Assembly: GCA_037355855.1 (NCBI GenBank)
Contig: CM074759.1
Location: 8,184,001-8,248,000 of the forward strand
DNA length: 64,000 nucleotides
Source: Pseudo-nitzschia pungens
Lineage: Eukaryota > Bacillariophyta > Bacillariophyceae > Bacillariales > Bacillariaceae
Reading direction: 5' to 3'
Shown here piece by piece: positions 1-64,000 of the stretch (within the stretch, counting starts at the first letter, position 1; the number at the start of each line of letters is the position of its first letter). The notes under the pieces are model-generated. The model saw only the letters and a program-made list of their open reading frames with translations. It ran no database searches and had not been told where the DNA came from. The position numbers and the translations under genes were made by a program.

Positions 1-421
1 TGACATCTTGACTTGTTCTTGTGCTGGTGGTTCTAGTACTCCTAAAGAACAACAGGCATATTTTTCATCTATTGCCAGCACCAGGGCTACTACCACTACT
101 ACTCGTCGTAAAAGATGAGGATCATTGTAGAGAACAAGATGATCATTCTAGTACTACTAGCAATTGGAGCCAGTGATTCTTGTCATGGGAACATCTGTTG
201 GTAGGGTCCCCCATGACCTTTCAGAATTATTTATTCTGGTGGTTGGTTCACCACAGAAGTAATAGATGTACTATCTCAAAATGCCGGTTCGACTGATGCC
301 AATAGATACGACGACAGGCAGACTCCGCTGTTGACCCTTCCTAATCACCACTCTTCAAAAATCTTTCATAGAAGAAGTTCGTACTTTGTAATTTTTGTAC
401 TACTACTACTTCACTGTCTAA

Positions 422-830
422 AAGACGGTGTTTGATATTCAGTTCAAATTTTCAATGCGGTACAGTATTGAACATTTTAAGACAGAGATTAATATTCGCT
501 TAGGGTAATATTATTATTCCACAATCAAGTAAATCATGTCCGATGAGGAGGTCTATTAGTATTATTATTTTACTAAAAGGATTTGGTTTGTATTGCACGT
601 AAAAGATTTTTGAATCTCTGTAGAAGATTTTTTTTAATCTCCGTGTTTCAATGATTTAAGACGGTGATTGACATTCACTTTAAATTTTCAATATCGTGGT
701 AAGGTTACCGGTAACCTTACTTGTACAGTAAGTTATTGAACATTATTTCATTATTATTTTTTAACACAGTGATTGATATTACAGCATTGAACATTTAAGA
801 CGGTGATTGGCATGTCCGATGACGAGGTCT
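422..830. repeat. Degenerate direct repeats
   Basis: The element AAGACGGTG followed by TTTGATATTC or ATTGACATTC and then TTCAATG/TTCAATA recurs at 422, 658 and 797. A second motif, CATGTCCGATGA(G/C)GAGGTCT, occurs at 535-554 and 811-830, so the blocks are diverged copies of one unit in the same order. No coding potential is seen. The rest of 1-1232 is AT-rich with scattered ACT/AGT triplets and no recognisable gene; it includes the 5' flank of the sirtuin-like gene. Confidence 0.7.
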
Positions 831-1232
831 GTTTGGTGGATGCTGGTAAAATCGAACGGCAGGTTCTGTTTTTTGATAGGTCGCGAACCTCATTTTTAAT
901 CGCTAAAGTTTAGTGTCCTATGAGTGGCCCGAATTGAATATGAAATCCCTATCATTTTTTCTTTATGGTAAGGTTATTGACCCCTCCTCACCATTAAAAT
1001 CATCCATCATTTTTCTTCATTTTTTATCTTTTGTCTTTTCTTCATAACACCAACAGTCCCAAAACTGCCGTTGTCTGTCGTTGTCCATGCCACATGATCT
1101 GCTACTCTCCGGACACAAACACACATGTCCTATGTGTGGACACACAGACCCAAGGAAGCTAACCTCGGTCCCAGAATATCATACTCGGCATAATCCATCA
1201 TTCGCTCGGAAGCTCAACCCACCAGGGAAGAG

Positions 1233-2804
1233 ATGAGTTCCACCCAAGAATCACACACGGAGAGGTCGCCACCGCCGCCGCCGCCGCCATCGTTGTTTTC
1301 CTCCTCCGCCGCCGATCCAAACCGGAGCTCGGACGCCATCGATCGTGCTGGTGATGATGACGATTGCACGTACGACAGGAGTTCCTACCAAAACGCCGCC
1401 GCTGCCCTGCTCCGAGCGGATTACCTGCTGATCCTGGCCGGTGCCGGAATGTCGGCCGATTCCGGGTTGGAAACCTACGAGACCATGCCGGAGCGCTACC
1501 GGGAGCTCTGCGATCCCTCCCGGCTGCTGGCGGACAGCAGCAACAACGAAAACGAAAACGCGACCAACGAGGTCCTCGAGTTCCAGCGGTTCTGGTTCGG
1601 ATGTGCGCAGAAATATGCCAGCACCCGACCGCACCGGGGGTACGACATTCTGGATCGTTGGTGCCGGACGCTCGAGCGTCTGTCAAAGAAGCAGCCTTCT
1701 CCCGCAACGACAACAAAAGCGGAAGCGAATCCTACGGATCTTTCGGACACCCACAAGTGGTGGGTCTATACCTCCAACGTGGATGGGCACTTTCACCGGT
1801 ATCCGTCGTTTGACTGGGGCAGCAGCCACGGGAGCAACAACCGCAGCTGCGAAAAAGACGCAAACAACAACAACAACAATGATGATGATGATGATGACGA
1901 TGACGATGCGGCAACGACGACGCACGTCGTGTGTTCGATCCACGGGCACGCCGGATCCTTTTGCTGTTCCTCCGGAATCGGGTACGAGTGCACGCAACGA
2001 ATACCGCAACGCTTCGCGCAAGCCGGGGGCCGGCAGCGGAGGAGGATGGGTGCCTCCTGGGACCGATGGAACGATCGGGTGGAAGCCGTCCGGACGGATC
2101 GCTGTTCCACGGCGACGGATACAAACTGCTTTCCCGAAGGGAAAAAAAAATACGACGACGACGAAAAAAATCGCAGTCACCGCCACCACATCAACGATAA
2201 CGATAACGACAACGACGGAGTGTTGCGCTGCCAACGGTGCCGAACCACCCATCCGGAGCACCGTCCCCTCCCGCTTCGACCCCGTGTGTTGCTCTTTCAC
2301 GACACGGATGACAACGTGCTGGGTCCCGTCCGCGCAATGAGGGACCGGTACCAGAGCTGGGAGGCGGGGGTAGAGGACAAGGTCGCGCACCGGAGCAAGC
2401 GGTTGGTCGTCCTGGAAATCGGTTGCGGCCTGTCGGTGCCGGTCGTCCGGCGGGAGAGCCAGGAAGTCCTGTGCGATGTCCTGGAATTGTTGCGGATAGC
2501 GCAAGGCAGCACGCCCGACAACGGCCGGAACGACGGGGACGGGGACGACGAATGCAATGGCAACAACGACAGCAATGGCCATGGCAATGACCATGGCAAT
2601 GACCATGGCGAATCGGAGCAGCCCCGTCGTGGTGGTCCCGAGGAGGATGCCGTCACGTTGATCCGCATCAATCCGAAGGATGCGGGCTGGGACGGGGAAC
2701 CCACCGCGGCGGCGGCATCTCGTCTGGTGTCGGTCTTCGACACGGCGCTTCGTGGACTGGAGCGCATCGACCGCGAGCTGGAGCTTCTTTGGGGGTTGGA
2801 ATAG
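1233..2804 (+). CDS. Divergent sirtuin (SIR2-family) protein
   Basis: A 523-aa single-exon ORF starting at ATG 1233. It shows the SIR2 NAD-binding core in order: GAGMSADSG at residues 70-78, TSNVDG at 180-185, and IHG with the presumed catalytic His237. Half of a zinc site is clear as CQRC at 333-336, with candidate partner cysteines near 244-253. Near the end come GCGLSVPV, which stands where the usual GTS..V.P motif would be, and LIRIN. Known sirtuins use NAD+ to remove acyl groups from lysines; some transfer ADP-ribose. The fold assignment rests on motif order. The changed GTS motif and the large Asn/Asp-rich inserts (around 205-225 and 420-450) make activity and substrate uncertain. No targeting peptide is evident; the Pro-rich N terminus is low complexity. 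Confidence 0.8.
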   Translation: MSSTQESHTERSPPPPPPPSLFSSSAADPNRSSDAIDRAGDDDDCTYDRSSYQNAAAALLRADYLLILAGAGMSADSGLETYETMPERYRELCDPSRLLADSSNNENENATNEVLEFQRFWFGCAQKYASTRPHRGYDILDRWCRTLERLSKKQPSPATTTKAEANPTDLSDTHKWWVYTSNVDGHFHRYPSFDWGSSHGSNNRSCEKDANNNNNNDDDDDDDDDAATTTHVVCSIHGHAGSFCCSSGIGYECTQRIPQRFAQAGGRQRRRMGASWDRWNDRVEAVRTDRCSTATDTNCFPEGKKKYDDDEKNRSHRHHINDNDNDNDGVLRCQRCRTTHPEHRPLPLRPRVLLFHDTDDNVLGPVRAMRDRYQSWEAGVEDKVAHRSKRLVVLEIGCGLSVPVVRRESQEVLCDVLELLRIAQGSTPDNGRNDGDGDDECNGNNDSNGHGNDHGNDHGESEQPRRGGPEEDAVTLIRINPKDAGWDGEPTAAAASRLVSVFDTALRGLERIDRELELLWGLE

Positions 2805-3408
2805 TAGTATAGCAGAGACCCTCCGAAGACATGGGATCGTTCGGTGCTGCGCTCCTCCACAGTAACACCCGCGAGCCAGCCATTGGACTTCTGGATGCGT
2901 TCTGGAGCCAAGAGCAAAGAAAAGAACAGCACAGCACTACGAAATCGGCAGGCAAACGAGCGGTCACCCGAAACTCTAGTTTTCGCGAACAATCAAGGTG
3001 TTGTTGTCGAAATTTTTGTTCCTCTCGAGACGACCCGCTAACACGCAATATCCAGCTCGATCCTCAATGGAATCATCGAGAACTCTACCGCACCAATCCT
3101 ACGAAACAACAAACAAAACGCCGTACCGAATAGTACTTCGTATTATTTACCACACGTTTTCATCGTAACACTATCGTTATATCGTTCTTTATGTATGCAG
3201 TAATATGACAAACTTCATACCCACTCTTCTTTAGCGTCCTCGCTCCCCTGGAACTCGCGACCGGTCCCAAACACTACACAAGCGACAACGGCAACAACGA
3301 CAGCCGGGTCACTGTCGTACCGTATGCGAATGATTGGTTGTCATTAACATTATTATTTATTCATTCATTCATTCATGAATTCGTTCATGCGGCTGCAGCG
3401 GTGTTTCC

Positions 3409-3852
3409 CTACATTGCCATGATAGCTTGAGCGAATAGAACTTCCATGCTCTCGTTGTCGCTGTCATCGTCGCTGTCATCGTCGCTGTCATCGTCGCTGT
3501 CTTCGTCGCTGTCATCGTCGCTGTCTTCGTCGCTGTCATCGTCGCTGTCTGCGTTCATGTCTGCGTCTATGTCTTCCTCGCTGTCTTCCTCGCTGTCGTT
3601 GTAGCTGTTTGCGTCCATGACTTCGACGCTGTCATTGTAGCTGTTATTGGAGCTGTCTTCGTCTCTGTCTGCGTTCATGTCTGCGTTCATGTCCGCGTTC
3701 ATGTCATCATTATTGTTATTGTTATTGTTACTTTTGTGGCCCTTGTCCTTGTGCATTCCGACAAGTTCACGAGCGGAAGTTTCTAACTCGCCTGTATCGG
3801 CAAGAAGTTGCACGCCTGCTTCGGCCTCGGTTCCCTCTCCGGGAACCCTCAT
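3409..3852 (-). CDS. Acidic Asp/Ser repeat ORF, hypothetical
   Basis: A 147-aa ORF from ATG 3852 on the minus strand. About the first 35 residues are of ordinary composition (start MRVPGEGTEAEAG). The rest is Asn-rich, then NADM repeats and a run of DSDDDSDE-type repeats, which at DNA level is a 12-bp minisatellite (GCTGTCATCGTC and variants) at about 3457-3660. It ends MEVLFAQAIMAM. No family is recognised. It could be a small acidic protein, the last exon of a longer gene, or a chance ORF over a minisatellite. 2805-3408 upstream holds nothing recognisable apart from an ATTC run near 3357. Confidence 0.35.
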   Translation of the reverse strand: MRVPGEGTEAEAGVQLLADTGELETSARELVGMHKDKGHKSNNNNNNNDDMNADMNADMNADRDEDSSNNSYNDSVEVMDANSYNDSEEDSEEDIDADMNADSDDDSDEDSDDDSDEDSDDDSDDDSDDDSDNESMEVLFAQAIMAM

Positions 3853-3996
3853 TGTGCAAGCGGGAATCGCGGTCTTCTGGAGCTGTTGCTGTTGTTGGTC
3901 TTGTTGTTGGTGGTAGGTGAGGTGAGGTGAGGTGAGGTGAGGTGGTTGCAGGGGTCATAATTAGAATGGGTAGTGGCAGGTGAGTCGGCAAAGGAA

Positions 3997-4398
3997 TCTC
4001 TCACGTTTGATTGATCGATGATTGATTGATGATTGATTTGATTGATCGACAATGAATCCCTTCGCAAACAGGTCGAACCAACAGTCTCTTACCGAAAAGG
4101 GGCGATCCGTTATTCATTCAGGTGTGTGGCATTGTTGTTGTTGGGTTGCGATATGCATGATTATGAGGCAAACGGCATTTTATTTTGTTCATCGACGGTC
4201 TCTCACGTTTGATTGATCGATGATTGATTGATGATTGATTTGATTGATCGACAATGAATCCCTTCGCAAACAGGTCGAACCAACAGTCTCTTACCGAAAA
4301 GGGGCGATCCGTTATTCATTCTGGTGTGTGGCATTGTTGTTGTTGGGTTGCGATATGCATGATTATGAGGCAAACGGCATTTTATTTTGTTCATCGAC
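3997..4398. repeat. 202-bp perfect-period tandem duplication
   Basis: Positions 3997-4198 are repeated at 4199-4400 with a period of 202 bp. I see one mismatch (A at 4120, T at 4322). The unit begins TCTCTCACGTTTGATTGATC and ends in TTCATCGACGG. Such identity implies a recent duplication. Each copy carries fragments of open frame but no convincing gene. 4402-5076 has no recognisable feature. Confidence 0.9.
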
Positions 4399-5076
4399 GG
4401 TTGACGAAGCAAACCGAATGTCTTCGGTCACCCTCTTCTCACATGCTGTGTTCAATCCTTCTCGTCCCTCGCGAGGGTATTTCCGGTTCGCGAGTTTCCA
4501 ATTCTGCCGAGAAGTGCGTTGTTTTGTGAGAACTGCGAACGAGAACGAGAACACGAGTAAATAATTTCAGTAACCTTACTTCCTAGTAATTAGTGGAGTT
4601 GTAAGTGATTATCCTTAACTTTAATAATGCTTACAACGGAACTTTAACTTCCTTAAGAAGAGGAAGAGTGTGAGAAACCGGGTTTTGGTAAAAACAGGAT
4701 ATTAGTGTTTTTAGTGCGTAGCTCTTTTAGGATTTCAACACTTAAAAACCATGTAGTTCTTTGCAGTAAAAATAGATAAATAGCTATATTAATTGATCAA
4801 ATGGCTATATTAATCGATCGGTTTTTGAATCAATCAGCATATTATATTTTCGTCCGAGTTGTCGTCCTATTGTAGTATTACTGTTTTTTATGAGAAATTG
4901 GCATTATATATTTTCGTCGGAGTTGTTGTAATGTTGGTTTTTAATTTTTGGTGACAATTTTCTAATTTCGTACCTCTAGTGGTTTTGATAAGTAACCTTG
5001 TGTGTGTGGGTGTGATACCTAAAGGTGTGTTTGACATGTATGAGTGTGGTTGTGTTACCTCGAGAGGTGCGTAACG

Positions 5077-6362
5077 ATACCACACAGACTTGGAATCGAT
5101 CGTAGAGGGAATGTATACCACACAGACTTGGAATCGATCGTAGGGGGAATGAATACCACACCTGATTGGAATCGATCTACCACACCGGCTTGGAATCGAT
5201 CGTAGGGGGAATGAATCCACACAGACTTGGAATCGATCTACCAAACTGGCTTGGAATCGATCGTAGGGGGAATGAATACTACACAGACTTGGAATCGATC
5301 GATCATAAAGGGGAATGTATACCACACAGACTTGGAATCGATCGTAGGGGGAATGAATACCACACCGGCTTGGAATCGATCATAGAGGGAATGAATACCA
5401 CACCAGCTTGGAATCGATTGTAGGGGGAATGACTACCACACCGGCTTGGAATCGATCGTAGCGGGAATGACTACCACACAGACTTAGAATTGATCGTAGG
5501 GGGGATGAAGACCACACAGACTTGGAATCGATCGATCATAAGGGGGAATGACTACCACGCTGGCTTGGAATTGATCGTAGAGGGAATGAATATAACACAG
5601 ACTTGGAATCGATCGTGAGGGGAATGAATACAACACCGGCTTGGAATCGATCGTGGGGGGAATGAATACCACACCGGCTTGGAACCGATCGATCATAAGG
5701 GGGAATGAATACCACACAGACTTGGAATCGATCGGTCATAAGGGGGAATGTATACCACACAGACTTGGAATCGATCGTGGGGGGAATGAATACAACACCG
5801 GCTTTGAATCGATCTACCACTCTGGATTGTAATCGATCGTAAGGGGATTGAATACCACACAGACTTGGAATTGATCGTAGTGGGAATTGGAATCAATCGG
5901 TCGTTGCGGGAATGAATACCACACCGGCTTGGAATCAATCATAGAGGGAATGAATACCACACCGGCTTGGAATCGATCGTAGAGGGAATGAATACCACAC
6001 CGGCTTGGAATCGATCGTAGGGGGAATGAATTACAACACCGGCTTGGAATCAATCTACCACACCGGCTTGGAATCGATCGTAGGGGGAATGAATTACAAC
6101 ACAGACTTGGAATCGATCTACCACACAGACTTGGAATCGATCGTAGGGGGAATGAATACCACACCGGCTTGGAATCAATCGTATACCACACCGGCTTGGA
6201 ATCGATCGTAGGGGGAATGAATTACAACACAGACTTGGAATCGATCTACCACACAGACTTGGAATCGATCGTAGGGGGAATGAATACCACACCGGCTTGG
6301 AATCAATCGTATACCACACCGGCTTGGAATCGATCGTAGGGGGAATGAATTACAACACAGAC
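5077..6362. repeat. GGAATCGATC minisatellite array
   Basis: An array of about 1.3 kb with a basic unit of roughly 38-40 bp: ACCACAC(C/A)G(G/A)CTTGG, AATCGATCGTAGGGGGAATG, AAT. Variant units are a short form of about 24 bp that ends after ATCGATCT, and a form with ATCGATCGATCATAAGG. Open frames run through both strands only because the unit lacks stops in some frames; they are not genes. The array is followed directly by unique DNA at 6363. Confidence 0.95.
6091..6362. repeat. 128-bp higher-order repeat in the minisatellite
   Basis: The junction GAATTACAACACAGACTTGG recurs at 6091 and 6219, and GAATTACAACACAGACA at 6347, giving an exact 128-bp period. Each higher-order unit holds the same ordered set of long and short basic units, so the array's right end grew by duplication of a multi-unit block. 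Confidence 0.85.
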
Positions 6363-6659
6363 ACTGACGTTCTCTTCTTAATCCTTCGTTGCGAAAACAA
6401 AGAACTTGAGCGTGTTGAAGTCCTACCAATAGGTATTCCTTCTTTTTCCACGTCAAGGACGTTATTCAGACTACTAAAGTACAATGAGCCAAGAGCCTAC
6501 CGTAGGGGTTCTCTTTGTTCTCGGGACGGAGTGCAATAAAGCAACTCTGCTCAAAATAAGTTGGATTGTGAATTGAAACAGCAGTGATTTGTGTTATTCC
6601 TGAAGAAAATAGTGAGTGGAGCACAAAAAGAGTGATTCTGCGAGGATACACAGTGAAAA

Positions 6660-6753
6660 TAAAGTGATTTGCGAGAGCGAGGAGTAAAATACAGTGATTT
6701 AATACAGTGATTTGCAAGAGCAAAATACAGTGATTTAATACAGTGATTTGCAA
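6660..6753. repeat. CAGTGATTT short repeats
   Basis: The phrase ATACAGTGATTTAATACAG is repeated with TGATTTGCAAGAGC between copies; related GTGATTT motifs extend back to about 6590. No coding function is seen. Confidence 0.7.
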
Positions 6754-6840
6754 AACCGGTGGGTGTCGTCGGGTCGTTTGACACCCATAAAGATACCAAA
6801 TATTGTCATAATGATGTAAGGTGGTTTACAACTGCTACCA

Positions 6841-7360
6841 TATTGCCTTTTTGGTTCTACAGTTCTGTTCTTATCTTAGCATCCTGTATATCTTCTAATA
6901 TAGGGCTACTAAGAGTTGGGGTATGTAGATCTGGTACAAATCCCACTGGAAGGGCCCAGCATCCTATCTAGCATCCTGTTTAGTATTGTCTTTTTGGTTC
7001 TACAGTTCCGTTCTTATCTTAGCATCCTGTATATCTTCTAATATAGGGCTGCTAAGAGTTGGGGTATGTAGATCTGGTACAAATCGTACTGGAAGGGCTT
7101 AGCATCCTGTCTAGCATCCTGTCTAGCATCCTGTTTAGTATCGCCTTTTTGGTTCTACAGTTCCGTTCTTATCTTAGCATCCTGTATATCTTCTACGTAA
7201 TATAGGGCTGCTAAGAGTTGGGGTATGTAGATCTGGTACAAATCCTACTGGAAGGGCCTAGCATCCTGTCTAGTAGCATCCTGTTTAGTATCGCCTTTTT
7301 GGTTCTACAGTTCCGTTCTTATGTTAGCATCCTGTAAATCTTCTAATATAGGGCTGCTGC
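6841..7360. repeat. About 150-bp tandem repeat, 3.5 copies
   Basis: Units start with TAT(T/C)G(C/T)CTTTTTGGTTC at 6841, 6984, 7139 and 7289, that is, periods of 143, 155 and 150 bp; the last copy is partial. Within each unit the phrase TAGCATCCTGT is itself repeated one to three times, which explains the length variation. The array ends about 170 bp before the left end of the adjacent DNA transposon. Confidence 0.85.
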
Positions 7361-7531
7361 TAATGCTAACTGAATATTGAGTTTCTAGAACAAGGAATGG
7401 GGGAAACGAAAATTGACACAGTAACCTTACCATACGATCTTGTTGCCTCCATCCTAATCCACGGAATTCCGATTTGCCTGGAGATTTGCGTCCGCGCAAC
7501 AGACCAGACTGCTTTCTCCAAACCAACAAAT

Positions 7532-7553
7532 AAGACGGTCCGAATAAAAATGT
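7532..7553 (+). repeat. Left terminal inverted repeat of the 3.6-kb transposon
   Basis: Begins AAGACGGTCCGAATAAAAAT and matches the reverse complement of 11119-11140 base for base. Confidence 0.85.
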
Positions 7554-7930
7554 ATTGTCCGCGCCTGCCGAGCTATGTCCCGGGAAATAGTTTTTTCGAG
7601 AAATGGTCAAAAGACTGTCAAGAAATCAATCTTGGGACTCCAAAATCCCTGTCAGTACATTATTACTTGAACACGACACATTTTTATTCGAACACAACAC
7701 ATTTTTATTCGAACGTCGTGAATGCATCACATGAGAAATTGTTCTGTCAACATTGATTGTCTCCATTCCGAATACCCTACCCGACAATCAACCATGTTTG
7801 ATCCGTTGTTTCATACTCAAGGAGGAGGAGGCGCGCTATGTGGTACAATAGTCAAGGCAGCATTGGTATGAGCACCGAGGCGGCGGGGGGAATAATCTGT
7901 CACTAGTACGATGAGTATACTCATTATTTT

Positions 7931-10642
7931 CTATAGCGTGGCAAGTGCAACAGGAGCAGCAGCAGCAGCAACAACAGGAGTACTTCCACTATCCAGCAGA
8001 CTATCTGCTTCACTACTGCTGCTGGTAATGTTCTCCACCATGGTGGATGTCGATTGACCACCAACAGGAGGACGAGGAGGGCAATTTTCTAGATTGTCGA
8101 CCGGCCGTTGTACCTCGTCGTCGATCGATTCAGCTGTTGTCAACTCTGTAGGGGCTGCTGCCGGTGGTGGTACCCCTGTTGCCGGTGAGTTCCTCTTTAG
8201 TTTTCTATTCTTTTGCTCTCTTTTTTCCTTCCTCCTTGCCTTATCCTTGTCATACATTGCTTTGACTTCGGCGGAGGGCTCTGGGCATATCTCGTCTTGA
8301 TGCTTCTCTGGGACAATGGGACGCCACTTTGTGAACAGCTCCATCTGCTTTATTGGAGGGATCCCTGGTGTACTCTCACAGTTGATTATAGTTTCCCACT
8401 TCCTAAATTCTTCCTTCCTCTGCTCAAGCGTCATACCACCTAACAGCATTTTTTGCGTCCAAGTCTTTCCTCCAATGCGATCCTGTTCCATTGTCATGTA
8501 TTCCACACGAGAGTTGTCTGCATGAAAGTTATGGGCAGTCAGGAGATCCTTAATCCTCTTGAAGACCTTGTTGGTGTATTCATCAAACTTTTTGAATTCA
8601 CCTTCCTTCATAGTTACAACTTGAACGCGCTTATGTGTATCCAACTTCTTCAACAACTGATTGAACGTCCAAATATTTGAGACGCGATACTGCCTCTTGA
8701 GTATATTGAACCACCGGTCACATGCATTCTTTGTGTGTCCTGCAATGTAGAAGATAAAGCTGACGCGCTTGAAATATCCAGCTTGGACAAGGAACGCAGC
8801 TAGTCTTAGAACAAAATTATTCTTGTTCTGTCCAGGGCAGTTGTCACACAGAATATTCAGCTCTTTTCCACACTCATCGGCGCGAAGCCAGTTCTTTTCT
8901 TTCAAGTATTTCATCAGCATGGAAGCAACATGATTGCCTCCCTTTCCCCCTTGTCCCTCGTGATATACGAAGGCGTCGAGGGACTCTCCAGGGACACCAA
9001 AGTCGACAATACCAAAAATAAAGACTCTCAGGGGGCAGTAATAGTAAGTCTTTCCGGGCTGAGTGGATCCGAGCTGTGGAAGACCAACGTTCTGACTGTA
9101 GTCCATGACTATGGTTCGAACACATTCAGCGTGTGGCTTGTTTGCCTTTGCATCCACACGTGCGCGTTCGATCTTCTCATTGGCATATTTCCTCTGATCT
9201 TGAACCCTTTTCACATGGAGTATTGCTTCCCTCACTTGCTCCTTCATTTCCCCGGAGGTTGATTCTCGAACAATTGCTGGTAGTTCCATCGCAGGGAACG
9301 TTTGTTCTGGAAGAGTGGAAGCTGTGGAACAAAACTCTAACATTTTTTCAACTTCCTCGCTGCTGGTGGCAGCAGTCGTCGTGTTTCTCCTTGCAAGGTG
9401 CTTCATCCTGTGGTAGTAGATATGGCACATTGTACAAGTGTCTTCGCGGGGCTTTGCAAGTTTCAAATGCTTGTAGTTGTCTGACCAGAAATTGCAGAAG
9501 GTAGACAAAGAAGCACAGTATGGTTTTGCAGGGTCTTCTTCAGTTTCATTAAGAACATACCTGTAGCTGTTGCCCCTTCTCTGTACAAGCCATCCTCTGC
9601 TTTCAACAAATCGATGATACATCGCGCGCTTTGACTGATTTGATGGAAGCTCTCTGATCTCATCTTCTCCATCCCTTAATCCTACTCCTCCTATCTCACG
9701 AACAATTCTTGTTGATGTTGGCTCTGCAAACAAGGACATCTTCTGGAAGTAAAGGTGTAGATCTTCCCTGACTGCTGTATCGAATTCGCGACCATTCCCT
9801 GAGCGTTTGTTCTTATTTCCATGCAGTGGTATGATGTTCTTTTTTACAGCACTCTCACAAGTCTTCCATTTTCGAAGCCCGAAGTCCAGCAGAAAAGCAA
9901 CAGCTGATCTGCAGATTTTATAGTTATCCATCCCTGACAAGTTCCCTTCTGGTCCTGCTGGTGGTGGTGGTGGCGAGTCTTGTGCATTGTTAGTATTGAT
10001 GACATGACGAGGGAACAAAACTCTCTGGGGATCAGCGCCAGCATCAGCAGTTCTTGTCGTGTCCCTCGTCCTTGTTCCTTCTTCGGCAGCCGGAGAAAGA
10101 AAAGGAATGAAATACTTCCGGCGTCCGATAGTATCACTAGTAGTAGTACTAGGAGTATTTTGTACTGCGGCGTGGTCTTCAGAAGTTGTGGTGGTGTATC
10201 TGATCCAATTCATGATAATCTCTTGTTGTTCTGCCCTTGTCTTCTTAGAAAAGAATACCATGTATTCTGCCACTGCTCTTCTTTTTTTCCATTCACCAAA
10301 GGATTCAATGATACTGAGACAGGTACATCTGGATAGTTTGTCGACTCCTTTCCTTGGTACGTAGATCTTTTTGCAGTAGGGAGGTGCCAAATCGATCCAT
10401 TTAACACAGTGCTTTATCTTCTCCTCATCCGACATTCTTTTGTTTTCTTTCTTTCTGAAGGTGACAAATGGATGAGAAACACAATCGAAAGGAACAAAAC
10501 CAATGCTCTCATCATCACTTGGACAGCTTTCCCCTCTTCTTCTTGTGTGGATCCGGATCCTTGCTTCATCTGCTTCTTCTTGGCGTTGTTCTTCTTCTTC
10601 TAACAACTCCTCCGGCGTGATCATTGAGCGTTTTAGTCTCAT
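7931..10642 (-). CDS. Transposase-like protein (DNC.GQNKNN / GHTKN..DR type)
   Basis: A 903-aa protein from ATG 10642. The N-terminal third is variable, with an acidic start and a cysteine cluster (CTMCHIYYHRMKH) that could bind metal. The core reads like an RNase H fold: a first Asp in IVMDYSQN, a second in LCDNCPGQNKNN, then GHTKNACDRWF. This signature is typical of transposase-like proteins of stramenopiles and dinoflagellates (DUF7869-like). I infer a DDD/DDE-type transposase that cuts and joins the element's ends. The C terminus is basic (KRKEKREQKNRKLKR), then Pro/Thr/Ser-rich. It is the only large gene between the inverted repeats and is intact, with no stop or frameshift. The family name is from memory and should be confirmed by a profile search. 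Confidence 0.75.
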   Translation of the reverse strand: MRLKRSMITPEELLEEEEQRQEEADEARIRIHTRRRGESCPSDDESIGFVPFDCVSHPFVTFRKKENKRMSDEEKIKHCVKWIDLAPPYCKKIYVPRKGVDKLSRCTCLSIIESFGEWKKRRAVAEYMVFFSKKTRAEQQEIIMNWIRYTTTTSEDHAAVQNTPSTTTSDTIGRRKYFIPFLSPAAEEGTRTRDTTRTADAGADPQRVLFPRHVINTNNAQDSPPPPPAGPEGNLSGMDNYKICRSAVAFLLDFGLRKWKTCESAVKKNIIPLHGNKNKRSGNGREFDTAVREDLHLYFQKMSLFAEPTSTRIVREIGGVGLRDGEDEIRELPSNQSKRAMYHRFVESRGWLVQRRGNSYRYVLNETEEDPAKPYCASLSTFCNFWSDNYKHLKLAKPREDTCTMCHIYYHRMKHLARRNTTTAATSSEEVEKMLEFCSTASTLPEQTFPAMELPAIVRESTSGEMKEQVREAILHVKRVQDQRKYANEKIERARVDAKANKPHAECVRTIVMDYSQNVGLPQLGSTQPGKTYYYCPLRVFIFGIVDFGVPGESLDAFVYHEGQGGKGGNHVASMLMKYLKEKNWLRADECGKELNILCDNCPGQNKNNFVLRLAAFLVQAGYFKRVSFIFYIAGHTKNACDRWFNILKRQYRVSNIWTFNQLLKKLDTHKRVQVVTMKEGEFKKFDEYTNKVFKRIKDLLTAHNFHADNSRVEYMTMEQDRIGGKTWTQKMLLGGMTLEQRKEEFRKWETIINCESTPGIPPIKQMELFTKWRPIVPEKHQDEICPEPSAEVKAMYDKDKARRKEKREQKNRKLKRNSPATGVPPPAAAPTELTTAESIDDEVQRPVDNLENCPPRPPVGGQSTSTMVENITSSSSEADSLLDSGSTPVVAAAAAPVALATL

Positions 10643-11118
10643 GTTCTGCCTTGTTCAGAGGCACCCAGCAGCAGTAAGTATCGATCCCCGGCGTGTTAAG
10701 GAGGTAGTAGTTGAATACTAGCAGTAGAGGTGCTGAGCTGATGAGGTGCTCACACTAACTTCTTGTCATTGAGCTCATTGCAGGTGAGATTGTATCGATC
10801 GAAAATAAAAGAAGGAAGAAAAAAAAAACATGGGAGTCTTGCTTTCGATAAACAAAGAGAAACTCAACAATCGCGCACAGTGGAGTGGTTAACAAGAATG
10901 AAACTGATAGTTTTTGACACATGTGCGCACCTACTGACAGACCATGTGAGTAACGTTTTAATCGATTGTTTTGCAGTCATTTGTTCATAAGTTCTCTTCT
11001 AGAAGGAGTTGGAACTAAAGAAAAACATCAGCTACAAACTTAAAATGAGCTCTATCGATTGGTCCAATGTGCCTTTTTTTGTTTTTACAGTCATTTTGGG
11101 TCATTTTGCAGCAACAAC

Positions 11119-11140
11119 ACATTTTTATTCGGACCGTCTT
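11119..11140 (-). repeat. Right terminal inverted repeat of the 3.6-kb transposon
   Basis: Reads ACATTTTTATTCGGACCGTC then TT on the plus strand, the reverse complement of the left end. It is followed by AAAT, the candidate target duplication. Confidence 0.85.
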
Positions 11141-11214
11141 AAATAAAAACACAAAAACAAGAGTCCAGACGACAACAGAATTTCACTTCCCTTTGGAATT
11201 CAAAACCTCTATAG

Positions 11215-11277
11215 TCGAATCGAATCGAATCGAATCAAATCGAATCCAATACAATACAATACAATACAATACAATCC
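11215..11277. repeat. TCGAA / ATACA pentanucleotide microsatellite
   Basis: A run of TCGAA pentamers changes into a run of ATACA/CAATA pentamers immediately upstream of the RING gene start at 11300, so it probably lies in its 5' UTR or promoter. Confidence 0.9.
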
Positions 11278-11299
11278 AAGACGAGACAGAACAAAAACG

Positions 11300-12838
11300 A
11301 TGCAAGCCCCAAGGCAGCAGGAGCAACAGAAGCAGCAGCAGCAACAACAACGCGTGGCGCTTCCGTGTCGACGCCCGAGCTCCCGCGCACGGCAGAGACG
11401 AAGACGAAGACGGGTTTCATCCCCGCGGACGATTTGTCTGGCGGCACTTTTATTGACCGCGCCCCTGTTGTTCTCCGTTGCACCCGTCGCCGTTGCCGTT
11501 GCCGTTGCCGTCCCCGTCGCTGCGGAGGAACCGGACCAAGCGAATGCGACCGCGACCGTGACCGCGAATCCGTCGGAGATGCCGACGGAGACGCAGACGC
11601 TGTTTCTGAGTCAGAGTCAGACCGACAACGACGACAAAAACAAAAACAACAACAACAACAACAGCAACGAAGACGACTACGACGACACTTCCTCGGAATA
11701 CCTCCCCACCTGGAGGGACGCCGTCTTTTTGGGCGTCCGGTACCTCGGCTTTTGCGTCCTGGTCTGCTACCCGTGCCTCCGCGGCATCTGCCTGTGGCAC
11801 GCCGCCGGGGGACGCGTCCTGCTCCGGTGGAGCGGCGGCGTCGGCGAGGACGGCCGGGGACGGGGCTTTGTCACCGGCCTGCGCTTCCAGCCCGCCGATC
11901 TGGAGCGGTGGCTCGCCCTCTCGGGATTCAACGAGCCAGCGGGACCCTCGGGGGTCTTTGGATTCCCCGGGGGAGGGGCCTACGGGAGCGGGGGCCGGAA
12001 CGGGGCCCGGGTGCTGCTGACGGAAGAGGAGGTCCTGGAGCTCCCCGAGGTGGTGGTGAGGGACGTGGACGTCGACGTCGATGTGGATGGCGATGCGGAT
12101 GTCGATGGCAATGTGGATGTCGATGCGGATGTCGATGCCACAATCGAAATGGTGACCATTGCGGCCGGAACGGACGACCCCGTCGACAATGGCAATGGCG
12201 CATCGGAATCACAATCACAATCAGAATCCGAACCAACGGCAACGGCAGCGGCAACGGCACCGGAAGCGCCACCCGAACTCGGTGATTCCGGCTCCGATTC
12301 CCGACATCCCTCCACATCATCACCATCACCATCAACACCACCATCATCAACAACTACCCGTCACCACACCTCCACCCTGTCGACCTCGTGCTCCATCTGC
12401 CTCGAGGACTACCGCGCCGGCGAAACGGTCCGCTTGCTTCCCCGCTGCGGCCACGCCTTTCACACCGATTGCATCCTTCCGTGGCTCACGGAACGCCAGC
12501 CGTTTTGTCCCTATTGCAAGCTGGCGGTCAAGGAGACTCCGAGCGAGGACAACAATGGAAACGGAAACGGAAATAGCAATGGCAATGACAACAGCAATGA
12601 CAACGGCAACGAATCATTGCCATCCACCACGACACCCAATGAAGCCCGGGCCCGGGGAGGAGCAAGCACCACCACCAGCGGCAACACCGAGAACGACGGA
12701 ACCGCCAACCAATCCGGGGGCAGCGGAAACTACGGCCGAAACTCCGGAAACTATTCCGGCAGCAACTACACCAACTCCTCCTACTACTACAACGGCAACT
12801 ATCCCAACAGCGGTTACGACCGCAACGCGAGGCGGTGA
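11300..12838 (+). CDS. Membrane RING-H2 E3 ubiquitin ligase
   Basis: A 512-aa protein. After a Gln/Arg-rich start comes a hydrophobic stretch (about residues 44-75) that can act as signal peptide or anchor. A second membrane segment lies near 137-163 (VRYLGFCVLVCYPCLRGICL). The RING finger is at residues 364-406: CSIC, CGHAFHTDC, then CPYC, the C3H2C3 pattern with the conserved Pro before the last cysteine and the W of LPWL. RING-H2 proteins recruit an E2 and pass ubiquitin to substrates; membrane forms (ATL or Goliath/RNF13 type) act at endomembranes. The regions around 110-130, 250-360 and after 410 are Asp-, Ser- and Asn-rich and likely disordered. The substrate cannot be told. Confidence 0.88.
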   Translation: MQAPRQQEQQKQQQQQQRVALPCRRPSSRARQRRRRRRVSSPRTICLAALLLTAPLLFSVAPVAVAVAVAVPVAAEEPDQANATATVTANPSEMPTETQTLFLSQSQTDNDDKNKNNNNNNSNEDDYDDTSSEYLPTWRDAVFLGVRYLGFCVLVCYPCLRGICLWHAAGGRVLLRWSGGVGEDGRGRGFVTGLRFQPADLERWLALSGFNEPAGPSGVFGFPGGGAYGSGGRNGARVLLTEEEVLELPEVVVRDVDVDVDVDGDADVDGNVDVDADVDATIEMVTIAAGTDDPVDNGNGASESQSQSESEPTATAAATAPEAPPELGDSGSDSRHPSTSSPSPSTPPSSTTTRHHTSTLSTSCSICLEDYRAGETVRLLPRCGHAFHTDCILPWLTERQPFCPYCKLAVKETPSEDNNGNGNGNSNGNDNSNDNGNESLPSTTTPNEARARGGASTTTSGNTENDGTANQSGGSGNYGRNSGNYSGSNYTNSSYYYNGNYPNSGYDRNARR

Positions 12839-14542
12839 CGAACGACACCCATGCCAATACCAACGCCAATCGGGAAGGACACTACGTGTCACGACACCAA
12901 CCACGGCGCGGCACGGCACGGCTCGGCTCGGCTCGGCTATGGCACGACAGCACGTTGTTCTGGCACGGCGGGAGCGGCGAACGGTGCGATTCGCCTCTGC
13001 CACTGCCACTGCCACTGCCACTGCCACTGCCACTGCCACTGCCACTCCGAATCATCGCCACCAAACAGCCACCGACGGTCTCCGTTCCGTCGGTTGCACC
13101 GCATAGCATCGCATCGCATCGCATCGCACCCCGTGGCACTGCGCTTTTTCACCGCATGCACTGCACTGCACTGCACTGCTTGCCACCCACCCACCCACCG
13201 GCCGAGCTCTTGGAAACACGCACGCACGCAACCTCGTTGGAAACGTCCCCGGTGGAACGGAGCGGATCGACGCGTTGCGCACAAACTCGATCGATCGATC
13301 GATCGATCGATCTCGAGGGTCCGGATCCGCGCAACAAACGCACCCTTGGCGGGAGTGTTGTTTTCGCTGCGAGCGAGAGGGGTTTTGTTGTTCGGGGGCA
13401 AACCAAGAAAAAAGAGAGGAGGGATGTTGTTTGTTGGGCCGCAAAAACAAACTTTTCTGGTGCGGTAATAATTACCAACACCGGTTGGTCTTCCGAAATC
13501 CTTCGTGATGCCAAAAAGGGTAATGGAGGTGCAATCATTCGTACAGGTACGAGTAACTTACGAGTGGAGCAGTGAGGTTTGGAATGAATAAAATAATAGA
13601 AGTAAGGTTACTACAATCAATAGTGGCACGTAATTACGGTACTCGGTAGAACCTTTATGGCTGCTGTGTTGTGATGTTTCGTAACTCGTAAGATTACTCG
13701 TACCGTACGGTACCGGTAGGACGAATTTCTTTCGAAGGATTGAAAGGCATAATACAGTACCGGTACCGTAGGCCTCAATCATGCAATAAGTAATTACGTA
13801 GTACCTCGTAGCGGGTAAGCTTACCATACCGGTGCGTTAACCTTACCGTACGATACAACAAGCCGCGTTTTCTTCGGAACACGTGGGATCGTACCGTACA
13901 AGTTACCTACGGTACAGAGTTACTTTTTCCTTCCGCCCTTCGTTCTTTGCGCACAAACAATACACACGTAAGATCTTACGGTATCGGTACGGATACCGTT
14001 TTGTGCATTTCCAAGCTGCGAAAAGAATAAGTAGCGCAAGTACGATTACCAAGCACTGTACAATTATTATGGATGCCATTAGTATTATTTTCATTTCAAT
14101 ACCGTAAACGGTAATTAACCTTATGCAAACTGCGATCGGTTCGTGTCGAAGATTTCGAAGAAATAATTCTCTCACGCACGACGGTATTACTAGTTTTAGC
14201 GTAGTTCGAGAATTTGAACAGGGGGGGGCGAACGTTTGGGAGTATCTCCGGGCCGACTCGTTGTAGGTACGAGTATTTTTTCACCACATCTTTCAACCGT
14301 CATTCTCTCCAAATGAACGCAACGGAAATATTGTACGTGAACTGTTCCGCTTGTAAGCCTTACTTCTGTACCGTACCGTACGATAGTCTGTGAGTTTTCC
14401 TCCCGAGAATTTCGTTCCCCCACCGGAGAAAACCGCCGACGAATCCAATCTGTTCTCATAGTATTACCGTACGGTAGAGAGCGAAAGCCCAACATCTGGC
14501 GAAGGAACAGTGCGGCTTTGACTTCCGATAGACCGGTTCCAG
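12839..14542. other. Intergenic: microsatellites and GTAC-rich DNA
   Basis: No gene recognised. The stretch holds a CTGCCA hexamer run (about 12998-13048), GCATC and CACTG runs (13100-13190), an ATCG run (13287-13314), and from 13600 to 14480 a GTAC-rich, palindrome-rich DNA with motifs such as CCGTACGGTACC. The decamer GTAAGGTTAC is at 13602-13611. Long open frames here follow the simple repeats and are not supported as genes. Confidence 0.7.
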
Positions 14543-16069
14543 ATGACAGCGATACTATCACCTCCTTGTTCGCACGAACTAAAGAGCAGCGATGGGTGCC
14601 GTGCGGACACCCAGAGCACTGGAAACGCCGAAACCTCGGACGGGACGGAGGCCTTTGTTGCCGCCAGGTGCAGAGAGATCCTTGCCTACTACGAAGAAGA
14701 ATCCCAAAATCCCGAACACGACATGCCGCGATGGCTTGTCGAGCAATTGACCGACGAAGAACAAGAGGTGGCCGCCCAGCGTTCCCATGCCTACTGGTAT
14801 CTCTTGCAACAGTCGTTGAAAGCATCGAGAACAACAACAACAACAACAACAACATCCGCACCCGGAGTGCCGATACGAGAGTCCACGAGGTTTGCCACCG
14901 CCTTGCGAGAAGCCATTCGCCACCGGGATTGCGCGGAAACCGCCGAGGATGTATTGAAGGTCTTTCGGGCGACACTCGACTTCCATCGCCGGAACAAAAC
15001 AACGCTCTACCGAAGCTGCATGACGAACGAAGGGTTCGCGGAAAGCGATGGCTGTCGGCTGCTGAGCCAGCAGCGAAGAGAGAGAATCGACAACGAACTG
15101 AAACACTTCCAAAACAAGGTCGTCCGGGGCCACGACAGGGAGGACCGTTCGATTTTCTTTGCCTATCCCCGTGCGAAACCCGGAACCGCGGAGGACGAAC
15201 AGGCCTTTGTCGATTCGCTCACCTATACGATGGAACGGGCCATAGCCGCCTCCGAGTTCCAATCCATCGGCCGCCAGGACCAGATCGTCTGCGTTCTCGA
15301 GGCCAAGGGGTGTTCGTGTCCCCCCATGAAGACGTGCCAGGCCGCACTGGGGGTCCTCCAACACTTTTACCCGGCGCGTCTGAAAAGCAGTGTCGTTCTC
15401 AATCCACCGTATCTGGTGTCGGCGCTGTTCAAAATGGTCAAGCCCTTCATGCATCCGATCACCGTCTCCAAATACTTGTTGATAAAAGCCAAACAAAGCG
15501 AGGATTCCGTGCTCTCCTCCCTGGTCGATGAGTCCCAAGCCACGCCCGCAATGATGCCCGGACGGGGCAAACTAACCTCCGAGGTGGACATCGATCACTA
15601 CCTGTACAGCGTTCCGTTTTATCGGCTCTACGATTACACCAGCGGCGGAAAGGAAACACATGTAACGCTGCACCAGAAAAATATCGATGACGAACAGCCC
15701 ATTGATCTGACCGCTTGCAGCACGGCATCCCTGTCACCGTGCTCCGTGAGTCCAACCTCTGTTTCTTCCGATTCCGGCAAGAAGAGATTCTGGTTCAGGA
15801 GAAAGAGCTCCGGCGGAAGAAGGAGAAAGAGCCTCCAACGAGAGACCCTGCCGCGAAAGCCGAGCGCGAGGGTGCAACCCGGAATCAGCGTTCGATCTCT
15901 GGCGGTCGGGCAATTGGTGATCCGGCAGAACACCAACCCGTCATCGGGTGCATCGTTTTCGTCGGCGTCATCATCGTCATCAGGACAGCAAACATCGGGG
16001 GTAGTACTAGATTTCCAGATCAATCCTGCAACCCCTCTCGTTCGAGGCGTGTCGAGTGTGATTGGTTGA
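14543..16069 (+). CDS. CRAL-TRIO (Sec14-like) lipid-binding protein
   Basis: A 508-aa protein from ATG 14543. The N-terminal region has a helical segment with DMPRWLVEQL and a CRAL-TRIO-N-like stretch (residues 80-190). The lipid-binding domain follows at about 200-400: GRQDQIVCVLEAKG on the central sheet, then FYPARLKSSVVLNPPYLVSA and the FMHPITVSKY end, which matches the usual YPERL...N.P..F...W..VKPFL...T..KI pattern. Such proteins bind and transfer phospholipids, tocopherols or other hydrophobic ligands. The C-terminal 120 residues are Ser-rich and basic (KKRFWFRRKSSGGRRRKS), possibly for membrane contact. Ligand unknown. A second, more diverged CRAL-TRIO gene lies 4.3 kb downstream. Confidence 0.85.
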   Translation: MTAILSPPCSHELKSSDGCRADTQSTGNAETSDGTEAFVAARCREILAYYEEESQNPEHDMPRWLVEQLTDEEQEVAAQRSHAYWYLLQQSLKASRTTTTTTTTSAPGVPIRESTRFATALREAIRHRDCAETAEDVLKVFRATLDFHRRNKTTLYRSCMTNEGFAESDGCRLLSQQRRERIDNELKHFQNKVVRGHDREDRSIFFAYPRAKPGTAEDEQAFVDSLTYTMERAIAASEFQSIGRQDQIVCVLEAKGCSCPPMKTCQAALGVLQHFYPARLKSSVVLNPPYLVSALFKMVKPFMHPITVSKYLLIKAKQSEDSVLSSLVDESQATPAMMPGRGKLTSEVDIDHYLYSVPFYRLYDYTSGGKETHVTLHQKNIDDEQPIDLTACSTASLSPCSVSPTSVSSDSGKKRFWFRRKSSGGRRRKSLQRETLPRKPSARVQPGISVRSLAVGQLVIRQNTNPSSGASFSSASSSSSGQQTSGVVLDFQINPATPLVRGVSSVIG

Positions 16070-17899
16070 GGGGAAAACAGCAGATCTGCACAGAATAGCT
16101 GCCGCTACTGCTATTTGGAACAATGCTGCAAACGAATACTACTACTTCAGAGGATAATGTAATATAGTAAAAGGGAATTTCCGTGTGTTTGAATAATAGC
16201 AGGCAATACGATCGCAATCCGTTAGCTACTAGTACTAGATACTAGCAGCGCTTTCATCTCCAGACGGAAAGCGTTTCTCGCACTTCATCGCTCCCTGCGA
16301 TGTAACACACACCGATTACCGGAGATGCCACTGCCGGACGAGCTTCCGCCACCGACAAGTTTCTACTTCTTTGCTGAAACCAAGGCAAAATAGTGAACGT
16401 CGGGGTCGAGAAGAAGTACTAGAAACCGGGATGCGTAGGGAACAAAAGATTGACGAGGAACCCTGTTGGTGGTTGGTGCTGTCTTGTCTTGCACGGGAGG
16501 AACACTTCTTCTTCTTCTTCTTCTTAAAGATCGTTGTTCCACCATACCGAGATACTACTACTACTACTTAGTACCCAGCAGCACCAGCAGTGTCTCGAGA
16601 AGAATTTGGTGCCTCCATTCTCCTCGTACCAGCAGCATATAGCGGGAGGAGGAGGACTTCTTCTTGGTTGTTAGGTACGAAGAACACGCAATATTTTTTC
16701 ATCATTCAGTCTCTCTCCCCAGCAAGCGAATCGGCACTGCTGCTTCTGGTGCTGGTTGTTCTTGTTGAAAGAAAATAATACTACTACTTTTCTTGTAGTA
16801 CCACCAATTGAAGTAGTAGTAGTAGTAGTGCCAGTAGCAGTACTGGTTTGATGGTGCTGCTGGCAAAGGTTTCTTCAACTGGCAACAATTTCTTTTTTGG
16901 CTCTCTCCTTTAATGGTTTTTACTACTAGTAGTAGTACTACTAGTACATGCAGTCTCCTGCCTTACTTTCTCCCCCCTACAGGCCTTGCAGGAGTGTGAT
17001 TCAGTAGATGAAACAATAATGGTAGTAGTAAAGGATGCTCCTCATTATCAATAGCTACTTTGGTTGTTGGTCCAGCCTGAAGTTGGAGCAGCCAGATGTG
17101 TAGTAGGACTCTCTTGCATTCCTCCATTTTCGCCCAACGTAATGGTGTGTACGGTACTAAGGTTAAGATTTACCTTGTATCTGCCTGCTTCTATGGAAAA
17201 TTGGTAACTTATTTGTACCTTACACGAATTTGCACTCGCAGTAGTACGCAAGTCGCAATCCAGCGAAGTCTCCGCGAGAGACACGTGTGACGTTGGCGGG
17301 AACGATGGTGGGAATCAATCACCATCAGATGGGGAACCCATGCTGGAAACCCGTTCTCTTCACAAAAAAATCGCAAACCCCCGTTGGATCCCAAAAAAAA
17401 TCGCAAATCCTGTGACGCGCACCCAGAGGTTTGTGCCCAACATTGGTCGCACGTCGCTCTGATCTTTGCGGTGGGAAAGGATATCATTCTCAAAATCAAC
17501 AATCAATCAATTCCTTTCGATCGAAAACGAATCCACGACTGAATTCGAATTAATAAGATTACTCGGTTACGGTTTTCTCGTTGCGAAGAACGAGAAGCAG
17601 ACAGCAGACCCGATTTGTTCCACCTTACGAGTACATACCGGTACAGGTAATTACCAGTATCGACGAAACTGATCATCATCTTCATCGTCTGAATGATGAC
17701 CAAAAGGTTCCGAACGCCGTACGCGGAACGAAGATCCATTTCTCTCACTGTTGTCTCCCAACCAAGAGATCCCAGATTGTTTACAGCAGACCAGCACCAT
17801 TCCCATTGCATCTCTTTTGATTAAGATACAATTCTTGTGTTTGAATTGAATCCCTGTCCAAGTTTATCTGGCCCTCCATTATCGAGCATCGTAGTCAGG
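16070..17899. other. Intergenic: CTAGTA/TTC triplet-rich DNA
   Basis: No gene recognised. A TTC run lies at 16506-16527; ACT/AGT and CTAGTA triplet clusters lie at 16550-16570, 16780-16835 and 16915-16950. 17280-17830 is ordinary DNA with short open frames only; it probably contains the promoter and 5' UTR of the CD38-like gene. Confidence 0.65.
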
Positions 17900-19150
17900 A
17901 TGAAATTCTCTACCATTCAAAGCGTTCTCGGGCTTCTGATTGCCAGCCGCTGCGTCCTCGAAAGCGATGCGAACATTCCCTATCTGAAAGAAATCCTCAC
18001 GGGACGTTGCTACGAACAGAGTCGATCCTCCTCGCCAAAAGCTCCATCCGCGTCCTCCTGCAACCAGCTCGTCGGATCCATCATGAACGTCCTCGAGTCT
18101 CACCTGGAATCCGACAAGTCGCTGACGGAAGACCTGTTCCGGAAGGCCTACGTCGACGAGGCGGACTTTTCTTCGCCCGAAAACAAGGCCATGGTTTGGA
18201 TCGAGCCCCCGGTGGGCGAACCCCAGAGCGTTCTTGCCTCCGCCTTTGCCCACGGCGGCAAGCACTGGACCACCCCGGAAACCACCACCGGCGGGGCATT
18301 GCTCGAAGGACTCGCCTTTTGCGCCCGGACCGTGTACCAAGACAACGGCGGGTGCTCTCCGGAATCCTCCAACGCCTACTGGAAGTTCTGGGGCGCGGCC
18401 TATTCATCCTTTGCGGAATCCGTGACCGGAACCTTCGAGCTCGTGGTGGAATACGAGCACCCCGACGAAAACTTTCTCCGCGAGGCGGTCCTGTCCAATC
18501 TGGACCCGGCCAAGGTGACGGGTGTTCGGCTCTGGGGAGTCGAGTGCGAGTCGGACCTGGCCACGAGGACCCTGTCGTATCTGAAGGACACGGTCGGAAT
18601 CGGGGAAGCGGTGTGCGCGGGAACCGATCTGGTGGAGCTGGTGCTCTGCGATTCCGACGACGAGGCCTGCGCCACCTACCGGGTCGGCAAGGGGGAGGCT
18701 CCTTCACCCGGCGACACCGAACGCAAGAGCGTTCCGGCTCCGGCCGCTTCTTCCGGCGCATCCGCGGCCGCATCCACTCCCGCCGACGAACCCATCGCGG
18801 AGGACAAGCGGAAAGGCAACGGTTTTGGGGCCTTTGCGGTCTGGTTGCTTTTGGCGATTGGTGTCTACCTCTACTACAAGCGCCATTCCCACTCCAACTG
18901 GTGGAACACGAACCGTTCCAGATTCGACAGGTTCGACTGCCTCAAGGGAGACCTGGTGCTATTCCATGGCGCCAGGAACACCTTCAACGGCAACGGCAAC
19001 GGCTACTACGAGGATGTCTCGCAGGGCATGTCCGACGTGAGCGGTGCCACCGGCTCGGGCAGCAGCGGAACCAACAAGTACTCGTCGTTTGCCAACAGCT
19101 ACAACGGCGGCAACGGGAACGGGGGCGGCAGTTACGGTGCCTCCCAGTAA
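17900..19150 (+). CDS. CD38-like ADP-ribosyl cyclase homologue, type I membrane
   Basis: A 416-aa protein from ATG 17900 (MKFSTIQSVLGLLIASRC, a signal peptide). The ectodomain follows the ADP-ribosyl cyclase family in order: LKEILTGRCYE (30-40), MVW with W100, TPETTTGG with E117, C131 and C142, YWKFWG with W151, FAES..GTFELVVEY, and NLDPAKVTGVRLWGVEC. W100, E117 and W151 fit active-site W125, E146 and W189 of human CD38. At the place of the catalytic E226 an ungapped alignment gives V187, with E185 two residues away. One membrane segment follows near 311-332 (FGAFAVWLLLAIGVYLYYK) with a Gly/Asn/Ser-rich tail. Family members cyclise or hydrolyse NAD+ to make the calcium messengers cADPR and ADPR. 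Catalytic activity is uncertain here because of the Glu shift. Confidence 0.78.
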   Translation: MKFSTIQSVLGLLIASRCVLESDANIPYLKEILTGRCYEQSRSSSPKAPSASSCNQLVGSIMNVLESHLESDKSLTEDLFRKAYVDEADFSSPENKAMVWIEPPVGEPQSVLASAFAHGGKHWTTPETTTGGALLEGLAFCARTVYQDNGGCSPESSNAYWKFWGAAYSSFAESVTGTFELVVEYEHPDENFLREAVLSNLDPAKVTGVRLWGVECESDLATRTLSYLKDTVGIGEAVCAGTDLVELVLCDSDDEACATYRVGKGEAPSPGDTERKSVPAPAASSGASAAASTPADEPIAEDKRKGNGFGAFAVWLLLAIGVYLYYKRHSHSNWWNTNRSRFDRFDCLKGDLVLFHGARNTFNGNGNGYYEDVSQGMSDVSGATGSGSSGTNKYSSFANSYNGGNGNGGGSYGASQ

Positions 19151-20412
19151 CGAAACGACGCGATGAAACGCGAAAGCGAGAAGATCCATCCGGGATCGAA
19201 GAAACGAGATGGAATGGAGGAAAGGATGTTGGCGTCGGCATTAGCGTTGGTGGTTGTTCGGATTGTCTTCGAGTTGGATTTCGTGTTTGCCAAAGAACGA
19301 ACATCGAGCCAGCAATCCATCTTCGTGCTGGTGGTACTATTCGCTCCTCGTCTTGTGACTCGTCGTAAATCGCGATGCCACAACAAGAGCGGCGGCGGTG
19401 CACGAGACGGAGGAGGCACCCTTCTTGCCAATGCCGGACGCTGGTGCTTGTTTGGTGACTCCAGCACACTCAGCAGTCAAACTTTAGTACTACATTTATT
19501 TTAAATTGAAATATGTAAGTTCCTCATGGTTCCGATTCATTCATTCTGGTTTTGTGGTTTGATGACGTGTAGTAGTACTAGTAGTAGTGGTAGTTGTTGT
19601 TTTTGCTGTTTGAATCATTTCTCCCCCTGCTTGTAGTAGTAGTACTAGTAGTACTAGTAGTACTACTAGTAGACAGAACAATGGATGTCTCCGTGTCAAC
19701 AAGGAGGAGGCATCATGGTGTATGCATGAATGACGGCAAACGAATTGTGAAACCGAGGAATAATGCACAGCACCCAGCATCCAGCAGCAGTCGGCTTTGA
19801 GTACGCAGTAATAGTAGTAGTAATACTAGTAGTAGTACTACTACCGCAGCTCTCTTCCTTGTACACCCAAACCTTACTAAGATCTTACTACTACTAGTAG
19901 TATGAAGCTATTCCTTCTTATTGTAGTAGTAGTAGTAGTAGTACTATCCGTAGCAGTACTTCTTGTTCGTTTGTTCTTTGTTCTTTGGTACAAAAATCCA
20001 TGGCATTTTGACTGAGATCATTGCTGGTGTATTGGTGCTGCAAAGAAATATCTAATCCTTGTTCGGAGCCCTCCAAACAAACCACCAGTAGTACCAGATA
20101 ACTTGTTACCACCCGTGTCTGAGAAAGTTGGATTTTTTCTTCTTCTCCCGAATTCCGTACACGTAATTCCCAAGAAGTTCGGTAAGGTTAACTTACCGGT
20201 GCATACCCGTAAAAGTACAATTTGTAGAAGTAAGCCTTGCGAGTAACAAGGTTACTTGGTACTATTCTTGATTTTAAAATTCGTTTAGTTCGTACAAGGC
20301 CTTACAGGTAGTTAAGGTTCAATGTCCATCTTGCACGTTTTGGCAATAGTAGTGTTCTTCGTTCTAAATTTCGACTTGTTGGGATTTCAACGAAAAGTCA
20401 GAATTCTACAGA
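19151..20412. other. Intergenic: CTAGTA-rich DNA
   Basis: No gene recognised. Dense TAG/CTA triplets with CTAGTA hexamers lie at 19565-19680, 19805-19845 and 19920-19950. GTAAGGTTAAC is near 20182. The end of this stretch is AT-rich and leads into the next gene. Confidence 0.65.
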
Positions 20413-22152
20413 ATGTGTCCAATCAATCTCAATCAAAATAATAGTAGTAATACTTTGCTTCCTAAAGCACATCACTTCGCATTGCGTACGGGTAGTACCG
20501 GTACCCGAACTACGTATTTAATTAATAGTCGACGTGTTGGTCATGTTTTCTGTTCCTCCCCCCACCAAGATCCAAGACCACAGCGGCCGCATCGCAACGA
20601 CAGAGAGACGATAATATTAATATCGAGTCATAATATTATGGTGGTATACGCAAAGCGGTATCCACCTTCGCGCCGTCGTCGCACAGAGCTCCCCGTCATT
20701 TATTTTCGAATAGATCGCGGACCGATCCATCTACACCCACGAGGTATCGGCAGGAGCATCAGCACCAGCAGCACCGATAACAACAACAACAGCAACAACA
20801 ACAACCGTAACTACACCAACACCAACACCAACACCAACACCAGCATCATCGGCAACACCACCAGCAACAGCAACAACATCGATAGCAAAATCGCAACCCC
20901 AGCAAACACCACGGAGAATCAATCGAGCAACTCCGCTTTCCACCAGTGCGACCCAACAATGTGCAATCCTACCGCAGCCGCAGCCGCAACCGCCCCGAAC
21001 CATCGATCTCCCGGCGGCGAGGCAGACGACGACCGTTCCGATCCGAATCGTTCTCCTCGAACCGGTTCTTCTCCGCCTCGAATCGGTTCTCGATCTCCCC
21101 ACCGGGACGCGCCCGACGACGAACCGAACGATCTGGAAAAACTCCGCAAGCACTGCCCCGAGTCGACCCACACCGAGCGGAACCGCTTTCTCGTCGCCAA
21201 GAAGGGCGACTACCCGAAAGCCCGGGAGCAGCTGACCAGGTACCTGGAGTGGAGGTCCCGATACGGCCTGGACCGCGATTATCACGACTGCACGGCCCTT
21301 CGCCGATCCAGGGCCGCGCTGGGGCGAGCCGACAATGGCAACAGCAATAACAATACCAATAGCAACCACATCGACAACGACAATGACGACGACGAGGAAG
21401 AGGAGGAATGGCACGTCTGCGCCTCGGACCATCAGACCCTGGACGAACTGGACTGGAAATTCGCATCGCAAACAGCTCTCCTGCACAACGAAACACACGA
21501 TCGTTCTTCGCCATCGCCATCGCCATCGCCTTCTCCTCCGCCTTTGGCACGGTCCAGCGCACAAAAACAACAGCAACAAAAACAACAGCAACAGCAACAG
21601 CAGCAGCAGCAACTCCCGCAGCTGGCCAGAATCGTCGTCGCCGGGAGCCACGCCCGCGACAGGGACGGCCACCGCATCCTCCAGCTCCTCCCGGCCATGA
21701 TGGACCTCTCGGTCGCCTCCGAATCCACCTTCGCCCTGTGCATCGCCCTCTACCTGGACCGCAAGCTGGGACGGGACTCGGACGAAAAAATGTCCGTCTT
21801 TATCGACGTCCGGGGCGGGACCGGCTGGGCCAACCCGACCCCCTCGAGCCTGGTCCCCTTCGTGCGGTGCGTCTCGGGATGCCTGGAGCAAAACTTTCCC
21901 GAGCGGCTCCACCGGAGCGTCCTCTTTCCGATGCCGCTGGCGGCGAAGGTGCTGTGGGGCGCGGTGCGGAGGCTCCTGGATCCGGCCACGGCGAGCAAGA
22001 TCGAGGTGGTCCGGGGGAGCGCGGCCACCCTGGCGGCGCCGCCCTACGCGAGGATGGAGGAGCACGCGCGGCGCGAAATCCTGGAGCGGATGGAGGAACT
22101 CCGGCTCGCGAGTTTCGGTGGCGGGGCGGGGGGGAAGCGCGGAACGGAATAG
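20413..22152 (+). CDS. CRAL-TRIO (Sec14-like) protein, diverged
   Basis: A 579-aa open frame from ATG 20413. In-frame ATGs at 20638 and 20959 are also possible starts, since the first 180 residues are Asn/Thr/Ser-rich and unconserved in look. A helical region at about 235-300 (LEKLRKHCPES, then KGDYPKAREQLTRYLEWR) matches the CRAL-TRIO N-terminal lobe. The lipid-binding lobe is at about 410-560: ARIVVAGSHARDRDGHRIL, MSVFIDVRGGTGWANP, then NFPERLHRSVLFPMPLAAK and LDPATASKIEVV. A His/Ser/Gln insert (370-405) separates the two. The role is likely phospholipid or other hydrophobic ligand transfer; the ligand cannot be named. The gene is strongly GC-biased in its 3' half. Confidence 0.78.
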   Translation: MCPINLNQNNSSNTLLPKAHHFALRTGSTGTRTTYLINSRRVGHVFCSSPHQDPRPQRPHRNDRETIILISSHNIMVVYAKRYPPSRRRRTELPVIYFRIDRGPIHLHPRGIGRSISTSSTDNNNNSNNNNRNYTNTNTNTNTSIIGNTTSNSNNIDSKIATPANTTENQSSNSAFHQCDPTMCNPTAAAAATAPNHRSPGGEADDDRSDPNRSPRTGSSPPRIGSRSPHRDAPDDEPNDLEKLRKHCPESTHTERNRFLVAKKGDYPKAREQLTRYLEWRSRYGLDRDYHDCTALRRSRAALGRADNGNSNNNTNSNHIDNDNDDDEEEEEWHVCASDHQTLDELDWKFASQTALLHNETHDRSSPSPSPSPSPPPLARSSAQKQQQQKQQQQQQQQQQLPQLARIVVAGSHARDRDGHRILQLLPAMMDLSVASESTFALCIALYLDRKLGRDSDEKMSVFIDVRGGTGWANPTPSSLVPFVRCVSGCLEQNFPERLHRSVLFPMPLAAKVLWGAVRRLLDPATASKIEVVRGSAATLAAPPYARMEEHARREILERMEELRLASFGGGAGGKRGTE

Positions 22153-23211
22153 AATAGAAATCGAATCAAACACAGAATGCATCACGGAATACAACGCAAC
22201 ACACAATATGACTCAACGGTACGAAATGGGGGCAAAGGGCTCGGCAGGGAATGCACTTGCAGCCCGCGGGCAAAGCAGGTTCGGATAGCGGGTTGTGTTT
22301 GACGAAAGCGTGCATTACTCATCGATCTATTGTAATAATATAATCTCATAGTGTTAGAACCAAATTCCAAAAAGATCAAAACCGCAGCGTAGGAACTTGT
22401 TTTTTGGAGTGCGACTCGAACAATGGGCGCGCCACAATCCTCGGTACTAGCCAGTGCGGATCGATCGATGTGCTACACACGTGGTGCATTATCCGATGCA
22501 GTGCAGTGCAGTGGGGTGGTAGTAGTAGTTCTGTCGTTGGACATCACTGTTCATTTCTTCATCCTCTGGCACACTCTGCACGCATCAAGATCCGGAGCAA
22601 GCACCGTCGACCGGACAGGAACGGACCGGATCGCACTCTCTTGCCATCCGATGCTCTCGCAGTCCGAGCGAAACCATGGGTCCACTGCGATTGGAGTGTC
22701 CGGTTTAAGATATTGTAATGCCGCAAAGGATTCTCGGCTGTGTCATTAGGTCGGCGACGATTGGGTGGATGGATGGGTGGATGGATGAAGCGTGGGGTAC
22801 GGTGCTTCTCGTGAGACTTCTTTTTGTTTCCGAGAGACCATCCCATCGTTGAGATCCGTGCCAAACTCTGCACCGGCACTACTCGTACCGCAATTGCCAA
22901 ACAATTCTTCCGAGCGCGTATTCCCACGGCGTATTTTCGAATCCGAGCTAGCAAACCAACCACCGTGGCACCGCGATTTGCATCGTGCAAGTGTTTGGAT
23001 GGGATGGGATGGGATGCGATGCCTTCTGTTCCTCGCCGCGGAGAATTCCTCTCGGGTGCTGCGAGCAGTCTCGAGCCATCTTTCCGTGGCTTGGCAACGT
23101 CGAGTCCGACTCGGACCATTCGTGTGACCAGCAGCAGCAGCAGCAGTAGCATTGGTACTACCGCCACCAGTACTGCCGCTGCGACTCCGAACACCGCCCG
23201 CACCGTCGCGA
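22153..23211. other. Convergent intergenic spacer
   Basis: Lies between the 3' ends of the CRAL-TRIO gene (plus) and the HMG-box gene (minus). It has short GATGG (22765-22790 and 22995-23020), CAGTG and CAG runs. Open frames on both strands here lack any family signature and I do not call a gene. Confidence 0.6.
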
Positions 23212-25338
23212 TTACTTGTCGTAATACGGATGCGGCGGCGGGTGCTGGCTGTATGGGTACGCCGCCGCCTGCGCCTGCCGGCTGGCCCGGCTGTGCGAGG
23301 GGTGTCCCCCCTGCTGCTGCTGCTGCTGGGCCTGTTGCTGCGCGGCGGCCGCGGCGGCGTGGTGTCCGTGATGCCCGTGGGCGGCGTGCCCGTGGGCGCC
23401 GTAGTCGTAGTGATAGGCGTGGTGCTGCGGGTAGTAATACCCGTGGTGCAGGGCCCGGGGATCGTGCTGCTGGGCGGCCACCTGGTGCATGGCGTAGGTC
23501 GCCGCCGACAGATCGTGGGCGTGGGCCCCGTACTGGGCGTGGGCGGCGTAGGGATCGGTGGCCGCCATGGGCGGTGGGACAATCTGGGGCGCTTGCTGCT
23601 GCTGTTGTTGTTGTTGCTGCTGCTGTTGTTGCTGCTGCTGTTGTTGCTGGACGGCGTCGTCGACGCCGGACTTCTTGTCCTTGTGGTGGTGATTGTGGTG
23701 ATGATCGTCGTCGACGTCGTCGTCTCCCTTGTCGACGGGGTTCATGCCGTTGTGCTTGTCCGCCTCGCGCTCGTAGTACTGTTTTTCCTCCGCCGAGAGC
23801 TGCTTCCAGGCCGTCCCGACGAGGCGCGCCACCGATCCCCGCTCCGATGGGACGCCCATTTCCGACTGCTTGAGGCGGGTCACGTGGGCCGAGAAGAACA
23901 TGTTGTAGCCCGTCTTGTTGCGCTTGCGATTGGCCTGCTTGTCGGGGGGCTGGTACTTGCCCATTTGTTCCTCGTACCGCTTCCGGTCCCTCTTGGCCCG
24001 CTCCCGGTACTTTTCCTTTTCTTCCTCCGGCAAATTCTTCCAGAGGCCGCCCGTCTTGGCCACCAGGTTGGCGGGGGGGACCCGCTCCAGCTGGGCGTTC
24101 GTGTCCGTGCTCTGGAGGGCGGCATCGTTTTTCTTGGCGAGTTTTTCGAACTGGTCCTGGACGAAAATGTTGTAGGCCGAGAGGGCCCGGGTGGGCGCCG
24201 ATTCGTCCTTTCGCTTGCGCTTGTAGGTCTGCTTGCGCTTGGAAATGAATCCCTTGAGCTTGGTGATCTCGTTCATGAGCTTGGAAATGTGGACCTCCTT
24301 GCCGGCCAGAATATTGGTCAGAGCGAGTTCCAGGGGGGATTCCGGCTTGGTCTCGCCGACAATCTTCTTGTCGGCAATGGTTTGCGGGTCCGTCTCCTCG
24401 TAGATAACGGTCGTGTGCAAGAGGCGGTATTCCTCTTCCTTTTCGTCGTCGTTCTTCTCCGTCCGTGCACGTTTCCGGGTGCTGGTGCTGGTGCTAATGG
24501 GGGGCTTTTCGTTTTCGGTTTCTTCCTCGTGGTGGTGGTGATGTTGAAGATCATCGTGATGATCGTGGTGGACAGTGTCATCGTTGTCGTTGTCGTGGTC
24601 CTCGTGCACGTCGTGATCGTCCGTGTTTTGCTGAAAGGTGAATTGCAGGGTGGGACCCGCTTGGTCGTCCACGTCGTCCGCATCGTCCTCTCCTTCTCCT
24701 TCGGGAGGATCGTCCACCGAAACCTGGAGCGTCGGACCCGTGGGGTGATCGTCGTCGAGATCAACGTCGTCTTCCTCTACGGGATCTTCGGCTCCGACTG
24801 CGGTTTCTCGCTGTTCCTGTTGTTCTTGATGGCGTTCCTGTTGCTGCTGCTGCTCTTGTTCGTCGTAGTGGAAATCGTTCGACGGCTCCGGTTTGGTTTG
24901 GGGTTCGGAAGGTGCTTCCGCAATCGCATCCGTATTTGCATCCGTATTTGCGTTTGCATCCGCATCGGCATCCGCAATTGCATCCACTCCCGCATCCTTG
25001 GATTCCTCCGGGGAAATCGCCGCAGCATTTCCGTCCGCATTTGCATCTTCATCTTCATCATCGTCCGCATTTGCATTTGCATTTGCATCTACAACCACGT
25101 CCACACCCGCGTCCATGCCCACGTCCACATCCATTGCGGGTGGTTCCGGGGGATCCTCGGCGAGATCGTCGGCATCGGCGAGTTCGACCGGGTTGGTTTT
25201 CGATCCGCTTTCCGGTTCGTTCTCGTTCTCGTTCGCATCAAACCGTTCGATTCCCTCGTCGTCGACGGCCACCGAAATGTCCGTCCCAACGCCAACGTGT
25301 GCCATGACGTCGTCGTTGTTCTCCTTCAACTCGACCAT
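23212..25338 (-). CDS. Protein with two HMG boxes
   Basis: 708 aa from ATG 25338 (MVELKENNDDVMAH); the frame stays open upstream but has no ATG there. The first half is acidic, with Asn/Asp/Ala and EQQQQQ runs. Two HMG boxes follow: box 1 at about 381-460 (ALSAYNIFVQDQFEKLAKKN, LWKNLPEEEKEKYRERAKRD) and box 2 at about 470-530 (NKTGYNMFFSAHVTRLKQ, AWKQLSAEEKQYYEREADKH). The C terminus has a long Gln run (about 552-570) and a His/Tyr/Ala-rich tail ending in YYDK. HMG boxes bind and bend DNA with little sequence choice, so a chromatin or transcription role in the nucleus is likely. A long spacer between motifs makes box 1 larger than usual. Confidence 0.88.
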   Translation of the reverse strand: MVELKENNDDVMAHVGVGTDISVAVDDEGIERFDANENENEPESGSKTNPVELADADDLAEDPPEPPAMDVDVGMDAGVDVVVDANANANADDDEDEDANADGNAAAISPEESKDAGVDAIADADADANANTDANTDAIAEAPSEPQTKPEPSNDFHYDEQEQQQQQERHQEQQEQRETAVGAEDPVEEDDVDLDDDHPTGPTLQVSVDDPPEGEGEDDADDVDDQAGPTLQFTFQQNTDDHDVHEDHDNDNDDTVHHDHHDDLQHHHHHEEETENEKPPISTSTSTRKRARTEKNDDEKEEEYRLLHTTVIYEETDPQTIADKKIVGETKPESPLELALTNILAGKEVHISKLMNEITKLKGFISKRKQTYKRKRKDESAPTRALSAYNIFVQDQFEKLAKKNDAALQSTDTNAQLERVPPANLVAKTGGLWKNLPEEEKEKYRERAKRDRKRYEEQMGKYQPPDKQANRKRNKTGYNMFFSAHVTRLKQSEMGVPSERGSVARLVGTAWKQLSAEEKQYYEREADKHNGMNPVDKGDDDVDDDHHHNHHHKDKKSGVDDAVQQQQQQQQQQQQQQQQQQQAPQIVPPPMAATDPYAAHAQYGAHAHDLSAATYAMHQVAAQQHDPRALHHGYYYPQHHAYHYDYGAHGHAAHGHHGHHAAAAAAQQQAQQQQQQGGHPSHSRASRQAQAAAYPYSQHPPPHPYYDK

Positions 25339-28064
25339 GTTGTTGTTGTTGTTGTTGTTGTTGTTTGTGGAAGAGATCGTGCGGAGTGAGGGAGTCGCTG
25401 TGGATTGCTTTGTGCTGTTCTGTTCGTTTCTGTTCTTTGCCGTGAATTTCTGCGAACCAAACGCAAAAGAGAAAAAGAAGAACCCAACCAAGTGAGTTCG
25501 AGAAAGGTTTCCGTTCGTTTCAGCAATTCAATCGAAGTGCTCTCGCAACCCTCCCTTTGCGAGCTTCAATCCCATCAACGCTACACTCACCGCAACTGCT
25601 TGCTGCCGCACTAGAGATCCGCGGAACGAGCGGAGCAATGACAACGATGTTTGTTCCAACTCACTCCGAGTTTGCGTTGGGAGGAAGAAGTAATAATGAA
25701 ATCCTTTTTGGGTGAGACGGACCGCCTCGCTTATGGTCGGTGATGCGGTGCGGTGGATGTCGAAACAGGATTCGATCGATCGCTCCTTCCTGGTCGGAAC
25801 GCAATTCGGTGACGGAGGGAAGGAATCAATCGATGAATCGAGACGAATCGATGTCGGCAATATTATTGCTTGGGGGAAGGTGATGGATGCGTTCGTTACC
25901 GAGTGGTGAGTCGTAGCTATCTTAGTAACCTTTGCTTCGTATATCTGTGGGAGTGACACACCGAGTTCGTACAAGTACAAGTTCGCAGTGTGCACTATGG
26001 TGAAATGAGTGCAACTAAATTATAGTATTGTTACTGGTCACTGGGCGCACTGCGTAACTTACCTAGTACGAAATTCGTGCAAGAATGGAAGACGCACGCA
26101 CTGTTACTATGCGATGGTCTCCGTTTGATTCGTTTCTTGGGTGCAAATGTTGTTCTCCGGTCCGTATGTTTGAATATTCCACGGACCGGTTAACTACCAG
26201 TAATTAGAGCCGCCAGCGCAGTGAATTGAGAACACCACATTCGTATGTTTTGAATGCAAGCCAAGCTCGGTGCAAGCGCCGGCGATTTCAATGCTGCTGT
26301 TCAACCACGAAGACTTTCAATGCTCGATGCGAGCTGTTTTTACCGTATTGCTTTTGCGATGCTTCGGATGGGTTTTACGGTAAATAGGGCTTAAAAATTA
26401 TATCATAGAAACAGGGCCGCTTGTGGCACTCCGGTTCGAAATCTCCGTTGAGCGCGAGAAGTTGGAAGTCCCATACTAGCACCGAATTCAGATACGTAAC
26501 CTTACCTGTACCGAATGTACGGTAACCTTACTTTTAGGCTGTCACAAAATTTGCGGGTTCTGTATGTTCAATGTTCTACTATGTATGGTTGGTCGTCGAT
26601 AGGTCTCCACTCGCGTTACCGGTACGGTACCGTACGGTTCTCAACTTCGTAAACTACCAGGTTGAAGGTATCGTAAGGAATGCCATTGACGTAAAAACCT
26701 ACGAGAACCGCAGCGTATAGTACTTGTACAAATACGTACTCGCACGTAATGTACGGTACCTGGTAAAAGTACTTACCGTGCAAACTTATTTCGATTTTTT
26801 TTCCTCGACGTTTCCAAACATACGGTAAGATAACGTACGTAAATTAATAATCCCTCGTAGGGCTCTCGTACGGCATCAAAGTACCCGCAAGGTTACCGTA
26901 CAGTACGTTCGCTACTACGTCGAAATGCAAAAAGATTCATTCGAGGAAATCCCACAACGCACGAAACGGAAAAAGCAGCAGGTGTGCGGTAAGTCTTCTT
27001 ACTGTACAGTAACGTTAGCAGCAGGCAGCAGCAGGCAGCAGCGGCCCAAAAATTCGTCTTCTCTCTCCGGGGAGGCAACAGTTCTCAGAAACCGACTTCC
27101 CAACAACATCGCGATTCGTTGTTGAGATCGTTTTCCGTCCACCAGGCACAAAGCAACAAAGCAACAAAGCACCAAGCACCAAGCACCACACAACACATTA
27201 CTCCCAACCCCATTCCCCCCCGATCCCCAATCCGCGGTTGCTGACTTTTTTTTACAGAAAAATCTATCCAGTTCTTGCTCCAATCCACCCGAGCGGAGTC
27301 CGCCTGCCACGAGGAAAGACTCGTTTTTTTTCGTCGTGACCGAAGGAAAGAAAGATTGTAAGTGCCGTGTCCAAGGAAATAGTGACAGCGTAGGATTCGA
27401 ACGTAATACTGTTGATCTCTCGCATCGCATCGCATCGACGAAGAACGAACGACGAACGACGAATTCGACGGCGGATCGCATCGGACGAAATGGCAAGGAA
27501 CGAAGAACGTTCCCGAATGAACGGAACAACGGGTGATGCATCGAGCGGAAGACCATCTGCAAGAGACCGAGACGACGGCATGATGGGGGACGATCGCCGA
27601 GCACTGATCCTAGAATGGAACGAATGCGGCGCCGTCAGGCCGATCGATCGGAGCGCCAACGACGACAACACCACGTAGCTGCGGAAAGTCGGGTGCGACC
27701 CCGTACCGTACAATGCAAAACCGATCGTCTCACCATTTACTTTGTTCTGTACAATGTCCATTTTGCAGCGATACAGGATTCAATTTCACTGCGATTCACC
27801 CGTACATCATCGAAGGAATAGTCTTTCTTCTTTTCCATTACCCACCGAGTTCCCACGACAATCTCCGACGTCGGCCCTGGAGCTTGCCACCGATCTACCG
27901 GAACACAAGCTTGCGGTTTGCTCCTTCATCGAAAACGAAGCAGATCGCAGTCATTTCAATCCATCCAATTCAATTTTTTGTGTTCGAACAACACCACTGC
28001 CTCCATCTACGACATTGCTCATTGAGCCGCATTCCCAACTTGATTGCCGATCCAACAACCGCCA
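25339..28064. other. Divergent promoter region, GTAC-rich
   Basis: A 2.7-kb spacer between the divergent HMG-box and LRR receptor genes. From about 26480 to 26910 it is rich in GTAC palindromes (GGTACCGTACGG), with GTAACCTTAC at 26496-26505 and 26522-26531. 27420-27470 has CGACGAACGAACGAC-like repeats. I find no supported gene; the open frames on either strand have no family signature. Confidence 0.65.
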
Positions 28065-31000
28065 ATGACAATGGTTCGCACGATCCCATTGGGGAACGAC
28101 CCCGAAGCTGCAACGAAGAGCCCCGACCAGATCGAACAACGCCATTCGAACACAACTGCGGGCAAGACGAAGGACAGCGATGGCGACAACTTTGCAAACG
28201 ACGAAACCGAATCCATTCTTTCGGTCCCCAATCTGCAACACCCTCCGGGACCACCCTCGGTGTCATCGATTCCATTGGACGTTGCAATGCCTGAGAAATC
28301 CAAAGGCTCCGAAAGCGAAAACCCACCGCTGCAAGGAACCGAGCTTCTGGCGTGTGCGGCCTTGCTCCTGTCCTGTGCGGCTTTGGTGTCCAACCAGGAG
28401 CAGTATTCAGCAGTTGTTCCAAAGCGTAAGAACTACACAGGCATGCCTATGACTACTATCATGGTTGGACTCCTTGCTGGGTTTCTCTTTCTTAGTTTTT
28501 TCAACATCTTTGCGGATGATTGTGGAGAAGGCTGCAATTCCTTGGTGAGATTGCTGCTTGGTTCAATCATTGCACTCACTGTAATTGTCAGAGAAGTCTG
28601 CTTTTGCAGCAGCAATGGAATCACAAGTGAATGCAATGCAACTGAAGCTGTGGAGGAGACTGATGCAGCCGGAGGTGTGCCAGAGCCTATTGCCAATACC
28701 GAACATGATGGAAACAGATTGGTAAATCAAGTTGTGGCATCTTTTTGTTTAATTTTGCTTGGGGCAGTTTGTTTCATTGTTTTGACTATATTTACAATCG
28801 GCATACCAGAAACAAATCCATGGTGGGTGCAAGCTCTTTTTGCCGCTGGGGTTGGCATTGTAATTCTCCTCACTGCAAGGGGAATTAATAAAGGCAGCAA
28901 CTCAGATACTAATTGGTTCTACGCTTCCAAGATCTGTTCGTTTGCTATTTCATTTTTCATTCTTTGCATCGGAGAATCCATCGCTTTTTCTGTTTTGGGA
29001 GTCCACTCCCAGGAAACAGTATTGAAGAGTACCTTGATTACCTGGGGTAACAAGGAGATTACTTTGCGAACAACGTCATTATGCAATATTTACGTTGTTC
29101 CCTCAGCAACTCTCCTCGCATTCATCATAAGAGGGATCAAGCAACTGAGAGGGAAATCTGGCACTGCTGTGCCCTTCATTTATAGCATGGATCTTTCCTT
29201 GATGCTCATTGGCACTGGAATTGGTTTTGCATTCATCTACCAAAGTGCTAACAACGAACTTCTTTCATTGCAGATTTATGGATGTTTCTCTACATTGATT
29301 CTACTTATTTCTTGGTTGTACAATGCCACAGAAGACAAGATCAATGAGAAGAATGACAAGGGACCATGCTTCAGTAGTTCTCTTTATGAGAAGAAGTATC
29401 CATCTGATTCCTACTCATTTTTGGCTCTCTACGGTCCAAGAGACAACTCCGACTTGTTCTCATTTGGTTTGATGGTCTTTCTTTTCCAAGCAACACTGTT
29501 CGTGCTGATGATTCTGGGTGTGGTCAATCCAGAGTTCAGAACAGAAGGTAAAGTGGACAATCCAGAATCTGATTTCATTCCATCAAATGCTACAGCGATT
29601 GTGAGGACAACACAGGTTGCAGCACTCATTTCTTACATGGTCTTCGCAGATTCAAGTTTGATAGATATCTCATCAGCTGTGGAGCTGTTCCCTCCTTTGC
29701 TCCAATCAAACAAGGAAGATGAGAATTACAATAAAGTGCGACTTTTATTTTCCTGCATCCTGAAAGGCATGCAAGGGATGTTGGCAATCTTTGCGGTATT
29801 TCTGCTGGTGACGACGTCAACAGAAGTCAAAGAAATTATCCTGAATTTTACTGCAGTAAGTCAACAACAGATAGAAGTATATGATGGAGTAATCATTATA
29901 TCACCAGATCTAACTTGTCATTCTGGAAATTGAATCGAAGGTATCATTTATTTCTGCACTGGATGAAATTGCATTCCAGCTTGCGAAATCGGGAAAATAT
30001 GGCTTAATGTTGGAAGAAACGGCCAAAAGGATCGAGCAGGAACCTCTTCCCAAATTCACAACCCGAAAGCAAAGACTTATCAAATATCGAATTACTGTTT
30101 GTACCATCAGTGCTTTTATTTTTGGATTGATCATTTTAATCACATCTTGTCAAGAAAATCCAAGGATATGGACAACAGAGGTGATGAAAATCCAATTTGA
30201 GGAGTCTTCTGGTCTGTCTCAATACAGTGGATGTTATAAACTTAACAGTTACGCGAAATATTCCGACAGATTCAGTTACAATCTTGTATCTGATAGAACA
30301 AATATAAGGTTTGGATATTGCAAAAGTGAGGGGCGATGGATTCTGTTCAAGGCTCATTCTAATCATGATGATCCTTGCTCAGCTGGCTTAAATAAACTTG
30401 CGCATTCAGGAACAACATACTCATTTGATGCACCAATATTGGAATGGTTTTCGGTAACAAATGTTCCTCTGGATGTTAGTTTTTCAGAGCTTGGGGACCA
30501 GGAGAGGAGATGTAATGATTTTGGTAATGGCAGGTGTGATCTTGAACTTAATGAAGCTAAATTCAAATATGATGAAGGTGATTGCTGTGCTCCCACATGC
30601 ACCGGTTTTGATTGTGGAAAGAAAAATTTTACAAATGCATTTGGAGTGGACATTTCCCATGGGATTGGATATCCAAATTGCAAGGATCCGAGCTTGGTGG
30701 CAGTGCAAATTCGTCTTGACACCTTACCAGCAGTCAACCAACATGCAGACCTTAACCTTACATGTGATGATTCCCTTATTTTTTCAGTCCCTCTGGTTGA
30801 CTCAATGAAGCTGAATAACCAAACAGCTATGGTACCAGATAAATCAAACTGCACGATATCTGTTCAAAGCGATGATAGTGTTACAGATCAATTTTGGAAC
30901 ATTGACTACACCGCATTTTTTCTCAGTTTGGAGATGGTCACTCAAAACATTGAGAGCTCTTTCTTCCGTTCAGGGAACATCTCCAGCCAAAGCAGAGATT

Positions 31001-33129
31001 CTTTCTCCGTAGGTACGTAGGCTAGCCATTCATTTCTTTTATTTCATGAATTGAAATGATATGATTTTATAAATTTATTCTGCTTGGATGCTTTCTTTTG
31101 GCCATCTGCATTCATTGCAGTCGCATTTTTTGATCAAAATGCAATGACAAGTAACATTGGGATTTTGAGCACGTTGACCGAAATAAATTTTGGTATGTCG
31201 ATAGCGTATTTGTGAAGTGTGCTGTTTAAAGATGCGTTTTATTACTACATCTTACTTTTATCGTTGGTTCGTTATATCTTCCTGTCTAATGGTGTATTTT
31301 GATTGTCTTTTCTAATATTTTAGCTGAGAGTGATTTGACGGGATCTATTCCAAGTGAGATTGGACAACTCACTGAATTGAACAAGTTAGTTCTATGTATG
31401 TATTTTGTTGGTGGAATGATGTGAACTGTTTTGATGCAGGTGCTGTATGAGAGGGAATGTTGCATTGTAATGTCTGACAATGTGTTTTGATTCATGCTTC
31501 TTATTTCATTGTATTAGCTGAGAATGATTTGACGGGATCTATTCCAAGTGAGATTGCACTCCTCACTGGCTTGACTATGTTAGATCTATGTATGTATTGT
31601 GTTGTTGAAATGATGTGAACTGTTTTGAAGCAGGTGCTGTATGAAAGGGAATGTTGCATTGTAATGTCTGACAATGTGTTTTGATTCATGCTTCTTATTT
31701 CATTGTATTAGCTAGGAGCTTTTTGAGAGGATCTATTCCAAGTGAAATCGGACTCCTCACTGGCTTGACTGTGTTAGATCTATGTATGTATTGTGTTGTT
31801 GGAATGATGTGAACTGTTTTGAAGCAGGTGCTGTATGAGAGGGAATGTTGCATTGTATTGTCTGACAATGTGTTTTGATTCATGCTTCTTATTTCATTGT
31901 ATTAGCTGAGAATGATTTGTTTGGATCTATTCCACGTGAAATTGGACTCCTCACTGGCTTGACTGTGTTAGATCTATGTATGTATTGTGTTGTTGGAATG
32001 ATGTGAACTGTTTTGCAGCAGGTGTATTTTGTGGGTTTGTTATTTCTTCCTGTCTAATCGTGTAATTTTATTGTCATTTCTTCTTTTAATATTGCAGCTG
32101 ATAATCTTTTTTATGATTGGGATGGAATTATTCCATCTATTCCAAGTGAGATTGGACAACTCATTGGCTTGACTGTGTTAGATCTATGTATGTATTGTGT
32201 TGTGTTGTTGGAATGATATGAACTGTTTTGAAGCAGGTGCTGTATGAGAGGGAATGTTGCATTGTATTGTCTGACAATGTGTTTTGATTCATGCTTCTTA
32301 TTTCATTGTATTAGCTAAGAGTTTTTTGAAAGGATATATTCCAAGTGAAATTGGACTCCTCACTGGCTTGACTGTGTTAGATCTATGTATGTATTGTGTT
32401 GTTGGAATGATGTGAACTGTTTTGCAGCAGGTGTATTTTGTGGGTTTGTTATTTCTTCCTGTCTAATCGTGTAATTTTATTGTCATTTCTTCTTTTAATA
32501 TTTCAGCTGATAATAATTTTTATGGTTTGCATGCATCTATTCCAAGTGAGATTGGACTCCTCACTGGCTTGACTGTGTTAGATTTATGTATGTATTGTGT
32601 TGTTGAAATGATGTGAACTGTTTTGAAGCAGGTGCTGTATGAGAGGGAATGTTGCATTGTATTGTCTGACAATGTGTTTTGATTCATGCTTCTTATTTCA
32701 TTGTATTAGCTAGGAGCTTTTTGAGAGGATCTATTCCAAGTGAAATCGGACTCCTCACTGGCTTGACTGTGTTAGATCTATGTATGTATTGTGTTGTTGG
32801 AATGATGTGAACTGTTTTGAAGCAGGTGCTGTATGAGGGAATGTTGTATCTTCCAAGTTAATGATGTGTTTTGATTATTGTTTCTTATTTTAATATTTTA
32901 GCTGAGAATGCTTTGACTGGATCTATTCCCACTGCAATGCGTTCTCTGATTGGATTAAGGCTGTTGAATTTGGGTACGTTGCTGATTCTAATTCTTTAGC
33001 TTGGAAAAGGAAGATTTGGCATGATTATTCTCAAGGTTAAAAAACCATTCTCGTTCTTACTCTTGAAATTTTCCAGGGAAAAATGACTTGAAAGGACGCC
33101 TTCCCGAAAGAGAGAATCCTTTTTCATGA
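28065..33129 (+). CDS. Polytopic LNR-LRR receptor-like protein, 13 exons
   Basis: I joined 13 exons: 28065-29855, 29941-31012, 31121-31192, 31324-31395, 31518-31589, 31712-31783, 31906-31977, 32098-32187, 32315-32386, 32507-32587, 32710-32781, 32902-32973 and 33077-33129. All introns are GT-AG and the frame closes exactly, giving 1,220 aa. Exon 1 encodes a cytosol-like N terminus and about ten hydrophobic segments; exon 2 adds another (ITVCTISAFIFGLIILITSC). The likely extracellular part has a Lin-12/Notch repeat (CNDFGNGRCDLELNE, then DEGDCC) and ten or more leucine-rich repeats of the form GSIPSEIGLLTGLTVLDL. LNR and LRR modules bind proteins or peptides, so a cell-surface receptor is plausible. 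No kinase or other signalling domain is seen. The start is the first ATG in frame (another at 28071). The final repeat is truncated by the stop. Confidence 0.85.
31324..32901 (+). repeat. Tandem array of one-LRR exon-intron cassettes
   Basis: Eight exon-plus-intron units in a row, each coding one 24-aa LRR (72 bp; two are 90 and 81 bp), with starts 192-217 bp apart. Introns come in two near-identical types: about 122 bp with GGTGCTGTATGAGAGGGAAT, and 120 bp with GGTGTATTTTGTGGGTTTGT. They are arranged A-A-A-B-A-B-A after the first, and the last intron looks like a hybrid. All introns are phase 1, so gain, loss or skipping of a cassette keeps the frame. Exons at 31712 and 32710 encode the same 24 residues. 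Confidence 0.92.
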
Positions 33130-33635
33130 ATATTTTCTATTCTTGTAGGCCTCAAAGGATCCATGTAGTGTTAGTCAGCAATTGGTTGGTTGTTTAGAAT
33201 ACCTTCTTTTTAAAATGAATTCATACGAGGATGGAACAGTGGACAATCTTTTGAGTAACATTTTTCATTATGTCATGTCTTCTTATCATCCACTTTCTTC
33301 ACAGCTCTGTGATTTGTACATGTTGTCAATATCATTCTGTGTCCTGCTGTTCTTGAGAGGAAAAATAAACGTAGCTTTAACTTCGATTTTGCTTCTTCCG
33401 AAGGATTTTGGTGAGAAGCAGTGCAGCATAATAACGCATAACAGGGTTGTTAAGTACAAGAAACAGAAACTGAGCATAAGAAACAAATATATTTGGAGTC
33501 ACAAACACTAGATCTGCTATTCCGGACGACAAACAAACCAACGAAGTTGCGAAGTTGCTTTGCCTTGTTTTGCACAACTCGTTCAGATATTTGATCGCCA
33601 GCATCCATAATTGATTTGGAGTTTGATAATCCACC
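33130..33635. other. Spacer between LRR gene and HAD gene
   Basis: AT-rich 3' flank of the LRR gene. An open frame at 33182-33511 (plus) has no recognisable signature and I do not call it. Nothing else is seen. Confidence 0.6.
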
Positions 33636-34670
33636 ATGCTCCCGGCTTCGACCCGCGCCACGGCTGCTGCGGCAAGCAGCATCCTCCGGCGGACCGCCTC
33701 CTCCTCCTCGGCTTCCACCACACCCAAAGCCAACACCAACAACAACACCAACTCCGGCAACCAACAGGCCACCCCTTCCGTCGTCAGCACGCTCATTTTC
33801 GACGTCGACGACACTCTGTACGACGTCGCCTCTGGATTCACGGCGCACCGCAACGGCCCCGTCATCTGGAAGTACATGGTCGACCACCTCGGCTTCGAGA
33901 CGCAAGAAACCGCCCGGGCCCTCCGGGACGAGTACTTCGAGCGGTATCACAGCACCGCCAAGGCGCTGACGGTCGCCCAGACCGAGGGGAAATTCCCCGA
34001 CGGAGCCCCGGTCTTCGACGCCAGGCACATGTCGGAGCACTGGGTGAACCACCTCGACTACGGCCTGCTCTTTCGGACGCGCGCGCACCCTTCGCCGGAA
34101 GCATCGAGGCGGGCCAAGGCCGCCTTTGGGAGGGCCCTGGCGGACTGCCCCGCCACGCTGGTGGCCTTTTCGAACGGGCCCAAGTCGTACGTCACCAAGG
34201 TACTGGACGAGCTGGGCCTGCTGGAGCTCTTCGGGACGGACCGGAGGTCGAGGGACGGGGCTCTGGTCTGGGGCGTCGACGACGTCCTGCCCCACTGCAA
34301 GCCCGAGGCCGAGGCCTTTTTCAAGATTTTTGACGAGCTCGAACAGCGGGACACGAACAGCAATAGCAATAGCAACGACCGGAAAAAGGTGCTCCCCTCC
34401 GAGTGCGTCATGGTGGAGGACTCGATGAAGAACGTCCGGGCCGCCAAGGCCCTGGGAATGAAGACGGTCCTCGTCACCGGTTCCCGAGAGGAGGGCCGGA
34501 TCCTTCCGGGGGACGCCCCGGAAGCCGACGATCCGGCGGTGGACCTGGCGGTGGCCACGGTGGAAGAAATGGTCGAGCGGCTGCCGGGGCTCTGGAGGGA
34601 TCCGCCCGTCTTCGATCCGTTGCCCGCGACGGCGAAGCCGAGCGGAACATCCGCGGGGGCGGCGGCGTAA
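33636..34670 (+). CDS. HAD-family pyrimidine 5'-nucleotidase-like phosphatase
   Basis: 344 aa from ATG 33636. All four HAD motifs are present: I, FDVDDTLYD with nucleophile D56 and acid/base D58; II, AFSNG with S179; III, K222 in CKPEAEAF; IV, VEDS with E261 and D262. The helical cap lies between residues 63 and 165. The order and the sequence FDVDDTLY plus VEDSMKNVRAAKALGM match the SDT1/SSM1 pyrimidine 5'-nucleotidase branch, which removes phosphate from nucleoside monophosphates or related sugar phosphates. The first 45 residues are Ala/Ser/Arg- then Thr/Asn-rich and could be a mitochondrial presequence. An Asn/Ser insert at 239-248 is low complexity. Exact substrate is not certain. Confidence 0.85.
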   Translation: MLPASTRATAAAASSILRRTASSSSASTTPKANTNNNTNSGNQQATPSVVSTLIFDVDDTLYDVASGFTAHRNGPVIWKYMVDHLGFETQETARALRDEYFERYHSTAKALTVAQTEGKFPDGAPVFDARHMSEHWVNHLDYGLLFRTRAHPSPEASRRAKAAFGRALADCPATLVAFSNGPKSYVTKVLDELGLLELFGTDRRSRDGALVWGVDDVLPHCKPEAEAFFKIFDELEQRDTNSNSNSNDRKKVLPSECVMVEDSMKNVRAAKALGMKTVLVTGSREEGRILPGDAPEADDPAVDLAVATVEEMVERLPGLWRDPPVFDPLPATAKPSGTSAGAAA

Positions 34671-35093
34671 CGTTTGCGGACTCGCGAAGCGACAAAACGA
34701 ATAAAAACGAAACGAAACGAAACGAAACGAAACGAAAAAAAAAAAAAATCACTCTGGTATTCCTAGTACGGTATACTACTATGCAACCATCGTCCAAAAT
34801 TATGTGATTGGTTTGGTAGAAACGGGTCCAAAACATCTGGCCTGTCGTGTTGTTGTGATTGTTGCTGCTGCTGGTGATGTTGCGAATGAGGTTGTTGCTC
34901 CATCCGCGGCATTGTCTACCGTAGGATCGAAATCACGATGGATTCCATTCCATTCGATTTCATTCGATTCCATTCGGTCGGTGGATGGGCACGGCGCGGC
35001 ACGGCTCCGTCGTTTCGCATCGCATCGCGCAATAGTAGCAGTAGTAGTATGGATTGATTGATTGATTGATTTCATTCTTCGCGCCTCGCGCAG
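34671..35093. other. Convergent spacer with AAACG and ATTG runs
   Basis: Separates the 3' ends of the HAD gene (plus) and the LTO1-like gene (minus). It contains an AAACG pentamer run (34707-34735) followed by poly-A, and ATTG runs near 35052-35072. No gene seen. Confidence 0.7.
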
Positions 35094-36476
35094 TTATTGG
35101 CCACTCCGCTCCGCCGCCGCCGCCGCTTCTCCCTTGATCCCCTTTACCAGTTCCTCCAGCTCGTCCAGTTCCTGCTGCCCCGGGTAGAGCTTGCCCCGGA
35201 TCTCCCAGGTGGGATATCCCGGGATCTCCTTTTCCTTGCAGACCCTCGCTTCGGAATCGACTCCGTCCCGGGAGCATTCCACGTACTTGACGAATCCGAA
35301 TCCGCCCTCTTTTTCGCTGGCAAAGACCTGTTTTCCGAGAATCTCCTTTTGGTCGTAGCAGTGGCTGCACCAGTGGGCCCCGTACATCTTGGCGCCGCCC
35401 AATTCCGAGAGCTCCCTGCCCAGGGCCAGGGCCCGCTCGGACGAGTCGGTGGTGATGGCCGGGGGGGAATACAGGAGTTGCTCTTGTTGTTGGCCTTGTT
35501 GCCGGCTGCTGCCGGTGATGGTCGCCACGAGCGTGCTGCTGCCCGGGTTGTTGATCGCGTCGACGCTCCCCTCCGCGAACAGGAGGAAAGATCCCAGCAC
35601 GGCTCCGACGAATCCGGCCAGGACGGTTTTTCCGGCCGTGGTGTCGGGCCTTTCGTTGGTTTCGCCACCCGTTTCCGGCGACTGCGATTGCGGCTCGGGC
35701 AGGCAGCCGCCGATCAGCGCCACGTTGGCCAGCAAAAAGGACAGGGCCGCCGATCCGACGCAGTACGGGCAGGAGGCCTTCAGGACGCCAAAGAGGAGCG
35801 TCATGAGAAAGATGGAAAAGGTGGCCATGGAGGTCGCCAGCGCCGTCAGCAGGATGCGGTTGGTCGTGTCGTCGACGACGACGCCATCGTCGTCGTCGTT
35901 GTTGTTGTTTCCATTGCCGAGGAGCGGCTGCAGGGCCAGCACCACGATGCTCGAATAGGCCAGGAGTCCGAGCGAGGCCAGCGGAACATTGTCGAAAAAG
36001 GGAAGGTGCGAGTAGGGACCGCTCAGGACACGGTCGCAGGAGGAAACCGCCGCCTGGGAATTGCCGCAAAAGACGCCGCCGCCGTCGCCGCCAAACAGCT
36101 TGGCGTAGGTGAGATACCCCGTTTCGACCGCCCCGAGGCTCGCGATTCCCGCCATGGTCTTGCGCAGGTTTGGGGACCAGACCGATGCCGTGGCGGTGGT
36201 GGTGGTCGCGCCTTCGCTTTCGGAAGCCGACGACAAATCCGTGGTCTTCCGTATCGTTCCGGCGGAAAGCGCGGGGTTGGATCGTCCGATCGAACGAGCG
36301 ACGGTCTGCGGGGCAAAGGCCGCAACACCGTGCGGCATCGTCGTCGTCGTCGAAGATGTCCACCACACGCAGCAGAGAGACACGACCACCATCGTTATTT
36401 GTTGTTGTCGCTTGGAAGCACCCATCGCTTTGTGTTTTCCAGGTCTTGTCCTTGTTATCGTTGTTGTCTTCGCCAT
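35094..36476 (-). CDS. Plastid VKOR-thioredoxin fusion (LTO1-like)
   Basis: 460 aa from ATG 36476; M18 (ATG 36425) is an alternative start that places the signal peptide (ITMVVVSLCCVWW) nearer the N terminus. VAAFAPQT at 51-58 is the AFAP-type cleavage motif of diatom plastid proteins. The VKOR domain (about 104-256) has loop cysteines C137 and C147 and the CPYC active site, C236-C239, inside a four-helix membrane bundle. A further membrane helix lies at about 284-301. The C-terminal thioredoxin-like domain has C370-S-H-C373. LTO1 in plants oxidises lumenal thiols, passing electrons to a quinone, and is needed for photosystem II assembly. I infer the same role in the thylakoid lumen. The linker holds Gln- and Asn-rich inserts. 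Confidence 0.9.
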   Translation of the reverse strand: MAKTTTITRTRPGKHKAMGASKRQQQITMVVVSLCCVWWTSSTTTTMPHGVAAFAPQTVARSIGRSNPALSAGTIRKTTDLSSASESEGATTTTATASVWSPNLRKTMAGIASLGAVETGYLTYAKLFGGDGGGVFCGNSQAAVSSCDRVLSGPYSHLPFFDNVPLASLGLLAYSSIVVLALQPLLGNGNNNNDDDDGVVVDDTTNRILLTALATSMATFSIFLMTLLFGVLKASCPYCVGSAALSFLLANVALIGGCLPEPQSQSPETGGETNERPDTTAGKTVLAGFVGAVLGSFLLFAEGSVDAINNPGSSTLVATITGSSRQQGQQQEQLLYSPPAITTDSSERALALGRELSELGGAKMYGAHWCSHCYDQKEILGKQVFASEKEGGFGFVKYVECSRDGVDSEARVCKEKEIPGYPTWEIRGKLYPGQQELDELEELVKGIKGEAAAAAERSGQ

Positions 36477-37194
36477 TGTTGTTGTTGTTCTTCTTCTTCG
36501 TTTGTGACGTGTGTTCTTTGGGAATCGGATGGATCGAATGGAAGGGTTGGATGCACTCCTCTCTGATTCTCTTGTCGGTTCGATTCTGAATTCGATGGAT
36601 TGGCGCGAAGAATTCCGAAGAGAATATAACGTACGTATCTGGTCTGTGCAACTCTTATCAACAATAGTATCGGGCTGGATATCGATGGTGATGGTGCCGG
36701 TTCGTACGAGTACGGTGTTGGTACGGTTGGAGTGATGAGTAAGTTAATCTTACTGTTGTTGGTTGTTGTCGACAATCGACAATCAAAGATGAGAGCGCCG
36801 AACTTCCCAACCAACGACGTTGGTTGAACTCCCCCAAACTTTCGTTGGAGAGAAGATTGCGCACGGATCCTCAGTACGTACGTACGTACGTATGGACGTA
36901 GAGTACTTGTACGTTCGGTAACCTTACGCACCAGTACAAGCAAACTTACCGTTGTTCGTAGTTTTGGTCTTCGTCTTCGTCGTCATCGTCGTCGTCATCG
37001 TCGGTGCACATCCACGAATGGAGTAAGATTGAGTCTTGAATTCACTCCGGGAGCCAAGAATGAATGAATCATCATCAATCAATCAATCAATCGGCTCATC
37101 ATCGAGGACAATCATCGTCCTTCATCCTCAACGAGACGAACAATTTTCGGTGTCCGAAGTCGAAAAGGCAAAGGGGAAAGGGGAACCCAGAATT
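36477..37194. other. Spacer between LTO1-like gene and transposon
   Basis: Promoter side of the LTO1-like gene. GTAACCTTAC lies at 36918-36927, next to a GTAC run (36877-36895). 36950-37110 is low in complexity (TCGTC and ATCA runs). No gene seen. Confidence 0.65.
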
Positions 37195-37302
37195 GAGTCT
37201 GCGGGAAATCATATTTTTCTACAGTTCGTCCTCCAAAAAACATGTGTTGAGGGAATCGAAACTACATTTAGGGGAAAAAAATAAAGAAATTCCCGCAGAA
37301 GC
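37195..37302 (+). repeat. Left terminal inverted repeat of the 12.7-kb transposon
   Basis: Identical by eye to the reverse complement of 49831-49938. It starts with GAGTCTGCGGGAAA, so the terminus itself carries the CTGCGGGAA iteron found repeatedly inside. Confidence 0.92.
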
Positions 37303-37317
37303 AGAAGAAATTCCCGC

Positions 37318-37466
37318 TGAAGCGAAAAACGCTCCCGTAGAAGCAAAAAACGCTCCCGCAGAAGCAAAAAACGCTCCCGCAGCTGAGGGAAAAAAAAAAA
37401 ATTCCCGCAGACACCAATTTTGAACAAAAAAAAAATTTGGTGTCTGCGGGAATTTTTTTTTTTTCC
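37318..37466. repeat. Left subterminal iterons and hairpin
   Basis: Four copies of CGCTCCCGCAGAAGCAAAAA or a close variant (21-bp period, 37318-37381) are followed by a hairpin with arms 37387-37420 and 37434-37466. The arms contain ATTCCCGCAGACACCAA and its complement and are matched almost base for base. Confidence 0.85.
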
Positions 37467-37897
37467 CGCAGGCTGCGGGAAAGTGCCCAAAAAATTGGAG
37501 CAAGCTTAATTACACTGGAGTAAGATTAAATACACTGGATCAAGCTTAAATAAATTGGATCAAGGAGCAAGCTCAAACAAATTGGAGTACCGCACGGTAG
37601 CGGAGTTTTGGCGAGCTAAAAAATGTTGTTGTTGCAGCTTCTCTGTTGTCGCCGGACACCAACAGTAATGGCAATGGCGACGGAATCCTCGGCGGCGTGG
37701 GAGTCCACAAGCCGGTGGGAGAGCTACTGGTGGAATCCATCTCTACGAACAACCATTGTTCGCACGGAGCGGGACAGCGCATGACATGAATCATCGACAT
37801 CACCCAAATGGTGGTGAACACCAAGGAATGAATGAATCATCGGAGACGACTTGGATCCGATTCGATCCGATTCGATTCGATTTGATTCTGTGCCGGG

Positions 37898-37968
37898 GAT
37901 GCTTGGCGATGCTTGGCGATGCTTAGCGATGCTTGGCGATGCTTGGCGATGATTTGCGATGATTGGCG
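37898..37968. repeat. GATGCTTGGC decamer repeat
   Basis: About seven tandem copies of a 10-bp unit (GATGCTTGGC with a few changes), inside the left part of the 12.7-kb transposon. 37970-38533 has no supported gene; an open frame at 38212-38508 is unassigned. Confidence 0.85.
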
Positions 37969-38533
37969 AGCTTTCGCATTTCCCTTGCCCTAAGCGATCA
38001 CAGTAACTTACTAATTTTCTAGATATCGATATACATCACCCAAGTTAATCATACACGGACAGATAATTTTTTACTTGAAATGGGTCTGTGTGTTCATTCA
38101 CATCGTTTATGTGGGAGTAAGACCTTTCATGTTACTCGTAAGGTACTTGTAACATATTTCATGTTGTACGGAGTAAACCTCATTATCCATGTGTAAGTTA
38201 CTCTCGTACGAGTGGAATTCCTACGTACATGTAGTGGGGGACGTCTGTCGAAAATTTTTCAATTTTTAAAGTATCAACATCGAATACCGGTACTTGTATC
38301 CACTCTCATGGAGTATGTTGTTCATCAGAGAACAAAAAATTATGTAGGCACCGTTCGAATCAATTTCATTAAGACTGCCTCAACGTTTAGCTGCTTACTC
38401 CGACCGGATTTTAGCTCAACGGCAGCTCTGGGCGATGAATGCGGGGGGGGACCTGTTGCAGCTGTGTCAATTCGCGACTGGTTGCAGCTTTCGAATAGAA
38501 CTCCATAATTTTGTCTCATAAACGTAAGTGAGG

Positions 38534-40024
38534 ATGTGGAATGATAAGTGCAATGCGGCCTTGGACCTCCTATTCCAAGAGGAAGAGATCGTAGATCCTA
38601 TCTGGAATGAGCCTCATGAGATTGACCAGGTTTATGAGATGTCACCTGTGTTTGCCGAGAACAATGTCAAGAAGAAAAACTTCTATACCCATTTCAGGAA
38701 ACGAGCGAAAAAGTTCATCATTAATAAATCATTGCAGGGTGTTCGTAGAAGTGAGTGAGGTGTTTCATCAGATACGACAGACGTTTACGGCTGTCTGACA
38801 TCACCTTTTTCCCTTTTTTTGTTCGCTACAGGAGAATTGGAATTAAAGGGCAAAGTTCTCCAGAAACCCAAGTCCCATTTCGTTGCAGCAAAAACAAATA
38901 AGAAGGCGAAAGAAGCAGCTTCGTCCTCTCCCAAAGAAAAGCCTCCTTCGCCCGAATCCGTTCGAAAGGCACCGTCGAAGTCTCTTCCGACAAAACCGGC
39001 GCAAAAGGCACCGTCGAAGTCTCTTCCGACAAAACCGGCGCAAAAGGCACCCCCAACGTCTCCTCTGACATCGACGCCCAGAGCATCCGTAACGTCTCCT
39101 CCGACAAAACTGGCGCCAAAAGTACCTGCACCTCTTAAGCCTTCAACAAAAACGTCTTCGCAGTCTCCCACCGATACCATGAACTCTCTTGAAAAGCAAA
39201 TCGTCTTCTTCCCTGACGGGCGTTGTTTCTGTCGATTCCTTCTTCCTCAAAATTTTGACGGAAGTTTGTCCATTGCCGAGAGTAAAACTGAGATACTTAT
39301 GGAGAGGACTTTCCAGAAATCACACTTTGGTCCGGCAGCCGCTGTTGAGACGTCAACACATCACGTTGGAAAAGCCGATTGCAATCATTTACTTCACGCT
39401 GGATTGAAAGTTGAGCTTGAGAAGATTTGGGACACCGTCGCTGAATTGGGGGTTCCTGACGATCCGAATTTCATTGAAGTGAAAAAAGAAGGCGAGTCTT
39501 TGGTAATTGTAAGTCGTATTTTCACACTACCTTTCGAAGTGAAACCCTTTTTCTACGACATCGAAATGCGACAAGAACAACCTGTCATTGATGATCTCAA
39601 GTCAGGTTCATGGGCATCTTTTGTCGTTCAGAAGCAAACTGAAATTACGACCCCTGGACGCCAGAGACTTCGACGCCGTACGATTAAAAGTGGTGGTAGT
39701 AATTGCGGACCAAGGGGCAGAGACGACATCACCATGGCAACCGGGGTTCGAGACGACTTCACCATGGACCCTAGAGATCCAAAACGCTCAAACAACTACG
39801 AAAACAACTCTATTGATCCAAACAGCATGTTCGAAGCTGCCTCCGACATCCATACTCGAGTCGATGATGATTTGTGAAATGAGAGTATCTCGTTACCTCC
39901 CGTAGATTCATATGACGATGCGTCGTTTGAGTCATTGAATATTGATCCAATTGCAACATTGAGAGAAGCCAACAGCCATCTGTTAGAACTTGCGTCTTAT
40001 ATCAACCAATACAATCACAATTAA
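38534..40024 (+). pseudogene. Two-exon transposon cargo gene with in-frame TGA
   Basis: Exon 1 from ATG 38534 to 38750; an 81-bp GT-AG intron (38751-38831) joins it in frame to exon 2. Exon 2 reads to TGA at 39875-39877, giving about 420 aa. The same frame then stays open to TAA at 40022-40024 and looks coding (SFESLNIDPIATLREANSHL), so the TGA may be a nonsense mutation, or the full protein ends there in this copy. The N terminus is charged (YTHFRKRAKKFI). A Lys/Pro/Ser linker has two copies of KAPSKSLPTKPAQ, then a folded-looking region of about 190 residues (QIVFFPDGRCFCRFLLPQ, FTLPFEVKPFFYDIEMR). No known family is recognised. Its position inside the transposon makes it cargo. Confidence 0.6.
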
Positions 40025-40468
40025 GTAAGGCTAGTCTTATTATTATTACCGAAACTGCCCCCACTTCTTTGCGAGCCACGTGACCGAATCGCTTCCAAAA
40101 AGCGTTCCACGGCATTTTTTTTTCTCGAATTTGAACGCTTCGTGTTGTTCCACGACAATACTACTATTACGAAGTATTATTTTTTTTTCATGTGACTTGC
40201 TACTATTGTTACTGGTAAGTAAGTACGTACTCGTACGTAGTTTACACTGTGTAAGGATTATCTTCTGGTCCACACGGATTATGCGCGTTCCTATGACACA
40301 TCACGGATCATGCGGAATATTTTTAGTACTGGTACATGTACCCGTACGTGTGTGGTGGAACAAGTTTGTCGGGAAGACGTGAAATCTCAATTGCAAGCCC
40401 TGCAAGCGAATCGGCATAGCCTCGAAACCAGTGAAGATGCCCAAACATGTTCATGAACTCAATGTAGT

Positions 40469-40968
40469 NNNNNNNNNNNNNNNNNNNNNNNNNNNNNNNN
40501 NNNNNNNNNNNNNNNNNNNNNNNNNNNNNNNNNNNNNNNNNNNNNNNNNNNNNNNNNNNNNNNNNNNNNNNNNNNNNNNNNNNNNNNNNNNNNNNNNNNN
40601 NNNNNNNNNNNNNNNNNNNNNNNNNNNNNNNNNNNNNNNNNNNNNNNNNNNNNNNNNNNNNNNNNNNNNNNNNNNNNNNNNNNNNNNNNNNNNNNNNNNN
40701 NNNNNNNNNNNNNNNNNNNNNNNNNNNNNNNNNNNNNNNNNNNNNNNNNNNNNNNNNNNNNNNNNNNNNNNNNNNNNNNNNNNNNNNNNNNNNNNNNNNN
40801 NNNNNNNNNNNNNNNNNNNNNNNNNNNNNNNNNNNNNNNNNNNNNNNNNNNNNNNNNNNNNNNNNNNNNNNNNNNNNNNNNNNNNNNNNNNNNNNNNNNN
40901 NNNNNNNNNNNNNNNNNNNNNNNNNNNNNNNNNNNNNNNNNNNNNNNNNNNNNNNNNNNNNNNNNNNN
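40469..40968. other. Assembly gap of exactly 500 N
   Basis: 500 undetermined bases, a placeholder length. The gap lies inside the 12.7-kb transposon and removes the C-terminal part of the cargo gene that starts at 41500, so the true element length is unknown to that extent. Confidence 1.
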
Positions 40969-41500
40969 CTTGGTTACTTCCAGAAAGGGTCGGATCCCAT
41001 CCAAATGCACCTTTTTGTTTTACGTAGGTCCAATACATGAAGCACACCCACTGAGCCTCGGGCTTGAGACAGTAGTACTCCGAAATTAGATCATTTCTCG
41101 TGAGGGTCGAACGCCTCTTGAAATGGGGCTCGAACATCTCAACGTTTTCGCAAGCTCGCTTCTTATGATTTGGACTGGTTGATGCCATGAAGCGAATCTT
41201 CTTCGAAGGTGTATTGCTTTTGTCTTGTAGAGTTCTCTTTGTACTAGCATTCGAATCCTTGCCGACAACCGAAATAGTGTCAGATGGAACTTTGTCAGGA
41301 CTATCGATGGCATCGATGGCAAGGTTCTTCTTAGACTCCGAGCTTTTAATTGGCGTAAAAAGTGGGCATTTGTCCGTGATTGCTTCAGATTTTGGGATCT
41401 TCTCAAATTTTGCGATGTAGCCAAGTCTCAATGCTTCCGCATCAGTCTTGCGTTTCAGGGCAAGGAAATCAGTATAATCGTAGGGTTCAGGAAACTCCAT
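40969..41500 (-). CDS. GWDP-family cargo protein, 3' part lost in gap
   Basis: Minus strand from ATG 41500 into the N gap; 177 residues are visible. The first 135 residues are Lys/Ser-rich with a likely nuclear-localisation cluster (KRTLQDK, KKIRF, NHKKRA). Then comes WVCFMYWTYVKQKGAFGWDP, which matches CYKFWSYEYY...GWDPNL in the cargo protein at 46263-47036 and ICYHYYRF...GWTP in the one at 45046-45792. The C-terminal QMA.LA.R.V motif seen in those two would fall in the gap. Function unknown; this is a member of a family found here three times within one transposon. Confidence 0.7.
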
Positions 41501-41639
41501 GGTTTCGTCGTTTGATATCTTTGATGATGATTATTATGACCAATCCGCACCATCTGTGATGATCTGTGATGGTCGACTCTATGCACCGCGATTCCATGGG
41601 TGCCACTGTGCCGTACGCACCCTGAGTCGATCCGATGGT

Positions 41640-41860
41640 ATTCATCTCGGTGGTTGGATGTTCAAACTTTCCTCCTTGATTACAAACGGTTTCCTCCTTG
41701 ATAACAAACGGATTCCTCCTTGATTACTAAAGCACATGATTTTTCCCTCTTAAGATGTTTAAACCGACATCGGACAAACACTTCGTTGACCTTTCCCTCC
41801 GTAGATTTTTAAACCGACATCAGACAAACACTTCGTTGGCCTCCTCCCCAAAAAAATCCC
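41640..41860. repeat. Short local direct repeats in the transposon
   Basis: Three copies of CCTCCTTGATTACAAACGG-like units (41670-41725), then two copies of TTAAACCGACATC(G/A)GACAAA (about 41757 and 41810). They lie in the spacer between two minus-strand cargo genes. Confidence 0.75.
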
Positions 41861-42051
41861 GTGACGGTAAGGTTCAAGGTCATATAAATCAAGTTAATTT
41901 AAAATAAATACGGAGTAGTATTGAAGTATGTATGTAAACGAGCGATAAAGAGTACTCGCCAAAATCGAATACTGAAGAGGCATATCATTTTGTTTCGTCG
42001 CCAAAAGTAAATATACTGCGATCAGAACCGCCAAAAGGAACTATACTGCGA

Positions 42052-44112
42052 TCACAACGATGCAAGCTTGAGACCGTTGTTCACCTTCCTTTTCTTTGAG
42101 GCTTTGTTCTCCGCTCCATCGGGTTTTCGCTTGACTGTCAGCACCCTAGTACCGTCCTCTGCCAGAATTGTTTCACCGTCACTTTCGTATGATGCTTCGA
42201 AACACTGTCCGTCATTCACCACAAAATCCTTCACAACGTTGGTTTTTCTGGTACCGCATAGGTACTTTTGGTACTCATGCACATCGTTCGTGAGCAAGAA
42301 GTTACATCCATTCATACAAACACGTGGATCTTTACTATCTTCCTCAATTCCATCGGTGTTTGTGAAACATAAACGCATGTCCTCCGGAATATCCATCGGA
42401 TTTTCCAATGCAGCAACCAGATCACGCATATCGTTACAAAACTTTTCAACCTCAAATTCCCCATCTGGTACTAAAAGAGCATAATGTGGAGTTTTCAGTC
42501 GAGCTTGCTCCTTCTTCTTGTTTCGAGAATCCTGTCTCAAGTTATCGATGCTCAACAGATAATGCGATAGCTTTGGATAACCTTCCAGCGCTCGAGAGCA
42601 TGTCTGTGCACTTTTTGTCGCTATGAGGCATTGACCAAGCTTTCTATGCGCTGTTTCGTCCTTCGGGCTATGCGCATTCTTCGGCGGATCATAAACTCTA
42701 GATCGTCCATTGGACCTCGCTTTCTTGGGAACGCACCCGTCATTGTCACTCCAATCATCGTCATCGCTCTCCGTTTCAAATTCCTGGTTGGCGGTGGATG
42801 CGACCCGTTTCTTGCTGGTAGCAGCTTCTCGTTCGTCTCCACAGGTTGGAGCTGTAACGTTCTTTTCTGCAAGACGGCCAACGGAATCCTCATCAAAGTC
42901 CTCTTCAGGGCTAGACGCAAAAAAGTTGTTGTCACTGTTGCTTTGCTCCTGGGTAGTATCGGGAGCGGGAGCAGCAATCGGGAGCCTTTTTCCTTCGGTA
43001 GTAACTGTTTTTTCTTTGCTGGTTGAGACCTTGCTTTGCTCCTCGGTAGTAACTTGGGCGGGAGCAGGCATTTCGTCTTCGCTGGTTGTTGATCCTGAGA
43101 CATTGAAGTCGGTGATTTGCGCCCTGGTAGTAACAGGAGAGGGAGTCACAGTAGCGTCCACTTTCTCGGTTGTAGATTCTGAGATGTTGTTTTGGGTATT
43201 GATAGCATTGGAAGGTGAAATCACAGACGCGTTGCTGTAGTCGTCATCGTCGTTATTGCTTCCGTTAGTTGCGTGATCACCGCTGTTGTGATCAATTGCA
43301 GGCATCTTACCGTCAATATCATCACCTGAGCCAGTGGCATTCTCTCCATGGGACTTGGCTGGAGACCCCTGGGTCACACCCTGCTGGCCGGTGGCATCGC
43401 CGGGTTCGTCGAGTCGTCCATTTGTCACCCGCTCGACACCATCAAGACGAGCATGCAGCTGAGAAACAACCAAGTCGAATCGGTGAGCAATCGACTCAGG
43501 CACTCGCTGGTGGAACCGGCCGTCTTTCACGCCAGGCACTCGCTGGTGGATGCTAGAGTCCCTATTGCTGCCCCTTCCAGCACCTTTTGGAGGGGTCGCG
43601 TCTTCAGCTTCCGCCGTGGAGGCATTGCTAGAGTCTCCATTGCGGGTTGCGTCATTGCGGGTTGCGTCTTTGCTAGAGTCTCCATTGCTGCCCGCTCCAT
43701 TGCTAGAGTCTCCATTGCGGGTCGCGTCTTTGCTAGAGTCTCCATTGCGGGTCGCGTCTTTGCTAGAGTCTCCATTGCTGCCCGTTCCAACACCTTCCGG
43801 AAGGGTCGCGTCTTCATGGAGATCATCATCAAAATTCCCCAATGCAAATCTAATTCTTGCGCGCTTGAGGGCACACTTCAATTGTGTCAATATCTTCATT
43901 TTTGAACCGTGATGCAAAAAAAGGCTGTGGCCCTCGTTCATACCTTGTACAGTGCTAGTCAAGTAGTTGTATGTCTCTTCGGCTGCCTCTAGAGTTCTTC
44001 CTCTAGAATACTCGGGTCCTCCACACAACGCGTGAACAGAAGTCCAGTGGTTTCCTCGACCGTACGCAACAATGTTGAACAGGTCAACAAATCTATCCAT
44101 TTTATTGCTCAT
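42052..44112 (-). CDS. Chimeric cargo protein of unknown function
   Basis: 686 aa from ATG 44112 (MSNKMDRFVDLFNIVAYGRG). An N-terminal region of about 100 residues is followed by repeats of NGDSSKDATR (about 112-165), then a stretch (around 205-255) whose DNA is the antisense of a mitochondrial carrier fragment. A long acidic Ser/Thr-rich middle follows, with basic clusters (KKRVAS, PKKARSNGRSR) that may be nuclear signals. A more ordered C-terminal region of about 190 residues begins near HRKLGQCLIATKSAQTC and includes HYALLVPDGEFEVEKFCNDM and VCMNGCNFLLTND. No family is recognised. The C-terminal region looks like a real domain; the middle is low complexity. It is an intact ORF and the longest cargo gene. 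Confidence 0.65.
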   Translation of the reverse strand: MSNKMDRFVDLFNIVAYGRGNHWTSVHALCGGPEYSRGRTLEAAEETYNYLTSTVQGMNEGHSLFLHHGSKMKILTQLKCALKRARIRFALGNFDDDLHEDATLPEGVGTGSNGDSSKDATRNGDSSKDATRNGDSSNGAGSNGDSSKDATRNDATRNGDSSNASTAEAEDATPPKGAGRGSNRDSSIHQRVPGVKDGRFHQRVPESIAHRFDLVVSQLHARLDGVERVTNGRLDEPGDATGQQGVTQGSPAKSHGENATGSGDDIDGKMPAIDHNSGDHATNGSNNDDDDYSNASVISPSNAINTQNNISESTTEKVDATVTPSPVTTRAQITDFNVSGSTTSEDEMPAPAQVTTEEQSKVSTSKEKTVTTEGKRLPIAAPAPDTTQEQSNSDNNFFASSPEEDFDEDSVGRLAEKNVTAPTCGDEREAATSKKRVASTANQEFETESDDDDWSDNDGCVPKKARSNGRSRVYDPPKNAHSPKDETAHRKLGQCLIATKSAQTCSRALEGYPKLSHYLLSIDNLRQDSRNKKKEQARLKTPHYALLVPDGEFEVEKFCNDMRDLVAALENPMDIPEDMRLCFTNTDGIEEDSKDPRVCMNGCNFLLTNDVHEYQKYLCGTRKTNVVKDFVVNDGQCFEASYESDGETILAEDGTRVLTVKRKPDGAENKASKKRKVNNGLKLASL
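43348..43485 (+). pseudogene. Captured mitochondrial carrier (SLC25) fragment, antisense
   Basis: Read on the plus strand, this patch encodes TLLAGGIAGFVESSICHPLD followed by TIKTSMQLR: the first helix end and signature P-x-D-x-x-K of mitochondrial carriers, closest in feel to succinate/fumarate-type carriers. It lies inside, and antisense to, the long cargo ORF 42052-44112. The patch is GC-rich compared with its AT-rich surroundings and ends near CGGTGAGC, a possible splice donor, as expected for capture of a host exon with its intron edge. It is only about 45 codons and cannot be functional as a carrier. Confidence 0.8.
43590..43805. repeat. 30-bp minisatellite in cargo ORF
   Basis: Tandem GCGTCTTTGCTAGAGTCTCC units with CATTGCGGGT, several complete and some partial. 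On the minus strand they encode the NGDSSKDATR repeats of the 42052-44112 protein. Confidence 0.85.
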
Positions 44113-44245
44113 GATCTTTGATTATGAAGTTCTGGAGGTGCTCCACGGTCAGAGAGGGAGACCTCTCTAGTTTACAACACAGTGTCATTTTCACGATGAT
44201 TGCAAAATAGAGAGCAAAAAATCATTCCCGGTTTTTAAAGAGAAA

Positions 44246-44336
44246 GAAACCATGAAGACAAAGCAAGCCCTGCTTTTATCCACAATCGAAGAAACCATGA
44301 AGACAAAGCAAGCCCCGCTTTTATCCACGATGGAAA
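44246..44336. repeat. 45-bp tandem duplication
   Basis: GAAACCATGAAGACAAAGCA begins at 44246 and again at 44291. The copies differ by few bases. It lies in the spacer 5' of the 44112 gene. GTAAGGTTAC is at 44364-44373 and 44834-44843; 44340-45045 holds no supported gene. Confidence 0.8.
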
Positions 44337-45045
44337 CCATGGAGGGAGTGCTCATCATCATACAGTAAGGTTACCCACGATGATGTGCTGATGTATCCAC
44401 GGTGAACAGTTTGTAGCGGTATCGCATCTACAACCGCCGCCGCAACCACCACCGCAACTGCGACCTCAACAGTTACGCACAAATTGAGAGCCTCATGGAT
44501 AACCTTCCTCCGTTCCAAAATAGATACGTAGAATCAATACCAGAAAAATGTGCGCAAGGGCATTTGGGTCATAATTATGACCCCGTGTGATTAAAAAAAC
44601 ACACAAGTCATGTGGGATCGAAAAATAAGTCATGTGGGATCGAAAAATAAGATGATATGAACGCCTAAAAATGTACGAATCACTCATTGTACGTGTTTCT
44701 ACGAGTATCAATAGTTTATTTTCTTACTTCGAAAAAAACCGTAAAACATGAATGTATTACTTCGTACAGTTACTAATTACTTCAGTAGTACGTATATTTT
44801 TATTTTTTACAAGAAAACACTGTAGTGCAACGAGTAAGGTTACGGGTAAACCTTACATCTACTCACTTAGTTTTTTTTAGATTGATCTAGTCGATTCATT
44901 CTAATTGACGTTGAACAACATTTTTTGTGTGGTTCTTTTTTTGGGTTGGTACGTGCCTTTTCAGGGGTCATCACATGATCCCTGGTTCTCTCCGTCTTTC
45001 ATGTCTTTTGTGTGGTTCTTTTCTCTCCGTCTTTCATGTCTTGAA

Positions 45046-45792
45046 TCACCATGAAAGATGATCAGGCCCGGGAGGCCCGAGAGGCCCGCGATGAGGTTCC
45101 TCCTCCGACTCGGCCTCCGACTCGGCCTCAAACTCGGCCTCATCAACATACCCTGGTTCCGGTTCCGGCATTCGTGACGCAGACCTAAAATGCATTGGCA
45201 TTGGTTCCGGCACTGGTTCCGGCACTGGTTCCGCCACTGGTACCGCAGACCCGTCATCAGGTGGAGATGGAGGTGCAGGTGCAGGTGCAGGTGGAGATGT
45301 TGGTGGAGAAAGGTGAACACACCCACCGACCATACGGCCGGCCAGATCTGCCATCTGATCACAAACAAGACGAAACCATCTTAAAGATGGAGAGCCAAGA
45401 ATCTTGAGAAAGCCGTATTCCTGATGATGAAGGTCACTGCCGGGTCTGCAGGGTGTCCAACCTTGAATACCGGAGGTTTCGATGAATCGATAGTAGTGGT
45501 AACAGATGATTTGATTGATCGCAGGTTCCAGCAAGTATTCCGCAAGCGGGCTACTATTTTTTTCAGCTCCCGACACCAATCCGACCACGGGGATGTAGTC
45601 ATCCAGACTTCCTTGAGATGGTTTGTATTGGCGCAGTGACGAACAATAATTCCTGAATCCGGCATTGTTATCCTGAGAAGGTTGAGTAGCAGGCTTCAGT
45701 TCCAGCCATAGGACTCGATCACCATGCTCTCCATTGTTGTGGTTGGATGCATTACGAAGTGCAGCAAGTGCCTCTTGGATTTGAATATTCAT
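45046..45792 (-). CDS. GWDP-family cargo protein, Pro-rich tail
   Basis: 248 aa from ATG 45792 (MNIQIQEALAALRNASN). Residues 80-160 hold the shared family region: LEPAINQIICYHYYRFIETS, GIQGWTP, and near 140 CDQMADLAGRMVGGCVHLSP. The last motif matches SEQMAKLALRLVEEDVFLNA in the cargo protein at 46263-47036. The tail is Pro/Ala/Glu-rich (PVPEPVPEPMPM, then EAESEAESEEE). It is divergent to the 46263 gene, with a spacer of about 470 bp. No known domain is recognised; it may bind nucleic acid or protein, but nothing in the sequence proves that. Confidence 0.7.
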   Translation of the reverse strand: MNIQIQEALAALRNASNHNNGEHGDRVLWLELKPATQPSQDNNAGFRNYCSSLRQYKPSQGSLDDYIPVVGLVSGAEKNSSPLAEYLLEPAINQIICYHYYRFIETSGIQGWTPCRPGSDLHHQEYGFLKILGSPSLRWFRLVCDQMADLAGRMVGGCVHLSPPTSPPAPAPAPPSPPDDGSAVPVAEPVPEPVPEPMPMHFRSASRMPEPEPGYVDEAEFEAESEAESEEEPHRGPLGPPGPDHLSW

Positions 45793-46054
45793 GGTTTTCT
45801 AGGTTGAAAAGTCCTTTTTATGCGCGGAACAGGTGCGTTCAATTCTATCCATCACCAATCTGAAGTGAGGATGATAAGGCTTTCATGCGATTTAAATCTC
45901 CTGGCCCTCTGCACTGTATCGAACCACATATATTTCATCGAAATTCTGTTGCAAAGCACCTCTGGACTGCCAAATACTTGATGGAGGCGACACCGAAAAT
46001 TAGGGGCAGCGCACTAAGTATGGATCCACATATTTCATGCTGGTTGGCGACAAA

Positions 46055-46200
46055 ACGTTGGCTAGAGATTCCATTTGTATCGCTGATTGGAGAGAGATCT
46101 TAAAAAAAAAACAGCAACCGGAAGAAACGACGCACGTTGGCTAGGCATTTGTATCGCTGATTGGAGAGAGATCTAAAACAGCAACCGGAAGAAACAACGC
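46055..46200. repeat. About 79-bp tandem duplication upstream of cargo gene
   Basis: ACGTTGGCTAG..CATTTGTATC to CAACCGGAAGAAAC(G/A)ACGC occurs twice (46055-46133 and 46134-46200). The second copy has lost part of the poly-A and a few bases. It lies in the shared promoter of two divergent cargo genes. Confidence 0.8.
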
Positions 46201-46262
46201 AATGTTATGGCAGGTCGGCATCTGATCAGCGACTACTACCTATGGCATAAAATGCGTGACCT

Positions 46263-47036
46263 ATGACGGTGGACGACATGAACAACGCAAACATCTTCTC
46301 AGGCTTCCTTGGATCCGTCCTTCTTTTCAAAGCATTGTCAGTTGTTGAGATTCTTTTGCTCTTGACGATCCTCATTTCTATCATGGAGAAAGAAATCGAC
46401 GATTTTGTTTTCGTCAATATGCCGCTTTTTTTCCATTCGCCCTATCGTCCCTCGGAGGATGATGACAATGATCCCGAGCTGGAGCAGCTCAGGGAACGGT
46501 TTGAAGCGCTCAGTAGAGACGACCCCGTGAACGGCATTGAAAGAGAGCCAGAGTCCATGGACCACAATCTGCCTGATTCCTATCAACTCATTTCAAGGAA
46601 TAGTACCCTCCGCACGCCGCGTCATTATGATGACGATGATGATTCAAACTCCATATATGCTGACTTTGGAAACTGTCTTCACGGAGTCGAAGTCGTCTCT
46701 CTTCGTGATCCGACCAACTGCCCTTGGGCGCCCAGATCTCTACGTGAATTTGCAAATCTAGGCCGTGTCGCTATGGTCATCTGTTACAAGTTTTGGTCCT
46801 ATGAATATTATGAGGATGGGTTCTCGCTCGATGGTTGGGATCCCAACTTAGTTGTTGGGGGAGTATATTGGAACAATTCCGTATTCGGAAAAAGAGAATA
46901 TTATTCAAGTTCTATTTTTCGAAAGAACATGACCTATGCTGAATTTTGGTCCTGTTCGGAGCAGATGGCTAAACTTGCCCTCCGGTTGGTTGAGGAGGAT
47001 GTTTTTCTTAATGCTCATCGACTTTCTCTTGATTGA
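46263..47036 (+). CDS. GWDP-family cargo protein with N-terminal hydrophobic segment
   Basis: 257 aa from ATG 46263. A hydrophobic stretch at about 12-42 (GFLGSVLLFKALSVVEILLL) could be a membrane anchor. The middle is acidic. The conserved family region is at about 165-250: REFANLGRVAMVICYKFWSY, then DGWDPNLV, YAEFWSCSEQMAKLALRLVE and EDVFLNAHR. It is the most complete of the three paralogues in the element and defines the motif order ICY..(W/Y)-x6-8-GW(D/T)P ... (S/C).QMA.LA.R(M/L)V. Function unknown. Confidence 0.7.
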   Translation: MTVDDMNNANIFSGFLGSVLLFKALSVVEILLLLTILISIMEKEIDDFVFVNMPLFFHSPYRPSEDDDNDPELEQLRERFEALSRDDPVNGIEREPESMDHNLPDSYQLISRNSTLRTPRHYDDDDDSNSIYADFGNCLHGVEVVSLRDPTNCPWAPRSLREFANLGRVAMVICYKFWSYEYYEDGFSLDGWDPNLVVGGVYWNNSVFGKREYYSSSIFRKNMTYAEFWSCSEQMAKLALRLVEEDVFLNAHRLSLD

Positions 47037-47213
47037 AGAAAGGTGCCACACATTCGTAGAGGGAATTTTCTCTCACTTCAGAGAGACGTATAGAGGCACG
47101 TTGGTAAGAAAACTGTAGGGAGACGTCACGCATTTATTTACAATTATAACACAATGGTTAATCGTTATATACTACTAGTTATGTACGGAATAAACTAGAA
47201 ACATTCTGGCTGC

Positions 47214-48611
47214 CTATACCACCTCCTCATCAGAAACTTCACCAAGCCCAAATTTGTCTCCTTCCATATCTATACCGTAAAGTGGTTGGATTTGGTATTG
47301 CTGTTCAATTTGAGTGATTACAACACAGCTCGCCATCATCCACTCATGCTTCGTTATTTTTTGTGCCGGATCTCCCTTGGCTCTAAAACTACTTCTGAGG
47401 CACCGGAATCGTTTGATTCGTTTAAATCCAGTTTCAAACCGTCCTTCAATTCTTTTGCACCAGTATGTTAGTTCGGCATTGCCACAAACACCTACAGCGC
47501 CCAGACAAATAACTTTTTCAGGAGCTTCCGCAATACACCCCTTATCTGTCACGATCCTTTCACCTCTCTCTAGTTTGTGCTTCAACTCTTGTCGGAAGAT
47601 AGTAAGATCATTCCAATCACCTGGTAGGTAGGGCCCTGCGAAGTGTACTATGTCATTCGTTAAAATGGACCACCCTACTTCATAACGAAGAGCGGGTCCA
47701 TTTATTTTCGGAGAGTAAAGTGATTTGTTTATCTTGGGCCCTCGTTCATGACTTTTCGGAATCTTCAATTGTGAAAAAGGAATGTCTGTACAATCGACGG
47801 ACACCAACGCATCATATCCCCTATCGAACTTTTTTCGATTCTCCCAAAGAATCACATTGTCTTTCAAACTCCAGATCGTTTCAAGAAACACCCAAATCCA
47901 CTTGGTGATCGTCTTTTGATCTGGTTCTTTACGAGCATCTTTCTCTTTTACGGCTGGCCCCATGCATCCAATGGATGTATTCGTCTTCAAAAAAAAGAGC
48001 GCGTACAGAAGGTGGACGGGCTTCGCCTTGTCACTGACGCACTTTCCTTTCAGATAGGTTTGGTTGACACAGCCCCGTTCCTCAATGAGCTCCCATATCT
48101 TCGCCATTACAACCGGCGCCGTCCCAAATCGACATCGGATGCGATTCGCACGGCTATCATCTGAGAGTTCTTCGCAACCCGCCAAACTAGATGCAATTTT
48201 TTCAAACTTTGCAGCAAGAGCTTCGTTGGGGAAGGTGAGATCCGAAATTTTGGGAGAGGAGGGAGGGGTGGGATTTTGACGTTCTCCTGCAACCAGATGA
48301 TTGTCGACCATGGCGTACGCACCCACTCGTGCTGCTCGTGCTGCCCTCACTTGCTCGCCGTAATTTATCTCTCCAACCTGGTTTATAAATGATCCTTGCC
48401 GAGCGTCTCCGAGTTCCATGTTCGCAAATCGACGCCCCAGTCCTAGTGTATCGAACTGATGGCGATACGAGTTTTCTTGACCGCTGGGCAAATGCCCAGT
48501 ACGCCCAAGTGCTTCGAACTCTTGGCAGTTTTCCTTATTGTCTGACTGTCCCCAATTCATTATTCCGATATTGGTCTTGTGATTTATTCTGATTATGATA
48601 TATGTAGACAT
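47214..48611 (-). CDS. IS5/Harbinger-like DDE transposase
   Basis: 465 aa from ATG 48611. The first 130 residues are variable. A helical region (about 130-230: FGTAPVVMAKIWELIEERG, KPVHLLYALFFLKTN) resembles the DNA-binding part of such transposases. The catalytic core (about 270-440) has SVDCTDIPF (first Asp), KINGPALRYEVGWSILTNDI, GPYLPGDWNDLTIFRQ (second Asp), IVTDKGC, then RIEGRFETGFKRIKRF (Glu candidate) and WMMASCVVITQIEQQY. This order matches DDE_Tnp_4 proteins of Harbinger/IS5-type elements, which usually make 3-bp target duplications, consistent with the ATT at the ends. The ORF is intact and is presumed to mobilise the 12.7-kb element. No separate Myb-like partner gene was recognised, although one cargo ORF could fill that role. 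Confidence 0.82.
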   Translation of the reverse strand: MSTYIIIRINHKTNIGIMNWGQSDNKENCQEFEALGRTGHLPSGQENSYRHQFDTLGLGRRFANMELGDARQGSFINQVGEINYGEQVRAARAARVGAYAMVDNHLVAGERQNPTPPSSPKISDLTFPNEALAAKFEKIASSLAGCEELSDDSRANRIRCRFGTAPVVMAKIWELIEERGCVNQTYLKGKCVSDKAKPVHLLYALFFLKTNTSIGCMGPAVKEKDARKEPDQKTITKWIWVFLETIWSLKDNVILWENRKKFDRGYDALVSVDCTDIPFSQLKIPKSHERGPKINKSLYSPKINGPALRYEVGWSILTNDIVHFAGPYLPGDWNDLTIFRQELKHKLERGERIVTDKGCIAEAPEKVICLGAVGVCGNAELTYWCKRIEGRFETGFKRIKRFRCLRSSFRAKGDPAQKITKHEWMMASCVVITQIEQQYQIQPLYGIDMEGDKFGLGEVSDEEVV

Positions 48612-49539
48612 CTCTCATGCCAGAGAGCTGAACAGCGAACATCTTCCTCGACGTGGACGTCGTTGCTATCCGTTTTTGAGTCCATTCAAAATCTCTGATC
48701 ATGTGTAATCACATTATTTACACATAGATGTTGGTGAAATTTTGTCAAAATGGTCGTCCTAATCACATCATTGCAGCATTGCCGTTGACTCGAACACATG
48801 GCTGTTGGTGAAATTTGTCAGATTGAGTCCATTTAAATCTCAGATCATGTGTAATCAGTATTTGCGTTCTCTCGAACACATGGACTGAATGAAACATCAC
48901 GAACACATGGACGTTGGGTGAAAAATTTCGTCGTTGCTATCCGTGCTCATCTCAGATCATGTGCAAAAAGACCAGCCTTCAGCGCACGGATGGTGGGCAA
49001 ACGTAATCAATTTTTTAGTACAAGCACTAGCATCGTGTTATCGCTAGAGGGACATATTAACATTATACAGATTATACAGATATGAATTTGGTAATGCTGG
49101 CCCTTGTTTGGCGAGAAATTAATCTCTCTACCGGTATCGCCAAAATAATCTGAGCTCGTGCATTATTTATCGCCAAACAAAACACTCCCTCACTTGGCAG
49201 CAGAGGCAACGCCCTCTTCGTCTTCTCTGATGGTTCATTCCTTGGTGTTGACCATTTGGGTGATGTCGATGTGGGCAGTCAGCAGTCGGCAGTCGGCAGT
49301 CCTTCCCGCTGTCCCGCTTGTTCGCAGAGATGGAATACTGCCACTGCCACTGCCACTACCGGGAGGTGCGACTGCCCCTGTCCCAGAGTGTGGATCGGAA
49401 TACAGTGACGTACCGTAAATCGATAGATGAAGGTAAGGGGACGCGAGGCGAGGGGACGCGAAGCAAGGTGATCGACCGGTACACCGATGGATAAAGTTAC
49501 TCATAGATCGAGTGTATTACTACACTTAACCGTTCCCGT
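48612..49539. other. Right arm spacer of the 12.7-kb transposon
   Basis: No gene seen. 48670-48970 has diverged direct repeats around CAGATCATGTG and GTTGGTGAAATTTGTC. 49230-49280 and 49320-49340 match, in inverse, the left arm at about 37735-37830. 49280-49365 has CAGTCGG and CACTGC runs. 49440-49470 has a GACGCGA repeat. Confidence 0.7.
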
Positions 49540-49751
49540 AGCGTTAAAAACGTTCCCGCAGCGTTAAGAACGTTCCCTCAGAGTTAAAAACGTTCCCTCA
49601 GCCTTCAGAACGTTCCCGCAGAAGCAAAAACGCTCCCGCAGAAGCAAAAAACTTCCCTCAGACTGAGGGAAAAAAAATAAATTCCCGCAGCCACCAATTT
49701 TGAACCCAAAAAAAAATTGGTGGCTGCGGGAATTTATTTTTTTTCCCTCAG
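49540..49751. repeat. Right subterminal iterons and perfect hairpin
   Basis: Six units of about 20 bp with CGTTCCC(G/T)CAG lead into a hairpin whose 39-bp arms (about 49663-49701 and 49713-49751) pair perfectly. They begin CTGAGGGAAAAAAAATAAAT in the left arm; the loop is about 11 bases. The arms share the TTCCCGCAG.CACCAATTTT core with the left hairpin. Confidence 0.9.
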
Positions 49752-49830
49752 CTGCAGGAGTTTTTCATTTTTAGGGAGAAACGGTAATTCTTGAAGGAAA
49801 ATTTTTACAATCGGGAATTTATTTTTTTTT

Positions 49831-49938
49831 GCTTCTGCGGGAATTTCTTTATTTTTTTCCCCTAAATGTAGTTTCGATTCCCTCAACACATGTTTTTTGG
49901 AGGACGAACTGTAGAAAAATATGATTTCCCGCAGACTC
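49831..49938 (-). repeat. Right terminal inverted repeat of the 12.7-kb transposon
   Basis: The mirror of 37195-37302. It ends TTTCCCGCAGACTC, followed by ATT, the candidate target duplication. Confidence 0.92.
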
Positions 49939-50356
49939 ATTCAGAATGACGCTGTGGTGAGTAAGGTTAAGTTACGGTAAGATAACCTTTTTTAATCTCA
50001 CCGTTAAGGTTTCGTACTGAAAGATAAAAAATACTAATGAATTGATTCCACTATTCAATCATCTTAGAGCGCCAACGCAGACTGAACTTTGTGCCGTCAC
50101 CATTATCGTATCAGTCCACGGCTCTTGTTCCGCAAACAGAGCCCGAGAAGGAAATCTACAGAGTTTCGTGGAGAGTTGAATCAGAGTCAGAGTCAGAGTT
50201 AGTCGACAGTCGAAAGTCGAGAGAAGGAACCGACAACCCATCCATCCGCTTCGACTCGCGAGCCCAACCGAACGAAGCAAACGCGGCAAACGAAACAAAA
50301 CACGCAGCATCGCATCGCATCGCATCGTACGATACGAGTGCTGTGTCTCGATCGAG

Positions 50357-51223
50357 ATGAGTTACCACAAGAAATTCGTTCCCTTTTTGATCCTGGGATC
50401 CTCTTGGTTCGGAAGCGCGACTATGCTGCACGGTCGCTCCGTTTTGTGGTCCGCGCCGCTGCTGGCGGGCGCCCTGCGGGGTCGGTCGGCAATCCCGGTG
50501 GCTTCGGCCTGGGTCGTGACTCCGGGACGGCCGAGCCACCGATCGCAACGGCAACGGCGACATCGATTGCTACCACTGCTGCAGCAACAGCAGCAACGAA
50601 CCATTTCGCACGGCCCATTCGTTCCGAGCGGCTGCGTGTCGCTGTCGGCCTCCGGCGACGACGCCAACGGCGGCAACGAGATCGTTCCGACGTGGGAATA
50701 CGTTCCGTACGATCCCAAGAAAAATGCCAAAAACAAAAAGAACAACAACAACAACAACAACAGCAGCAACAACAACCGCTCCGGAAACAATGGAAGCGGC
50801 ACCTGGACCGTCCCGAAAGACGTCCGCATCCCGGAGGACAAGCTCGATTTTTCCTTCGTCAGATCCTCCGGATCGGGCGGACAAAACGTCAACAAGGTCA
50901 GCACCAAGGTCGAGCTCCGCCTCGACCTCACCCAGCGCCAGTCCTGGATGCCGGCCGAGGTCCAGGATCGATTGTCGGAGCAGCAGGCCCACCGCATCTC
51001 GAGGGAGGGAATCCTCGGCGTGGCCTCGCAGGAGCACCGGACGCAGGGCCGGAACAAGACCGAGGCCGTGGGCAAGCTCCGGGCCATGGTGCTGCAGGCC
51101 TGGCCGAGGCCCAAGATTCGCAAGCAGCGCAAGGGAATCTCCGGGGCCGCCAAGGCCCGCAACAAGGAATTCAAGAAGCGGCGGAGCGAGACCAAGCAAA
51201 ACCGAAAACGGGTCGACTGGTAG
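50357..51223 (+). CDS. ICT1/ArfB-type peptidyl-tRNA hydrolase
   Basis: 288 aa from ATG 50357. The RF-1-like domain starts near 150 (VPKDVRIPEDKLDFSFVRSS) and has the GGQ motif at 174-176 in SGSGGQNVNKVSTKVELR, as in ICT1/ArfB. The basic tail (KARNKEFKKRRSETKQNRKR) fits the part that enters the ribosomal mRNA channel. These proteins release peptides from stalled ribosomes without a codon-reading domain. The first 100 residues are hydrophobic then Arg/Gln-rich, suggesting organelle targeting (mitochondrion, or plastid), with an Asn-rich insert at 128-141. It sits just right of the 12.7-kb transposon; the insertion lies about 400 bp upstream of its start. Confidence 0.88.
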   Translation: MSYHKKFVPFLILGSSWFGSATMLHGRSVLWSAPLLAGALRGRSAIPVASAWVVTPGRPSHRSQRQRRHRLLPLLQQQQQRTISHGPFVPSGCVSLSASGDDANGGNEIVPTWEYVPYDPKKNAKNKKNNNNNNNSSNNNRSGNNGSGTWTVPKDVRIPEDKLDFSFVRSSGSGGQNVNKVSTKVELRLDLTQRQSWMPAEVQDRLSEQQAHRISREGILGVASQEHRTQGRNKTEAVGKLRAMVLQAWPRPKIRKQRKGISGAAKARNKEFKKRRSETKQNRKRVDW

Positions 51224-54200
51224 CGCAGTGGAGTGGAGTGGAATGCAATGGAGTGGAATGCAGTGGAGTTTAGGTACAGTGCAGTACAGTACAGTACAAT
51301 ACAGCACGGTACAGTATACGCAGAATGCGACGCCGGAAGAATGGAAGTGGGTTGTTGTGAAACGACGAAATAATACTGATGGTATTGCAGTGCGTGCAGT
51401 GGAAGAAAAGCGAAGGAATTCAAACCAACCCAAACCAACCCTTGGATTGATGGAGATTCCGCGAGCGACCGGGGGGATGGGGGAGGTTGTAGCCAAGAGG
51501 AAGAACGAGTGAGTGAGTGAGTGAGTGAGTGAGTGACATATGAGTCGCGCTTGCATGCTCGCCCGGCCGTCCGTTTCCTCCCCCCAAACAAGATAATCCG
51601 GCAGAGATCGCACCACCATCATGGAGAGGGAAGGAGACGAGAGGACAGTTTCTGGCATTAGCTTGGCGAATGTGTCCGGTCCGTGTGTTCGTGCGGGATG
51701 ACAGGGGATGCGATGAGATGCGATGAGATGACAATGACAATGACAACGACAATGACAATGACAACGACAGTGCGGCATCCGTTCTGCAGCTGTCACACCG
51801 AGAGCGGAGCGGCAAGTCACGTCACGTCACTGGTGGTCGCATCGACCCGAACCGTACCGAACCGAACCGTACCGAACAGAACCTTATCACAAAGCAGCGG
51901 ACACCAGGTTCGACCCAACCGTTCCCGATTCGCGGCGCAAAACTCGGAATGTCTGCAACTGCCAAATAAAATCATGCGGGAACAACAACTAGTACTACTA
52001 GTACTAGCACGAAGCATTCATTATTCATCCATCTTTGTCCATCTCTCGTTCCCAGACGACGACCAAGAATGTCCATGAACTGCAGCGACGTGCAAGATGC
52101 ACGACGACATTACTACCTGCAACCCCCGGCCTTGGTTTTCATGTTGTTGCAGTTGTTGTTGTAGTAGTAGTTGTTGTTCTTGTTCTTGTTCTTGTTATCA
52201 CTAGTACTAGTAGTAGTTGTTGTTGGTTGCTCCGCCATTCCATGAATTTGTTAGTAGTAGTAGTAGTAGTAGTACTGCTGCTGCTACAGTACCCAAGACT
52301 GCTGGAATTCCAGGCTTTGGGCAACACTAGTACTAGTGCTAGTAGTACTATCAGCACTACTAGTAGCAGTACAACTCATTATGCTAAACGCAATATAATA
52401 CAGTATTAGTAGTCACCAATCTTGCGTGCTTGCCTTGATTTCAATACTCTGACTACAAATAATGATACTACCACGAGTATCTCTCACATGATGGAAAGCA
52501 TCACCAGCACACCACCGCCGCCACCACCACCAATGGTCCTATGTGATCTTTGTCGTGATCCCAATGTACTACTACTAGTATGATGTACTTGGTTGGCACG
52601 CAATTGGTGTCTGACGTCTTCTTACACAAGGCACGAAGACCAATTCACCCAGAAAAGAACTTGTCAAAAACTGTTTCTACTAGTAGCAACAAGAATAATT
52701 CAATCCTACCACCACCACCACCACCACCACCACTACCAGTAGTAGTACTATATCGTGAACGACACTTACTAGTTGAACATTTGTTTCGATTCACGAAGAA
52801 AGAATGCCAAGAACATTGTTGACTTCTTGTATAAAGCAGCAGAACAGCAGCCAGCAGAATTTAAGAGGACTACTACTCTAGCTACGAATATTAATAGTAC
52901 TAGTAGTAGTAGTAGTACTAGTAGTAGTAGTAGTAGTAGCTCATGGTATTGACATTTCAAGAAACCAAGAGCTCTTGTGTTGGTGGAGTGGATCATGTAG
53001 TAGTATTGGTTGAATAGTAGTCGGAGTTGTGAAGCTGACTGCTTTCACAGCTCTAGTACTACTAGTAGTTGTAGCACGTTCTCCATTTTCTTTTTGCTTC
53101 CCTACCAGTAGTCGTACTAGTACTACTACTACTAGTAGTACCATAATATGTAGTCCTACGAAGTAGTAATTTTGCATTGCAACAGTTCCCCGACAAAATA
53201 TTAAGAACCCCCATAGAAAATGCATCAGGGTGCTGCCGTGCAAGTTCTGCTTGGACATCCAAACTTTTTAATGCTAGTAGTTTTGAACAATACAATGCAG
53301 TCCTCCTACTAGTATTGCTGTTACTGATGGGAAAACAGATGGTGAAATCTACCAACCAAAGCCATGTCCCAGCAAGAATACAAGAACCACGACAAATTCA
53401 ATGGAATTGGTGCTGGCAGTGGAAAAGTAGGACCACTCAATCCTCATTGTAAGTTTCTTGTTGTGGTTCTAGTAGTTGGAGGATGATGCTTGTTCTTCTT
53501 GCACCAGTGATTGTCATGCTGGCAAGAGACTAGTACTGCTAGTACTACTAGTACTAGTACTACTAGTAGTAGTAGAAGTAGTGGTGTGCTGCTGGTTCGA
53601 CTTCTTGTTCCTGCTGAGAGCTCTAGTACCCTTTTCCAATGGAGACCAATTCTAGTACTAGACCCGGAGGACCCTTTCATTAAGCATATTGCTATGATCC
53701 TGCTAATACCAATACTGCTGTAATGATGAGAATCTTTCCATAACGGTCACTAAAGTTACTGGAACCCTTCCCTCTCATGTGTCACTTCTGACTCATCACT
53801 TAGTCCCATCTTTCCAACTCGGACAGTCTACACGACCTGTACCGTACGGTATGGTAATGGAGAAGATGGAGAAGGATCGCGGACAGATGGCTTCTTCGCG
53901 ATTTTGAGCGCTAATTGTTTCACAGTGTTTAAGCCCATATTTTTAATCGATAGTCTTCCAGCTGTCAGGCTTGTCACTTCAATCCCCTTTGTTAGCGGTT
54001 CTGGAGGTTTTGAAAGATTTGTACACATTTTTGTTTATTGTCCTCGATTCTTTTGCTCGGATTTTATTAAGTACAAATCGCCCATCTGTTCAGTTCTCAA
54101 TCATGGGCTTTATAAGTAAGTATTCTCAGAGTCAGCAGATGGGGAGTAAGTATCTTCATCTTTTTTATCTCTGCAGATGGTACAAGTCACATACAAAAGA

Positions 54201-54970
54201 AGAACGTACGAGTGATTTCGAAAAAGTCACATTGATTGTGGGGAAAAGTTACGCACTTCATCGATTCTCTCCGATTTACGTGTTGATATTCTGGGTCAAT
54301 TAACACTTATTGTTCCATTTTTCCATCCGATTCGCAACGAAGAAAACTATTAATCCTTTGATTCCATATTCACTGTGTTCTCTTAACGAATGCTTTTATA
54401 TCCACTGACGTGTTTTACGTGTACTGCTGATAGGCTTAGTACGGTATCTATCTTCACAATGAATGCCCGGCAGCAGTATGAAAAAATGATAAGATTAAGT
54501 TGATGCGTTTCAGAAATAAATTTAATAACTTTCCTCCGAACTGAGCAGAAGAATTATTCATTATGTAATTTGAAGTACGAAAATAAATCAGACAGGCATC
54601 CGGAACTGACCCATCTTAAACAATATGCACCCTCCATCAGAACCTCCATCAAACCTTGCGAAAAAAGAACAGAATTGTTCTTGTTTATTTCGCTGTCATC
54701 TTGAAACTGTCTGCAGCGAAAGTATGACATGCCGAAGCTGTTCAAAAGTGAATTGGGACAATAAGCCTCACCTAATTCGCGGGGGAAGAGTACCCAAAGA
54801 AACTCTTGCGGCGACCAACTTTCATTCACATTACATTTGTGCTTTGCTACTTGGTAGTCTCTTCCTTCTCGACCGAAAGATTGATACAGAGCCCCGCTAC
54901 ATGAGTGTGTTGCCATCGCTTCGCTTCTTCATCTTAATAATATCGTATAAACTTTGCCTTGGCTGTGATC
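51224..54970. other. Gene-poor, CTAGTA-rich region
   Basis: 3.7 kb with no supported gene. 51224-51320 has GTGGAATGCA and ACAGT runs; 51507-51537 is a GAGT run; 51730-51770 is an ACAATG hexamer run. From 52150 to 53680 there are many CTAGTA/TAG triplet clusters (52155-52300, 52325-52380, 52860-52940, 53055-53150, 53525-53585). 53830-54300 and 54550-54960 have open frames on both strands without recognisable signatures; they may be relics or parts of a spliced gene that I cannot assemble. Confidence 0.6.
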
Positions 54971-56616
54971 ATGAGCAATCGTTTGCCTGCTGTTTTCAGC
55001 CATGTATCACGGGCCGAAATCGAAAAGTTATCGGCCCTCAACACCCTTCTGAAGCTTTCGAGTAAGGAACAACGTCTTCTGGATTCGATATCGTTGCCCA
55101 ACCATGCCACATCAGGACCACATGCACATTTGCTCGGCTCATCACAGCAATTTTTGAGCGGACATCTACCTCTCCCACCCCTCATCCACGCAGGTCTCGG
55201 AAGGTCTACTTCGCCGGTCTTGATGTCGTCGGCTGCTATTGCAGCCAATCTATTGCATTCACCCGATCCAGCAGTAGCAGCGGCAGCACGAATGGGGAAA
55301 TTCTTGTTATCACGGAATAAAATGGACTCGGTTCCTGATCTTGGGTCTTCAGCATTATCGCTCAACGCAGAAATACCAAGGAGGTCCCGATCCTCTTCTT
55401 TGGTTTTGCGAGGTGAAATGAGACCTTCTCTCTCTTCCACCTCCCTCCCGTCCAACACGGGCACGAACACTAGCTTTCTCGGTTCTCCATCGAGTTCTAA
55501 GTTGCAGGAAAAGGCGAAGGTGGCTCAGCCTGAAATCCGCACTGAGAAAGTGAAGGCTGCATTGTTATCTCAACACCAACGTGGAAAGAAGAGAGAAGAT
55601 TTGAACGATATGGAAAGGTTGGAACTGGCCCGAACACGCAACCGAGAACACGCCAAGAGCACCCGGTAGGTACTCTCAACAACAAATCGGATTCCACACC
55701 ACGATTGCAACATTGAAATCTCAAAATGACGTCCCTTTGTTCCCTCTCCCTTTGACTTTCTTGATTTTTGCTTTGCAGACTCCGCAAGAAGGCACGCTAC
55801 GAAGAACTGCTGCAAAGCGAGGTGAAACTAAATAAGATTCTCAAATCGCAAGATCTTAACGAAGAACGTGCAAAGTGTTTGCAGCGCTTCCTCTCCGTCC
55901 GTCAAGACATGCTCAACAACAATCTCACACGAGCAGCCACTTCCAACGTGGACGGCAGCGATAAGATGTGCCAAGAGGCCGAGCTCCTCCTACTCAAGGA
56001 AATCATCATCGACCCTTGCAAGTTTCGATTTCGTGTGGGAGGGTCGACCTCTGTTAACTTTTGCGACGACGACGACGACACCACCGATTCGGTGCTTTCC
56101 CACATGAGATCCTGGGATGAACAAGTCCGATTGCAAGTCACGAAAGCAAAGGCACCGATCCTCGACGAACACCAAATGCAGTCTCGACCCAAAAGGCCAA
56201 CAGAGTCTTCTTCCAGCGCGGCATCGGTATCGTCATCTTCTTCTTTCCTCTACCAGGTCACTGACGGAGAAGACGGAATCGCCATTAGCAACAACGGACG
56301 TGGATATGCACACGTACAACTGATTTTGGACAAAACCACTGAGACTCGCTCTTCTTCCTCCTCGACATGCACGAGACAAAAGATCGTTCTGATGAGTGCG
56401 CTCGTGAACGTCCAATTCGACATGAAAAGTCCATCCCCGCGACTGTCCTCGGTTCTGTGGACGGTGACCGAAGACCCGTTCGATATCGGAAGTGGCCGGC
56501 CCTCGTCGCAGCCCACTTCTGCGGTTTCGAGCTCGTCCGAACCAAAGGTCGTGGGCGGCAACCCTCACGGTTGTGGTTCTCCACTCCCTTTGAACGTGGT
56601 CTCTTTGACGGGCTAG
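54971..56616 (+). CDS. bZIP transcription factor, two exons
   Basis: Exons 54971-55665 and 55779-56616, joined by a 113-bp GT-AG intron that splits a codon inside the basic region; 510 aa. The spliced basic region reads ARTRNREHAKSTRLRKKARY, with N224 and R232 at the bZIP N-x7-R spacing, followed by a short leucine zipper (EELLQSEVKLNKILKSQDL). NREHAK is typical of stramenopile bZIP proteins. The N-terminal half is Ser/Ala-rich with a possible helical motif (RAEIEKLSALNTLLKLSS). The C-terminal part (about 275-500) has an ordered-looking stretch (LLLLKEIIIDPCKFRFRVGG, VQLILDKT, VLMSALVNVQFDM) between Ser-rich linkers; no PAS or LOV motif is evident. Role: DNA binding in the nucleus; target genes unknown. 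The start is the ATG 54971. Confidence 0.85.
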
Positions 56617-57110
56617 GTCCGGTTCGGTTCAACTCCCGATGCAATGCAGAAAAACACACGAAAATCGGTTGTCACCATTTTCGGTTGCCTGCCGCGCATG
56701 CGGATGTTGTTGTTGGAATTTTCATTTTCGTTTCGTTTTCATTTTTTTCTTGATACACTACACTTTTAATTCATGTTTGGGTGAAGGAGTGGCACACGGA
56801 CCTACCAGGGACGTTTGCTTGCGCCCTTTCTCTCATATGCACACTGCACGTATCTTCACTCGACCACTTTTCATAGAGCGCATCAGAGGAGGATTTATTC
56901 ATTACACCACTTGTAACACTAAGGGATAACAGTTTTGACGTAGAATCAGCCAGCTTGCTTACAGTTTCGAGATCGTTTTGCTTCGATGAACCATACCTTG
57001 CCTTGCCTTCCCCTGCCGTGCCGTAGAAAGTTAGTCGGTTGGGATGGCACCCAACGATTCATGCATTCATTCCTAGCCAGCGCTCTAGAGTCGGCGCAGT
57101 TCCCTCGTTG
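56617..57110. other. Convergent spacer
   Basis: 3' flanks of the bZIP (plus) and methyltransferase-like (minus) genes. 56725-56755 is T-rich; CCTTG runs lie at 56995-57015. No gene seen. Confidence 0.6.
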
Positions 57111-59279
57111 TCAGTAGCAAGACAAGGTCTCGTTTCGGGGACAATGCTTTGCGACGTGCCCCTTTTGTCGACAAGCGTGGCAGTGATCATGATCCAATGG
57201 ACACTTGTTGTTGTTGTTGTTGTTGCTGCTGTTGATGTTGCTGTTGCCGGGAGCCTCATCACCCGCAGCAGCGTTGCAAGTCGAATCGGAATGCAACCGG
57301 CACCCGTCTTTGTGGTAGTTGTGGTACCGACAAATGGGTGTTTTCTCGTCCACCGGAGACAGCACCAGGGGCGCCTTGAGCGGATGTTTGAACAAGGTCC
57401 CGCCACTGCGGCTGCTGCTGCGGCTGCGGCTGCCGCAGCCACTGTTGGTCGCGGAGAGTCGCCGGAGGGCCGAAGCGAACCATTCGGAACCATTCGTCAG
57501 GAACCCCGTGGAAGCATCCAGGCAAAAGCTTGCCTCGGTTGTGGGCTTCTTTTCATCCCAACTGCTTCTTGGGTCGTTGCTGTTGTGGTTCGCATCGGTG
57601 CAATCGGAAATCAGTTGCCGAACCAGTGCCCGACTCTTTACAATCACCAATCGAAGAGTATTGTCGCTGTTGCTGTTTCTATTCCCATCCCTTTGGATGG
57701 CGTTCTCGACGATTGCTTCCCCCCCTTGGTTTGTGCTTGTGCTTGTGTTTGTGCTTGCGCCTGCGCGATGCGTCTCCCCCCCGAAGGATTCCAGGACCCA
57801 CGACAGGGTCTTCAGAACGGGACCACATTCCCGGTTCCCACCAATGTCGATCAGCACCACCGTTGGCGCGAGCTTGCCCACCTCTCGGACCGCCCTCTGG
57901 GGCTCTGCCAGCGCATCCACCTTGACGAGCCTGGTCGTGTAGGTGCGGGTGCCGGTGCACGAGCCGTGCTGCTGGTACCCACCACCCCCGGGTATGCTGC
58001 CGTTGCTAGTAGGACGGTTGCTCTTGCCGCTACCTCCCAGGGGGTGCGCTCGGAGCTTGTCGGCGCACTTGTCGATCATTTCCTGCGAGTGGTCCATTCC
58101 GATCCAGGAGGGGCCGGGCCCATCGTCGCCTTCTCCTTCTCGCCGTGGGTGGTCGAGAGCGCTGGAATAGTACCGGTTGTTCCAGATGATCCGGGAGAGT
58201 TCTCCCGTCGAACACCCGATTTCCAGGACGCGATCGGTGGCGGAGGCGTGGCCGTGCAGCTGGAAACGAACCACCTGGCGAAAGGGAAGGGTCTCCTCGA
58301 CAAAGAGAACGAGCGGTCCGCGGTGGTGGTGGTGGTGGTGGCTCGTGTTCCTTGGGGAAAGCGGAGGAGACTTGGCAGCAGCAGGACGCAACAATGTTGC
58401 ACCGAACCTTGGCTGGAGGAGTTTTCTCTGTTCCTTGGGAGAGAGCATCCGTATCGTGCCGATGGGGTGGGAGCCGTCGTTGTCCCGATCGCGCGAGGAA
58501 TTTGGTGTTGGTTCCAGCTGCACGTGGACGAACCGTTCCGATGTTCCCCCACTCCCATTGCCATTGCCACTGCTGTTGGCATCGTGCTTTTGTTCCTCCG
58601 TGACGCGAACCACCCTTCCCGGCATCGGCACCAAGTAGTTGGTTTTGTGGTGGTGGTTGCTTCCATCCGTGGGTTGGTGGCTATCATCCAGTTCCGTCGT
58701 AGTCGAAGAGCGGTCCGCAGCGCAACTCTGGCCGCTGCCATTGCCATTGTCATTGACATTGCCACCCGCAGGCTGGTTCGATTCCGACGACCGCGATGGC
58801 TTTTGTTTCTTGTTCTTTGGTTGCTCAGCATTCACATCGGCATCGTGGTACCGGTATCGGTGGTGCGAAACCAGCATCAGCACGGGATCCCCCACTCGAT
58901 ACGGATACGTGTAGGAGAACTGCTGCTGCTTTTGCCTCCACAATTCCTTGCCGGATCTTTCCTGTTCCGAGCGTTGGTTGGACATCCGATCCTGCGTCGC
59001 TGGCTCTGTTTCTTGATGTTGTTGCTGTCGCTGTTGTTGTTGTTGTTGTTGTTGTTGTTGCTGTTGCTGTTGTTGCTGCTGCTGCTTTTGCTGCGTTCCA
59101 TTCTTCGAAGACTCCTCGGTGTTGGTTCCGGCTCTGTCTCGGTTTTGTTTGGGTGTTTTCTTCTTGGTCTTTCGAGGAGGCCGTGCGTCGGGCGGGGGAA
59201 ACACGTTCCACCGGATGGCAGAGGATGGACCCAACGATCGTCCGGGTTGGGACCGATCCAATGGCCTCGACGAGGCCAT
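57111..59279 (-). CDS. Methyltransferase-like protein with C-terminal zinc fingers
   Basis: 722 aa from ATG 59279 (MASSRPLDRSQPGRS). A long Gln run lies near 65-85. The region at 105-330 alternates possible structure (YPYRVGDPVLMLVSHH) with Asn/Ser inserts. DRVLEIGCSTGELSRI near 345 is motif I of class I SAM-dependent methyltransferases. WIGMDHSQEMIDKC follows as motif II-like, TTRLVKVDAL as motif III-like and PTVVLIDIGG as motif IV-like. The C terminus has a CCCH-like finger (CRYHNYHKDGC, about 660) and a CCHC zinc knuckle, CHACRQKGHVAKHC (about 703-716), which usually binds single-stranded RNA. A role in RNA methylation or RNA binding is a reasonable inference; the catalytic residues and substrate are not established. 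Confidence 0.7.
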   Translation of the reverse strand: MASSRPLDRSQPGRSLGPSSAIRWNVFPPPDARPPRKTKKKTPKQNRDRAGTNTEESSKNGTQQKQQQQQQQQQQQQQQQQQQRQQQHQETEPATQDRMSNQRSEQERSGKELWRQKQQQFSYTYPYRVGDPVLMLVSHHRYRYHDADVNAEQPKNKKQKPSRSSESNQPAGGNVNDNGNGSGQSCAADRSSTTTELDDSHQPTDGSNHHHKTNYLVPMPGRVVRVTEEQKHDANSSGNGNGSGGTSERFVHVQLEPTPNSSRDRDNDGSHPIGTIRMLSPKEQRKLLQPRFGATLLRPAAAKSPPLSPRNTSHHHHHHRGPLVLFVEETLPFRQVVRFQLHGHASATDRVLEIGCSTGELSRIIWNNRYYSSALDHPRREGEGDDGPGPSWIGMDHSQEMIDKCADKLRAHPLGGSGKSNRPTSNGSIPGGGGYQQHGSCTGTRTYTTRLVKVDALAEPQRAVREVGKLAPTVVLIDIGGNRECGPVLKTLSWVLESFGGETHRAGASTNTSTSTNQGGEAIVENAIQRDGNRNSNSDNTLRLVIVKSRALVRQLISDCTDANHNSNDPRSSWDEKKPTTEASFCLDASTGFLTNGSEWFASALRRLSATNSGCGSRSRSSSRSGGTLFKHPLKAPLVLSPVDEKTPICRYHNYHKDGCRLHSDSTCNAAAGDEAPGNSNINSSNNNNNNKCPLDHDHCHACRQKGHVAKHCPRNETLSCY

Positions 59280-60707
59280 GCTTGCGGCGTGGTGCGGTGC
59301 GGTGTTGTGCGGTGTGGGGTTTGCGTCTCTCGACGAATGATTCTGGTGCCACCGGAGAGAATGCCCGGGGTGGTGTTTTCGCTTCTACTATCGCACTCAC
59401 GACTGATGATTGATTCGTATCCTCGGACGGAAGGACTCCGTTCGATAATGGAAGGAATGATTTTCTGAGATTGATGATGGGATGATTGTTACAACATACA
59501 AGAAACGTACGCAACTACGAGTACCGTGTTGGTACGAAGTACGATTGCTGATATTTCATCGTGAGGAATTTGTGATCGGTGTATTACGGTAAGCCTGATT
59601 ATGAGACGGTGTTTCCAAGGGCGAGAAAAATAATCAGTGATGTGTGTTCCTTCATCCATCAAAATCTAAAACAACAATTTTTGAATTTTCATTGGCGGGT
59701 CTAAAGAGAAGGCACTATTACGGGTACAAGTGCTTGTACGTACATACCGGTACTATGATTTGCATACCGGTATCGGTAACCTTTAGATTACCGTAAATCT
59801 TTCCTATCCTGTCCCAACAAAATACTCAATCGAGTTGGGAAGTTAGGTTACGAGGAGGACTTCTTTCGTAGCAAAAATCATCTTTTCGAATGATCTTCAA
59901 TCTCGACCCATGAAATAATGACAGAACCAACGGTACAAAAGACACTAGCTTCAAAGTACAGAAAGTACCATAATATATAATACTACAGTATTACGAAGTA
60001 TAATGATATTGCTATAACAATATCATAATATTAATAAAAATCTTATCAGAACACGCATTAAAGTAGCCGCATCAACTATGGATTCGATCTACGGCTATTA
60101 TTATTATCATTATTATTTGCATGTCCCAATAAGCAGTGGAGAACAAGGGCAGCACTGCTCGCTCACTGGACTCAGCTCTCTTCCCGGTGGAACGGCAGGA
60201 ATCGTTTGCGGGAAGATGTGGGTCGCGCCTTGCCTCTCCTCGCCTCGCCTCAACTCGCACTTTTCCCATACAATTGGAACAAACAAAACAACAGGAAACT
60301 GTTCGGGCATCCAAAAAAGGTTGTGTGTTCCGCGATGGACCAAACGGGACGACGACTCCACTCGACTCGACTCGACTCCACTCGACTTCACACTTCTCTC
60401 CGAAGAAAGTTTGGCGCGCGCTGTTGTTGGCGTGAGCCGAGCCGAGCCGAGCCGTGCGGCGAGAAACTCGGTGGCGGCGAAGCTTGTGTGCCACGCTGTG
60501 CTTCTTGTCACCGTGCTCCGTAATCCATGGATGGCGTGCGTGAATCGCGCATCCAATCCTATCCCATCCTGTCCCATCCTGTCCCATCCTACACAATCCA
60601 ATCCAATCCATTCAAACCCGATCGAGTGAGCCGATCGGATTGGATCGGATTGGCGTAGAGCACTGCATTGCATTGCATTGCATTGCCTCGCACCGCCCCG
60701 CATCGCA
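59280..60707. other. Intergenic region
   Basis: No supported gene. 59690-59810 is GTAC/ACCGGTA-rich; 59960-60060 is very AT-rich with ATATAATACTAC and small palindromes. 60355-60400 is an ACTCG run; 60555-60615 is a CCATC/CAATC pentamer run; 60660-60690 is a GCATT run. The open frames on both strands here follow these repeats. Confidence 0.6.
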
Positions 60708-61757
60708 TTATCCAAACGCCAGGGAGTCCCTCGCTTCCACAATGGCGGTTTCCGGATCCGGAATGAGCAAGCGGTCCTCGTCGGCGATTTCCGGTTCGTC
60801 GTTGTTGTCACTACCAGTCGCAGTGGTAGAAGTCGCGGATCCGCCCCCCGACAGGTTTTGCAGCTCGTCCAGGACCCCGTCCACGATGAGCGACTCCTGC
60901 ATGAGATAGGACGTCGAGGGCCGGCTGCCGCAGCGGTAGATGCGAATCTCGGGTTGTTTCGCGACCTTCTCGTTCGGGAGGAGCTCGATCTGGAGCATCC
61001 CGGTCCGGTCCTTGTCGTAGAGCATTTCCAGGACGTACTTTTTTTCGTCGTCTTCGCTTTCGCGGTAGTTTTCGGATCCCTCCCCCCCGCCGCTGACGAT
61101 CATGCCGTTCGGAAGGGTCCTGGGCGAGACGTTGACCGACATGAGTTTCTGATCGGCCCTCCAGGTGTTGGGATCGGGGGTGTTTTGCATTCCCATGAGG
61201 TAGAACATGAGAAAGAGGCGGAGGCCACCCGGTTTGAGTTGTTTGGCGGGGATCCTCAGGAGCAGAGAGGTTCCCGCCGGCAAATCGTCTTCGTCTTCGT
61301 CCGTGTCGTCGACGTAGTTGTTTCCGGATCCCGCTCGAAAAAACTGAGAGGTGGACGATGACAATGACGACGACGACGAAAAGGACGACGACGTGGATGG
61401 AGTGTCGGTGACTCCCTCGTTCTCGTCGCTCTTCTTGTCTCCGGGTTGGAAAAAGTTTTTGATGCTCTCAAAGAGATCGTTGGGCGTCCACTCGCTTTTG
61501 TCGCTGTCGCTGTCGTTTCCATTTCCATTTCCGGGCAGCGCCGACACGGAACAAACCGGTCGGTGCGGGTGCGAAACCCGAGCGCCGCAGCAGCGGTTTG
61601 CGTTTCGAGCGCTTCCCGACAAATTGCTCGTCGTGGACGTGGGGGAAAAGGCCGCGGTGTCGGTTCCGAAGCTCGCCAGGACTAGCACCAGCGCCAGCGC
61701 TAGCACTGGCACCGACGGGGGGATGATCGATCGAATCGTTCTCCCGTTGGATGGCAT
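60708..61757 (-). CDS. Plastid-targeted protein of unknown function
   Basis: 349 aa from ATG 61757 (MPSNGRTIRSIIPP); the frame is open further upstream but without an ATG. A signal peptide (SVPVLALALVLVLASFG) is followed by TAAFSPTS, the AFSP-type cleavage motif of diatom plastid import. The mature part starts with a Ser/Asp-rich linker, then a segment near 180-290 with conserved look: LLLRIPAKQLKPGGLRLFLM, WRADQKLMSVNVSP, YVLEMLYDKDRTGMLQIELL, and a cysteine-containing RIYRCGSRPSTSYLMQESLI. No known domain is recognised. It is probably a stromal or thylakoid-associated protein conserved in related algae; the function is unknown. Confidence 0.72.
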   Translation of the reverse strand: MPSNGRTIRSIIPPSVPVLALALVLVLASFGTDTAAFSPTSTTSNLSGSARNANRCCGARVSHPHRPVCSVSALPGNGNGNDSDSDKSEWTPNDLFESIKNFFQPGDKKSDENEGVTDTPSTSSSFSSSSSLSSSTSQFFRAGSGNNYVDDTDEDEDDLPAGTSLLLRIPAKQLKPGGLRLFLMFYLMGMQNTPDPNTWRADQKLMSVNVSPRTLPNGMIVSGGGEGSENYRESEDDEKKYVLEMLYDKDRTGMLQIELLPNEKVAKQPEIRIYRCGSRPSTSYLMQESLIVDGVLDELQNLSGGGSATSTTATGSDNNDEPEIADEDRLLIPDPETAIVEARDSLAFG

Positions 61758-62806
61758 TTTTTTTTTTTTTTTTTCTAACGGAGACACAGAAATACCGGGC
61801 GGGTGGATTGCCTGTACGGTACGATATAGTGAGCACGTAGCGTTCGCTTGGATCCGGTTGTCCAAGTCACTGCGTGTTCGGCAACAAACGGAGAAATACT
61901 GTATGTCCTCGGAACCTTACTTCGTGTCACTGAATAAAAATCATTTCCTTGCAAAACAAAATCTCGATCAAATCCAACATCCATCCGTCGAGTTGTCCGA
62001 AAAGATGACGCAAACGTGACACTGCACCGCACGCTTTTGCCGCGTTCGGTGAGTCATTCCTCGTCATCACCGACTAAGCCTTACGAGTACAAGGAAGGAA
62101 GGAAGGAAGGAATCAATCATCGACTCGACTCGACTCGACTCGACTCGACGACTCGACTCGACTCGACTCAACACGCACTCGCGACCGACGGACGTGCCAC
62201 AACGGTCGGATTCAACATTCAACGGAACCTTGTATTTTAAAAGTCGATCGAGTCGAACTTATCGAAAGGGGATGAAAATAATTCTGAGCAATTTTTTGTT
62301 CGCACTCACTCACTCACTCTGCTCTCTCCCCCAAAATCAAAATCAACCAACCGAATGAAATACTACCGTACTAAGGTTACTTCTACTTCGTACTACGGTA
62401 CAAGAATGACCCCTGACGCCAACAAGACCAGAAATCGATGATGGTGTTTTGTTGAGAGTGATGAGAACAGAAACAGAAGCGACCTTACCGGTAAGGTTTA
62501 CCCCTTCGCAACCAAAAAGATAAAAGCGGGAACTCTAATAAAATGAAGGAATTATTTATCCAAAGGAACACAACCAAAAAGAAAAAGACCCACTTCGGTT
62601 CTCGGCCACGATAACCAAATCCACAAATCCCAAAACCCAATCCATCGTCAATCATCACAACATCTTTAGCTAGTCCCACTCCACCGATCCAAACCAACCA
62701 AACCAAACCAACCAAACCAAAAACGCATAAAAACAATAACAACACTTCTAACAATTCCTGTAACAACAACAAGAAAAACACCACCACCACCACCACCACC
62801 ACCAGA
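61758..62806. other. Divergent spacer
   Basis: Shared 5' region of the plastid-protein gene (minus) and the ubiquitin-like gene (plus). It contains GGAA and ACTCG runs (62090-62168), CTTACCGGTAAGG at 62484-62496, a CCAAAC run (62690-62720) and a CCA run (62780-62803) that abuts the start codon at 62807. No other gene seen. Confidence 0.6.
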
Positions 62807-64000
62807 ATGCAACTGTATTTAACCATCACGGCCAAGGCCGGAGAGCGCGTCCCAATGGTTTTGGACAGCGGCGCCCCCGTGACTCCCCGGCAGCTTCGCG
62901 CCAAGGTGTCGGAAACCACCAGGATTCCCCTCAAGGATCTGCGATTGATCTTTCGGGGACGCATGATCAAGGACGACGATTCGATCGCGGACGCGGCGAA
63001 GGAATTCAAGCTGGAGAACGACAGCGTCCTGCACTGCATGGGAAAACCGGTGGCCGACACCGAAAGCCACGGCAGCAACAGCAGCAGTGTTAGTGTTGGT
63101 GCGAATGCGGCATCCACCGCCGCGCCGTCTTCCGCACCCGCTTCCCGGGTTCCACCGCTCTCGGTTCCCGTCGCAACCACCGCGGCGGCGATTCCGTCCG
63201 CTGGCGCGAGTGCTGCCGGAAATGCTTCCGCTTCTTCCACCTCCGGCAACGGCAACGGCAGCAACGGCGCCGATCCCCTTTCCCTCGCCCTGGAGCGCCT
63301 CCGGACCCACAACCTCCCGAGCGTCTACGCCACCGCCGTCGCCACCCTCGACAAGGTCCTGGCCAACATCGTGGCGCACCCCATGGAGGAAAAATACCGG
63401 ACCGTCAAGCGGGCCAACCCCGCCTTTCGCAAGCGGCTCGGGGGCTGCACCGGGGGCCACGACTGCATGCTGGCCTGCGGCTTTGGGGTCGAGACCAACG
63501 AAAGCGGCGATGCCGTCTACAAGCTGCACGCGTCGGCCGACAAGTGGAACGCCCTGGTGGGCGCCAGGGAGGCCGTGGCGGAAGCCGTTGCGGCCTGCGG
63601 GGCCGAGCGGGAACGGGCCCGGCGGCAGCAGCAGCAGCGGGTCGCGGGAGGAGGCTTTGGTTCGGACGCGGCGGCGGCGGCGACGAATCACGGAATGGGA
63701 TCCGGTCCGGGAGGTTTTCCGTCCGCCGGCCTGAACGATCCCACCCTGCAGTCCGCCATGTCGCAGATGATGAGCAATCCCGAGGCCCTGCGACAGACCC
63801 TGCAGGTGAGTGACGCAAAGGAAAGCAAATGGGAGTGGAGTGGACCGGAGTGGACCGGAGTGGACCGAAGTGACTTACCATTGGACGGAGCCGAGTCCTG
63901 TTCGTGGATCGATGGATCGATCGATCATCGGTTACATTTGTGCCCGTGTTTTGTGTTTTTTGTTGGTTCACCGCGTTCTCGCAGATTGCTCACCTTGGTT
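62807..64000 (+). CDS. Ubiquitin-like, PUB and STI1-like protein, 3' partial
   Basis: Starts at ATG 62807 (MQLYLTITAKAGERVPMV) and runs off the window. Exon 1 ends at 63805; a 179-bp GT-AG intron (63806-63984) follows and exon 2 begins at 63985. Residues 1-78 are a ubiquitin-like domain (PRQLRAKVSETTRIPLKDLR, LIFRGRMIKDDDSI). An Ala/Ser/Asn linker follows, then a PUB domain at about 158-255 (LALERLRTHNLPSVYATAVA, TLDKVLANIV, YRTVKRANPAFRKRLG), the fold that binds the p97/CDC48 C terminus. Near 318-333 an STI1-like MMSNPEALRQTLQ begins, as in ubiquilins. A role as an adaptor between ubiquitinated cargo, CDC48 and the proteasome is inferred. The frame of exon 1 stays open through the intron, so an unspliced reading would not stop within the window. 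Confidence 0.85.
   Translation, partial: MQLYLTITAKAGERVPMVLDSGAPVTPRQLRAKVSETTRIPLKDLRLIFRGRMIKDDDSIADAAKEFKLENDSVLHCMGKPVADTESHGSNSSSVSVGANAASTAAPSSAPASRVPPLSVPVATTAAAIPSAGASAAGNASASSTSGNGNGSNGADPLSLALERLRTHNLPSVYATAVATLDKVLANIVAHPMEEKYRTVKRANPAFRKRLGGCTGGHDCMLACGFGVETNESGDAVYKLHASADKWNALVGAREAVAEAVAACGAERERARRQQQQRVAGGGFGSDAAAAATNHGMGSGPGGFPSAGLNDPTLQSAMSQMMSNPEALRQTLQVSDAKESKWEWSGPEWTGVDRSDLPLDGAESCSWIDGSIDHRLHLCPCFVFFVGSPRSRRLLTLV

What the first reader, a model, noticed from the sequence alone, without database searches (positions are those of the whole stretch)
37195..49938. A 12.7-kb cargo-carrying DNA transposon with identical 108-bp ends
Two inverted 108-bp repeats with no mismatch that I can see, flanked by ATT on both sides, enclose an intact IS5/Harbinger-like transposase and at least five further ORFs. 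Typical elements of this type are 2-5 kb and carry one or two genes; a long one with several cargo genes of no known function may be a new lineage. Identity of the ends argues for recent movement.
Basis: partly seen in the sequence, partly recalled or inferred. Interest (0 to 1): 0.9.

Follow-up and report, generated by a model that had tools for sequence, protein, structure and literature searches.

The report
Young 12-kb multigene Harbinger-type DNA transposon
A recently moved 12-kilobase jumping gene carries six protein genes instead of the usual one or two, and the extra genes look like the element's own kit rather than captured host genes.

Summary
The inverted repeats are identical over 109 bp, with ATT outside both. 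The genome also holds a 14.0-kb sister copy (8 mismatches in 11,993 aligned bp), a 3.7-kb deletion derivative, an older ~79-92% copy and many short relatives. The 3-bp target duplication is A-N-T, identical at both ends in 8 of 9 two-ended copies. The sister copy has a paralogous empty site with a single ATT. The 500-N gap equals 0 bp in the sister, so true length is about 12.24 kb. The transposase is a divergent DDE_Tnp_4 (IS5/Harbinger-type) enzyme; A-N-T is the target of the published Pangu group. 'Cargo' is probably the wrong word. Genome matches to the five other genes lie in transposon copies, except one 68-residue piece. Gene E recurs at 49-50% identity, 4.60-4.66 kb from the transposase, at 5 of 5 loci of a second family. 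Gene C shares a domain with proteins beside other transposases. B, D and E share a GWDP motif with no relative found. Indels up to 60 bp against the old copy keep frame (33 of 40 in coding sequence, 29 of 93 outside). Verdict: a real, young, giant multigene variant of a known superfamily; accessory functions unknown.

The parts
37192..37194 (.). target duplication, left copy (ATT)
37195..37303 (+). left terminal inverted repeat, 109 bp, identical to the right one
37199..37480 (.). left cluster of CCCKCAG/CTGMGGG sites (9 in the first 300 bp), partly inside the TIR
38534..38750 (+). gene A, proposed exon 1 (starts ATG; GT at 38751)
   Evidence: sequence; spliced translation; no RNA evidence
38832..39877 (+). 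gene A, proposed exon 2; spliced product 420 aa
   Evidence: dN/dS 0.59 against the old copy
40323..41500 (-). gene B (ORF of 235 codons in the C1 copy; interrupted here by the N gap); GWDP motif
   Evidence: dN/dS 0.18 on 12 differences
40469..40968 (.). assembly gap of 500 N, 0 bp in the C1 copy
42052..44112 (-). gene C (ORF of 689 codons); C-terminal domain shared with proteins beside other DDE_Tnp_4 transposases
45046..45792 (-). gene D (ORF of 250 codons); paralogue of B, GWDP-type motif
46263..47036 (+). gene E (ORF of 258 codons); 49-50% identical homologue in family F2; GWDP motif
   Evidence: dN/dS 0.26
47214..48611 (-). transposase (ORF of 466 codons), DDE with D274, D357, E394
49528..49667 (.). 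right array of 20-bp-period repeats carrying CCCKCAG-like sites
49663..49751 (.). hairpin with 39-bp perfectly complementary arms
49830..49938 (-). right terminal inverted repeat, 109 bp
49939..49941 (.). target duplication, right copy (ATT)

Best explanation
[quoted passage not shown] Likely mechanism: the transposase, probably with the gene C protein as DNA-binding partner, recognises the 109-bp ends and the clustered CCCKCAG sites, cuts the element out with its D/D/E triad and joins it to a 3-bp staggered cut at A-N-T. Genes B, D and E form one transposon-specific protein family (GWDP motif) that most likely assists or regulates transposition; A is a further element-specific protein. Shown: boundaries, target duplication, empty site, several copies, recent movement, frame-conserving indels, recurrence of E and of the C domain beside other transposases. 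Inferred: cut-and-paste chemistry, site binding, the proteins' roles, present activity.
For: Perfect 109-bp ends with ATT on both sides. Three long copies in unrelated flanks; target A-N-T identical at both ends in 8 of 9 two-ended copies and A-N-T in 11 of 11 one-ended ones. Paralogous empty site with a single ATT for the C1 copy. C1 and window copies: 8 mismatches and 9 gap openings in 11,993 aligned bp, the stretch duplicated in C1 counted twice. The transposase matches F3 transposases in this genome (33% identity, E 1.9e-18) and F2 ones weakly (29%, E 2.5e-4); both of those pass the PF13359 cut-off; D274, D357 and E394 are invariant among 7 aligned. Indels up to 60 bp against the old copy: 33 of 40 in frame inside CDS, 29 of 93 outside, Fisher P 5e-8. 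E homologue 4.60-4.66 kb from the transposase at 5 of 5 F2 loci. C-terminal domain of C matches the F3 partner-protein domain (hhalign P 2e-7), which lies within 2.5 kb of a transposase match at four other loci. CCCKCAG sites: 9 in the left 300 bp, 12 in the right 450 bp, 0 in the rest of the element.
Against: Pfam and NCBIfam do not match this transposase directly. dN/dS against the decayed old copy is 1.11 for the transposase and 1.19 for gene C, so coding evidence there rests on indel lengths. Of 22 non-F3 matches to the F3 partner protein, 18 have no transposase match within 2.5 kb in my lists. The single-pair BLAST of C against it was not significant (E 0.067). No RNA evidence. Structure models were poor (mean pLDDT 43.2 and 41.5). 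F2's ends were not found, so its gene set is a repeated unit, not a proven TIR-bounded element. Gene A has no counterpart found in F2. The empty-site search matched a junction for 1 of 3 copies only.
Confidence: 0.82

Rival explanations
1. A standard two-gene Pangu-type element (transposase plus gene C) that captured host or foreign genes A, B, D and E as passengers.
For: Known Pangu elements average 3.5 kb with two ORFs (PMC4482050). Gene A and gene D have no counterpart found in F2 or F3. PHIS elements can pick up extra genes, e.g. TET/JBP or SET enzymes (PMC12730594 passages).
Against: No genome match of A, B, D or E outside transposon copies. E recurs in F2 with a diverged transposase at 5 of 5 loci. 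B, D and E are related to each other, which suggests growth inside the element. No donor found among 5.8 billion proteins for E or the B/D/E profile, though candidates were capped.
Confidence: 0.13
2. A composite of unrelated insertions between two separate short elements that happen to face each other.
For: Short two-ended relatives with similar ends are common in this genome, and the C1 copy does contain a nested insert.
Against: The same A-B-C-D-E-transposase order occurs in the C1 copy and in the old diverged copy; the outer trinucleotides match; the C1 empty site lacks the whole 14-kb block.
Confidence: 0.02
3. The repeat copies are assembly or segmental duplications rather than transpositions.
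For: The element holds an assembly gap, and some short copies share flanks, e.g. L021 and L022.
Against: The three long copies lie in unrelated flanks on C1, C2 and C6, each with ATT outside both ends; a paralogous empty site exists.
Confidence: 0.02

Closest known systems
Pangu group of PHIS transposons (Harbinger2 in Repbase, per PMC12730594)
   Same: DDE transposase of IS5/Harbinger type; 3-bp A-N-T target duplication; a second protein without known motif (gene C could be its counterpart)
   Different: Published TIRs 11-40 bp starting AG or GG, average 3.5 kb, two ORFs (PMC4482050). Here 109 bp starting GA, about 12.2 kb, six genes, site clusters at the ends
PIF/Harbinger proper
   Same: DDE_Tnp_4-type transposase, TIRs, 3-bp target duplication, short derivatives
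   Different: Target A-N-T, not TWA; no Myb/SANT match in the six proteins; six genes
HarbingerS and PHISTA (PHIS elements with a SET or TET/JBP enzyme; passages and reference titles of PMC12730594)
   Same: PHIS elements that carry extra genes
   Different: Those extras have known enzyme domains; none of A-E has. PHISTA target is TA
Giant DNA transposons of Ectocarpus (KDZ, EnSpm, Sola-1; passages of PMC12477816)
   Same: Over 10 kb, in an alga
   Different: Other transposase superfamilies; the autonomous Harbinger elements there, the ANT ones included, have two genes
Bacterial IS5 family
   Same: A-N-T target (as stated in PMC4482050) and related DDE domain
   Different: Eukaryotic host and 12 kb; a pattern scan of GTDB species genomes found no relative

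Membership tests
PHIS superfamily (PIF/Harbinger-ISL2EU-Spy) | DDE_Tnp_4-like DDE domain | tested here: met
   No direct PF13359 hit, but homology (33% over 154-439, E 1.9e-18) to F3 transposases, which pass the PF13359 cut-off as F2 does; D274, D357, E394 invariant in 7 aligned
PHIS superfamily (PIF/Harbinger-ISL2EU-Spy) | TIRs and a 0-3 bp target duplication | tested here: met
   109-bp TIR; 3-bp duplication in 8 of 9 two-ended copies; empty site
Pangu group | 5'-ANT-3' target duplication | tested here: met
   definition from PMC4482050
Pangu group | TIR of 11-40 bp, usually starting AG or GG | tested here: not met
   109 bp, starts GA
Pangu group | about 3.5 kb with two ORFs (average; most) | tested here: not met
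   about 12.24 kb, six ORFs
Pangu group | transposase falls in the Pangu clade | not testable with these tools
   no Repbase or Pangu reference sequences held
PIF/Harbinger proper | TWA target duplication | tested here: not met
   ATT, AAT, AGT and ACT seen
PIF/Harbinger proper | second ORF with Myb/SANT domain | tested here: not met
   no such match at E up to 1 in the six proteins
ISL2EU | AT target; THAP transposase; YqaJ partner | tested here: not met
   3-bp target; no THAP or YqaJ match
Bacterial IS5 family | prokaryotic insertion sequence with close prokaryotic relatives | tested here: not met
   12-kb element in a 66.9-Mb genome; no relative by one pattern scan of prokaryotic genomes

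The most novel reading that the evidence does not exclude
This genome hosts a radiation of giant (12-16 kb) PHIS transposons that share element-specific proteins: a partner protein with a DPP..HS.KD domain (gene C) and a GWDP family (B, D, E) that has multiplied within one element and has no relative found elsewhere. These would be a new kind of transposition or anti-silencing factor, and the group a new lineage marked by gene content and site-rich long ends rather than by target site alone.
Probability: 0.35. Interest if true: 0.7.

Novelty: new variant of a known kind. Interest (0 to 1): 0.52.

Why it matters
Harbinger-type elements are described mostly as small two-gene transposons, and what their partner proteins do is unsettled (PMC4482050). 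One genome here holds a copy with all six ORFs and the full triad, a near-identical sister with D274N, deletion derivatives, and old copies: a natural series for asking which genes transposition needs. It also warns that the extra ORFs could be misread as host orphan genes in annotation.

Tried and rejected
Family matches: nothing significant in Pfam or NCBIfam for any of the six proteins; and 12 gene B was only the part before the gap and gene A lacked exon 1; one search repeated both whole against Pfam only. PDB by sequence: nothing for the transposase or its profile, one weak hit for the B/D/E profile (E 0.64). Structure: models too poor (mean pLDDT 43.2; 41.5), so no fold search was run. 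Protein database: 4 relatives of the transposase (38-41% identity; 8000 candidates scored); none for E (442 candidates); none for the B/D/E profile (7998 candidates). Viral contigs: no relative, no exact TIR pattern. Prokaryotic genome contigs: none.

Gene A exon 1 looked by eye like an F2 ORF; rejected by shuffles (z 0.3; the first try used a wrong frame). E against D directly is weak (z 2.6); the link runs through B and the F2 homologue (B-D 15.3, E-B 5.6, F2E-B 7.9, F2E-D 4.4). The F2 Ulp1-type protein against C gave z 5.1, which I put down to low-complexity repeats and did not use. A tree with Pangu references was not possible. Rfam and tRNA scans of the window: 0 hits.

Rows left out: the two TIR-to-TIR rows in the C1 comparison; indels over 60 bp in the Fisher test (all sizes: 35 of 43 in CDS, 32 of 100 outside). 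CDS bounds in that script differ by a few bases from the final gene bounds, and it took gene B as 40451-41500 without the gap.
Full report
Observation. The left end 37195-37302 is identical to the reverse complement of 49831-49938, and the perfect repeat extends to 109 bp. ATT stands directly outside both ends. The window is a piece of contig C2 of a 66.9-Mb, 28-contig genome. ORFs with VKOR and RF-1 domains lie on either side of the insertion. No call identifies the organism; I take it for a eukaryotic alga, perhaps a diatom, from recall only.

It is mobile. The 108-bp end has at least 40 matches genome-wide (40 of 63 candidates scored). They include a 14,025-bp copy on C1 and a 3,657-bp internally deleted copy on C6, both with identical ends and ATT on both sides in unrelated flanks. 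Six further two-ended copies span about 0.7-1.2 kb (coordinates). The trinucleotide A-N-T is identical at both ends in 8 of 9 two-ended copies; the ninth (L016) has a changed left end. All 11 one-ended copies that I fetched read A-N-T. I joined the flanks of the three long copies and searched the genome. For the C1 copy this found a paralogous empty site at C1:5566670-5566796, 86% identical across the junction with a single ATT. The C2 and C6 junctions matched only their own flanks. C1 and window copies differ by 8 mismatches and 9 gap openings in 11,993 bp of aligned blocks, in which the 1,473-bp stretch duplicated in C1 counts twice, so movement was recent. An older copy on C2 (4.16-4.18 Mb) is 79-92% identical in segments of 385 bp or more and has two stops in its transposase.

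True length. The C1 copy reads straight through the position of the 500 N. The window element is therefore about 12,244 bp and gene B is probably continuous. The C1 copy lacks about 1.65 kb that covers most of gene C and holds a 2,069-bp insert between two exact copies of a 1,473-bp stretch. The insert encodes a protein with a CxxC...H-type end that I recall as Gag-like; this was not tested.

Genes. There are six: A (two proposed exons, 420 aa), B, C, D, E and the transposase. Coding status was tested against the old copy. Of indels up to 60 bp, 33 of 40 inside CDS are multiples of three, against 29 of 93 outside (Fisher P 5e-8). dN/dS was 0.18 for B (12 differences), 0.26 for E, 0.59 for A exon 2, 0.98 for an approximate A exon 1, 0.74 for D, 1.19 for C and 1.11 for the transposase. 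The last two show no purifying selection on codons; the old copy is decayed, so neutral change on its branch is expected. Shifted frames of the transposase region gave 0.71 and 0.56, so dN/dS alone is no support for that gene.

Transposase. No Pfam or NCBIfam family matches it directly. A genome search finds F3 relatives at 33% identity (E 1.9e-18) and F2 relatives at 29% (E 2.5e-4). F2 and F3 match PF13359 DDE_Tnp_4 at E 1.9e-10 and 2.1e-7. D274, D357 and E394 are invariant in the seven sequences aligned; that these three form the triad rests on their position in the family pattern, from recall. C1 and window transposases differ at one residue only, D274N; the partial second copy in C1 has the same change.

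End structure. The motif CCCKCAG/CTGMGGG occurs 9 times in the left 300 bp, 12 times in the right 450 bp, never in the remaining 11,994 bp of the element (500 of them N), and 9 times in the other 51,256 bp of the window. On the right it sits in a 20-bp-period array at 49528-49667 next to a hairpin with 39-bp perfect arms. I read these as binding sites for the transposase or its partner; this is inference.

Not cargo. All 9 genome matches of E and all 9 of its F2 homologue lie in copies of this element or of family F2. The matches of A (6), B (7) and D (5) lie in copies of this element. Of 8 matches of C, 7 do and one 68-residue piece on C4 is unassigned. In F2 an E homologue (49-50% identical) lies 4.60-4.66 kb from the transposase at 5 of 5 loci (coordinates); the five loci are 97.5-99.6% alike over the 3.5 kb held. 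F2 also carries a Peptidase_C48 (Ulp1-type) ORF (E 8.8e-15). Family F3 appears to be about 16 kb: three pairs of facing ends lie 16,040, 16,176 and 15,646 bp apart. It carries a 945-aa protein whose C-terminal domain lies within 2.5 kb of a transposase match at four other loci (C5:5747359, C5:5559106, C7:1810103, C2:6588858), out of 22 non-F3 matches; the other 18 have no such neighbour in my lists. Gene C's C-terminus aligns with that domain (hhalign probability 93.7, P 2e-7; single-pair BLAST E 0.067). B and D are paralogues (E 4e-9). E joins them through a GWDP motif (z 5.6 to B; F2 homologue z 7.9 to B and 4.4 to D; E to D only 2.6). No relative of E or of the B/D/E profile was found among 5.8 billion proteins, a collection in which eukaryotes may be thin and in which only capped candidates were scored.

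Comparison with what is known. Han et al. 2015 (PMC4482050; parts 1 and 2 of 4 read, further passages searched) divide PHIS by target site. Pangu has 5'-ANT-3', TIRs of 11-40 bp, about 3.5 kb and two ORFs; its hosts include one heterokont and two algae. ANT-targeting Harbinger elements, and two-gene autonomous ones, are reported in Ectocarpus (PMC12477816, passages). PHIS elements with extra enzymes exist (HarbingerS, PHISTA; PMC12730594, passages). So the target site fits Pangu, while size, end length and gene content do not. My literature searches (listings and starts of abstracts, plus passages of four papers: PMC4482050, PMC12477816, PMC12730594, PMC6431247) showed no 12-kb, six-gene element of this kind. 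Most subscription papers are not in that library.

Verdict.

Noticed in passing
L062-L067; C9:45227-61266, C6:3070484-3086659, C2:6334606-6350251: A second giant PHIS-type family (F3), about 16 kb between facing 120-bp ends (85% alike), six loci fetched with up to 99.8% identity. C-W-G trinucleotides flank both ends in 4 of 4 copies checked, but are the same on both sides in only 1 of 4; in the other 3 one side reads CAG and the other CTG.
   Followed up: partly
L073:1568-2800: Family F2 carries a Ulp1-type cysteine protease ORF (Peptidase_C48, E 8.8e-15) beside the E homologue; F2's ends were not located.
   Followed up: partly
L009/L010, C1 element positions 7507-12521: The C1 sister copy holds an exact 1,473-bp duplication around a 2,069-bp insert; a 758-aa ORF joins a Gag-like protein (recalled, untested) in frame to most of the transposase.
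   Followed up: no
C1:5662739-5664136 (L030): The only amino-acid change between sister and window transposase is D274N, at the first residue of the presumed triad.
   Followed up: yes
L021:258 and L022:2073: Two short relatives on C1, about 155 kb apart, share the same 12-base flank, which points to a duplicated segment that includes the insertion.
   Followed up: no
window 7931-10642 (-): A 903-aa ORF with DUF7869 (E 9.6e-21), a domain of unknown function.
   Followed up: no
window 28044-31020: Two long ORFs without Pfam match in a stretch of lower G+C (0.38-0.44); may be another mobile element.
   Followed up: no
whole genome G000: 65 matches to DDE_Tnp_4, 64 of them over the family cut-off: many IS5/Harbinger-type transposases in this genome.
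   Followed up: no
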